NCBI GenBank assembly: GCA_011389735.1
Contig: JAABTS010000041.1
Coordinates: 1-38,434 of the forward strand
Length of the DNA: 38,434 bases
From: Desulfobacteraceae bacterium
GTDB taxonomy: Bacteria; Desulfobacterota; Desulfobacteria; Desulfobacterales; JAABTS01
Reading direction: 5' to 3'
In this document: positions 1 through 38,434 of the stretch, one piece after another
How the letters are laid out: each line of letters opens with the position of its first letter
How positions within the stretch are numbered: the first letter of the stretch is position 1
Translations under genes and position numbers: made by a program
Notes under the pieces: model-generated
What the model was told of the DNA's origin: nothing
The model's database searches: none
What the model saw: only the letters and a program-made list of their open reading frames with translations

Positions 1-39
1 CACAGAAAATAAACTTCCCATCTTGCTTGCCTTTTGGCC

Positions 40-106
40 CGTATTCCGTATTGCGTCAAGAGGTGAATATTTCAATATGCAAGCTCTTGACACAACACGG
101 AATACG
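40..106. repeat. long imperfect palindrome (hairpin)
   Basis: Two 23-base arms (40-62 and 84-106) are reverse complements of one another with two mismatches, around a 21-base AT-rich loop. The left arm begins CGTATTCCGT and the right arm ends ACGGAATACG. There is no U-run after it, so it is not a typical intrinsic terminator. It may be a REP/MITE remnant or a processed-RNA hairpin. The pairing is seen directly; the function is unknown. Confidence 0.6.
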
Positions 107-241
107 AACCAAAATTCAGCGAAATATTGGGTAGTTTATTTCCAGCAACCTCCCTAAGAAGTTTTATTTCTGAAAGGCTATAGCACACAGCCGGGTTTCG
201 CCGCAACCTTTCTGTTATCATCAGAAAATTCAAAAAAAATC

Positions 242-400
242 GGCATCCTTCATTTCTTGTTTACAGTTTCGTCAAAATCGAGATCGGGATCGGGATCGGG
301 ATCGGGATCGGGATCGAAATCGTAATAATTCGATACCGATGCCGATTTCGATACCGATTTGGGAAGTGTAAACTATTTATCAGCATTTATGAAAGATGCC
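242..400. repeat. dispersed repeat family A, copy 1 (159 bp, variable hexamer core)
   Basis: This segment is nearly identical to 18161-18307. The ends form an imperfect inverted repeat (GGCATCCTTCAT at the left, ATGAAAGATGCC at the right). Inside, positions 281-322 are seven tandem hexamers (AGATCG, five GGATCG, AAATCG), followed by a small palindromic stretch rich in CGAT. The other copy has five hexamers, which accounts for the whole 12-base length difference. It looks like a MITE-like non-autonomous element or a structured intergenic repeat with an internal microsatellite. No protein is credible here. Confidence 0.8.
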
Positions 401-647
401 AAATTTTTCGTATACTTCGTGGTGCATTTTGAATATAAGCGGCCGGTTATTGAACTAATCCCCAAATCTCAAATCCCGAACCGGGGATACAATGAAATTG
501 GATTTCCGGAAGGCTATATCTCATTATTTTTGCGTACTATTGCAAACACGGCCGCATTTCGGTAATATAGGTTTTCAGGAATTAGATTTCCGTAAAACCT
601 GTATCAGACCGAATATCATTTTTTCAATCCATTGAAAGAGGTGCACC
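401..647. other. intergenic stretch upstream of the amidohydrolase
   Basis: No credible gene. It holds family-C-like end motifs near 500-520 (ATTTCCGGAAGGCTATAT) and 557-597 (AGGTTTTCAGGAAT facing TTTCCGTAAAACCTG), which form a weak inverted repeat. The ribosome-binding site AAAGAGGTG for the next gene lies just before 648. No convincing promoter was recognised. Confidence 0.4.
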
Positions 648-1511
648 ATGAATCCCGGAATTATCGATTTCCATACACATATTTTTTCACGAAGGCTTCG
701 GGAAAACCGCAATTCATATTGTTTACAGGATTCTTGCTTTCGAGTTCTGTATGAATCGCCAAAATCAAAAATGGCCGGCGCAACAGAACTGATCGAAGCC
801 ATGGACGAAAACCATGTCGCTATGTCGGTGGTTTTCGGTTTTCCGTGGCGGGACGGAGATACGTTTAAGCGGGAAAACGATTATATCATGAACGTTACGG
901 CGAAACATCCAAACCGGCTTATCGGATTCGCATGTTTCGATCCTTTTCACGAGGACGCGCCGGCCGAAGCGGAACGATGTTTGAGGGCAGGGCTTAAAGG
1001 AGTCGGGGAACTGGCGTTTTACGATTCGGATATAAGCTCCGACGTACTGGATCGCCTTGCTCCTATCATGGGAGCGGCTCTGAATACGGGAACACCTGTC
1101 TTGATCCATACAAACGAACCTGTCGGCCATCGATATCCGGGAAAATCTCCGAACACGCTCCAGGGAATATATGCGCTTGTCCTTGGATTCCCGGAAAATA
1201 AAATCGTGCTGGCGCACTGGGGCGGCGGGATTCTATTTTATGAATTATTGAAACGGGAAGTGTCCGAAGCGTTTAAAAACGTATATTTCGATACGGCGGC
1301 GTCTCCGTTTTTGTATCACCCCAAAATTTACAAAATCGTCAACGATATCGGCGGGCTGGATAAAATCCTGTTCGGCAGCGATTATCCGCTCATCAAACCG
1401 GAACGATATTTCCGGGAATTTGAAACCGCCGGATTGACCGGAGATGAAATTGTCCGGATCTCCGAGACCAACGCGGCCTCACTTTTGAACCTGAGCCATG
1501 ATCAGATCTGA
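648..1511 (+). CDS. amidohydrolase family (TIM-barrel metal-dependent hydrolase)
   Basis: A 287-residue protein of the amidohydrolase-2 family, soluble and cytoplasmic. It has the family's metal-ligand pattern: an N-terminal FHTHIF motif (H9, H11), H154 in LIHTNE, H190 in LAHWGGG, and D245 in FGSDYPL near the C-terminus, as expected for a (beta/alpha)8 barrel binding one or two metals. Family members hydrolyse or decarboxylate small organic substrates; the substrate cannot be told from sequence. The start at 648 is supported by AAAGAGGTG at a suitable distance. The gene's 3' end overlaps the convergent gene at 1502-2194 by 10 bases, and there is no terminator between them. It appears monocistronic. 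Confidence 0.85.
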   Translation: MNPGIIDFHTHIFSRRLRENRNSYCLQDSCFRVLYESPKSKMAGATELIEAMDENHVAMSVVFGFPWRDGDTFKRENDYIMNVTAKHPNRLIGFACFDPFHEDAPAEAERCLRAGLKGVGELAFYDSDISSDVLDRLAPIMGAALNTGTPVLIHTNEPVGHRYPGKSPNTLQGIYALVLGFPENKIVLAHWGGGILFYELLKREVSEAFKNVYFDTAASPFLYHPKIYKIVNDIGGLDKILFGSDYPLIKPERYFREFETAGLTGDEIVRISETNAASLLNLSHDQI

Positions 1512-2194
1512 TTGATCCGCATCATCAGAGGCCTCAAAGATTCCAGAAGCGGCTGAATCCGCGTTCGATGCTCCGGAGGAATCATCCAGACACCGGCCGA
1601 ATGATTCGGGATGATATTTTTTTGATGATATTCGCCCCTTGAATAGTCATCGACGGTTCCGGAATCGGTCAACATGACGACAACATCGCTTAAATTCCCG
1701 TAGCCGCCTTTTTGATCCGCGTGTTCGACGCACTGATAAAAAATATCGTTTACGGTTACAGTGAAGTCGTCCATTTCCGCATATCCCTTTTCGGAACAGT
1801 TTTTACGCGAAGACATGGACCGGCATGCGAAAGGCCGGTCAGGATAGATTGCGCACAGGTTCGATTCAAGAAAGGGGCAATTTCCCCAGTCCGGATTGTT
1901 TTCAGATTCAGGAACGTCTTCGCCGTTTATGCACAACATGGCGATTTGATTGGTCGTTGCGGAAGGAATAAATCTGTTCCGGCTCTGGTTCCGCCGGGCT
2001 TTGGCGATCAAATCAAACCGCCCGGCTTCGTTCAGGCCCCGGACGATTTTAAATCCTTCCAGGGTGGTCAAGGCTACATTGATCGTGCAGCAATGAGCGC
2101 AACCGGGAACGCAAGCCGTTGTCAAACCGGACGAAAACCTGTCGTAAATCGAATATAAATCATCCAGAACAGAAGCCGATGGGTTCAGGGACAT
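1502..2194 (-). CDS. YkgJ-type cysteine cluster protein
   Basis: A 230-residue protein with the cysteine-rich pattern of the YkgJ/Fli-B (CxxxCxxCC) family: CVPGCAHCC at residues 28-36, then CPFL, then LCAIYPDRPFACR and a further Cys. The family is thought to bind a metal, zinc or an iron-sulfur cluster, through these cysteines; no reaction is established. The start is set by AAGGAG just upstream (minus strand). The C-terminal half, from about residue 150, has no motif I recognise. It overlaps the amidohydrolase tail to tail by 10 bases, so the two transcripts would be antisense to each other at their ends. Confidence 0.8.
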   Translation of the reverse strand: MSLNPSASVLDDLYSIYDRFSSGLTTACVPGCAHCCTINVALTTLEGFKIVRGLNEAGRFDLIAKARRNQSRNRFIPSATTNQIAMLCINGEDVPESENNPDWGNCPFLESNLCAIYPDRPFACRSMSSRKNCSEKGYAEMDDFTVTVNDIFYQCVEHADQKGGYGNLSDVVVMLTDSGTVDDYSRGEYHQKNIIPNHSAGVWMIPPEHRTRIQPLLESLRPLMMRINQI

Positions 2195-2467
2195 AATTTC
2201 TCCTTTTTCAGTTCGTTCAATCCGCCATTAAACCGGATTCATTTTAAAAGCGCAACTCTTGATATTGTAAAATCCTTTCTTTGCTTGTAATTTTTTATTC
2301 GCTTCCCTATAATAATCCACAGTCGGCGGAGGCGGACGCCTTTTCAAAAACAGGCTTGTTTGAATTGTTCCGGCGTTGCCCTGTAATATATCAATATATA
2401 GTTTTTGGGGAAATTTAATTTCTGAAAACCTGTAGTCCAAAAAAATATTCTGATTGGGAGATCCCGC
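2195..2467. other. divergent intergenic region between YkgJ-type gene and signalling operon
   Basis: This 273-base gap separates divergent genes and should hold promoters for both, but none was recognised confidently. It is AT-rich near 2380-2440 and contains one family-C-like end motif (AATTTCTGAAAACCTGTAG) around 2417-2435. Short open frames here show no protein-like features. Confidence 0.35.
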
Positions 2468-3688
2468 ATGAATAAACCTATTAAATCGATTAACCGTATA
2501 GGCTTCTTGTTTTTCAGCCTGCTTGTTTTGACAGGCTTAATCGCATCGCCGGCCATATCCGAAGGCGGAGACAGGTTCGTCAAACCTGTCCGGATAGGTT
2601 TGACGGCTGAATACGGACTGAAAAACAGCTTTTCGGCTCAGGCTGTGGAAATGGGAATACGCGTTGCAATGGATGAAATCGAGACAGCCGGTGGTGTTCT
2701 CGGGGGAAGGCCCTTTGCTCTGGAGGTTCGGGACGACCGGTCCGTGCCGGCCCGGGCGATCCGTAACGTTCGTGAATTCGCCGGCATGGAGGATCTGGTT
2801 GCGGTTTTTGGCGCCCGGTTCAGTCCCGTGCTAATCGAACTTGCACCGGCGGTTCATGAAATCGGCATGATTTTGCTCGACCCGTGGGCGTCGGCGGACG
2901 GAGTCACGAACCATCAATATAAACCCAGCTATACGTTCCGGCTATCCCTCAAGGACAGCCTGGCCATGCCCGCCATGCTTTTCCATGCTGAAAAAAAAGG
3001 GCTTAAAAAGACCGGCCTGCTGCTTCCGAACACCGCATGGGGCCGAAGCAATATCCATGCTGCGGAAGCCTATGCCGCCAAACATGAAAAAATCCGAATC
3101 GTAAGATCCCGATGGTACAACTGGGGCGATAAAACTTTGATAGAGCTTTACGAAGATTTGCTGCATTCAGGAGCTCAGGCCGTCGTTCTGGTGGCCAATG
3201 ATCGTGAAGGAAGCATACTGTTGAATGAAATGGCGGCGCTTCCCCCGGAAAAATGTTTACCGGTGCTTTCCCATTGGGGCGTTACCGGAGGCCGGTTTTT
3301 CGAAAAAACCCGCAAGGCTCTAAAAAAAATCGATTTTTCGGTGGTTCAGACTTTCAGTTTCTTCAAGGCCGATCCTGAACGGAGGGCGCGATTTATGGCC
3401 ACTGCAAAGAAATTGTATTCCATAGAACGATTTGAAGAAATTAAGGCGCCGGTCGGCGTGGGCCACGCCTATGATCTGACGCATCTTCTGGCCCGGGCCG
3501 TTGAAAAGGCCGGGACCACGGATCGATCGGCCGTTCGGGACGCACTGGAGCATTTGGGGCCTTACAAAGGGCTTGTAGCTGATCTCGAAAGGCCCTTTAC
3601 ACCTGAAAACCATGACGCACTGGGCCTCGAATCCGTATTTATGGCCGAATACCGGGAGGATGGAGTGATCGTTCCGGTTTCAAAGTAA
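2468..3688 (+). CDS. periplasmic substrate-binding protein (Leu/Ile/Val-binding type)
   Basis: A 406-residue protein of the type I periplasmic binding fold (Peripla_BP_6, branched-chain amino acid/amide class). An N-terminal signal peptide (about residues 1-31, hydrophobic core FLFFSLLVLTGLIA) directs export. The body shows typical class signatures: VRIGLTAEYG at the start of the mature domain, then GGVLGGRPFALEVRDD, and a late VGVGHAYDLTHLLARAVEKAG segment. GGGAG lies upstream of the start. No permease or ATPase follows; instead a hybrid histidine kinase starts 30 bases downstream. The likely role is therefore ligand sensing for the kinase rather than transport. The ligand is unknown. Confidence 0.85.
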   Translation: MNKPIKSINRIGFLFFSLLVLTGLIASPAISEGGDRFVKPVRIGLTAEYGLKNSFSAQAVEMGIRVAMDEIETAGGVLGGRPFALEVRDDRSVPARAIRNVREFAGMEDLVAVFGARFSPVLIELAPAVHEIGMILLDPWASADGVTNHQYKPSYTFRLSLKDSLAMPAMLFHAEKKGLKKTGLLLPNTAWGRSNIHAAEAYAAKHEKIRIVRSRWYNWGDKTLIELYEDLLHSGAQAVVLVANDREGSILLNEMAALPPEKCLPVLSHWGVTGGRFFEKTRKALKKIDFSVVQTFSFFKADPERRARFMATAKKLYSIERFEEIKAPVGVGHAYDLTHLLARAVEKAGTTDRSAVRDALEHLGPYKGLVADLERPFTPENHDALGLESVFMAEYREDGVIVPVSK

Positions 3689-3717
3689 CCGGCGATTTAC
3701 TTGCGGCGTTTCGGAAT

Positions 3718-6700
3718 ATGATTGAAAGAATCCGTAAATCCTTTGTTATCAAGGCCGGTATTGCCGCGGCGTCTCTTGCGTTGACGGTTGCGGTCGGCGC
3801 CGGCGCGCTTTCGTATTATGTCACCCGAACCCAGTTGATCCGGCTTCTTCACAATGAAATGGACAGCCGGGCTCGCGTTATCGCGGTACATCTGGAAAAC
3901 GAATTGGAAAATATTTCGGACACCCTCGCCGATATGGCTCAAAACACCCTGTTCGCCAATGCGCTTGCGGACAGCGGCGGAAGGGATTATTATTTAAGGC
4001 CTTTTCTAACCAGTTTCAAACGGGTGGGAAATGTTCCGGTGCGGGTCGTTTTGAGCGATTTCGCAGGCCATGCCCTGGTGGGCAATGTGGACAATTCTTT
4101 TTTACCCATGCATCCCGACATGCTTAAGAAAGCTGTGAATTCGGGAAAACCTCAATTTTCAGTCCGGCCAATAGACGGCCGGTTCGTAATGACCCTCGCC
4201 TGGCCGGTCTTGTACGCCAACACGGGGTTGCCCGAAGGGTCGCTGGCGTACCAGTTCATGCTGTACGATTTGATAAATGACATTTTCAAGCTGGAGCAGG
4301 ATCAAAATTTTCGAATCCGTTTCAATTTCAAGAAAGAAAACGAAGCATACACCATCCTTAACGGAGATCCGCCGCCCGATTCGGCTTTGTTTCGAAAGAC
4401 AACACTTGCTATGCCGCCGGTTTTGAAGCCTTTGCTTACCTCGGTGGAAGTCTGGGAAAACAAATCCCGCCTGACCTCCGACCTGAACCGCCTGGCCCTG
4501 GGTTATATTCTGATTTACGGAGTCGGGTTGTGTGTCATTGTCCCGGTGAGTCTTCTCGGAGCCTGGTGGATATTGAAGCGCCTCAGATCTCTTGAAGCGG
4601 TGGCTCGAAACGTGGTGGAAACGAAATCACCGGCGCAGCGATTCCCGGAAAGCGGCGGAGATGAAATTGCAAGGCTCGGACAGGCCTTCAACCATATGCT
4701 CGACGAACTCGACAAAGCATATCAGTCGCTCAAACACGAAAAGATCCGGGAAATGAAACTTCAATCGGAACGGTTCCGGAGGGTGCTTTCAGCCACTCTG
4801 GAAGGTTTCGTCAGGATCGATATGGATTCCGGAATCATCGAAGAAGTGAACGAGTCTTTTTGCAGAATCACCCAGACTGAACCGGCTGAATGCGTCAACC
4901 TTCCGGCTCCGGATTTTCTTGACGGGATACTCGAACGCGCCGAATCCCTTCTTGAATCGACGGCATGGTCGGAGGAAAAGGAAATTCTAGGTTCCCGGGG
5001 CGGCGCCGTTACCCTGCTCATACATTGCAGCATGGATATCGATGAAACCGGAAAACGTCAAATCGTGGCTTTTCTAACCGACATCACGGACCGAAAAAAA
5101 GCTGAAATCGAACTGCGTATCGCCAAAGAGGCCGCTGAAAGAGCGACTAACGCGAAAAGCGAATTTCTAGCGAATATGAGTCATGAAATCAGAACGCCCA
5201 TGAACGCGATTATAGGTCTGTCCTATCTGGCCATGAAGAGCGGGTTACATCCCAAACAGCGCGACTATCTGATTAAAATCCAGGCGTCGGCCGATTCTTT
5301 GATGGGAATTATCAACGATATTCTTGATTTTTCAAAAATCGAAGCCGGCCGCCTGGATCTTGAAAATATCGATTTCAATATCCATCTGGTCATGGATCAA
5401 TTATTCAACGTGCTGGCGCTCAGCGCTTACGAAAAAAACGTTGAATTGATCATTTATCCGCCTGGATGCGGTTTGGAAATATTAAAAGGAGATCCGCTTC
5501 GGTTGAAACAGGTTCTGACGAACCTCATTTCAAACGCAGTCAAATTTACCGAAGAAGGCGAAATATCGGTTCGAACGGATCTGGACGAACGTTTTGAAGA
5601 TCGTGTTCGATTGCGTTTTAAAATCGAGGACACGGGAATCGGGATACCTCCCGAAAAACTTCCGCTTTTGTTCACCGCCTTTACCCAGGCCGACGGTTCG
5701 ACCACAAGAAGATACGGCGGCACGGGACTCGGTTTGGCCATTTCAAAACGAATCGTGGAAATGATGAATGGAACCATCGAAGCCTCAAGTGAATCCGGAA
5801 AAGGCAGCGTTTTTACTTTCACGGCGGAATTCGGCTTCGAACCTCACCGGATTGAAGATGTTTGCGCGCCGCTTCCCGATGAGCTTATCGGTCTTGACGT
5901 CCTGGCGGCGGATCTCAGCCCTGCTGTTTGCGAATCCCTGAAAATAATGCTGGAATCGCTCGCCTGCCGGGTGACCACCGTATCCGATACGGAAAAGGCG
6001 ATTCATGCGATTCGATACGGTTCCCATGACCTTGTGATCATGGACGTGAACATGGATCAGGGAAACGATGAATTTGCAGGGGATTTTTTCAAATCCGACG
6101 GGTCGTCCGTTCAAGCCCCCCGGATTATCATGGTGACCCGTTATGGAAGGGAAGATATCTTCGATTATAAGGAAAAATGGCGAATAGACGGCTTTTTGAT
6201 CAAGCCGTTGACGATCCGGCAGTTGCGTGAAAAAATTCTTGAAGTTTTCGGAGAAACCGCAAACTCACCGGAGTTATCGGATACGGGCGAATCCGCGGCT
6301 CCCGGCAACCGCTTTCCGAGCATCCGAGCTCTGCTGGTGGAGGATAATCCCATCAATCGCGAGGTCGCCGCCGAATTGCTGGATCAAATCGGCGTTACCG
6401 TGGATTACGCGGAATCAGGCGTCAAAGCCCTGGAAATACTACTGGATACAGATCAAACCGCCCCGTTCGACATCATTTTCATGGACGTGCAAATGCCTGA
6501 AATGGATGGTTTTGAAACCACACGGCGAATCAGAAAAGATCATCGCTATAAAGCGATTCCTATTATCGCCATGACCGCTTACGCCATGCGCGGAGATCGG
6601 GAAAAATGCCTCGAAGCCGGTATGAACGACTATTTGCCGAAACCGGTGGATGCGCAACAACTGTATGCCGTGCTTAAAAACCGGCTTCCGGCTCATATCC

Positions 6701-7371
6701 CGCGTTTATCCGGTGAAGCGCCGGGAAAAAAGACTTCCGGCCGCCCGGCCGCCGGACCGCCGGGGCTGAACATCGACTCCGCCCTGAACCGAATAGCGGG
6801 CAATCAAAAGCTGTATCAAAATCTGATCCAATTATTCCTGAAAAATTATTCAGACGGCGTTGAACGGATCGAAACCGCTTTATACAATGGAAACTTAGAG
6901 GGCGCCGAAAACATCGTTCATTCAATCAAAGGCGTCGCCGGGAATATCGGAGCCGACCGGCTTCGGAACGTCGCTGAAATATTTGAAACCGACCTCCGGA
7001 AAAGCCGCATCATAGATGTCAAAAGCGCAGAAAAGCCTTTGGCGGATATCGGCTCCGCCCTGAACGACGCCATAGCTTCGGCAGGCGAGTATATTCGGAT
7101 GTCGGAAACGCCTCGACCCCAAAAATCCGGGCGGCGGAACCGCCATATTTCATTTGACGATATCGCCCCGCTGATAGATAAAATGCGCGTGCATTTAACA
7201 GAAGGGGATTTTGAGGCCGTCGAAACGGGGAAAAGTATTCAGGAACGTTTGAGAAACACACGGTCTGCCGAAGACGCCGATCTGCTAATGAACGCCGTGG
7301 ATAATTTAGACTATGCAAATGCATTGACATTTCTTGACGCCATTTATAAAAAGCTGAGTAATGATGGATGA
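3718..7371 (+). CDS. hybrid sensor histidine kinase (HAMP-PAS-HisKA-HATPase-REC-REC-Hpt)
   Basis: A 1217-residue inner-membrane phosphorelay kinase. Membrane segments at about 10-35 and 262-288 enclose a ~225-residue periplasmic sensor. HAMP is at about 290-345 and PAS at about 355-470. The dimerisation domain has H489 in SHEIRTPMN. The ATPase has the N box (N602-N606), DTGIGIP (638-644) and GTGLGL (668-673). The first receiver (about 725-840) keeps D776 and K829 but has AAD where the acidic pair is usual, so it may be a pseudo-receiver. The second (about 870-985) is complete: E875/D876, D923, K975. The Hpt domain carries H1068 in HSIKG. Residues 1130-1217 are helical and unassigned. It lies between a binding protein and a diguanylate cyclase, suggesting a periplasmic signal relayed to c-di-GMP. 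Confidence 0.93.
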   Translation: MIERIRKSFVIKAGIAAASLALTVAVGAGALSYYVTRTQLIRLLHNEMDSRARVIAVHLENELENISDTLADMAQNTLFANALADSGGRDYYLRPFLTSFKRVGNVPVRVVLSDFAGHALVGNVDNSFLPMHPDMLKKAVNSGKPQFSVRPIDGRFVMTLAWPVLYANTGLPEGSLAYQFMLYDLINDIFKLEQDQNFRIRFNFKKENEAYTILNGDPPPDSALFRKTTLAMPPVLKPLLTSVEVWENKSRLTSDLNRLALGYILIYGVGLCVIVPVSLLGAWWILKRLRSLEAVARNVVETKSPAQRFPESGGDEIARLGQAFNHMLDELDKAYQSLKHEKIREMKLQSERFRRVLSATLEGFVRIDMDSGIIEEVNESFCRITQTEPAECVNLPAPDFLDGILERAESLLESTAWSEEKEILGSRGGAVTLLIHCSMDIDETGKRQIVAFLTDITDRKKAEIELRIAKEAAERATNAKSEFLANMSHEIRTPMNAIIGLSYLAMKSGLHPKQRDYLIKIQASADSLMGIINDILDFSKIEAGRLDLENIDFNIHLVMDQLFNVLALSAYEKNVELIIYPPGCGLEILKGDPLRLKQVLTNLISNAVKFTEEGEISVRTDLDERFEDRVRLRFKIEDTGIGIPPEKLPLLFTAFTQADGSTTRRYGGTGLGLAISKRIVEMMNGTIEASSESGKGSVFTFTAEFGFEPHRIEDVCAPLPDELIGLDVLAADLSPAVCESLKIMLESLACRVTTVSDTEKAIHAIRYGSHDLVIMDVNMDQGNDEFAGDFFKSDGSSVQAPRIIMVTRYGREDIFDYKEKWRIDGFLIKPLTIRQLREKILEVFGETANSPELSDTGESAAPGNRFPSIRALLVEDNPINREVAAELLDQIGVTVDYAESGVKALEILLDTDQTAPFDIIFMDVQMPEMDGFETTRRIRKDHRYKAIPIIAMTAYAMRGDREKCLEAGMNDYLPKPVDAQQLYAVLKNRLPAHIPRLSGEAPGKKTSGRPAAGPPGLNIDSALNRIAGNQKLYQNLIQLFLKNYSDGVERIETALYNGNLEGAENIVHSIKGVAGNIGADRLRNVAEIFETDLRKSRIIDVKSAEKPLADIGSALNDAIASAGEYIRMSETPRPQKSGRRNRHISFDDIAPLIDKMRVHLTEGDFEAVETGKSIQERLRNTRSAEDADLLMNAVDNLDYANALTFLDAIYKKLSNDG

Positions 7372-8287
7372 AATGACCGCCTCAAAACAAAAAATCCTTA
7401 TCGTGGATGACGAACCGCAAAACATTAAGATTCTTGGAGAAGCCCTGAAGCTTTTCTATCAGCTATTCATCGCGGTAAACGGAAAAACCGCGATTGATCT
7501 CGCCCAAAGCAAAAAGCCGGATTTGATCCTTCTGGATATTATGATGCCCGGAATGAACGGCTATGAAGTGCTGCATGAATTGAAAACCGATGACAGGACA
7601 TCAAACATCCCTGTTATTTTCATTACCGCCCGCAACACGGAAGAGGACGAAGCCAGGGGCCTTGAGACCGGCGCTGTCGATTATATTGTGAAACCGTTCA
7701 GTATCCCCATTGTAAAGGCGAGAGTGAAAACACATCTGGAATTGAAACGCCATCGGGATACACTCGAATATTACGCAATGTACGACGGGCTTACCGGCGT
7801 TTTCTCTCGAAGACGATTCGACGAACTCCTGCTGTCCGAATGGAACCGATGTATACGAAACCGCCTGCCGATTTCGCTGATCATGATCGATATCGACCAT
7901 TTTAAGTTATATAACGATAATTACGGACATCCGGCCGGCGATATATGTCTCAAACGCGTTGCGGAACAGTTGAACTCCGTGCTTAAACGTTCATCCGATT
8001 TTCTGGCGAGGTACGGCGGAGAAGAATTCGTTTCTTTGCTGGCCGGAAGTAATTTAACGGATGCAAAAACCATGGGCCGACTGATGCTCGACTCTGTTCA
8101 CGACCTGAATATCCCTCATGAATACTCGCCTGTTTCCGACAGAATCACGATCAGCATGGGGATTTCCGTCATGAATCCGAAACAGGATATCCCGGCGTCA
8201 AAAATTGTCAAAACCGCCGATGAAATGCTGTATGAGTCCAAAGCCGCCGGAAGAAACCGTTTTCAGGTGTCTAAAAGTAGCGACTGA
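7361..8287 (+). CDS. response regulator with diguanylate cyclase output (REC-GGDEF)
   Basis: A 308-residue protein. An N-terminal receiver (about 9-125) has the acidic pocket VDDE, the phosphorylatable D59 in LLDIMMPG and a KPF lysine. The GGDEF domain (about 140-305) contains an active GGEEF signature (219-223) and an inhibitory-site RxxD (R210-D213) exactly five residues before it, so product inhibition by c-di-GMP is likely. It would make c-di-GMP from two GTP when phosphorylated. Its start overlaps the end of the kinase gene by 11 bases; ATG at 7361 or 7364 are equally possible. The stop codon falls inside the left end of a family-B repeat, so the last few residues are repeat-derived. Confidence 0.92.
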   Translation: MMDEMTASKQKILIVDDEPQNIKILGEALKLFYQLFIAVNGKTAIDLAQSKKPDLILLDIMMPGMNGYEVLHELKTDDRTSNIPVIFITARNTEEDEARGLETGAVDYIVKPFSIPIVKARVKTHLELKRHRDTLEYYAMYDGLTGVFSRRRFDELLLSEWNRCIRNRLPISLIMIDIDHFKLYNDNYGHPAGDICLKRVAEQLNSVLKRSSDFLARYGGEEFVSLLAGSNLTDAKTMGRLMLDSVHDLNIPHEYSPVSDRITISMGISVMNPKQDIPASKIVKTADEMLYESKAAGRNRFQVSKSSD

Positions 8288-8400
8288 ACGAAAAGTCTCA
8301 AAATACGGCTCTAAGCGGGTTTGCAACCCGCGTCTACCCTCTCGCGGCAAACGGGGATTGCAAATCCCCTTGGAGCGTAAGGAGGTTTTCGTTCAGCCAC
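8280..8400 (+). repeat. dispersed repeat family B, copy 1
   Basis: One of six copies of an about 85-126 bp element. The ends are near-inverted repeats (GCGACTGAACGAAAAG at the left, TTTTCGTTCAGCCAC at the right). Inside are two hairpins: AGCGGGTTTGCAACCCGC and GGGGATTGCAAATCCCC. Related copies are at 11642-11753, 14067-14186, 21136-21261 (inverted), 27150-27271 (inverted) and 37086-37170 (left-truncated). This copy supplies the stop codon of the upstream cyclase gene. It is probably a MITE-like or REP-like non-autonomous element. Confidence 0.85.
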
Positions 8401-8476
8401 CAAATAAAAAAAGAGAGCCGCTCGTTTTCAAAAGGTGTTCATGAAAGGCGGCGTAATCAGAAAAAGGATTTATTAA

Positions 8477-10042
8477 ATGCTTCGTATTTTTAAGGATGAT
8501 ATTCAAGAACCGGGCCGTTTTGTCATTACGCTGGAACTGGCTCCGGGACGGGAGCCGGGTGGGCGGTCCGTGGACACAATCACCGGAATTGCGGCCGACG
8601 CTTTTAAAGACGGACGTATTTCCGCGGTGTCCATAACGGACAATCCGGGAGGCAACCCCTCTTTAAGCCCGGATGTGATCGGCCATGAAATTTTCAAGCA
8701 AGGCATGGACGTGATCGTGCATTTTACATGCAGGGACATGAACCGGGTGGGCATGGAAAGCCGGGCGTTACAACTGGCCATGATGGGCATGAAAAACATT
8801 CTGGCGCTGAACGGGGATTTCGCGGGCAAGGGATTTGGAGGCCAGGGCGCGCCAGTGTTCGACCTGGATTCCGTAAACTTGCAGCGCATGCTCGGAATGT
8901 TGAATGAGCGGCTGAACGACATCGGCGATCCCGATGAATTTTTCACCGGTTGCGCAGTTTCCCCCTTTAAGACCACTGAAGGCGAGTGTTTCGCCCAATA
9001 CGCCAAACTTTGCAGGAAAATTTCCGCCGGCGCCCGATTTATCATCACCCAGTTGGGGTATGATATGGAAAAATTCCGAGAAGTATTGCTGATTCAAAAA
9101 CAAATGGAAACCTACCTGCCGACCCTGGCCTCGGTATACGTGCTGACGCCCAGAGCCGCGGCGATCATGAATCAGGGACTGATTCCAGGGGCGGTTGTGT
9201 CGGACAGCCTCCTTGACACGATAAACCGGGAATGGTCCGATCCCAAGTCGGGAAAAAAAGCGGCGATTGAACGCGCCGCTCGAATGAGCCTGATTTTAAA
9301 GGGTATCGGCTACAAGGGAATCCATATCGGCGGAGTCTACAAAGATTTTGACACCGCCGGAAAAATTCTGGATCGTATGACTGAAATCGAATCGAGGGGG
9401 CCTGAATTCATGGAAGAATTCCACATGCCTCAGCCTGGAAAATTTTACGCCTTTTCACGAAATACGGAAACCGAAACCCCTGTTTTACAATTCGGATTGC
9501 AAGCCAACCGGATCAGCTTCTTCGAGCGCGCACATTTTTATTGCATGAAATGCTTTCATTACCTTTTTTTCAATTTTAACTTTCCTCTGACACCATTATA
9601 CGAAAAAATCTGCCGATGGATAGACCGCACCAGGTTCAGGCGTCTCGCAATGCATTTCCTGGAATACCCGGCCAAAAACCTGCTATTGGGATGCCGCCAA
9701 TGCGGAGATTGCGGAATCCAGCACCTGGCGTTTCAGTGTCCGGAATCCGGATGCCCCAAACATACCCGAAACGGAGCGTGCGGCGGGAGTCTTGACGGCC
9801 GGTGCGAAGTATACAATGAGCGCCTGTGTGTTTGGTACAAAGCTTATAAACGCCTGCGATGCGCCAACGAGACAGGAACGATCGCCTCGGACTGCGTTCC
9901 CCCGCGTATGTGGGAACTGGACCGGACATCCTCCTGGCTTAATTTCCATCTGCGCCGGGATCACCAGAGCGCGTCGGGCGCGGTGGCGCGATTTTGCAAA
10001 TCCCGCACCTGCCGCCTTCCGAACGGAGAAAAAAACCGGTAA
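8477..10042 (+). CDS. methylenetetrahydrofolate reductase, MetF/MetV fusion
   Basis: A 521-residue cytoplasmic enzyme. Residues about 15-310 form the MetF TIM barrel that reduces methylene- to methyl-tetrahydrofolate with FAD (VSITDNPGG and HFTCRDMNR are typical, as is a conserved late RAARMSLILKGIGYKGIHIGG). The C-terminal part (about 350-480) is the cysteine-rich MetV-type domain: CMKCFHYLFF, then C406, C409 and C412 in GCRQCGDCG, and CPKHTRNGACGG. That domain probably carries an iron-sulfur or zinc site for interaction with a redox partner. In acetogens and sulfate reducers MetF and MetV are often separate, so the fusion merges both. It fits Wood-Ljungdahl C1 metabolism along with the CO dehydrogenase at 27-31 kb. 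AAGGAT precedes the start. It stands alone. Confidence 0.87.
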   Translation: MLRIFKDDIQEPGRFVITLELAPGREPGGRSVDTITGIAADAFKDGRISAVSITDNPGGNPSLSPDVIGHEIFKQGMDVIVHFTCRDMNRVGMESRALQLAMMGMKNILALNGDFAGKGFGGQGAPVFDLDSVNLQRMLGMLNERLNDIGDPDEFFTGCAVSPFKTTEGECFAQYAKLCRKISAGARFIITQLGYDMEKFREVLLIQKQMETYLPTLASVYVLTPRAAAIMNQGLIPGAVVSDSLLDTINREWSDPKSGKKAAIERAARMSLILKGIGYKGIHIGGVYKDFDTAGKILDRMTEIESRGPEFMEEFHMPQPGKFYAFSRNTETETPVLQFGLQANRISFFERAHFYCMKCFHYLFFNFNFPLTPLYEKICRWIDRTRFRRLAMHFLEYPAKNLLLGCRQCGDCGIQHLAFQCPESGCPKHTRNGACGGSLDGRCEVYNERLCVWYKAYKRLRCANETGTIASDCVPPRMWELDRTSSWLNFHLRRDHQSASGAVARFCKSRTCRLPNGEKNR

Positions 10043-10210
10043 GAAAACAAAAAAGGACGAGCTTACGGAGATTTCCAAAACAAAATATTCAAATGCAAAG
10101 GGCTGAAACACAAAGCTTCGGCCCCTATAGCCGGCAGGATAAATTACAAATCAAAAACGGGAGTCCGGCCGTCCGTATACGCCGGTGTGACGGTCGTTAC
10201 CGGTTCATGA
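10043..10210. other. gap between convergent genes, with a possible bidirectional hairpin
   Basis: No gene. A hairpin at about 10099-10125 pairs AGGGCTGAA with TTCGGCCC, with one wobble pair, around an ACACAAAGC-like loop. It closely resembles the stronger terminator at 11942-11974, sharing the GAAACACAA core. There is no strong T-run on either side, so terminator function for the two convergent genes is only plausible. Confidence 0.35.
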
Positions 10211-11476
10211 TCAGGGGATTTTTCGGAGTTCAAACGGTGAAAGAAGTTTCGTTGAATCAATGGAGGTGTTGTCCCCAAGATTGATCAGGAAAGAAGCCTC
10301 CACGGACGAATACATACCCTTAAATTGACGCAATCCTTTTAAATCCGATGGTGAAATTCCGGTTTTATATTTGATTTCAACAGGAATTTGAGTCCGGCCC
10401 CTGTCGATAATTACATCAACTTCATGCTGAGTCTTGGTCCTCCAGAATTTTATCGAATCCCGGTATTCCCCTTGCTTGATCAATTCCGAGATAACATATC
10501 CCTCAAACAAAAACGCTGCATCTTTCCGAATGGACATTGAATTGAAATTGTTTATAAAAAAATTCCTGACGCCGCTGTCCAGATAATAAACCTTGGGTTG
10601 CTTGACAATCTCCCTTTTTTTGTTGGTAAAGTAAGGCGTATGGATTGTTATCAAAAAGGTTTCCTGAAGAATCTCCAAATAATTCTTAGCGGTCTTTTCA
10701 TCTATCCCTGATGAGCTGGCGATAGAGCTATATTTTATTTCACACCCGTTATTCACTGAAAGGAGCTGAATCAGCGTCTTTGCACTTTTTAATTTCTCGA
10801 TGTTCAGATAATCTACAAGGTCTTTGGATACATACAAATCGAAAATGCTAGATAAAATTTCTCTTTTTTCCCTTTGTTCGGATAAAACGACTTCGGGATA
10901 CCCTCCGAAAATCATAAATTCTTCAAGCCTTTGATATGCTTCAGGAATTAGTTTATGTATTTCCCTGGAAGCAATCTCGGATATTTTTTCGAGCTTTTCA
11001 TTGAGTTCCGTTTCTCCTTTGAATAATAAAAATTCTGTAAAATTCAACGGATAGATACGTACCATCCGCTTTCTGCCCGCCAGACTTTCCTGCACTCTCC
11101 CGTTTATAACCAGTGATGACGATCCTGAAGCATAAATTTTGATGTTTTTATGATGGTCATACAAATTTTTCAAAACCAGGCTGATATCAGCATAGCGCTG
11201 GAATTCATCCAGAAAAAGATAAAACATTCCGGAATTTTCCTGCGTATAACCGTTGATCGTCAGTGTTCCGATCATTTTTTCATAGGTGCTGACTTTTTCG
11301 TAGTTCGAAAAAATGTCGAGATCCAGAAAAAGGCATTTTCCTTTTCCGCTCAAATCTTTGCAGAGTTTTTTCATTAAGGTGGTCTTCCCCACCTGCCGGG
11401 CGCCCGTCAGAATCGTTATTTTGTTTGATTCGCTTTGAGCCATAAGCTCCGGAAACACTTGCCGGTCAATATACAT
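10211..11476 (-). CDS. AAA family ATPase with DUF4143-like C-terminus
   Basis: A 421-residue cytoplasmic ATPase. The P-loop GARQVGKT is at residues 25-32, followed by LFLDLDIFSN, a Walker B in YLFLDEFQRY and a sensor-like IYASGSSSL. The C-terminal third, with FLFEGYVISELIKQG and FWRTKTQHEVDVIIDRG...PVEIKYK, is the DUF4143 domain, which resembles a PD-(D/E)XK nuclease core (E, D-x-I, E-x-K). Such proteins are very common and their role is unproven. A longer frame begins at 11515, but GGAGG four bases before the ATG at 11476 and the family's usual MYIDRQ-like beginning favour 11476. No partner gene is adjacent. Confidence 0.85.
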   Translation of the reverse strand: MYIDRQVFPELMAQSESNKITILTGARQVGKTTLMKKLCKDLSGKGKCLFLDLDIFSNYEKVSTYEKMIGTLTINGYTQENSGMFYLFLDEFQRYADISLVLKNLYDHHKNIKIYASGSSSLVINGRVQESLAGRKRMVRIYPLNFTEFLLFKGETELNEKLEKISEIASREIHKLIPEAYQRLEEFMIFGGYPEVVLSEQREKREILSSIFDLYVSKDLVDYLNIEKLKSAKTLIQLLSVNNGCEIKYSSIASSSGIDEKTAKNYLEILQETFLITIHTPYFTNKKREIVKQPKVYYLDSGVRNFFINNFNSMSIRKDAAFLFEGYVISELIKQGEYRDSIKFWRTKTQHEVDVIIDRGRTQIPVEIKYKTGISPSDLKGLRQFKGMYSSVEASFLINLGDNTSIDSTKLLSPFELRKIP

Positions 11477-11641
11477 GCGGCCTCCAAACCAAAGCAGGCT
11501 TTGCCCGCATCCCATGCGGTAGGGCGGGGTTTAATCGATAAAGCGCTAAAACAGAATCATATTCCGGAATAGTTTAAACTTTTCCGGACGCTATGTCAAG
11601 AATGGTAATAATTGAAATCGAAATAGCTTTTCATATAATTA

Positions 11642-11753
11642 GTGGCTGAACGAGAAGTCTCAAATACGGCTCTAAGCGGGTTTGCAACCCGCGTCTACCC
11701 TCTCGCGGCAAACGGGGATTGCAAATCCCCTTGGAGCGCGAGGAGGTTTTCGT
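11642..11753 (+). repeat. dispersed repeat family B, copy 2 (right end truncated)
   Basis: This copy is almost identical to copy 1 at 8280-8400, including both internal hairpins and GAGGAGGTTTTCGT. It loses the last bases of the right end (CAGCCAC), which are replaced by a run of C. It begins GTGGCTGAACGAGAAG. It sits in the gap between the ATPase and the porin. Both neighbouring genes run on the minus strand. Confidence 0.85.
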
Positions 11754-11778
11754 CCCCCTGCCGCCCCCTTGAACCTGT

Positions 11779-11875
11779 CCCCTGAAACCTGTAGCCTTAA
11801 TTCAGCATTCAACACAAAACGCAACAATCCCGGGCCTGCCGCCTTGACAAATTTATTTCCTGAAAAACTATAGCG
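11779..11875. repeat. repeat family C, copy 1
   Basis: The sequence runs from CCTGAAACCTGTAGC through CCCGGGCCTGCCGCCTTGACAA to TTTCCTGAAAAACTATAGC. Its reverse complement matches the left halves of copies at 13424-13531, 13829-13902 and 17484-17590, sharing a CTATAG-type end, a TTTCAG(G)AAAT block, AAGGCGGC and CCCGGG. It is a short, diverged, partly palindromic intergenic repeat. The family is real in outline; exact borders are uncertain. Confidence 0.5.
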
Positions 11876-11941
11876 TATTTGAACAGGTTTATGCGAGATG
11901 AAAAAATGAAAAGAGTTTCAAGAGAGGAACTGAACACATAA

Positions 11942-11974
11942 AAAAGGCCCGAAACACAAGGTTTCGGGCCTTTT
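11942..11974 (-). terminator. intrinsic terminator of the porin gene
   Basis: A perfect 14-bp stem AAAAGGCCCGAAAC / GTTTCGGGCCTTTT around a 5-base loop, with a further T tract on the minus strand, lies 30 bases past the porin stop codon. The A-tract on the other side would let it work in both directions. It shares its GAAACACAA loop region with the weaker hairpin near 10100. Confidence 0.85.
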
Positions 11975-12003
11975 AATCAACAAAGCAAATTACAGATCAA
12001 CAA

Positions 12004-13191
12004 TTAGAAATTGATCTGCCATTTGGCGCCTGCGTAAACGTTTGTTCCTTCATCGTTACCGGCCATATCATCCATATAGTCGATGTATCCGACTTCCGGT
12101 ACGATGAAAAAGTTATCAAGAAACTTCACTGTACAGTTGACATAGAATGTCATCGCCTGATCTTCATCGGTATCGGCGTCTGTGTCCAGATCATGGGAAA
12201 TAAATCCGACGCCTGTTTCCACCGTCGCTGTTTCGCTCACGTTGGCGCCGAAAACAAACAAGCCGCCGATTGTCATGTTGTCGTCAATGTCATCTCCTTT
12301 TGCATTGATCGCCGCATCGGCGTCTCCAAGCTGCCACAGACCATATTGTCCGGTGTTCAGACCGGCGTATGCGCCGGCTTTGACAAAAATAGCTCCGGGA
12401 GTAAATCCAAATCCAAAGCCTCCTACCGTTGAGGTGACAGTGATATTTTCATCATCACCATCGCCTTTTACATCTCGATCAATTTCGTATGATTGTATGC
12501 CTCCAAACACATCAAAGAAAAAAGTGTCTGATGCGAACCCATAGCTCAGCTCCAGTTTGGGAACGATAAGGTCAGTATCCGCCGCTACATAATCACCCTT
12601 TAGAGGCTCATACAAGCCTTTAGTTTTATTATATACCAATACCTCTTCGTAATTTCCAGAAGAAGTTTCTACGTACTGATTGGAGCCCTTATAGCTTCCA
12701 GCTTCTAAATCGCTGATAGCATGCGGTTTAACCAAAGCAATTTTAAATCCCCCCACTTTAACCTGAATCATAGGGCGTCTGCCGTTATAAGCCTGGCCAC
12801 AGTTCAGAAGGTCGGTATCGGCGCCGTACACCTGGTTACTGTAAAAATATGATCCTGCCGGCGTATAAGTTTGCCCGATGAGCAGTTGCATATCGCCGGT
12901 GGTGAATGTACCGTAAAGTTTTCTCAAGTTCGGACCGCTGCCATATTCGAAACCGCCTCCCAAAGCGCCATGGTCAACGGTGGCGCCAAGACGAGCGTTG
13001 CCCTGCAAATCCCAGGTTGCGTCAAAATCATCTTCTTGTTTGCCGGTGGCCACATCATCACCAAAGTCTCTCGCATCCCAGAATGTAGCCATACGAGCGC
13101 TGCCGTAAAAATTCCAATCAGTGGCCGCCGCGGGCATTGCGAAAGCCGCTACCATTGTACATGCTGCAATAATTCCAATAACTTTTTTCAT
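12004..13191 (-). CDS. outer-membrane porin, beta-barrel
   Basis: A 395-residue outer-membrane protein. A signal peptide (residues 1-23, cleavage near AAA-TDW) is followed by a barrel made of alternating hydrophobic and polar segments rich in Gly, Tyr, Phe and Asp. It ends in aromatic-terminated WQINF, a typical signal for Bam insertion. The early motif WNFYGSARMATFWDARD is characteristic of porins of Desulfobacterota, and Asp-rich loops (DTDADTDEDQ, GDGDDEN) suggest cation- or salt-adapted surface loops. AGGAGG lies upstream at good spacing. A strong terminator follows at 11942-11974. It appears monocistronic, and its long leader contains an extra Shine-Dalgarno-like sequence at 13287-13296. 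Confidence 0.85.
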   Translation of the reverse strand: MKKVIGIIAACTMVAAFAMPAAATDWNFYGSARMATFWDARDFGDDVATGKQEDDFDATWDLQGNARLGATVDHGALGGGFEYGSGPNLRKLYGTFTTGDMQLLIGQTYTPAGSYFYSNQVYGADTDLLNCGQAYNGRRPMIQVKVGGFKIALVKPHAISDLEAGSYKGSNQYVETSSGNYEEVLVYNKTKGLYEPLKGDYVAADTDLIVPKLELSYGFASDTFFFDVFGGIQSYEIDRDVKGDGDDENITVTSTVGGFGFGFTPGAIFVKAGAYAGLNTGQYGLWQLGDADAAINAKGDDIDDNMTIGGLFVFGANVSETATVETGVGFISHDLDTDADTDEDQAMTFYVNCTVKFLDNFFIVPEVGYIDYMDDMAGNDEGTNVYAGAKWQINF

Positions 13192-13423
13192 CTTTTGTCT
13201 TCCTCCTAAATTTTTTCAGTTAAAAAAATGACCTGTTCTTTCCATCTTGAAAATCAAATAAAAAATTAAAAAAATCGCCTCCGTTGTCACCTCCTTTCTT
13301 GAATTTAGATTAACCGCGCAGTCTCGGATTCAAGCCTTTTATCCGCTGCGCTTTTTGAACTGTTTTTTCGAAAACATCACAAAACCTGAACCTTACAAAA
13401 ACACTGTGTCATCATAAACCTGA
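13192..13423 (-). promoter_or_regulatory. porin leader/promoter region
   Basis: This is the upstream region of the minus-strand porin. Reading the minus strand it has AGGAGG near the start codon, and about 95 bases further up a perfect anti-SD-complementary AAGGAGGTGA (13287-13296) with no open frame at proper spacing. There is a second GGAGGC at 13277-13282. A TTGAAT...TAATCT pair farther upstream is a poor promoter match. The leader could be structured or regulatory; this is inference. Confidence 0.35.
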
Positions 13424-13531
13424 ACTACAGCTTTTCAGAAATGGAAATTCACGAGGCGGCAGGTCCGGGCTCATTACATTTCGTATGTCCCGGGCCGACA
13501 ACACAACAAAAATTAATCTCTGAAGGGCTGT
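13424..13531. repeat. repeat family C, copy 2
   Basis: An imperfect inverted repeat: CTACAGCTTTTCAGAAAT at the left faces ATCTCTGAAGGGCTGTAT at the right, and an inner GGCAGGTCCGGG faces CCCGGGCCGAC. It aligns with the other family-C copies. It is non-coding, in the 1-kb gap between the porin and moeA. Confidence 0.55.
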
Positions 13532-14066
13532 ATCTTTCCCTAATCAAAGTTCCTACTAACAGCACCTGTAATAATTGTCAAGTTTATTTCCGCTTCCCGG
13601 CGTTCATTTTTTGTGCGCTTTTTTATCCTCTCGCTCCGCTTAAGCCAAACCATGTTTATATAATAGTCCAATTTTGGTTTTTCCAGGTATGCTTTTTGCG
13701 TAAGCAGGTTTCAATCATAAAAATGACTGTTTTAGGTCTAAAAATAGGCAAAACAGGGTAAAATATCGAAACTTCTACAAAAGGCAATTTCCATGCCATG
13801 AAAAACCTAAATTGGAGCATTATATCAGGTTTTTCAGAAAGTAATGTCACGAGGCGCCCGACAACACATTGGCGTTTAATTTCGGGAAGACTATAGCGGC
13901 TAATTTTCAGCCCTCCATTATACTCACAGCTCTGGGCGTCAACCGGTAAAATCAAAAAACGCTTCGATAACATCTCGCAAAATCCTTTACTCCGAGGCTG
14001 AAATATTTTATACATTTCATATTTTTTGATAGAGTGCGCCATTTTGAGGGCGTCAAAACATACATA
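13532..14066. other. gene-free intergenic DNA with repeat family C copy 3
   Basis: No gene is supported. Open frames on the minus strand here run through repeat sequence and lack family features. A third family-C copy is at about 13829-13902 (GTTTTTCAGAAAGT ... ACAACACATTGGCG ... TTTCGGGAAGACTATAGC). The remainder is AT-rich with nothing recognisable. Confidence 0.45.
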
Positions 14067-14186
14067 GCGCCTGAAAGAAAAGCCCCAAAAAACGGCTCTG
14101 AGCGGGTTTGTAACCCGCGTGCCCCTCTCGTGGACAACGCGGATTGCAAATCCCCTGGGAGCGTGAGGAGGTTTTCGTTCAGCCAC
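14067..14186 (+). repeat. dispersed repeat family B, copy 3
   Basis: A full-length but more diverged copy, starting GCGCCTGAAAGAAAAG and ending TTTTCGTTCAGCCAC. It has the hairpin AGCGGGTTTGTAACCCGC and a weaker second hairpin (GCGGATTGCAAATCCCC). It ends 26 bases before the moeA start, so it occupies the leader or promoter of the molybdopterin operon. A false in-frame extension of moeA begins inside it. Confidence 0.85.
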
Positions 14187-14212
14187 TACGTAAAATAACG
14201 GATATCCAGATC

Positions 14213-15439
14213 ATGAAAGATTTTTTCAAAGTTTCGACGCTGAAAGAGGTATTGTCTCTTGTGGACAGATTTCAACCTGTAGGCATGGAGAAAATTCATA
14301 TCGATCGAGCGCTCGGACGAATAACGGCCGAAAAAATTGTCCCGGATTCGGATCTGCCGGCTTTTTCGAGATCGACCATGGACGGGTATGCGGTCAAGGC
14401 GTCGTCCACTTACGGGGCGTCCGAATCCAGTCCCGGCTTTTTAACCCTGGCTGGAATGGTGTTCATGGGAGACGTTCCGGAATTCAAAGTGGGCCCCGGC
14501 CAGGCGGCGGCCATATCGACGGGCGGTATGCTTCCGGATGGAACGGACAGTGTCGTAATGATCGAATATACGGAAAAGATCGACGACAGCGCGATCGAGA
14601 TCTATAAAAGCGTAGCGCCTGGAGAGCATGTGATCGAAGCGGGAGAAGACTTTCGCAGCGGGCAGGTCGCCATTGATATGGGGGTGAGGCTAAGGCCTCA
14701 GGAAACCGGATTGCTGGCCGCGTTTGGAAAAACTATGGTGAACGTTTATCGGAAACCCAAAATCGGCGTTATATCGACCGGAGACGAAGTGGTTCCCATC
14801 GAAGAAACTCCCGGCCCCGGCAAGATCAGGGATATAAACACCTACACTCTGGGGTCGTTCGTCCGGGAAACCGGCGCCGACCCCGTTTGTTTCGGAATCG
14901 CGCCGGACGATCGAGCATCTCTTTCGCATATCTGCGGCGAAGCGCTTGAACAATGCGACATGGTTCTGGTTTCCGGGGGCAGTTCGGTGGGAATCAGGGA
15001 TTATACGGTCGAAGTTTTTTCTTCGCTTCCGGATTCGCAAATGCTGACCCAGGGCGTATCGATCAGGCCGGGAAAGCCGACCATTCTCGCTGTAAGCGGC
15101 GGCACAGCATTTTGGGGATTGCCGGGCCACGCCGTATCCGCAATGATCGTTTTTCATACTACGGTCAAACCATTCATCGAAAGGATATCGGGGCTGAAAC
15201 CCGTCCCGAAATACGGAATACCGGCGGAATTGACTCGAAATTTGCCTTCGGCTCAGGGAAGAATAGATTACGTCCGGGTACGGATCAACCGGAAAGACGG
15301 CCGTTATTTCGCCGAACCCGTACTTGGGAAAAGCGGACTTTTAAACACCATGATCCTGGCCGACGGCCTGATCGAAATCGACAGGAACTCGGAAGGTCTC
15401 GAAAAAGGAGCGACCGTTTCGGTCCTCCTGATCCGGTGA
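14213..15439 (+). CDS. moeA: molybdopterin molybdenumtransferase MoeA
   Basis: A 408-residue cytoplasmic protein of the MoeA/gephyrin E family, which inserts molybdate (or tungstate) into adenylylated molybdopterin. It shows the early SRSTMDGYAV-like segment (FSRSTMDGYAV), TGGMLPDGTDSVVMIE, the MoCF-binding GVISTGDEVV, VSGGSSVG and RPGKPTILAV followed by WGLPGHAVSAM. In that last motif His replaces the usual Asn of GLPGNPVS. Length is normal. The start at 14213 avoids an upstream extension that lies in a repeat; the ribosome-binding site is weak. A second MoeA follows 58 bases downstream, so they are likely cotranscribed. Confidence 0.92.
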   Translation: MKDFFKVSTLKEVLSLVDRFQPVGMEKIHIDRALGRITAEKIVPDSDLPAFSRSTMDGYAVKASSTYGASESSPGFLTLAGMVFMGDVPEFKVGPGQAAAISTGGMLPDGTDSVVMIEYTEKIDDSAIEIYKSVAPGEHVIEAGEDFRSGQVAIDMGVRLRPQETGLLAAFGKTMVNVYRKPKIGVISTGDEVVPIEETPGPGKIRDINTYTLGSFVRETGADPVCFGIAPDDRASLSHICGEALEQCDMVLVSGGSSVGIRDYTVEVFSSLPDSQMLTQGVSIRPGKPTILAVSGGTAFWGLPGHAVSAMIVFHTTVKPFIERISGLKPVPKYGIPAELTRNLPSAQGRIDYVRVRINRKDGRYFAEPVLGKSGLLNTMILADGLIEIDRNSEGLEKGATVSVLLIR

Positions 15440-15497
15440 CGGTTGTATACCATAAAACCAGCTCAATCAAGAATTGACCAGGAGAACCATCGCATCC

Positions 15498-17426
15498 ATG
15501 AAATCGAAAAGACATATTTATTTGAACATGAAGACTCTTGAAGCGGCTCAATCGATCGTATCCCGAATCGCCGCTCGACACCTCCCTCTTTCGACGGAAA
15601 CAGCGGCGGTTCCCGATTCGGTCGGAAGAACGCTGGCCGAACCCGTTTTCGCCCGCTTATCGTCGCCGGCGTTTCATTCCGCGGCCATGGACGGAATAGC
15701 GGTAAACGCCGAAGACACTTACGGAGCCGCTGAGTACGATCCAAAAATCCTCACGGAGGGAGAAAACGCTTTTTATGTGAATACGGGCAATATGCTTCCT
15801 GAGAACACCAATGCGGTCATCATGATCGAACATGTCAATATTTCGGAAGACGGGCGAATTACCGTCGAAGCACCGGCCTACCCCTGGCGGCATGTCCGTA
15901 AAGTCGGCGAAGACATTGTCGCCACCGAGCTTCTATTTCCTACGAACCATGTCGTGACTCCCTATTGCATTGGAGCGCTTTTGAGCGGCGGACTATTCAA
16001 GGTCAATGTCCAGCGGAAACCGAAAATTCTGATTATACCGACCGGATCGGAACTCGCCGACGTATCGGACACGGATATCGAAACCATGCAGCCGGGACGA
16101 ATTATCGAAAGCAATTCCCATGTTCTGGGAAATCTCGTCAACGCCTGCGGCGGCGAATATCGAAGACATCCGATCGTCTCCGACGATTTTGAAACAATCA
16201 AAAACGCTGTCGATCAGGCGGTTCACGGCGAATACGATATTGTTCTGGTATTGGGCGGATCTTCGGCCGGTTCCGAGGATTACTCCGGAGACGTTATCCG
16301 GGAACTGGGCGAAATTCATGTACACGGAGTCACCATGATGCCCGGCAAGCCTGTAGTGATCGGCGTGGTCAAAAACAAGCCGGTTTTCGGCGTTCCCGGA
16401 TATCCGGTGTCCGCCATTATGGTTTTTGAACAATTTATCGGCCCGCTGATCTGCAAGCTCCTGGGGAAACCCTATGGCGAGCGCAATGTGATCGACGTTC
16501 TCCCGACGCGTAAAATTCCTTCAAAACTGGGGCTGGAGGAATTCGTGAGGGTGAAAATAGGGGTGGTGGGCGACAAAACGGTGGCCACGCCCTTGCCTCG
16601 CGCCGCAGGATGTATCACGTCGATTACCGAAGCCGACGGAATTATTCGAATTCCCAATCATATTGAAGGATTGAACAGTAGCGAACCTGTCTCGGCGGAA
16701 TTGCTTCGGCCTGAATCGTCTATCCGGGAAACCGTGGTTGTTGTCGGAAGCCATGACAACTCGCTGGATATATTGGCGGACCGGCTCAAAAAAACCGACA
16801 ACCGGTTTTCGTTGTCATCCAGCCATGTCGGAAGTATGGGAGGCCTGATGGCCGTCAAGCGGGGCATGTGCCATATGGCCGGAACCCATCTGCTTGACGC
16901 CGAAGACGGTTCTTACAATATTTCCTATATCGAACGGTATCTTCCGGATGTGGAGGTGCGGCTCGTTCACCTGGTGCGAAGAGATCAGGGCTTGATCGTG
17001 GCGAAAGGGAACCCAAAAAACGTTTCCGGCGTTGAAGATCTTACCCGGAAAGAGATCCGATACATCAACAGACAGGGGGGTTCCGGAACCCGGATATTGC
17101 TTGATTACCGCCTTCAGCAGCTAAAAATCGATTCCAGCATGATTTCAGGATATGAAAACGAAGAATTCACGCATATGGCTATAGCGGCGGCCGTTTCGAG
17201 CGGCGCCGCTGACGCGGGACTGGGAGTTCATGCGGCGGCCCGGGCGTTGAACCTGGATTTTATCCCGGTCGTTACGGAACAGTATGATATTGTAATTCCG
17301 GCCTGTTTTTTTGAATCGGATTCAATTCAAACTCTTCTCCAGGTTATCCGGTCCCCGGAGTTTATCAAACAGGTCGAATCTCTCGGCGGATATGGAACGG
17401 AACGGACTGGGGAAATCCTTCTATAG
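15498..17426 (+). CDS. MoeA fused to a C-terminal periplasmic-binding-protein-like domain
   Basis: A 642-residue cytoplasmic protein. Residues about 10-400 are MoeA (FHSAAMDGIAV, TGNMLPENTNAVIMIE, IIPTGSELAD, LGGSSAGSEDYS, MPGKPVVIGV, FGVPGYPVSAI). Residues about 415-640 form the PBP-like domain (VVVVGSHDNSLDILADRL, SHVGSMGGLMAVKRG, IRYINRQGGSGTRILLDY) known from MoeA/LysR-substrate-type fusions, which probably senses or holds an oxyanion or nucleotide. The ATG at 15498 gives the familiar MKxKRxIYLxMKTLEEA-like beginning; a TTG at 15474 is the alternative, and AGGAG lies between them. Paired MoeA proteins in anaerobes may divide Mo and W insertion; this is known speculation, not shown here. 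Confidence 0.9.
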   Translation: MKSKRHIYLNMKTLEAAQSIVSRIAARHLPLSTETAAVPDSVGRTLAEPVFARLSSPAFHSAAMDGIAVNAEDTYGAAEYDPKILTEGENAFYVNTGNMLPENTNAVIMIEHVNISEDGRITVEAPAYPWRHVRKVGEDIVATELLFPTNHVVTPYCIGALLSGGLFKVNVQRKPKILIIPTGSELADVSDTDIETMQPGRIIESNSHVLGNLVNACGGEYRRHPIVSDDFETIKNAVDQAVHGEYDIVLVLGGSSAGSEDYSGDVIRELGEIHVHGVTMMPGKPVVIGVVKNKPVFGVPGYPVSAIMVFEQFIGPLICKLLGKPYGERNVIDVLPTRKIPSKLGLEEFVRVKIGVVGDKTVATPLPRAAGCITSITEADGIIRIPNHIEGLNSSEPVSAELLRPESSIRETVVVVGSHDNSLDILADRLKKTDNRFSLSSSHVGSMGGLMAVKRGMCHMAGTHLLDAEDGSYNISYIERYLPDVEVRLVHLVRRDQGLIVAKGNPKNVSGVEDLTRKEIRYINRQGGSGTRILLDYRLQQLKIDSSMISGYENEEFTHMAIAAAVSSGAADAGLGVHAAARALNLDFIPVVTEQYDIVIPACFFESDSIQTLLQVIRSPEFIKQVESLGGYGTERTGEILL

Positions 17427-17483
17427 GTTTTCGGCGGTTAAATCGCACCACCTTCCCGGTCGGAGATATACGAGACCTGCATT

Positions 17484-17590
17484 AAAGGTTATAGAAATTA
17501 AATTTGACAAGGCGGCGGGCGTGTGATCATACTATTCATATACCCTGTGCCGGCAACGCAGTGGACTTTAATTTCCGGAAGGTTATAAAC
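17484..17590. repeat. repeat family C, copy 4
   Basis: Starts AAGGTTATAGAAATTAAATTT and ends AATTTCCGGAAGGTTATAAAC, with internal AAGGCGGCGGGC and GCCGGCAACGC. The ends are inverted with respect to each other. It fills the gap between the moeA fusion and the carbonic anhydrase gene, and its right end abuts the AAGGAGG ribosome-binding site. Confidence 0.5.
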
Positions 17591-17607
17591 AATAAGGAGG
17601 TTCAAAC

Positions 17608-18129
17608 ATGCTTTTTGAATACAAAGGTAAATCGCCGAAAATCGGCAAGAACGTATTTATCGCGCCGACGGCGGTCGTTATCGGCGACGTTGAGATCGGG
17701 GACAATTCCAGCGTATGGTACGGAGCCGTTATACGAGCGGATCTGGCGTCCGTCAGAATAGGACGGTACACCAATATCCAGGATAATTGCTCGATTCATG
17801 TGGACTATGATTTCCCAGCGAATATCGGAGATTACGTTACGGTCGGACATAACGCCGTTGTCCACGGATGCACGGTTGAAAAAAACAGCCTGGTCGGTTT
17901 CAACGCGAGCGTTTTAAACGGAGCGACCGTAAAAACGGGTTCCGTCATTGCAGCGGGATCGCTGGTCAAGGAAGGCCAATCGGTCGGCCCGAACCATCTT
18001 GTCGCCGGAGCGCCCGCGATTTTAAAAAAGGAATTGCCGGATAATATGAGCGAAGCGCTCGAATTACCGGCCAGAGTATATCTTGAGCTTGCGGAATCCC
18101 ATAAAGTTCATGTCAAAAAATTGGATTAG
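17608..18129 (+). CDS. gamma-class carbonic anhydrase family protein
   Basis: A 173-residue left-handed beta-helix protein built from hexapeptide repeats (for example IGDNSSVWYGAVIRADL, IGRYTNIQDNCSIH, IGDYVTVGHNAVVHGC). The three histidines expected to bind the catalytic metal are present: one in CSIHVD and two in VGHNAVVHG. Family members hydrate CO2 or, in many cases, have lost activity. The acidic loop of the archaeal Cam enzyme is missing, as in the CamH/YrdA subclass. AAGGAGG precedes the start. In a CO/CO2-metabolising organism a CO2-hydrating role is sensible, but enzymatic activity is inferred. Confidence 0.88.
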   Translation: MLFEYKGKSPKIGKNVFIAPTAVVIGDVEIGDNSSVWYGAVIRADLASVRIGRYTNIQDNCSIHVDYDFPANIGDYVTVGHNAVVHGCTVEKNSLVGFNASVLNGATVKTGSVIAAGSLVKEGQSVGPNHLVAGAPAILKKELPDNMSEALELPARVYLELAESHKVHVKKLD

Positions 18130-18160
18130 CGATTTATGGAACTGTTTCCATCGAGAAAAC

Positions 18161-18307
18161 GGCATCCTTCATTTCTTGTTTACAGTTTCATCAAAATCGG
18201 GATCGGGATCGGGATCGGGATCGGGAACATAATAATTCGATAACGATGCCGATTTCGATACCGATTTGGGAAGTGTAAACTATTTATCAGCATTTATGAA
18301 AGATGCC
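18161..18307. repeat. dispersed repeat family A, copy 2 (147 bp)
   Basis: Matches 242-400 almost base for base outside the hexamer tract, in the same orientation. Here the tract (18200-18229) has four GGATCG units plus GGAACA, two fewer than copy 1. The ends again are GGCATCCTTCAT and ATGAAAGATGCC. It lies between the carbonic anhydrase and glutaredoxin-like genes. The near identity of two distant non-coding copies with different repeat counts points to a mobile or gene-converted element with a slipping microsatellite. Confidence 0.85.
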
Positions 18308-18375
18308 GAGAAAACCACGAAAATTTCTAACATCGGTTTTCAGCAATGAGACGAGACCATAAAGCGAGGAGCGTA

Positions 18376-18642
18376 ATGCTAAACGTATATTCAGCCGCAT
18401 GGTGTCCGCACTGCCAAATGACGGAAGAATTTTTACATGAAATGCGGATTCCCTTTAACAGCATCGATATTGAAAAAGCGCCCGAGGCTGTAGTTAAAAA
18501 AGTAATCGAAGTCAACGGCGGCGATGACTGGGTCATTCCCACACTCGAATACGACGGCGCATGGAGGGAGGGCAAAGTGTTCAACGCCCAAGAACTGGCC
18601 GAAGATTTGAAAAAATTGGGTGTTCCTTTTGAAAATCACTAA
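18376..18642 (+). CDS. glutaredoxin-like thioredoxin-fold protein
   Basis: An 88-residue cytoplasmic protein with the redox motif AAWCPHCQ (C10 and C13) after a short beta-strand, then a helix and the middle strand IPFNSIDIEKAPE. The cis-proline loop WVIPTLEYDG matches the glutaredoxin/NrdH group. It would reduce disulfides or handle thiol redox state. An upstream in-frame ATG at 18346 exists, but GAGGAG just before 18376 sets the start. A 57-residue membrane protein follows 36 bases later and may be cotranscribed. Confidence 0.85.
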   Translation: MLNVYSAAWCPHCQMTEEFLHEMRIPFNSIDIEKAPEAVVKKVIEVNGGDDWVIPTLEYDGAWREGKVFNAQELAEDLKKLGVPFENH

Positions 18643-18678
18643 TTCTTTTTATGATTATCCTTAAAGGAGGCGAATGAC

Positions 18679-18852
18679 ATGAAACTCGGAAACTGGCTGC
18701 TGTCTTTGGCGATTGCTATTCTGGCGACGCTTGTTCATCTGGAGCGGGTGGAACTCCCTTACGGCCTGGAAATCGAACCGATTTGGATCATGGCTGCGGC
18801 GTTGGGACTGGTTGCATTCGGCAATATCTTTAAAGTACGTGATTATGATTAG
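18679..18852 (+). CDS. small membrane protein, 57 residues
   Basis: A short open frame preceded by a strong AAAGGAGG at proper spacing from ATG 18679. The product has two hydrophobic segments, about residues 5-19 (WLLSLAIAILATLVH) and 34-50 (PIWIMAAALGLVAFGNI), joined by a charged loop, and a polar C-terminus ending KVRDYD. It is probably a two-pass inner-membrane protein with a hairpin topology. No family is recognised. It lies directly after the glutaredoxin-like gene, so it may act with it. The ribosome-binding site and membrane pattern make it a likely real gene. Confidence 0.65.
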   Translation: MKLGNWLLSLAIAILATLVHLERVELPYGLEIEPIWIMAAALGLVAFGNIFKVRDYD

Positions 18853-19284
18853 CGCCTTATCGCTTACCACCCAACTGAATTGAAATTTTATCTTGTAAAG
18901 AAATCCTCAAAATCTTCAATGTATTCTTGGAGCTTGGTTCTATCTTCGGCCATTTTCATTTATCGGGATCCTGATCCTGATTTGGATTCAAAAACTTCAA
19001 GCCCAATCACTAAACTGACGGCCGAAGTTAGAACCAATCCCGTATTCTTGCGGTTAAAATTTCGTCCTTACCTTGAACTCGAAAAAACATTTAGTTTAGT
19101 TCAGCCGCTGATTACCGGGAAAAAGGAAATGAACAATCAGGTAAAGTGTTGAACATTTCCCTGAAACAGACAAAATCAACATTGAAAAAAAACCGGCTAA
19201 AATAAGATATTTCTGTTTTCCGGTTGCATCCATACCGACGAGCGCCATGGCGAAGAAAAAAATCATTTGAAACAGGAGACGCCA
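18853..19284. other. gap with a 16-base interrupted inverted repeat
   Basis: No gene is supported. GGTTCTATCTTCGGCC (18936-18951) faces GGCCGAAGTTAGAACC (19020-19035), one mismatch, with a 68-base spacer containing GGGATCCTGATCCTGAT, itself reminiscent of the hexamer core of family A. It could be a MITE remnant or hairpin. GGAG at about 19274 serves the next gene. Confidence 0.5.
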
Positions 19285-21090
19285 ATGAAATTTCCATACG
19301 GCATATGCGATTTTGCAAAAATAAGAACCCAGGGGCATTTTTATTGCGACCGTACAGGCCTCATACCTCAACTTGAACTTGGGGAGTTCTTGCTGTTCAT
19401 CCGCCCGAGGCGGTTCGGCAAAAGCCTTTTGCTGTCGATGCTGTACAATTATTATGATGTGGCGAAGGCCGGCGAATTCGACATGATGTTCGGCGGTCTT
19501 GAAATCGGTAAACATCCGACGCCTTTGCACAATCAATATTTTGTGCTGCAATGGGATTTTTCCTGTGTGGATTCTTTTGGAGAAGTTCATGAAATCAAGC
19601 GGGCGCTGCATGACCATATCAACGCTCAGATAAATCATTTCAAGGTTTATTACAGGCGTTTTTTAAAAATGAACATTGAAATAGATCCGCAAAACGCCAT
19701 CACCAGCATCCAATGCCTGATAACGGCTGCCCAGATGACCGGCTATCCAGTGTACCTGCTCATCGATGAATACGACAATTTCGCCAATGAGATCATGATG
19801 GGCGTACATAGGGATAAACAACGAAAATACGAGGCCCTGGTTTATGAAGAGGGACCGTTGCGGACACTGTTCAAGGCCATCAAATCGGCCGCCGGCCGGT
19901 CCCTGTTCGACCGGATTTTCATCACCGGCGTTTCCCCGGTGGTTATGAGCGATATCACCAGCGGATACAATATCGCCAAAAATATTTATCTTAAACCTGA
20001 ATTCAATACTCTTTGCGGTTTCACCGCCGATGAGATCCGTAACGCAGTGGAAACAGCAGGCCGGGAATGCGGTTTTGACGAGGAACGCACCCTCGAAGCT
20101 CTGAATATGATGCGTACATGGTACAATGGTTACAAATTTTCGTCCGGCGCCTCGAAACCGGTCTACAATCCCACGTTGACCCTCTACTTTCTGGATGAAT
20201 TGCAGGAAACCTGTCAATATCCCAGAAAAATGCTGGACACCAATCTGGCCATGGACGCCGGCAAGCTGGAATATATCGCGCAACTCCCGAAAGGCGGCCA
20301 GTTGCTGTTGAATCTCATGCGGGAAGACCGCCGCGTGTTGATCGATGAACCGGCCGACCGGTTCGGAATCCGGGAGATGTTGTCGGATCAAAGCAAGAAC
20401 CATGTGTTTATGGTCTCATTTCTTTATTATTTCGGCGTCCTTACGATCGCCGAAGTGATTGAAACCGGCGAACTGGCGCTGACGGTTCCCAACCTGGTAA
20501 TCAAAAAGCTGTATGTGGAAAAAATTCAGACCATGCTGCTCCCGGAACCGGGGGACCAGGACGACGGCGCCAACGCCGCTAAAGCCCTTTATCAGAAAGG
20601 CGACATGGGCCCCTTGTGCGAATTCGTCGAACAGCGCTATTTCAAGGTGTTTCACAACCCCGATTACCGATGGGCCAATGAATTGACCGTAAAAACGGCC
20701 TTTTTGACTCTGCTGTACAACGACATCCTGTATGTCATGGATTCCGAAAGCGAAATCGACCGGCGCTACGCCGACCTCACCATGATTATCCGCCCGGATA
20801 TGCGGAAATACAAGATCCTGGACATTCTGATCGAATTCAAATTCGTTACATTGAAAGAAGCCGGATTGACCGGAGAACAGGCCCGGAATCTGACGGACGA
20901 GAAACTGGCCGCTCTGCCGCCGATGATCCGTGAGATGGAAGAGGCCCAAAAGCAGGTCGCCGAATACGGCCGCGCTCTGGAAAAACGGCATGGAAATCTG
21001 CGGCTTCGCAAATACTCAGTGGTTTCTCTCGGTTTTGAACGGATCTGGTGGAAGGAAACCGGCGATAAACGATTCGATATAAACACTTGA
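19285..21090 (+). CDS. AAA-ATPase-like protein with C-terminal PD-(D/E)XK nuclease domain
   Basis: A 601-residue protein. The N-terminal AAA-ATPase-like region begins MKFPYGICDFAKI; the nucleotide-binding loop is RPRRFGKSLLLSML (about residues 41-54), and a Walker B lies in LLIDEYDNFANEI. The C-terminal domain (about 510-600) has the PD-(D/E)XK_9 signature DILIEFKFV with a preceding conserved Glu/Asp region. Members occur in very many copies in Desulfonema, Bacteroidetes and clostridia and may be selfish or defence-related; function is unproven. The start at 19285 is supported by GGAG; a TTG at 19267 is less likely. It is flanked by repeats on both sides, which fits a mobile history. Confidence 0.85.
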   Translation: MKFPYGICDFAKIRTQGHFYCDRTGLIPQLELGEFLLFIRPRRFGKSLLLSMLYNYYDVAKAGEFDMMFGGLEIGKHPTPLHNQYFVLQWDFSCVDSFGEVHEIKRALHDHINAQINHFKVYYRRFLKMNIEIDPQNAITSIQCLITAAQMTGYPVYLLIDEYDNFANEIMMGVHRDKQRKYEALVYEEGPLRTLFKAIKSAAGRSLFDRIFITGVSPVVMSDITSGYNIAKNIYLKPEFNTLCGFTADEIRNAVETAGRECGFDEERTLEALNMMRTWYNGYKFSSGASKPVYNPTLTLYFLDELQETCQYPRKMLDTNLAMDAGKLEYIAQLPKGGQLLLNLMREDRRVLIDEPADRFGIREMLSDQSKNHVFMVSFLYYFGVLTIAEVIETGELALTVPNLVIKKLYVEKIQTMLLPEPGDQDDGANAAKALYQKGDMGPLCEFVEQRYFKVFHNPDYRWANELTVKTAFLTLLYNDILYVMDSESEIDRRYADLTMIIRPDMRKYKILDILIEFKFVTLKEAGLTGEQARNLTDEKLAALPPMIREMEEAQKQVAEYGRALEKRHGNLRLRKYSVVSLGFERIWWKETGDKRFDINT

Positions 21091-21135
21091 TATACGGCGT
21101 TCGTCAATAAATGTAACCTTCCCAAAATTCACTTA

Positions 21136-21261
21136 GTGGCTGAACGAAAACCTTCTCATGCTCCAGGGGGATTTGCAATCCCCGTTGACCACGAGACGAG
21201 AATGGACACGCGGGTTACAAACCCGCTTAGAGCCGTATTTTGAGACTTTTCGTTCAGGCGC
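21136..21261 (-). repeat. dispersed repeat family B, copy 4 (inverted)
   Basis: Reverse-oriented full-length copy: GTGGCTGAACGAAAAC at the left and CTTTTCGTTCAGGCGC at the right. It keeps the hairpins GGGGGATTTGCAATCCCC and GCGGGTTACAAACCCGC. It lies directly after the ATPase/nuclease gene. Confidence 0.85.
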
Positions 21262-21284
21262 CAATTACAAATTCAAAAACAAAC

Positions 21285-21310
21285 GGTATATTATAATGGT
21301 ATATTATAAT
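21285..21310 (+). promoter_or_regulatory. tandem 13-base duplication containing TATAAT
   Basis: GGTATATTATAAT is repeated twice, end to end, 17 bases before the crotonase start at 21328. Each unit contains a consensus -10 hexamer TATAAT (21292-21297 and 21305-21310). No good -35 box is seen at 17 bases upstream of either. It may be a promoter with a duplicated -10, or merely a microsatellite. Confidence 0.35.
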
Positions 21311-21327
21311 ATGGAAGGAAAAACTTG

Positions 21328-22161
21328 ATGAAATTCAAAGAAATCGTTTATGAAAAACAGGGTGAAATCACAATTATTAAATTCAACCGCCCTGAAGTTC
21401 ATAATTGTGTAGGACCTCGTACGCACGCCGAACTGATCTCGGCATGGACGTTATTCAAGGAGGATGATTCCGCTAAAGCCGCCATTATTACTGGCGTGGG
21501 TCAACAAGCCTTTTGCGCGGGCGGCGATTTAAAAAACGCATCGGGAATCGTATCCGTAGATCCGGAAGAAATCAAGGCCCATAGCCGGGGTGAACGGCCC
21601 GGGTTTTTAGGTCCCAGTCGTTGGACCGACGTTTATAAGCCGATTATCGCTGCGGTGAACGGGCTCGCCTATGCGGGAGGACTCGAATGGGCGTGTTTTG
21701 CGGATATTCGAATCGCCGAAGAGCATTCGACGTTCGGCGTTACATGCCGGCGCTGGAATATCGGACTGGCGGACGGGGGGACCCAAAGATTGCCCAGAAT
21801 CATCGGAATGGGTAGGGCCATGGAATTGATCCTCACCGGCCGAGTCATTGACGCCCATGAAGCTTATCGAATCGGGCTCGTAAACGAAATCACGCCCAGA
21901 GGCAAATCCCTGGAACGTTCGATCGCTCTGGCGCAACTGATTTGCAGCCATCCACAACCGGCGATCCATACGGATAAAGAAGCTGCGGTGCGAGGCTTTG
22001 GGGAATCCCTGGATGAAGGATTGCGGATTGAAGCCGAATGTTTCTATAAGTCGATCATGAAACCGGAAACGATGGAAGGTTTAAGGCGGTTCATCGAACG
22101 GGATCATCCCGACCGTGATCCTGACGGCGATCCCAAAACGCCTGGTTTGAAGAAAGGTTGA
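21328..22161 (+). CDS. crotonase-family enoyl-CoA hydratase/isomerase
   Basis: A 277-residue cytoplasmic acyl-CoA enzyme. The oxyanion hole is visible in FCAGGDLKNA and in NGLAYAGGLEWACFADIRIAE; the Glu in GGLEWA corresponds to the first catalytic Glu of enoyl-CoA hydratase. At the second catalytic Glu position, however, the protein has FGVTCRRWNIGLADGGTQRLPR, with Cys where the classical enzymes have Glu. The CRRWxxxLxDGGT subfamily is known among crotonase homologues, so it probably catalyses a related CoA reaction with Asp near GGTQ. GGAAGG precedes ATG 21328; a TTG one codon earlier is also possible. No other acyl-CoA genes are adjacent, so the pathway is unknown. Confidence 0.87.
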   Translation: MKFKEIVYEKQGEITIIKFNRPEVHNCVGPRTHAELISAWTLFKEDDSAKAAIITGVGQQAFCAGGDLKNASGIVSVDPEEIKAHSRGERPGFLGPSRWTDVYKPIIAAVNGLAYAGGLEWACFADIRIAEEHSTFGVTCRRWNIGLADGGTQRLPRIIGMGRAMELILTGRVIDAHEAYRIGLVNEITPRGKSLERSIALAQLICSHPQPAIHTDKEAAVRGFGESLDEGLRIEAECFYKSIMKPETMEGLRRFIERDHPDRDPDGDPKTPGLKKG

Positions 22162-22411
22162 AAGACACCCCCGGCTGCTTTTTGCGCCTGTAAAAGCACC
22201 TGTTTTTAATAAAAATACAGTGAAATATAATACGAAAACAGATCGATTCCAGCTTAACTTATCCAAAATTAACAGTTGACTATTGTTCCCATTTTTTTTA
22301 ATCTGATAAAGGCTAATCGAACGAAAACGACAAATACTTGATCAGTTTCCGAAAAACATTGAAGATTAAGGCTCGTCTCTCATGTTCAGGAATTCCACGT
22401 TAGGCTCCATT

Positions 22412-22843
22412 ATGAATATAAAAAAATGGTCGGGAATCGGCATTCTCATTGTGGTGGCCCTGGCCGCCTTGATTTTCGATTCAATGGGCCGTAAGGAAGG
22501 CCCCCTTCATTTTACAATCCCATTTACCAGCGGCGTTCAGATTGAGACATCGTCTTTGAGCGCCGTCGATGAAATCGCTTCGGCCATGCTCACTCATCCC
22601 GAATATGAAGCGATTATCGAAGGCCATACCGGCGTTCGCGGGGATCCGGAAATAAATCAACAATTGAGTTCCGAACGAGCCGAATATATCAAAAAACGGC
22701 TTATTGAAAAAGGGGTTTCGGCCGGCCGGATCAAAACGCTTGCGTTGGGCGGCGGCAAACCTCCAGCGAAACTTCCGGACGAAGGAGACCGGTCCTATGA
22801 ACGGCGGCTCCGGCGGGCGGAAGTAATCTTAACTCCAAATTAA
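22412..22843 (+). CDS. OmpA-domain protein with N-terminal membrane anchor
   Basis: A 143-residue envelope protein. A hydrophobic N-terminal segment (about residues 5-23, WSGIGILIVVALAALIF) probably anchors it in the inner membrane, and residues about 35-142 form a minimal OmpA C-terminal-like domain: FTSGVQIETSSLSAVDEIA, IIEGHTGVRGDPEINQQLSSERAEYIK and LGGGKPP, with the final basic ERRLRRAEVIL strand. Such domains bind the diaminopimelate peptide of peptidoglycan. An ATG at 22382 would add ten residues; neither start has a strong ribosome-binding site. It is the first gene of a five-gene cassette, and the next gene also ends in an OmpA domain. Confidence 0.8.
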   Translation: MNIKKWSGIGILIVVALAALIFDSMGRKEGPLHFTIPFTSGVQIETSSLSAVDEIASAMLTHPEYEAIIEGHTGVRGDPEINQQLSSERAEYIKKRLIEKGVSAGRIKTLALGGGKPPAKLPDEGDRSYERRLRRAEVILTPN

Positions 22844-22861
22844 CGATCAAGGAGAGGAAAT

Positions 22862-24589
22862 ATGCGCGTGCAACAACGATTCCTGGTCCTCGTGCTGATG
22901 ATGCTGTTATGCTCCACGGCGCATGCGTTTGACTACGTCAAAATGAAGCCGTTGAGAGAAACCAAACCGCCGACTATCAAGGATTGCCGGAAGGCCGATC
23001 CTCTGGTGGTTCCCATGCGAACGTCGGGAGCTCATATTGTTCCGCTTTTCGGTAATGGATACGATCTGGAAACAGGGAAGGACAGTTTGTTCAAAAAGGA
23101 AGGGCTGAATATCCGCTTGATGCTGGAAAACAGTATCGTAAAACAGCTCGAAAACTATATGTCCTGCAAATCGCCGTTCATGGCCGGGACTCAGGGCATG
23201 ATCAACGCTGTAGCCGATGTCGCCGAGGCGGACCCGAGAACCCGGATGGTCGCCGTCTATCAACACGCATGGTCGAACGGCGGAGATGCGCTGGTGGTGA
23301 GAGACCGAATCAAGACGCCGGCGGATCTGTCGGGTTCGGTCATTGTCACCCAGGCCTATGGTCCTCACCTGGAATACCTGACCCGGGTTCTTTCCGACGC
23401 CGAGCGATCAGTCAAGGAAAAAGGCGGAACATGGAAAACGCCGGAAATCCTTTACACCGAAGCCCTGCTCGGATTTTCGGATCATACGCCGGGCCTGGCT
23501 TTTTTCGAAGACGATCAGGTTGACGCCGCCTTTATGGTCAAACCGGACGCCATGCTGCTGACCAGCGGCGGAAAGATCGGGACAGGCGCCGAAGGATCGG
23601 TCAAAGGCGCTCACATTCTGCTGTCCACCAAATCAGCGAGTCGCTTGATTTCGGAAATATACGTGGTTCGCCGGGATTTTTTCGAAGCCGAGCGGGATAC
23701 GGTTAAAAAATTTGTTCAGGCGCTGTTCAAAGCGGAAGAAGTCGTTCGGGAAAACGTCCTCAAGCTGATCGTGGATTGGGAGGCTGTAGCGCGACACCTG
23801 CTCGACGATCCGGGGGCGATCCGGGAGGCTGAAAACCTGTGGACCGATATCGAAACCGTCGGCATGAAGGGGAACGTGGATTGGGTCAATCCCTCGAAGA
23901 ATCGTAGTTTCCAGAGCATTAACAATGAAATCCAAAACGCGCTGACCTCAATGGGGCTGATGAAAAAAGCCTACGCTTTTCAGGTGGCGAAATGGGATTA
24001 CGGCGGCATGTCCGGCGATCTGTTCGATCAACGGCGAGCCTCATTGCCGGGGTTCGATGAAAACATGACCGGAAAGGTCGTAGATCGTATGAAAAAAAGC
24101 GGCGAACTGGAAAAAGAAACGCTGTTTGAATTCAATATTCATTTCAAGCCCAATCAACGGGACTTTTCGGAAACTGAATACAAGGAAGAATTCGAACGAG
24201 TGATCGAACTGTCGTCCACTTACGCCGGGGCCGTCCTGACTATAGAAGGACATTCCGATCCCCTCAACTATCTTCGACAAAAGGCGAAGGGCGCGCCGCA
24301 GCACCAATTACGAAGCATCCGGCAATCGGCCAAGAATTTGAGCATCAACCGCGCCATATCGGTTCGGGACAGCATCATCCAATTCGCTGATGAAAGAGGT
24401 GTGACGCTTGACGAATCCCAGTTTGTCACGGTCGGATACGGCGTCACCGAACCCAAAACCGGCATCTGCGGAGGCGATCCCTGTCCGCCGAAAACCGAAG
24501 CGGAATGGCTTTCCAATATGCGGGTGAATTTCCGCATGGTTCAGGTGGAAGCGGAAGCGTCGGTCTTTACGCCGCTCAATACCTGGTAG
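22862..24589 (+). CDS. periplasmic binding protein fused to an OmpA peptidoglycan-binding domain
   Basis: A 575-residue exported protein. A signal peptide (1-22, cleaved after TAHA) is followed by a type II solute-binding region, about 45-370, of the NMT1/TauA/phosphate-type (VPMRTSGAHIVPLFGNG, FMAGTQGMINAVADVAEADP, GSVIVTQAYGPHLEYL). From about 420 to 570 lies an OmpA C-terminal domain: FEFNIHFKPNQRDF, LTIEGHSDP (460-467), LSINRAISVRDSI and a terminal MRVNFRMVQVE strand. A CGGDPCPP insert adds a possible disulfide. The product would be a binding protein anchored to peptidoglycan. The strong AAGGAGAGG sets the start. It is 18 bases after the small OmpA gene and 10 before a vWA gene; no ABC permease is present. 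Confidence 0.87.
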   Translation: MRVQQRFLVLVLMMLLCSTAHAFDYVKMKPLRETKPPTIKDCRKADPLVVPMRTSGAHIVPLFGNGYDLETGKDSLFKKEGLNIRLMLENSIVKQLENYMSCKSPFMAGTQGMINAVADVAEADPRTRMVAVYQHAWSNGGDALVVRDRIKTPADLSGSVIVTQAYGPHLEYLTRVLSDAERSVKEKGGTWKTPEILYTEALLGFSDHTPGLAFFEDDQVDAAFMVKPDAMLLTSGGKIGTGAEGSVKGAHILLSTKSASRLISEIYVVRRDFFEAERDTVKKFVQALFKAEEVVRENVLKLIVDWEAVARHLLDDPGAIREAENLWTDIETVGMKGNVDWVNPSKNRSFQSINNEIQNALTSMGLMKKAYAFQVAKWDYGGMSGDLFDQRRASLPGFDENMTGKVVDRMKKSGELEKETLFEFNIHFKPNQRDFSETEYKEEFERVIELSSTYAGAVLTIEGHSDPLNYLRQKAKGAPQHQLRSIRQSAKNLSINRAISVRDSIIQFADERGVTLDESQFVTVGYGVTEPKTGICGGDPCPPKTEAEWLSNMRVNFRMVQVEAEASVFTPLNTW

Positions 24590-24599
24590 GAGGAACGGT

Positions 24600-25406
24600 A
24601 TGAAGTTTTTTTACTGGATAATACCCGTCGTCATTTGTTTCGGAGTGTTCAGTTGCGGCGAAGAAACTCCGACATCGAAGCAGGGCGCTGATAATGGTCG
24701 ATCCGATGTCGCTCAAAGAGATTATAAAGTGTATACCGTCGCGGAAGTAAAAAAAGCGGTCTGGCCGAAACCGGGCCCTGAAGAGATTCAAGCCTTTGAT
24801 CCGGTCTTGACCCGGGACAACTACATGGCGGTGCTTGACATGAGCGGGTCCATGAAGGAATCCAACTGCTCCGGAAAATACGGCAGCAAGGCCGAGGCTG
24901 CTCGGGAGGCTCTGGCCGTATGGCTGAACAGTGTTCCCAGAAACGCCAATGTAGGGCTGGTGGTGTTTTCGAGCAATCGGGTGCAATTAAAAGTTCCTCT
25001 GGGCGTCGACAACAGGGACAGGTTTATTCAGGCGGTGCAGACCACCAGGCCGGACGGCAAAACCCCTCTAAAGGACGCGCTTGCAATGGCCTACAATGAA
25101 CTGGAAAGGCGCGCCCGCCACCAGCAGGGCTATGGGGAGTACCGGATTGTCGTCATCACGGACGGCATGCACAGCAGCGGCCAGAATCCGGGCCCGGTGG
25201 TCGAGGCGATTTTGAATAACCCGGCGAATCCGGTGTTGATATACACCATCGGGTTTTGTATCGATGAATCCGCGCTTCATCAGCCGGGCAGAACCATGTA
25301 TCAAAGCGCTTCCAATCCTGACGAACTTTCCAGAGGGCTCAGCCAGGTGCTGGCCGAATCCAGCCAATTCGACACCATACAGGAGTTTCAGAACAATGCG
25401 GATTAA
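24600..25406 (+). CDS. von Willebrand factor A domain lipoprotein
   Basis: A 268-residue envelope protein. The N-terminus has a hydrophobic signal and a probable lipobox VFSC with Cys19, so it should be a lipoprotein. The vWA domain (about 70-255) has a complete metal-ion-dependent adhesion site: DxSGS (D80, S82, S84 in LDMSGSM), T155 in GKTPL and D188 in VITDGMH. It would bind protein partners through a divalent cation. AGGAGG precedes the start. It lies between the binding protein-OmpA fusion (10-base gap) and an OpuAC-like binding protein (11-base overlap). In related loci vWA proteins act as partners of XpaC/TelA-type proteins; this is inferred. Confidence 0.87.
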   Translation: MKFFYWIIPVVICFGVFSCGEETPTSKQGADNGRSDVAQRDYKVYTVAEVKKAVWPKPGPEEIQAFDPVLTRDNYMAVLDMSGSMKESNCSGKYGSKAEAAREALAVWLNSVPRNANVGLVVFSSNRVQLKVPLGVDNRDRFIQAVQTTRPDGKTPLKDALAMAYNELERRARHQQGYGEYRIVVITDGMHSSGQNPGPVVEAILNNPANPVLIYTIGFCIDESALHQPGRTMYQSASNPDELSRGLSQVLAESSQFDTIQEFQNNAD

Positions 25407-26292
25407 CACCTTTGTTTCAAAGAAAAATCAGATTGTTTCAGCCGTCGCGGCGTTGCTGCTGATTGTGACATGTATATCGAGCCACGCCGGCCAGTGGAAA
25501 CGGCGGCCGGATGTCATTATCGGGTGGACCGCCTGGGCTGACGCCGAAGTGGTCAGTAAAATGGCGGCCATCATTCTTTCAAGGGGCATGAAACTGGATG
25601 TGGAATTGACTCTGGCCGATGTGGCTGTTCAATACCGGGGAATCGCCGAAGGCGATCTTGACGCCATGCTTATGTCCTGGCAGCCCAAAACTCATGCGGA
25701 TTACTTGCATCGATACGGCGATAAAATGGAAGATTTGGGCGTTTTATACAGCGGCGCCAATCTGGGGTGGGTAGTCCCTGATTATATCCCCAAAGAAACC
25801 TTGAATTCAATTGCCGATCTGGCCAAACCCGACGTCCGGGCGAAACTAAACGGGAAAATCCAGGGAATCGGGGCAGGCGCCGGGATTATGGCCATGAGCC
25901 GCAGGGCCTTGAAAGAATACAATCTGGATTATGAACTCGTTGTTTCCAGCGGGCCCGCAATGGCCATGCGGATCGGCAAGGCGGTCGCCAAAAAAGACTA
26001 TATCGTGGCGACCGGGTGGCGGCCTCACTGGAAGTTCGCCGAATATCCGCTCCGGTATCTCGAAGATCCCAAAGGAATTTTTAAGGGCGCTGAATCCGTC
26101 CACGCCACAGGGCGGTTAGGATTCAAAAAAGAAAAACCGCTTGCGGCCGGTTTTTTAAACCGGATGGAATTTACGCTCGCCGAACTGGAGGAACTCATGG
26201 CCGAAGCGCGAAAAACATCCCAACGGGATGCGATCATGAGCTGGATTCAGAACAACAAGGATAAAGTCTCTTACTGGATGAAAGGTAAGTGA
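25396..26292 (+). CDS. OpuAC-like glycine betaine/proline-type binding protein
   Basis: A 298-residue exported binding protein. After a signal peptide (about 1-28, hydrophobic VSAVAALLLIVTCISS) comes a ProX/OpuAC-type domain: VIIGWTAWADAEVV, LTLADVAVQYRGIAEGDLDAML, SWQPKTHADYLHRYGDK, then IPKETLNSIADLAK and ATGWRPHWKFAEYPLRYL. The Trp-rich positions resemble the aromatic cage that binds quaternary amines such as glycine betaine or choline. The true start is ATG 25396 (AGGAG upstream) although an in-frame reading begins earlier. It overlaps the vWA gene by 11 bases and the next gene by 4. Without a transporter beside it, a sensing role, or function with a distant ABC system, is likely. Confidence 0.87.
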   Translation: MRINTFVSKKNQIVSAVAALLLIVTCISSHAGQWKRRPDVIIGWTAWADAEVVSKMAAIILSRGMKLDVELTLADVAVQYRGIAEGDLDAMLMSWQPKTHADYLHRYGDKMEDLGVLYSGANLGWVVPDYIPKETLNSIADLAKPDVRAKLNGKIQGIGAGAGIMAMSRRALKEYNLDYELVVSSGPAMAMRIGKAVAKKDYIVATGWRPHWKFAEYPLRYLEDPKGIFKGAESVHATGRLGFKKEKPLAAGFLNRMEFTLAELEELMAEARKTSQRDAIMSWIQNNKDKVSYWMKGK

Positions 26293-26948
26293 AAACCGAC
26301 AGCATATTCCAATTCAAAAGCGAAACGACGCCGTCGATCATCGCAGGCGTTCTAAGCGGCGCTCTCTTTCTGGTGTTCCATTATGTTCTTGAATTCCCCC
26401 AGCGGATGTTCCCAGGGGACTTCATGCTGTCCCTGGGGCTTGCAGCATTGAGCTTTGCCGGCCTTTACCTCCTTTTGCCCCATCCCGTGCTTCTAAAAGA
26501 CAGGCTGACGAAAATCGCCGAAAAAGCCGGCATCGACCCGGAAAAACTGGCGGATCACATTGAGACGAGCCGTGCTAAAATCCAGACAATCCGTAATATC
26601 AATCAGGAAATCCCCGGCTACGCGCACAGGCGGATCGAAAAAATCGCAAACAACGCAGACAAGATTATCGACGGAATAATGGAAGATCCCGAAGACATGG
26701 ACAGATCCTATAACTTCCTCTACCAGTACCTGGGCGCCACCGTGGATATCGTTCGACAATATGCGGAGTTACACCAAAAAAAATCCGCCAAAAACGTGCG
26801 TCAGGTGCTCAAAAAAGCCGACGAAACTCTTTCGGAAATCGAATACGTATTCGAACAACAATACCTGCGAAACCTCGATAACGAAGCTCAATCCCTGGAT
26901 GTCAACCTGGAAGTCCTTCGAAGGACAATGATCGATGAAGGGCTGTAA
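26289..26948 (+). CDS. XpaC-like membrane protein (5-bromo-4-chloroindolyl phosphate hydrolysis family)
   Basis: A 219-residue inner-membrane protein starting with GTG that overlaps the previous stop by 4 bases (GTGA). Two hydrophobic segments at about 16-34 and 46-66 precede a long helical cytoplasmic part. The later part, with SYNFLYQYLGATVDIVRQYAELH and final DNEAQSLDVNLEVLRRTMIDEGL, matches what I recall of the XpaC family; the enzymatic name of that family is probably misleading. XpaC-type proteins usually occur with TelA (toxic anion resistance) proteins, and no TelA is found in this window. Together with the binding protein, vWA and OmpA genes it makes a coherent envelope cassette of unknown job. 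Family assignment is by pattern recall. Confidence 0.65.
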   Translation: MKTDSIFQFKSETTPSIIAGVLSGALFLVFHYVLEFPQRMFPGDFMLSLGLAALSFAGLYLLLPHPVLLKDRLTKIAEKAGIDPEKLADHIETSRAKIQTIRNINQEIPGYAHRRIEKIANNADKIIDGIMEDPEDMDRSYNFLYQYLGATVDIVRQYAELHQKKSAKNVRQVLKKADETLSEIEYVFEQQYLRNLDNEAQSLDVNLEVLRRTMIDEGL

Positions 26949-27438
26949 TATTTAAATTCGGCATAGTTACGCCTTTATCCTGGCGTTTCCAAACAATCTT
27001 CTTGACAAAGTTCGATCACTATTTAAACTTTTGCTATTAAGACGTTTATTCCCCTTTGGAGGTTTATGCGAACGGAAAGCGGGAAAACCAGAAGGAAAGT
27101 AAGAGTGCGCGGGCATCCCTCCCATACGAATGCGCAACCAGCATAAATAGTGGATGAACGAAAACTCCTCACGCTTCCAGGGGATTTGTGCAATCCTCGC
27201 CGGCCGCGAGAGGGGACACCCGGGTTACAAACCCGCTCAGAGCATTATTTTGAGACTTTTCGTTCAACCACTAAAAGACCGGTTGCCGGCGTATCTTATC
27301 AAAATGCATCAAACCTTTATCTCATTCGAGCTCATTTCGAAATATATGTCATGTTTCATTTTTCAATCCCGACAATTTCGGTAATATGTTGATCAGGCGA
27401 CTGTTTTTTATAATTTTATTCAGAAGAGGAGGATTCCA
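26949..27438. other. 490-base gap with repeat B copy 5 and the upstream region of the CO dehydrogenase operon
   Basis: No gene is supported; the short open frames here run through the repeat. Family-B copy 5 occupies 27150-27271. A TTGACA (27003-27008) is followed after 17 bases by TATTTA-like DNA near 27020, a possible weak promoter. AGAGGAGGA sits directly before the CooS start. No CooA/Crp-type dyad was recognised. Confidence 0.4.
27150..27271 (-). repeat. dispersed repeat family B, copy 5 (inverted)
   Basis: Reverse-oriented copy: starts GTGGATGAACGAAAAC, ends CTTTTCGTTCAACCAC, with GCGGGTT-type hairpin GGGTTACAAACCC and a decayed second hairpin (GGGGATTTGTGCAATCCTC). It lies in the leader region upstream of the CO dehydrogenase operon. 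Confidence 0.85.
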
Positions 27439-29319
27439 ATGGCCTATGATGAAAAAATTTTAGAAAAAAGTATTGATCCCAGCGTCCACAAGATGCTGAG
27501 CCGGGCGGCGGAGCTGCACATTGAAACCGCGTGGGACCGGTATGAAAAAATGCTTCCGGAATGTGGATTCGGCGAACTTGGCGTTTGTTGCAGGAATTGC
27601 AACATGGGACCGTGCAGAATCAGCCCCTTTGACGATCATGGTCCAAAGAAAGGAGTTTGCGGCGCCACGGCCGATATTATCGTGGCCCGAAATCTGGTAC
27701 GCATGATCGCCGGCGGCGCCGCGGCCCATTCCGATCACGGCAGGGATCTGGCGCATACGCTGTTGATGACTGCGGAAGGTAAGAGCAGCGGCTATGAAAT
27801 CAAGGACGAAGTAAAACTGAAAACACTGGCAGTTGAATACGGGATCCCCGTGGACGGCCGCACAAAGGAGGAAATCGCTCTGGATCTGGCGAAAGCCGCC
27901 TATGCTGAATTCGGAAAACAGGAAGGATTCATTCAGTTTACCCGGCGGGCCCCTGAAAAGCGCGTGGCGTTATGGAAAAAGCTCGGTATCGACCCTCGGG
28001 GAATCGACCGTGAAATTGTGGAGATCATGCATCGAACTCATATTGGCGTGGATAACGACCCGGTCAATCTCATCCTCCAGGGGCTCAAGGCTTCCATCGC
28101 CGATGGATGGGGAGGTTCGGCCATAGCCACGGAACTTTCGGACGTGCTTTTCGGGACCCCGGTTCCGGTAAGATCCCAGTCCAACCTGGGCGTTTTGAAA
28201 AAAGATCACGTAAATATAATTGTTCACGGCCATGAGCCCGTTCTTTCTGAAATGGTCGTCGCCGCCGCCGGTGATCCAGGCCTGGTGTCCCAGGCTGAAA
28301 AAACAGGAGCTAAAGGAATCAATGTGGTGGGAATTTGCTGCACAGGCAATGAAGTTTGCATGAGGCACGGTATTCCCATGGCCGGCAATTTTTTGCAGCA
28401 GGAACTGGCGGTCATTACGGGCGCCGTGGAGGCGATGATCGTGGACGTGCAATGTATCATGCCGTCGCTGGGTCCCCTGAGCGAATGCTTCCATACGAAG
28501 TTTATTTCCACTTCCCCTAAAGCTAAATTCCCCGGCGCGCTTCACATGGAATTTCATGAAGAAAAAGCCCTGGGTATTGCAAAAGAAATCGTTCAGGCGG
28601 CGGTGGATAATTATCGTTCCCGGGATCAGGATAAAGTGATGATCCCCGAGGACAAAACCGAATGCATGGTGGGTTTCAGCACGGAAGCCGTTGTCCGGGC
28701 CCTGGGAGGGACTCTCGATCCGCTCCTGGAAGCTGTCAAGACCGGAAAAATCAGGGGAATCGCCGGCGTGGTGGGGTGCAACAACCCCAAAATCAAGCAC
28801 GATCACGGCCATATCGGCCTGGTGGAAGAGCTGATCAAACACGATGTCCTGGTGACGTCGACGGGCTGTAACGCCATGGCCTGCGCCAAGAGAGGATTGC
28901 TGCTGCCGGAAGCCGCTGAACAGGCCGGAGAGGGCCTGAAATCCGTTTGTCAGGCGCTTGGGATTCCACCTGTGCTTCACATGGGGTCATGTGTCGATAT
29001 CAGCCGTATCCTGACGGTCTGCGCCGCTATCGCCAACGCTCTGGGGGTGGATATCAGCGATTTGCCGGTCGCCGGCGCGGCGCCGGAATGGATGAGCGAA
29101 AAAGCGGTGAGTATCGGGTCGTATGTGGTGTCTTCCGGAATCTTCACGGTTTTGGGAACCGTGCCGCCGGTGCTCGGAAGCCCGGTCGTCACCGAAGTGC
29201 TGACCCGCACCGCCAATGACGTGGTTGGTGCGACTTTCGCGGTGGAGACGGACCCGGTCAAGGCGGCGGCCCTGATGATCGCCCATATCGACGCCAAACG
29301 TAAAGCTCTTGGCGTTTGA
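27439..29319 (+). CDS. cooS: anaerobic CO dehydrogenase, catalytic subunit CooS
   Basis: A 626-residue nickel-iron-sulfur enzyme that oxidises CO to CO2 (or the reverse). The N-terminal cysteines give the D cluster (C42, C50) and the B cluster (C51, C54, C59, C74) in GVCCRNCNMGPCR...GVCG, three residues offset from the crystallised Carboxydothermus enzyme. C-cluster features follow: GICCTGNEVCMRHG, VQCIMPSL, the VGCNNPKIKHDHGH and TSTGCNAMACAKRG motifs, and HMGSCVDISR. The size is typical of monofunctional CooS rather than AcsA. AGAGGAGGA precedes the start. It is followed by a ferredoxin and a flavoprotein; no CooC maturation gene is adjacent, so nickel insertion must rely on a distant gene. 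Confidence 0.95.
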   Translation: MAYDEKILEKSIDPSVHKMLSRAAELHIETAWDRYEKMLPECGFGELGVCCRNCNMGPCRISPFDDHGPKKGVCGATADIIVARNLVRMIAGGAAAHSDHGRDLAHTLLMTAEGKSSGYEIKDEVKLKTLAVEYGIPVDGRTKEEIALDLAKAAYAEFGKQEGFIQFTRRAPEKRVALWKKLGIDPRGIDREIVEIMHRTHIGVDNDPVNLILQGLKASIADGWGGSAIATELSDVLFGTPVPVRSQSNLGVLKKDHVNIIVHGHEPVLSEMVVAAAGDPGLVSQAEKTGAKGINVVGICCTGNEVCMRHGIPMAGNFLQQELAVITGAVEAMIVDVQCIMPSLGPLSECFHTKFISTSPKAKFPGALHMEFHEEKALGIAKEIVQAAVDNYRSRDQDKVMIPEDKTECMVGFSTEAVVRALGGTLDPLLEAVKTGKIRGIAGVVGCNNPKIKHDHGHIGLVEELIKHDVLVTSTGCNAMACAKRGLLLPEAAEQAGEGLKSVCQALGIPPVLHMGSCVDISRILTVCAAIANALGVDISDLPVAGAAPEWMSEKAVSIGSYVVSSGIFTVLGTVPPVLGSPVVTEVLTRTANDVVGATFAVETDPVKAAALMIAHIDAKRKALGV

Positions 29320-29350
29320 TTCAATTTCATGTAAACGAAAGGAGCGGATT

Positions 29351-29854
29351 ATGACGCAACCCAAGGAAATATTCGTCAAAACGGATCGATGCGTCGGCTG
29401 TCTTTCCTGTACGATCGCCTGCGCGGTGGCGCATTCAAACAGTAGAACCCTGTTCGGCGCCGTATTCGAAAAACCGGTTCCCAAAAGCCGAATCTATGTG
29501 GAATGGTCTGATCCGGACAAAAAAATTCCGCTGGTCTGCCGGCACTGCGAAGAAGCCCCGTGCATGTTCGCCTGCATCAGCGGAGCAATCCATCGCGATG
29601 AAAACGGTGTGGTGCTTACGGACACAGACAAGTGCATCGGATGCTGGACCTGTGTGATGGTGTGTCCATACGGCGTTATCGGACGTCATCTGGAAACCCA
29701 TAAAGCCTACCGGTGCGACCGCTGTCCGGATCGAGACGTTCCCGCCTGTGTCAGCGCCTGTCCCACCGGCGCGCTGGTCTATGAAACCGCGGCAAGCTTT
29801 TCCGGAGCCGTTCGTAAAAGCGCATCCAGGGAACTCATCAGATCGGAGGGATAA
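29351..29854 (+). CDS. cooF: CooF-like polyferredoxin, four [4Fe-4S] sites
   Basis: A 167-residue iron-sulfur protein with 16 cysteines in four groups: CVGCLSCTIAC, CRHCEEAPCMFAC, CIGCWTCVMVC and CDRCPDRDVPACVSAC, the pattern of the CooF/HycB/DmsB family. It takes electrons from CooS and passes them to a partner, here most probably the FAD oxidoreductase encoded four bases downstream. AAAGGAGCG upstream sets the start at 29351; the earlier in-frame reading overlaps the cooS stop and lacks a ribosome-binding site. It is 31 bases after cooS and clearly in the same operon. Confidence 0.92.
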   Translation: MTQPKEIFVKTDRCVGCLSCTIACAVAHSNSRTLFGAVFEKPVPKSRIYVEWSDPDKKIPLVCRHCEEAPCMFACISGAIHRDENGVVLTDTDKCIGCWTCVMVCPYGVIGRHLETHKAYRCDRCPDRDVPACVSACPTGALVYETAASFSGAVRKSASRELIRSEG

Positions 29855-29858
29855 CGTC

Positions 29859-31103
29859 ATGGAAGAATCGACCCGGTATTTGATTGCAGGGGGCGGCGCC
29901 GCGGGAATGGCGGCCGCTCACGCGATCCGAGAAATCGATCAAGAAGGTACAATTACGCTGTTGACGGATGAAGCGGATCAACCTTATTTCAGGCCATTGA
30001 TACCGTTTCTGGTGTCCGGCGAAAAAAAAGATTCAGACATGTTTATGGCAGGTTCCGGGCCGTATAAGAGCGGAAATGTTTCCGTGCGAACCGGAAGTCT
30101 GATCACATGGTTTGATCCGGAGCAAAAAACGGTATACCTGGAAAACGGCGGCCGAATAGGTTATGAAAAAATCCTGTTCGCCACAGGGAGCCGCCCTTAT
30201 ATTCCGCCGGATATCGAAGGGCTGGACGCTGACGGAGTGTTTGCACTTCGAACCATGGCCGACGCCCGCAGCATGGCGAAACGTGCGGAACAAACCAGTC
30301 ACGCCGTGATGCTAGGCGGAGGCGTTCTCAATTTGAAGGCCGCATTCGCGCTTTTGAAAAAAGGCTTGAAAGTGACGCTAATTGTTTATTCTCCGGAAGT
30401 GCTGTCCCAGCTAATGGAACCGGAAGACGCCTTTTTGATCAGGAAAGCCCTGGATCAGGCGGGACTCAAAATCATCAACGGACGCAGCGCCGAAATCGTC
30501 CTGTCCGGCAAAAACGGGGTGGACGCCGTAGGACTCGATAATGGACGGGAGCTGTCCTGCGGCATGGTTTGTATAGGAAAAGGGGTCAGCCCCAACGTGC
30601 ATTTTCTCGAAGGAAGCGGCGTCATTGTAGACGGCGGCGTGGCGGCCGATATGTATACGGCCTGTAATATAAAGGACGCATACACAGCCGGCGATGTCGC
30701 TGTCGCTTATGATCCGGTGTCCGGTGACCGCATGGTCACGGCCCTGTGGACCAACGCAGTTGAAATGGGACGGTGCGCCGGTAAAAACATGGCCGGAGTC
30801 AAAACGAAGTACTCCGGAACCTTCGGGATCCTGAACGCGACTCAAGTGGCCGACGAACCATTCGTCTCCATGGGAACCGTTCACACAAAGGAGGGGGATT
30901 TCGAAGTTCAGCGCAGCAGCACGGCCGGTTCCTACCGCAAAATGGTGTTCAACGCGGGAGGAGACCGGTTGATCGGCGCCGTGCTGGTGGGCGATATCAC
31001 AAACGCCGGGCTTTACCGCTACGTCATTCGCGAAAAAAAACCCGTCGATCGCATTAAACAAAATATTATCGATCATACGCTGCATTACGGCCATTTTGTA
31101 TGA
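29859..31103 (+). CDS. FAD-dependent NAD(P)-type oxidoreductase of the CO dehydrogenase operon
   Basis: A 414-residue cytoplasmic flavoprotein of the pyridine nucleotide-disulfide oxidoreductase fold. It has an N-terminal FAD dinucleotide fold (YLIAGGGAAGMAAAHAI), ILFATGSRPYIPP, a second nucleotide-binding GGGVLNLKAAFALLKKGLKVTLI (about residues 145-170; its second Gly triplet is modified) and YTAGDVAVA before the C-terminal domain. It is the class found in cooS-cooF-FNOR clusters, which couple CO oxidation to NAD(P) reduction. CGGAGGG precedes the start. It closes the operon; no strong terminator follows, only a hairpin at 31156-31190. Confidence 0.87.
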   Translation: MEESTRYLIAGGGAAGMAAAHAIREIDQEGTITLLTDEADQPYFRPLIPFLVSGEKKDSDMFMAGSGPYKSGNVSVRTGSLITWFDPEQKTVYLENGGRIGYEKILFATGSRPYIPPDIEGLDADGVFALRTMADARSMAKRAEQTSHAVMLGGGVLNLKAAFALLKKGLKVTLIVYSPEVLSQLMEPEDAFLIRKALDQAGLKIINGRSAEIVLSGKNGVDAVGLDNGRELSCGMVCIGKGVSPNVHFLEGSGVIVDGGVAADMYTACNIKDAYTAGDVAVAYDPVSGDRMVTALWTNAVEMGRCAGKNMAGVKTKYSGTFGILNATQVADEPFVSMGTVHTKEGDFEVQRSSTAGSYRKMVFNAGGDRLIGAVLVGDITNAGLYRYVIREKKPVDRIKQNIIDHTLHYGHFV

Positions 31104-31425
31104 AGCGCTGCCGTTGACAGGCGGTAAGAAGTATCCGGACCGCATCCATGGATATGATACGTTCCTGTGTTTTCAGCGCGGGAACGTATCCGCGTCCCGT
31201 TGAATCTTTGTATTGAAGATTAAACGGGGACAACAAATCCTTCCACATTTCTTCATAAGGGGTTGTATCGGCGGTTCTTTTTTATTTCACGCTCACGTTT
31301 TTGAATTTTTCGCGTCCATCCTGTAATTCGTCGAATACGATCATCCCGGCCCAAAAAATGATATTTATTGACCTGAAAACCAGGTCATGATATCTATAAA
31401 AGATGACCTTAACAGGGAGGATGAA
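31104..31425. other. intergenic region with hairpin 31156-31190
   Basis: Holds a perfect 10-bp hairpin, GATACGTTCC (31156-31165) with GGAACGTATC (31181-31190), no U-run after it. It may weakly terminate the CO dehydrogenase operon. The last part (31369-31387) is the palindrome of the toxin-antitoxin promoter. No open frame is credible. Confidence 0.4.
31369..31387. promoter_or_regulatory. palindrome upstream of the antitoxin gene, probable operator
   Basis: TGACCTG - AAAAC - CAGGTCA is a perfect 7-base inverted repeat about 39 bases before the antitoxin start. Phd-type antitoxins repress their own operon by binding such dyads, so this is the natural operator candidate. Seen: the dyad; inferred: the function. 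Confidence 0.55.
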
Positions 31426-31719
31426 ATGGATAAATGGAATATTTCGACAGCAAAGGCGAAATTTGCGAAATTGATACTGTCGAGTGAAAAAGAACCACAA
31501 ATTATTTGTAACCGGGGGAAACCGGTCGGCGCGGTTGTTCAAATCGGCCTTTTCAGGGAATTGATGGCGTTAAAGGAAACAATGGAGAAACCGACAATCG
31601 CCCAATTACTGGACGAGTTGAAAACTATCCGCAAATCCGAGCCCATCGATATAGAAATCCCCGACCGGCGAAATCGGCGAAATCCATTTGAGGGGGATAC
31701 CGATGAAATGGCTCTGTGA
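31426..31719 (+). CDS. Phd/YefM-type antitoxin
   Basis: A 97-residue protein. The N-terminal half (MDKWNISTAKAKFAKLI...PQIICNRGKPVGAVVQIG) is the Phd/YefM DNA-binding and dimerisation fold; the C-terminal part is charged and presumably disordered until it binds the toxin. GGAGG five bases before ATG 31426 sets the start. The 3' end overlaps the PIN-domain toxin gene by 17 bases, the usual translational coupling of such pairs. It probably represses the pair from the palindrome at 31369-31387. Confidence 0.87.
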   Translation: MDKWNISTAKAKFAKLILSSEKEPQIICNRGKPVGAVVQIGLFRELMALKETMEKPTIAQLLDELKTIRKSEPIDIEIPDRRNRRNPFEGDTDEMAL

Positions 31720-32098
31720 CACGAATGTGATCAGTGAATTTTTTAAGAAACAACCAAACTCGAAGGCGATGACCTGGATTTCCGCTTGCAATGATATTTT
31801 TCTGAGTGTCATTACGGTGGAAGAAATTTATTGCGGCCTTTATCATAAAGAGGCGTTGAAACAGATGGCGTGGTTGGACAAATTTCTTCAATTGCATTGT
31901 CATATTATCCCGGTTACGGAATCCATTGCGAAGCAATGCGGCGATTTGCGAGGCCGATTCATTGGGAAAGGAATTGTTCGATCTCAGGCGGATATGCTGA
32001 TTGCGGCTACAGCGCTCAGGCATCAATTGACGCTGGTTACGCGGAATGAACGTGATTTTCGAAAATGCGGCGTTCCTGTTCTCAATCCTTTTCTATAG
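31703..32098 (+). CDS. PIN-domain toxin (VapC family)
   Basis: A 131-residue PIN-domain ribonuclease. Acidic active-site residues are visible: D in MKWLCDTNVISE, E in TVEEIYCGLY, D in QADMLIAATA, and an acidic D in RNERDF near the C-terminus. VapC toxins cleave tRNA or rRNA. The start at 31703 has GGGGG-type ribosome binding (AGGGGGATACC) and lies inside the antitoxin's last codons; a TTG at 31688 is less likely. The pair is bracketed by a 12-base direct repeat (31113-31124 and 32332-32343). Confidence 0.9.
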   Translation: MKWLCDTNVISEFFKKQPNSKAMTWISACNDIFLSVITVEEIYCGLYHKEALKQMAWLDKFLQLHCHIIPVTESIAKQCGDLRGRFIGKGIVRSQADMLIAATALRHQLTLVTRNERDFRKCGVPVLNPFL

Positions 32099-32331
32099 GT
32101 TTGCTAAAAAAATATTCCAGGAATTCCCGTTTGAAAGGCAACAACGGGATTTGCATGAAATCAATCCGGCGCGGACGCGAAGCAGTTACCTTTTCACCAC
32201 CACAAACCTCGTTTACCGGCTTTCTCTTTGCATATTGACTTACTATCGTTAAATGCGATACGGTTTAGACCGCCTTCGAAAATGCGGATGCGTATTGCGG
32301 AATCGCGCGTAACAAGTAAATTCAGTTCACG

Positions 32332-32361
32332 GTTGACAGGCGGACCGGTTCAGAAAAATAA
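32332..32361 (+). promoter_or_regulatory. possible promoter of the recQ operon
   Basis: TTGACA (32333-32338) is followed after 17 bases by AAATAA, a poor -10. It is 38 bases before the recQ ATG at 32376. No ribosome-binding site of quality is seen before that ATG, so a short or leaderless transcript is possible. Weak evidence. Confidence 0.3.
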
Positions 32362-32375
32362 CACAAAATGTATTT

Positions 32376-35231
32376 ATGACACCCATCGGGATATTGCAGG
32401 AAAAATTCGGTTATGACCGGTTTCGGGAATATCAGGAAGAAATTATACAGAGGTTGCTGTCCGGCGGCGATGCGTTTGTGTTGATGCCCACCGGGGGCGG
32501 GAAATCGATTTGTTATCAAATTCCGTCGATGTTGAGGCCGGGTGTGGGCCTGGTGGTTTCTCCGTTGATCGCGTTGATGCAGGATCAGGTGGACGCCTTG
32601 AATCAGGCGGGGGTACGGGCTGCGTTCATCAATTCGAGCCTTAGCCGGGAACAGGCGTGGAATGCCGGCGAACGGATGATCAGAGGCGATGTCGATTTAA
32701 TGTATGTCGCTCCTGAACGTTTGTTGACCACGAGTTTCCAGCGTTTGCTGCATCAGGCCGATATCGCGCTGTTCGCTATCGATGAAGCCCATTGCGTATC
32801 CCAGTGGGGGCACGATTTCCGGCCGGAATATCTTCAGCTTACGTTCGTGTTCGACCAGTTTCCGAATGTCCCCAAAGTCGCGTTGACCGCCACAGCCGAT
32901 GATATCACCCGCCGGGAAATTATCAGCAAGCTCAAACTTTCCGGAGCGGAATCCTATATTGCGAGCTTTAACCGGCCCAATATCCGCTATCTGGTGGATT
33001 TGAAACGCAATCCCAAAAAGCAGATAATGGATTTTTTAAAACTCCATCCCGGCGAATCCGGCATCATGTACTGTCAAACCCGAAAAAAAACCGATGACAC
33101 CGCTCGATGGCTGGCTGATTCCGGATACGCCGCGCTTCCTTATCACGCGGGCCTGGATGCGGAAACGCGCCTGCGCCATCAGCAGCGGTTTTTACGCGAG
33201 GACGGAATTATTATCGTGGCCACGATCGCATTCGGCATGGGGATCGACAAGCCGGATGTCCGGTTTGTGGCTCATCTGGACATGCCTAAAAGCATGGAAG
33301 CCTATTATCAGGAAACCGGGCGCGCCGGCCGGGACGGCCTGCCCGCGGACGCCTGGATGATCTACAGCCTCGGCGATATTGTCCGGCTGAGGCATTTAAT
33401 CGACCAGACCGGCGGAAATCCCGAAATAAAACAGGCCGCTCAACGCAAGATCGAATCGATGCTCGGATACTGCGAAACAGCGATTTGCCGGCGCAAAATT
33501 CTCCTTCGCTATTTTGGGGAGGAATTGACCGGCCCGTGCGGCGGTTGCGACACCTGCGAAGGCGAAGTCGACACCTGGGACGGGTCGGTCGCGGCTCAAA
33601 AAGCCCTTTCCTGCGTGTATCGCACCGGGCAGATGTTCGGCGCCGATTATCTCGCCGACGTTCTGACCGGGGCGCAAACCGAACGTATCCGACAATTCAA
33701 CCATGACCGGATATCAACGTTCGGAGTCGGCGCGGAATTGTCAAAAACGGAATGGAAATCCGTATATCGCCAGTTGCTGGCCGCCGGTTTTCTTCAGGTC
33801 GATATGAACAACAAAGGCGGTTTCCGTCTGGCTCCGGAAAGCAGGCCGGTGCTAAAGGGCGAACAAGGGGTCATGCTGCGCCGTGATACGGCGTCAAGCG
33901 TTAAAAAGACGCCGGCGAATAAGGCTCTGTATCTCGACGATTACCGGCGTGGCTTGTGGGAAGAATTACGCGCCTGGCGAGCCGCTGTCGCCGAAGAAAT
34001 GAACACGCCCGCTTTCGTGGTGTTTCATGACCGCACACTGTATGAGATCGTCCGGAAAACGCCCCGGTCGGCCGGTGAACTTGGACGCATATCCGGAATC
34101 GGGGAAACGAAGCTGGAACGTTTCGGAGAGCGCCTGGTCCGCCTGATCCGTACACATATTGAAACCCACGGCGAACCGCCGCCCCCGCCCCCCGAGCCGC
34201 CGGGTATCGAAATCGATGCGCCCCGGCGGGACGAATGCGGCCCGACAGTGCTTGAAACCCTGTCCCTGCTCAAATCCGGTAAAAGCCCCGAAACTATCGC
34301 CGCCTTTCGAGAATTGAAGATCAGCACGATTTATGAGCACTGCGCCAGAGCCATCGCCTCCGGAATATTGGATCTGAGCGTCGTGGTGGATCTGCCGGAC
34401 GCTGAAATCCGGGAAATTGAAAGGGCTTTTGAAGCCATGCCGGATGCAAAACCCCTGAAACCGGTGTATGAACAATTTGATGGAAGATACGATTACGAGA
34501 CATTAAAGTGTATTCGCGCCGGATTAGTGAATCAAACCTCGAAAAAAGCCTCTGAATTCAAAGTCAGGCGCATTGTTTGCCTGGCGGCGTCCAGAAAATT
34601 CGCCGGTTACTGCGTGGCCGGCAAGGAACTGGAGGGCGGCGGAATCGGCGGATGGATCAGGCCCGTGAGCGACGCCGACACCGGAGAACTCAATTATCAG
34701 GATATCCGATATAAAGGCGGAGATGTTCCGGCGCTGCTAGATATCGTCGAAATCAGAACGGGCGGTCTGAAACCGCACGGATATCAGAAAGAGAATTCCA
34801 GAGTGCAAGCCGGATCCGAATGGATCAAGCGGGGAGTATACCGGATAGAGGATGTCGATCGCTTATGTGACGGCCCCAATGATCTATGGGGAACGGGATA
34901 TCACGGCCAATACGGATTGAATGACCGGCTTCCCGCGGATGAAGCCGGATCGATTCAGTCGTCGCTGTTGTTCACCGCCGTGCAAGCTCCCGTCGTCCAT
35001 GTGGCCGTCGAATCGAACAACCGGAAAAAAATCCGCCTGTCGTTCTCCTATAAGGGCGAAAACTACCGGATGATCGTTACCGATCCAATGATCGAACGAG
35101 CTTATCTGAAACGAGAGCCCGGAAAGTATCCTCTTGATTGTGAAAACCTGTTTGTCTGCCTGAGCCTCGGGGAGATTTACCAGGGAAACTGCTATAAACT
35201 GGTCGCCGGAATTCCTGGAATCGATATATGA
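32376..35231 (+). CDS. RecQ-family DNA helicase with long C-terminal extension
   Basis: A 951-residue superfamily 2 helicase. The RecQ core has the Walker A PTGGGKS (38-44), DEAH (136-139) with [21 protein letters not shown] and [10 protein letters not shown]. The zinc site is complete (C371, C388, C391, C394, spaced 16-2-2 as in E. coli RecQ). A winged-helix region follows, then an HRDC-like domain at about 530-610 ([20 protein letters not shown]), a Pro-rich linker ([10 protein letters not shown]) and a HTH-like segment. Residues about 729-950 are a further domain ([39 protein letters not shown]) resembling, from memory, a dual OB-fold. Two DUF488 genes are coupled downstream, so a shared DNA-processing or defence role is likely. 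The ribosome-binding site is weak. Confidence 0.9.
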
Positions 35232-35806
35232 ATGATTTATTGACCATCGGCCATTCCACCCATTCAACGGAGAAGCTTATCGCAATGCTCCAGACACATG
35301 AGGTCAGAGCGGTCGCGGATGTCCGGTCAAGTCCGTACAGCCGGTACAATCCGCAATTCAACAGGGAGTTGCTGAAAAAAGATTTGTTGGACCACCGGAT
35401 AGTCTACGTGTTTCTCGGACGGGAACTGGGGCCCCGGCGAGAGGAACCCTATTGCTATGTGGACGGCAAAGTGCGGTATGATCGGATTGCGGAGACGGAT
35501 CTGTTCAAACAGGGCCTGGAACGTTTGAAAACCGGGCTTGAATCCTACCGGATCGCGCTGCTGTGTTCCGAAAAAGATCCCATAGTCTGTCATCGAATGA
35601 TACTGATCTGCCGCCATCTGCGGAAGGAATCTTTTTCCGTCGCGCATATTCTCGAAGACGGAGAACCGGAGCCCCTGCTCAACGCGGAAGAACGGCTCCT
35701 GGCGGCCCTGAAAATTCCGAAGCAAGATCTGTTCAATGATTTTGACGCCCAGGTGCAGCGGGCGTATGACATCCAAAGCGAAAAAATCGCCCACACCATC
35801 AAATGA
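35228..35806 (+). CDS. DUF488 family protein, first copy
   Basis: A 192-residue soluble protein. It has the DUF488 pattern: [17 protein letters not shown] at the N-terminus, [15 protein letters not shown], and the late conserved [13 protein letters not shown] (C113, C121, H122, R123). The CSE..P..CHR motif looks like a metal or nucleotide pocket; biochemistry is not established to my knowledge. It begins with ATGA overlapping the recQ stop, and its own stop overlaps the next gene in the same way, so the three are one translationally coupled operon. Its role is probably tied to RecQ or nucleic acid. Confidence 0.87.
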
Positions 35807-36252
35807 AGGAAACACCGTCGATGAAATTATATACGATCGGATTCACTAAAAAACCGGCGCGCCGCTTTTTCGAATTGCTCTCCGGCGCCGGCGTTAAACG
35901 AGTCGTGGATGTGCGCCTGAACAATTCGTCTCAACTGGCCGGTTTCGCCAAACGGGACGACCTGAGCTATTTTCTGGAGGCGGTCGCCGGAATCGGCTAT
36001 ATCCATTTGCCGGAACTCGCCCCCACTCCGGACATCATCAACGAATACAAAAAAAACAAAGGGTCATGGGAAGCATATGAAAAAAAATACCTGGCGTTGA
36101 TCAAAAGCCTTGATATTATTGAACTCACCGAAAAATTTCGATCCGGCGATTGTCTGCTGTGCAGCGAGGAAACGGCCGACCGATGCCATCGCCGGTTGTT
36201 GGGCGACTATTTGCAGCAAAAAATCAAAGGGCTGGAATTGTATCATTTGTAA
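35803..36252 (+). CDS. DUF488 family protein, second copy
   Basis: A 149-residue protein, shorter than the first copy and clearly diverged. It has LYTIGFTKKPARRFFELL, DVRLNNSSQLAGFAKRDDL, and LLCSEETADRCHR (C120, C128, H129, R130). The proline present in the first copy's CSExxPxxCHR is absent here, but both cysteines, the His and the Arg are kept. ATGA overlaps the stop of the first DUF488 gene. A start at 35821 would remove six residues. Two different DUF488 proteins side by side suggests a heterodimer. Confidence 0.87.
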   Translation: MKETPSMKLYTIGFTKKPARRFFELLSGAGVKRVVDVRLNNSSQLAGFAKRDDLSYFLEAVAGIGYIHLPELAPTPDIINEYKKNKGSWEAYEKKYLALIKSLDIIELTEKFRSGDCLLCSEETADRCHRRLLGDYLQQKIKGLELYHL

Positions 36253-36294
36253 ATGAAAGCATTCCACTCAAACAAGAAAGGAAGGTTCAAATTT

Positions 36295-37077
36295 ATGGAA
36301 ATTGGAAAACAGGTGATTGACATCGCAATGGAAAACGGAGCGGATATGGCGGGAATCGCAAACATGGAGGCGCTGAGAGCGTCTCCTTCGCACGTCGTAT
36401 ACCCGCAAATGGAAGATTATAAAGGCGTCGGAACCGTCAAGGAAGGCGACATTCTTCCGAAGTCCCAATTTTTCAACTGGCCGGAATCGGTAAAATCAGT
36501 ACTCGTGATCGGTCTTTCACATCCAAAGGACAGACCCGAGCTGGACTGGTGGGATGGGCGCGGGACGCCCGGCAACCGGATGCTGATCGATATCATGAAG
36601 AAAAACAGGGAGAGAATCGAAAACGATCTGAAACTGGTTACGCATCCCCTTCATTACTATGTCGAAAAGGGCGGCGTTTTTCTTAAAGATGCGGCGGTGC
36701 TGGCCGGATTCGGGTGTATCGGGAAAAACAATATGCTGGTGACGCCGGATTACGGCCCCAGAATCCGCCTCAGAGCCCTGTTTATAGACGACGAGATCCC
36801 CCCGGACGGGCCATCCGGATTTGATCCCTGTGAGGATTGTAAAGTCTATTGCCGGAAAGTCTGCCCGGAAAAGGCCATGTCCGCGAAAGCGCCGGTGTTT
36901 GAAACCATCGGCGCCCCGGTGGAAATTCCCGCCAGAGATGGTTTCTATGCAAGAAATATGTGCAATGATAGAATGGAAAAAGATATCGCCGAAAGCAAAG
37001 CAGGCGGTTCCGAAACTCAGGGCCCGGTAAAGTATTGCCGGAAGTGCGAATTCGTTTGTCCCGCGGGCAAAGGTTAA
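36295..37077 (+). CDS. QueG-like iron-sulfur protein
   Basis: A 260-residue cytoplasmic protein related to epoxyqueuosine reductase-type and reductive dehalogenase-type cobalamin/iron-sulfur proteins. The middle (AAVLAGFGCIGKNNMLVTPDYGPRIRLRALF) is the characteristic QueG-like segment. Two cysteine groups follow: DPCEDCKVYCRKVCPEKAM and YCRKCEFVCPAG at the C-terminus. The second is short, so the second cluster may be incomplete. Whether it makes queuosine is doubtful: QueG is longer and this group is diverse. AGGAAGG precedes ATG 36295. It is 42 bases after the DUF488 pair, so a shared transcript is possible. The stop is followed directly by a repeat-B remnant. Confidence 0.82.
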   Translation: MEIGKQVIDIAMENGADMAGIANMEALRASPSHVVYPQMEDYKGVGTVKEGDILPKSQFFNWPESVKSVLVIGLSHPKDRPELDWWDGRGTPGNRMLIDIMKKNRERIENDLKLVTHPLHYYVEKGGVFLKDAAVLAGFGCIGKNNMLVTPDYGPRIRLRALFIDDEIPPDGPSGFDPCEDCKVYCRKVCPEKAMSAKAPVFETIGAPVEIPARDGFYARNMCNDRMEKDIAESKAGGSETQGPVKYCRKCEFVCPAGKG

Positions 37078-37085
37078 TGTATCGG

Positions 37086-37170
37086 GGAGCGGGCGTTCGC
37101 TTGCTCTCCTCTCGTGGCCAACGGGTATTAAAAATCCCCTTGGAGCATGAGGAGGTTTTCGTTCAGCCAC
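37086..37170 (+). repeat. dispersed repeat family B, copy 6 (left-truncated)
   Basis: Keeps the right two-thirds of the element: CTCTCGTGGCCAACGG, the damaged second hairpin (GGGTATTAAAAATCCCC), GAGGAGGTTTTCGTTCAGCCAC. The left end is missing and the first hairpin is replaced by GAGCGGGCGTTCGCTTGCTC. It ends four bases before the stop codon of the minus-strand gene at 37174. Confidence 0.75.
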
Positions 37171-37173
37171 AAA

Positions 37174-37899
37174 TCAGCGTTTTCGCTTTTTTTTATTTTT
37201 TTTTCGAGATGCTTTGCTCATTTTCCGTTTCTTCTTCTTTTTCGGATCCGCTGATCCCGCGTTTTCCGGCCGGAATTCGATCGTTTTACCGCCTAAAAAC
37301 CGTTCGGCAAGGCTGCCTCCCGGGCCTCCTTCCGGTTGCGGGTCAATATCGCCGCCATCGTTCAAAAGGCCGGAATTATATAATTCCACAAACCGGTCCA
37401 TCTCTTCCTGGTCGCTCATATCGAATCCCGCCGCCTGGCCCATTGTAAAAAATGATTTGGCGAGCCCGAAATTCGAGGGATCGTTCATTTTCTTTTTGAA
37501 CTCGGGTTCAATTTTCGGTAACAATTTTAAAATATGGTCAGCGGCCGGCAGCTTGAATTCACGCTTGAGAAACCTCCAGAAGGCCATCAGTTCAGGAATC
37601 GCTTCATCGGCGTCTTCAGGGCTTTCAAGCGATATTTTTCTGGGGAATAGCCGGATCAGCATTTCGGCGACATCGTCCGCATCCATTTGAGTCAGAGTCA
37701 CGCCATTATAATTGTAACCAAGATCAATCAACTGATATGTCCAGAACCCAATTTCAGGATACTTTTCAATTGTTTCCAGGCCTTCCGGAGAATCCACGAA
37801 TAAATCGATCAGTTCTTCAGCATAGTCTTCAAGATCATACTCATAGTCTAAATCATCATCCGGATCAAGATGATCCATCTGGTAAATATCAAATGTCAT
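37174..37899 (-). CDS. acidic protein with lysine/arginine-rich C-terminal tail, unknown function
   Basis: A 241-residue protein. The N-terminus is strongly acidic (DPDDDLDYEYDLEDYAEEL), the middle (about 35-175) is a helical, predominantly hydrophobic-patterned region (EIGFWTYQLIDLGYNYNG, LIRLFPRKISLES, MAFWRFLKREFKLP), and the last ~35 residues are basic (KKKKKRKMSKASRKKNKKK). I do not recognise the family. The tail could contact nucleic acid. GAGGTG precedes the start at suitable spacing. Repeat-B sequences flank it on both sides (37086-37170 and 37922-37937). Confidence 0.75.
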   Translation of the reverse strand: MTFDIYQMDHLDPDDDLDYEYDLEDYAEELIDLFVDSPEGLETIEKYPEIGFWTYQLIDLGYNYNGVTLTQMDADDVAEMLIRLFPRKISLESPEDADEAIPELMAFWRFLKREFKLPAADHILKLLPKIEPEFKKKMNDPSNFGLAKSFFTMGQAAGFDMSDQEEMDRFVELYNSGLLNDGGDIDPQPEGGPGGSLAERFLGGKTIEFRPENAGSADPKKKKKRKMSKASRKKNKKKRKR

Positions 37900-38291
37900 T
37901 TTTCACCTCAATCTGTTTAATTCGCGGCTGAACGAAAATTCGGCATTTAAGAAAAAACGCCGCCTTTTTTCAACTTTCGATTCAGGCTATAGCTGATACG
38001 GCGTTTTGTCAATATTTTATCGATTATGAAGCAGGGGAGCGCATCTGTTTTTGCAATGCGTCCGCCCTTTTGTCGATGATTTTAAACCGGAGGGCCGGTC
38101 GCGCGAACAAAAGAAACCATAACCGGTCCGGTTTTTCAATATTCATCCGGTCTTTTGTGAATCCCTTTTGTGTGTTTGAACAACCGGATTCAGGCGCGGC
38201 GGAATCGAGAAGCTGTTCTTTCCCTTGCCCAACCGCCGGTTGAAATGTTATACCCTGACGGAAAAAACAACCGCAAAAGGGAGATCCGTTT
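37900..38291. other. 392-base intergenic region
   Basis: A fragment of a family-B end, GCGGCTGAACGAAAAT, lies at 37923-37938. No other repeat was recognised. A small palindrome AACCGGTCCGGTT lies at about 38119-38131. Two overlapping minus-strand readings in 38024-38429 lack ribosome-binding sites and protein-like composition. AGGGAG near 38279 belongs to the following gene. Confidence 0.4.
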
Positions 38292-38434
38292 ATGGACGCA
38301 TTCGCGCCGGCGTATTTCGCCAACCTCGCTGCTGCTTTGACTCAAAACGCCCTGTCCGCCGCCGCCCGCCGGATTCGCCGGGAAATCAGCGGCGACAAAG
38401 GCGAACAGGCTTTCAACCGGTGTATCCACGCCGG
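38292..38434 (+). CDS. 5' end of a gene cut by the window edge, unknown N-terminal helical domain
   Basis: An open frame from ATG 38292 to the end of the window (47 codons). AGGGAG stands at good spacing. The start is Ala-rich and helical (MDAFAPAYFANLAAAL...NALSAAARRIRREI), then GEQAFNRCIHA. From memory this resembles the N-terminal helical segment of large NTPase/effector proteins (NACHT- or TPR-type) found in Desulfobacterales, but the remaining gene is not visible and the assignment is speculative. Confidence 0.5.
   Translation, partial: MDAFAPAYFANLAAALTQNALSAAARRIRREISGDKGEQAFNRCIHA

Follow-up and report, generated by a model that had tools for sequence, protein, structure and literature searches.

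A five-gene cassette for binding proteins, OmpA domains, a VWA lipoprotein and XpaC, lacking telA, in a Desulfobacteraceae genome

Introduction

The window analyzed here, a stretch of 38,434 nucleotides from a Desulfobacteraceae bacterium, contains five consecutive genes for envelope proteins. In the initial annotation these were read as a ligand- or stress-sensing system spanning the periplasm and the inner membrane. This raises the question of whether the five genes belong together and, if so, what they do.

Gene content and layout

The cassette consists of five intact ORFs, all on the + strand (Table 1). Their coordinates, together with inspection of the junction sequences, confirmed the gaps of 18 and 10 bases and the overlaps of 11 and 4 bases described initially, and the five genes are considered to be one real operon. 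The proposed domains were recovered in a Pfam HMM search of each protein, which identified OmpA, NMT1 with OmpA, VWA, OpuAC and XpaC (PF10112). Values of dN/dS were well below 1 for all five genes, ratios which are rough because dS was near or above saturation, and the remaining five genes are judged from these sequence comparisons to be still under purifying selection. PADLOC gave no anti-phage defence assignment for the cassette; the only matches were weak ones between the OmpA domain and MotB-like ZorB.

Table 1. Features of the cassette and of the stretch following it (window positions)
Feature	Position	Strand	Evidence
OmpA-domain protein with TM anchor, 143 aa	22412..22843	+	Pfam OmpA 3.5e-14; motif alignment; hydropathy
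NMT1/SsuA-type solute-binding protein with C-terminal OmpA domain, 575 aa, signal peptide	22862..24589	+	Pfam, profile search
Lipoprotein with VWA domain, 268 aa, MIDAS DMSGSM	24600..25406	+	VWA_2 3.3e-16; lipobox and MIDAS from sequence
OpuAC-type quaternary-amine-binding protein, 298 aa	25396..26292	+	Pfam OpuAC 1.7e-61; PDB 3l6g 9.7e-45
XpaC (PF10112), two N-terminal TM helices and helical bundle	26289..26948	+	PF10112 4.6e-22
Stretch matching the telA position of three relatives	26949..27438	no strand	no telA remnant (tblastn)

Three neighboring loci may also be recorded. A PF09820 AAA-ATPase_like gene with a sub-cutoff PDDEXK_9 match lies upstream of the cassette (19285-21090), and genes of the same family flank the cassette of one relative (L015) on both sides (353-1915 and 9557-11122). 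Downstream (27439-31103) is a gene cluster for a CO dehydrogenase (Prismane/CooS family), a 4Fe-4S protein and a pyridine-nucleotide oxidoreductase. Two consecutive MoeA genes were found at 14213-17426, the second of which is fused to a PBP_like domain.

Proteins of the cassette

The fusion protein matched NMT1 (1e-5) and OmpA (6.3e-5) in Pfam, the latter at 23.7 bits and therefore below the cut-off of 27.2. This sub-threshold domain is supported by a profile of 15 sequences, which matched OmpA of Acinetobacter baumannii (3td3; E 7e-6 for the whole chain). Both the Asp and the Arg of the domain are conserved, D466 being invariant and R497 nearly invariant across 15 relatives. These two residues bind diaminopimelate (PMC12108004), and the wall-binding fusion initially described thus held up. 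The same profile matched TauA (6ssy, 2.9e-8), and the nearest proteins to the NMT1 domain are taurine and sulfonate binding proteins; of the original label 'NMT1/phosphate type', the first half stands and the second is better replaced by NMT1/SsuA/TauA type. A structure model of the fusion was set aside due to its low confidence (pLDDT 41). No relatives of the fusion were seen in a scan of viral contigs.

In the first OmpA protein, the m-DAP Asp is replaced by Gly (GHTG) in all five gene copies while the Arg is kept. The VWA lipoprotein carries DMSGSM, GKTPL and TDG in addition to its VWA_2 match, which bears out the intact MIDAS noted before. In the OpuAC protein, W47, W95 and W208 align with the Trp cage of OpuAC (3l6g), being equivalent to W330, W377 and W484 of the Lactococcus lactis protein (the numbers W330 and W377 were counted along the aligned chain); the Trp-prism, including W484, has been described (PMC2861598). 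Since all three cage tryptophans are kept, the alignment points to a quaternary amine as the likely ligand. The last gene product is a true XpaC, as had been suggested, with 79.4 bits against the curated PF10112 cut-off of 29.8, and is the only match above this cut-off in its genome. Its AlphaFold model, a weak one (pLDDT 68), is all-helical, and a fold search with this model gave no significant match.

Conservation of the cassette in relatives

The five genes were found in identical order in two Desulfobacteraceae MAGs (L015 and L016) and in the halophile Vreelandella jeotgali (L017), a gammaproteobacterium and thus a member of another phylum. Identities of the window proteins to those of L015, L016 and L017, respectively, were 49, 48 and 39% for the first gene, 73, 72 and 58% for the fusion, 64, 64 and 54% for the VWA protein, 73, 69 and 53% for OpuAC and 55, 54 and 35% for XpaC. 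In a tree of the fusion protein, the window, L015, L016, Vreelandella and both copies from G586, a genome of the Halomonadaceae sample, formed one clade with 100/100 support which crosses phyla and is set apart from the remaining fusions in the order to which the window belongs. The initial annotation had allowed for a chance cluster should the genes not stay together elsewhere. Because the order is the same in three genomes and the fusions form one 100/100 clade, the comparison shows that the cassette is co-inherited and not such a cluster. The cross-phylum clade fits spread by horizontal transfer.

The fusion is rare, being found in 14 of 146 relatives from the order, 3/395 genomes of the phylum sample, 2/201 of the Halomonadaceae sample and 3/369 of the Gammaproteobacteria sample (each count includes the centre genome of its sample). 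Among distant relatives, the genes for the VWA protein and the fusion adjoin in nearly every case where the contig does not end there.

Two departures from the basic layout were observed. In the L015 cassette, two genes are inserted after the fusion gene and ahead of vwa (4160-6033); they encode an AAA_21 ATPase and a DUF4276 protein which match the PADLOC candidate system HEC-01A/B. The G586 locus (L046, 5826-12548) is a variant in which telA lies between two copies of the fusion, a TM protein replaces XpaC and there is no VWA match.

Absence of telA

A TelA connection of the XpaC gene had been anticipated and was borne out, as telA directly follows xpaC in L015, L016 and L017 (PF05816, 1.9e-103 for L015). 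In the window, 490 bases separate xpaC from the next gene, that of the CO dehydrogenase. A tblastn search of positions 26901-27460 with two TelA types found no telA remnant above chance. The check for TelA elsewhere in the genome, as proposed in the initial annotation, was negative: neither Pfam nor the L015 protein as query detected it; the absence is likely rather than proven, as the genome is 96.9% complete. By comparison with its relatives, the window cassette is regarded as a telA-less form from which telA has been lost. TelA is present in 11 of the 14 other genomes holding the fusion and was absent from G446, G127 and G011, the last being just 83% complete; G446 has an otherwise complete module. 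A relative-rate test with L017 as outgroup showed no acceleration in xpaC or any other cassette gene. Relaxed constraint on xpaC following the loss of telA was considered and rejected, as this test found no extra change in the window xpaC.

A wider module

Related loci with a larger gene set were found in Desulfobacterota (L018, L019, L021, L025 and L047), Gammaproteobacteria (L080 and L081) and on Vibrio plasmids (L029 and L030). This wider module encodes an NMT1-OmpA fusion, a VWA protein, a further SBP-OmpA protein anchored in the membrane, a helical 2-TM protein and usually TelA, together with parts of an ABC transporter; SBP, permease and ATPase are all present in several loci, and the SBP of the Vibrio plasmid module is of the TIGR03427 type. 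The same set occurs in the 595-kb genome of an uncultured phage (LR756511, L032), where a coiled-coil protein takes the TelA slot.

The first OmpA protein of the window matched the SBP-OmpA protein of L018 (blastp 4.6e-19, 37% over 107 columns). Both have an N-terminal TM and share the signature GHTGxRGD, and the m-DAP Asp is also lost in nearly all SBP-OmpA relatives of the first protein (motif alignment). The first gene is therefore homologous to the C-terminal OmpA half of the TM-SBP-OmpA protein, and the window cassette is a split form, in which the OmpA part and the binding protein each have a gene of their own and XpaC stands in the place of the 2-TM protein. That these two parts are fused in the wider module and separate here argues that they act together. 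The XpaC and 2-TM slots are equated by position and topology only, since homology between the two proteins was not supported (profile probability 2.3%). The window cassette thus looks like a cut-down relative of the wider module, for which no description was found in the open-access literature searched; this stress or transport module is apparently undescribed, though an earlier mention is possible.

In the phage genome, the binding-protein/VWA/ABC-transporter module (L032, 9914-18476) is followed by a DnaJ-like gene, and Lak phages (L033) encode an ABC ATPase as well as proteins partially related to the fusion. A PspA-like partner in the TelA slot of L026-L028 and of the phage was considered on the basis of a weak Pfam match (0.029), and was supported neither by a PDB profile search nor by comparison with TelA.

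Proposed role and alternatives

It is tentatively proposed, with confidence a little short of even, that the cassette serves in envelope stress as a wall-tethered module which responds to quaternary amines and derives from an ABC system linked to TelA. The five genes form one operon for a cell-envelope module, in which the NMT1-OmpA protein would be a periplasmic binding protein tethered to peptidoglycan through its OmpA domain, and the OpuAC protein would have a quaternary amine, for example glycine betaine or choline, as its ligand. The inner membrane is the tentative site of both XpaC and the TM-OmpA protein, and the MIDAS of the VWA lipoprotein could bridge the binding proteins to them. 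Ligand or envelope strain would alter the binding proteins, and XpaC would respond on the membrane's inner face. Relatives may pass this response on to TelA, a helical protein lying beneath the membrane, whereas in the window organism TelA would have been lost and the other five retained. We infer complex formation, the VWA bridge, signalling and a stress role of the cassette, as well as ligand sensing by the binding proteins.

A ligand-responsive, wall-tethered module is suggested by the Trp cage, the NMT1 affinity, dN below dS, the lack of acceleration and the Firmicutes regulons, since xpaC-telA pairs are part of envelope-stress regulons in Gram-positives (PMC3498285, PMC12791056, PMC3139573); the stress role would be carried over from these pairs by analogy. 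The proposal is further favored by the conserved order, the fusion clade, the telA link, the wider modules and the Asp/Arg pair. Counting against it, TelA, the best-characterised partner, is missing from the window cassette, no regulator gene lies within the five-gene operon, and the 2-TM protein of the TelA-linked ABC type shows no demonstrable similarity to XpaC.

The main rival, given a ProVWX-like set in the window's own genome, is betaine supply in trans. As a transport auxiliary, the OpuAC protein, and perhaps the NMT1 protein, would capture an osmolyte near the wall for ABC permeases encoded elsewhere, amounting to split uptake with no sensor. The initial annotation had stressed the lack of a permease or ATPase. 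Neither occurs among the window cassette genes (ORFs, Pfam), so this is not a complete ABC importer; this lack does not define the type of module, because the wider module usually encodes both and the genome has its own transporter. The latter (L078), recognised by similarity to the ATPase and permease of the module and not by a curated model, lies beside another OpuAC gene, and the surroundings of four further OpuAC-type genes (L075, L076, L077 and L079) matched neither the ABC ATPase nor the permease queries. The intact Trp cage would equally suit capture. However, this explanation leaves the VWA protein, XpaC and the telA link unaccounted for, and the genome has just two weak matches (29-30% identity) to the wider-module permease. 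This explanation is considered fairly unlikely but a live alternative.

Lower still is the probability of a structural link from wall to membrane, where the OmpA domains, VWA protein and XpaC would brace the membrane in the manner of Tol-Pal/MotB-type anchors and the binding domains would be protein-protein modules in place of ligand sensors. Two OmpA-domain proteins, a VWA lipoprotein and the wall-binding pair of the fusion are in keeping with this, whereas the loss of the m-DAP Asp, seen in the first OmpA protein and in almost every one of its SBP-OmpA relatives, is not, and a purely structural role would not be expected to preserve the OpuAC Trp cage in full. That the operon is a non-functional remnant, disappearing after the loss of telA, is very unlikely despite this loss and the mere 54-55% identity of xpaC to its nearest relatives, as all five ORFs are intact with dN/dS well below 1, the relative-rate test argues against decay and G446 also retains a telA-less module.

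Comparison with known systems

The envelope-stress module proposed here resembles the XpaC-TelA pair (xpaC-yaaN) of the Firmicutes sigma-W, LiaRS and CesSR regulons in having a true XpaC, with telA next to it in the three nearest relatives. It differs in that the window has no telA, and in that xpaC is set among genes for periplasmic binding proteins, OmpA domains and a VWA protein. With the Ter/TelA chemical-stress systems (PMC7824862) it shares TelA in relatives, a VWA protein and occurrence on plasmids and in a huge phage; however, no TerB, TerC or TerD was identified by inspection (rather than by model search) of the loci, and the VWA protein is a lipoprotein and not of the TerF type. The OpuA/ProU/ChoX betaine-choline ABC systems likewise have an OpuAC-fold binding protein with conserved Trp cage, but the window operon is without permease or ATPase. 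NMT1-type binding domains are common to the SsuA/TauA/TIGR03427 ABC systems, and the wider module also has a TIGR03427-type SBP, permease and ATPase; what differs is that the binding domain has an OmpA fusion partner and is accompanied by TelA and VWA.

A broader interpretation, possible though doubtful, is that of a scattered envelope module of wall-tethered binding proteins, VWA protein, 2-TM protein and usually TelA, with or without an ABC transporter, which would link small-molecule binding at the wall with inner-membrane protection of the TelA type and which plasmids and huge phages also carry. The presence of TelA and XpaC in conserved operons alongside parts for ligand binding, wall binding and transport provides testable partners and candidate ligands, and the occurrence of the module on Vibrio plasmids as well as in a huge phage suggests that its benefit is portable.

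Follow-up and report, generated by a model that had tools for sequence, protein, structure and literature searches.

Systems catalogued under the PDC designation were proposed by a guilt-by-embedding screen, and most of them are unvalidated (PMC12988326). For one of them, PDC-M45, no report of a phage-challenge test was found in the literature searched, and searches for DUF488 in connection with RecQ, DuOB or formaldehyde returned nothing relevant. To our knowledge, DUF488 is a large family without demonstrated activity. Burroughs and Aravind (2023) are said to have predicted DNA-end processing in conflict systems for the DUF488 clade of the rhodanese-phosphatase superfamily.

We analysed a 38,434-nucleotide stretch of DNA from a Desulfobacteraceae bacterium, referred to in full as the window, in which contiguous recQ, DUF488a and DUF488b genes form an operon at positions 32376-36252. 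The three parts of the operon match the PADLOC models PDC-M45A (RecQ residues 730-946, E = 2.1e-65), PDC-M45B (DUF488a, E = 4.2e-75 over 188 of 192 aa) and PDC-M45C (DUF488b, E = 3.2e-58), and the module is therefore not new: judged by these profile matches, DuOB, DUF488a and DUF488b together constitute the already catalogued candidate defence system PDC-M45, of which the window operon is a genuine and intact RecQ-fused variant. The initial annotation had raised an anti-phage role for the operon; the matches to a candidate defence system are in line with this suggestion, but the candidate status itself had already been catalogued.

The first gene (32376-35231, plus strand) encodes a 951-residue protein with Pfam matches to DEAD, Helicase_C, RecQ_Zn_bind, RQC, HRDC, HTH_40 and DuOB, and scores 784.7 bits against the TIGR01389 equivalog cut-off of 640.2. 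Its RecQ core, from the DEAD to the HRDC domain (residues 18-591; 32427-34148), groups with the unfused RecQs of the phylum and is followed by HTH_40 (residues 624-713; 34245-34514; PF14493, E = 5e-20), a domain also present in the fused RecQs of L102 and L107, and by DuOB (residues 732-946; 34569-35213). A profile search of the source genome found no second RecQ above the cut-off and no other DUF488. The window RecQ also gave strong matches to PADLOC DpdF models, which span a whole RecQ; identity with DpdF, the helicase of the Dpd DNA-modification system, was rejected on the NCBIfam score (178 bits versus a cut-off of 550).

From the sequence alone, the C-terminal extension of the helicase had been said to resemble a dual OB-fold domain. 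This was borne out by the Pfam match to PF22557 (E = 7e-59) and by an AlphaFold2 model with tandem-OB Foldseek matches. The model is mostly β (pLDDT 94.9) and indicates that DuOB consists of two consecutive OB-like barrels. Its best Foldseek matches were the tandem-OB domains of HIN-200 proteins (E ~1e-4), and it also resembles the OB folds of BRCA2, telomere-end proteins, RPA and SSB (Z about 7).

The downstream genes, DUF488a (35228-35806) and DUF488b (35803-36252), both on the plus strand, encode putative rhodanese/PTP-like cysteine enzymes. As originally assigned, both are DUF488 proteins with retained motifs: they match PF04343 (E = 2e-25 and 1e-23, respectively), DUF488b additionally matches PF22751 (DUF488-N3a), and the C..E..CHR pattern is invariant in each. 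The invariant residues are C113, E115 and C121-H-R123 in DUF488a, and C114, S115, E116 and C122-H-R124 in DUF488b (47 sequences; numbering from 35821). The two ATGA overlaps noted between the genes (35228-35231 and 35803-35806) both exist in the sequence, but the second is perhaps not a real start. DUF488b has two in-frame ATGs within 35803-35823. Most homologues start at the position of the second, at 35821, and this ATG is preceded at a distance of 10 nt by AAGGA (35806-35810). The gene may therefore really begin at 35821, in which case the second coupling would be only apparent.

In the DUF488b model (pLDDT 90.5), C114 ends the strand 110-114 and R124 lies at the start of the helix 123-134. 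The conserved cysteine and arginine are placed around the last core strand and the next helix, with the classical CX5R spacing not kept. Matches to PTP-fold phosphatases reached Foldseek probabilities of 0.90-0.98, but with E > 0.01. The comparison with SsoPTP (VIA Z 8.0, rmsd 2.9, 106 aligned residues) was tied with tetrapyrrole-methylase folds, and matches at this level (Z about 8) are moderate, near the level of noise or common arrangements according to the tool's own note. Sequence searches for solved relatives of DUF488 gave none that was convincing, and RapZ was not among the matches.

The genes around the operon are metabolic (CO dehydrogenase, ferredoxin, oxidoreductase), and the locus lies outside any defence island. 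Only a Phd/YefM-type antitoxin gene (31387-31719; PF02604, E = 1.4e-8) and a PIN-domain toxin gene (31688-32098; PF01850, E = 2e-15), both on the plus strand and probably outside the system, stand upstream. This toxin-antitoxin pair, which had been taken as a hint of defence, is indeed present, but it is weak evidence in metabolic surroundings. Directly after DUF488b, an ORF at 36253-37077 with weak 4Fe-4S (Fer4) matches, its better start probably at 36298, is not part of the conserved module. Elsewhere in the window we noted an AAA_14/DUF4143 ATPase (10211-11515) and a PF09820 AAA-ATPase_like protein (19267-21090).

Across 395 genomes of the phylum, DuOB was found at 20 places in 18 genomes, and DUF488a and DUF488b adjoin it at 19 of them, the remaining place being cut by a contig end. 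A search with DUF488b alone yielded at least 557 confirmed relatives. Among the best 80 of these, examined for partners within 5 kb, 67 loci had both partners, five DUF488a only, one DuOB only and seven neither, some of the last at contig edges. Going by their record titles, the hosts among the DUF488b matches listed include Desulfobacterales, Acidobacteria, Planctomycetota, Verrucomicrobia, cyanobacteria, Streptomyces, Patescibacteria and a methanosarcinal archaeon. The genes are ordered DuOB-a-b or a-b-DuOB, and DuOB is at times fused to DUF488a, as in the natural fusion of L108. Since the combination of these three domains is seen again in many phyla, it is far beyond chance. The proposed link between the C-terminal domain and DUF488 therefore survived both the phylum survey and the DUF488b search, and no constant housekeeping neighbours were found. 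As side observations, G083 (L033 and L049) and G331 (L034 and L048) both contain a pair of clearly distinct triads, and two MAGs labelled Akkermansia muciniphila (L087, L112) carry a complete triad.

RecQ is a less regular member. Most triads have a stand-alone DuOB with no RecQ nearby, and RecQ occurs in 3 of 11 genomes with a stand-alone triad, compared with 130 of 390 genomes of the phylum overall, so that RecQ as an obligate partner was rejected. The link to DUF488 that had been inferred from gene coupling is supported as far as DuOB is concerned, which is tied to the DUF488 pair almost wherever this could be checked, but not for the helicase, which is not a constant member. Where RecQ is present, its arrangement varies. 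DuOB is C-terminal in the window, in four other genomes of the phylum and in L061, L081 (split), L102, L107 and L117, and N-terminal in G142 and G047, whose genes run DUF488a, DUF488b, DuOB-RecQ. Several other genomes also have the fusion as an open frame, and six of seven genomes with a fused RecQ have no other RecQ.

The joining of RecQ and DuOB happened at least twice, at the C-terminus in one clade and at the N-terminus in another. In the RecQ tree, the core of the window protein falls within a group of unfused RecQs (starred support), apart from eight other C-terminal fusions and the N-terminal pair, and a single origin of all C-terminal fusions including the window RecQ core was rejected (AU p 6.7e-8). 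In the triad tree, the window groups with C-fused triads in a 10-row clade (support 98/95). When regions were compared one by one, the helicase, RQC and HRDC regions matched unfused RecQs best, while within the compared set only fused proteins contained relatives of the window DuOB. Because the core and the triad group differently, the window gene is taken either as the product of a separate fusion involving a related triad or, with equal plausibility, as a hybrid in which the helicase core has been exchanged.

Elsewhere, triads frequently lie beside defence genes. Their neighbours include HmaB or HmaC (L051, L071, L047), IetAS with BrxL (L034), IetS (L122), PglX (L049), type I restriction subunits (L033, L039, L048) and Schlafen-AlbA_2 proteins (L078, L111), and on an Agrobacterium plasmid a triad lies near CBASS genes. 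In G385 (L036, 1412-9459), BrxL, an SMC-like (LmuB-like) ATPase, RecQ-DuOB, DUF488a and DUF488b follow in a row, with overlapping ATPase and RecQ frames. When randomly drawn flanking genes were scanned, 78 PADLOC models were matched at E <= 1e-40 among 100 triad-flanking genes and six among 100 control genes from other regions of the same genomes, a comparison that is indicative rather than a formal test because one gene can match several models and L049 alone supplies several BREX genes. The defence context first suggested for the operon therefore holds for a number of triads, which lie in islands of BREX, Hma, Iet or restriction genes; it does not hold for the window.

The triad is also mobile. 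DUF488b was found on 145 plasmid records and was absent from all 50,697 phage records searched. It also occurs on 34 IMG/VR contigs, 27 of which carry DuOB, DUF488b and either DUF4326 (18 contigs) or DUF488a (9 contigs). In the variant form, found on small plasmids and prophage-like contigs (L171, L172, L175, L180; L187, L190-L213), DuOB and DUF488b are accompanied by an mSLOG-DUF4326 protein. mSLOG was detected in both plasmid DUF4326 proteins tested, and neither of two DUF4326 genes tested matched a PADLOC model. On a Citrobacter plasmid of 4,167 bp, the DUF4326-type triad is nearly the only cargo. DUF488b also occurs by itself: in a Chloroflexota MAG (L068, 3165-9304), it has neither partner and lies at a distance of about 4 kb from an MrfA/HRQ1-type helicase.

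We propose, with about equal weight of confidence and doubt, that the operon represents the candidate anti-invader module PDC-M45 in a form armed with RecQ, and that it processes DNA ends. RecQ would unwind DNA in the 3'->5' direction and pass single strands or DNA ends to the tandem-OB domain, which in turn would present the ends to DUF488a and DUF488b. These putative cysteine enzymes could then act on a terminal phosphate or sugar, leaving an end that would be closed to replication, ligation and repair. Within islands, the ends might come from restriction or BREX machinery; with no nuclease nearby, as in the window, the fused helicase would instead supply single strands. We counted in favour of this anti-invader reading the PDC-M45 matches, the constancy of the triad, its defence neighbours and mobility, the OB and PTP fold matches and the joining to RecQ, and against it the metabolic setting of the window, the PTP matches near noise, the fused RecQ being usually the sole RecQ, and the occurrence of DUF488b beside UvrA.

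Some of these opposing points would fit a DNA-repair module, in which RecQ unwinds damaged DNA, the DuOB-DUF488 enzymes clean blocked or modified ends of the host chromosome, and islands carry the genes against collateral damage. We regard this explanation as possible, though doubtful. That the fused helicase is generally the only RecQ of its genome and that the window neighbourhood is not a defence island both favour it, as does the proximity of a repair helicase to the lone DUF488b of L068. Relatives of DUF488b (46-53% identity) moreover adjoin UvrA or UvrB on plasmids: a lone DUF488b lies between UvrA and frmR in a formaldehyde-detoxification cluster on the two enterobacterial plasmids that were read, and another beside UvrB on a Comamonas plasmid (L174, 6001-6432; L177, 5001-5432; L173, 6016-6447). 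Many other plasmid matches have the same identity to the query as the UvrA-linked ones, the surroundings having been read for these three plasmids. Against repair stand the patchy distribution of the triad in the phylum, its carriage by small plasmids and prophage-like contigs, its position within or next to Hma, BREX and restriction loci, and the two different DuOB loci found in each of G331 and G083. Some form of defence seems roughly twice as probable as repair.

A second alternative is that the substrates of DUF488a and DUF488b are soluble nucleotides, either NAD+/ADP-ribose derivatives or modified nucleotides, with DuOB sensing invading nucleic acid and RecQ only feeding the sensor. The exchange of DUF488a for mSLOG-DUF4326 in the plasmid and prophage versions speaks for it, as DUF4326 has been proposed to process ADP-ribose-linked phosphates (PMC9503650), and so does the resemblance of the DuOB model to HIN-200 DNA sensors. 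However, the RecQ fusions, the OB folds and the UvrA linkage point to enzymes acting on DNA itself, and homology between DUF4326 and DUF488 was not significant (hhalign probability 13.9 and 1.2); we consider this explanation improbable. That RecQ and the triad are chance neighbours and their fusion a neutral accident is highly improbable: most triads do lack RecQ, and stand-alone triads co-occur with RecQ no more than background, but the joining was repeated, at either end of RecQ in separate clades and in the window hybrid with a different RecQ core, and the joined frames stay open in several other genomes.

Taken together, the repeated RecQ-DuOB joining, the DUF4326 swap and the linkage to UvrA and formaldehyde genes narrow the likely substrate to DNA, especially its ends. 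More broadly, and tentatively, DuOB and DUF488b could form a portable DNA-end-modifying core with interchangeable partners: DUF488a or mSLOG-DUF4326 on the one hand, and on the other an optional RecQ captured repeatedly at either terminus, including with its core replaced by a native RecQ. Such a core would represent an undescribed immune or repair chemistry at DNA termini. PDC-M45 is a catalogued candidate, and the small three-gene cassette makes its DNA substrate testable.

In comparison with known systems, the locus is closest to PDC-M45, with which it shares DuOB, DUF488a and DUF488b as adjacent components of one operon; it differs in that DuOB is the C-terminal domain of a RecQ and that the locus lies outside a defence island. 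The DuOB + DUF488b + mSLOG-DUF4326 triads share two of these components, mSLOG-DUF4326 replacing DUF488a. The helicase has all domains of the RecQ family (TIGR01389) and scores above its equivalog cut-off, but adds about 360 residues past HRDC (HTH_40 and DuOB) and is coupled to two DUF488 genes. HIN-200 proteins (AIM2/IFI16 family) have tandem OB folds like DuOB, but at TM-scores of 0.3-0.4 and about 10% identity the architecture is shared with no sign of common descent. With the rhodanese-phosphatase clade that Burroughs and Aravind reportedly delineated, the operon has in common its DUF488 domains and the predicted processing of DNA ends in conflict systems.
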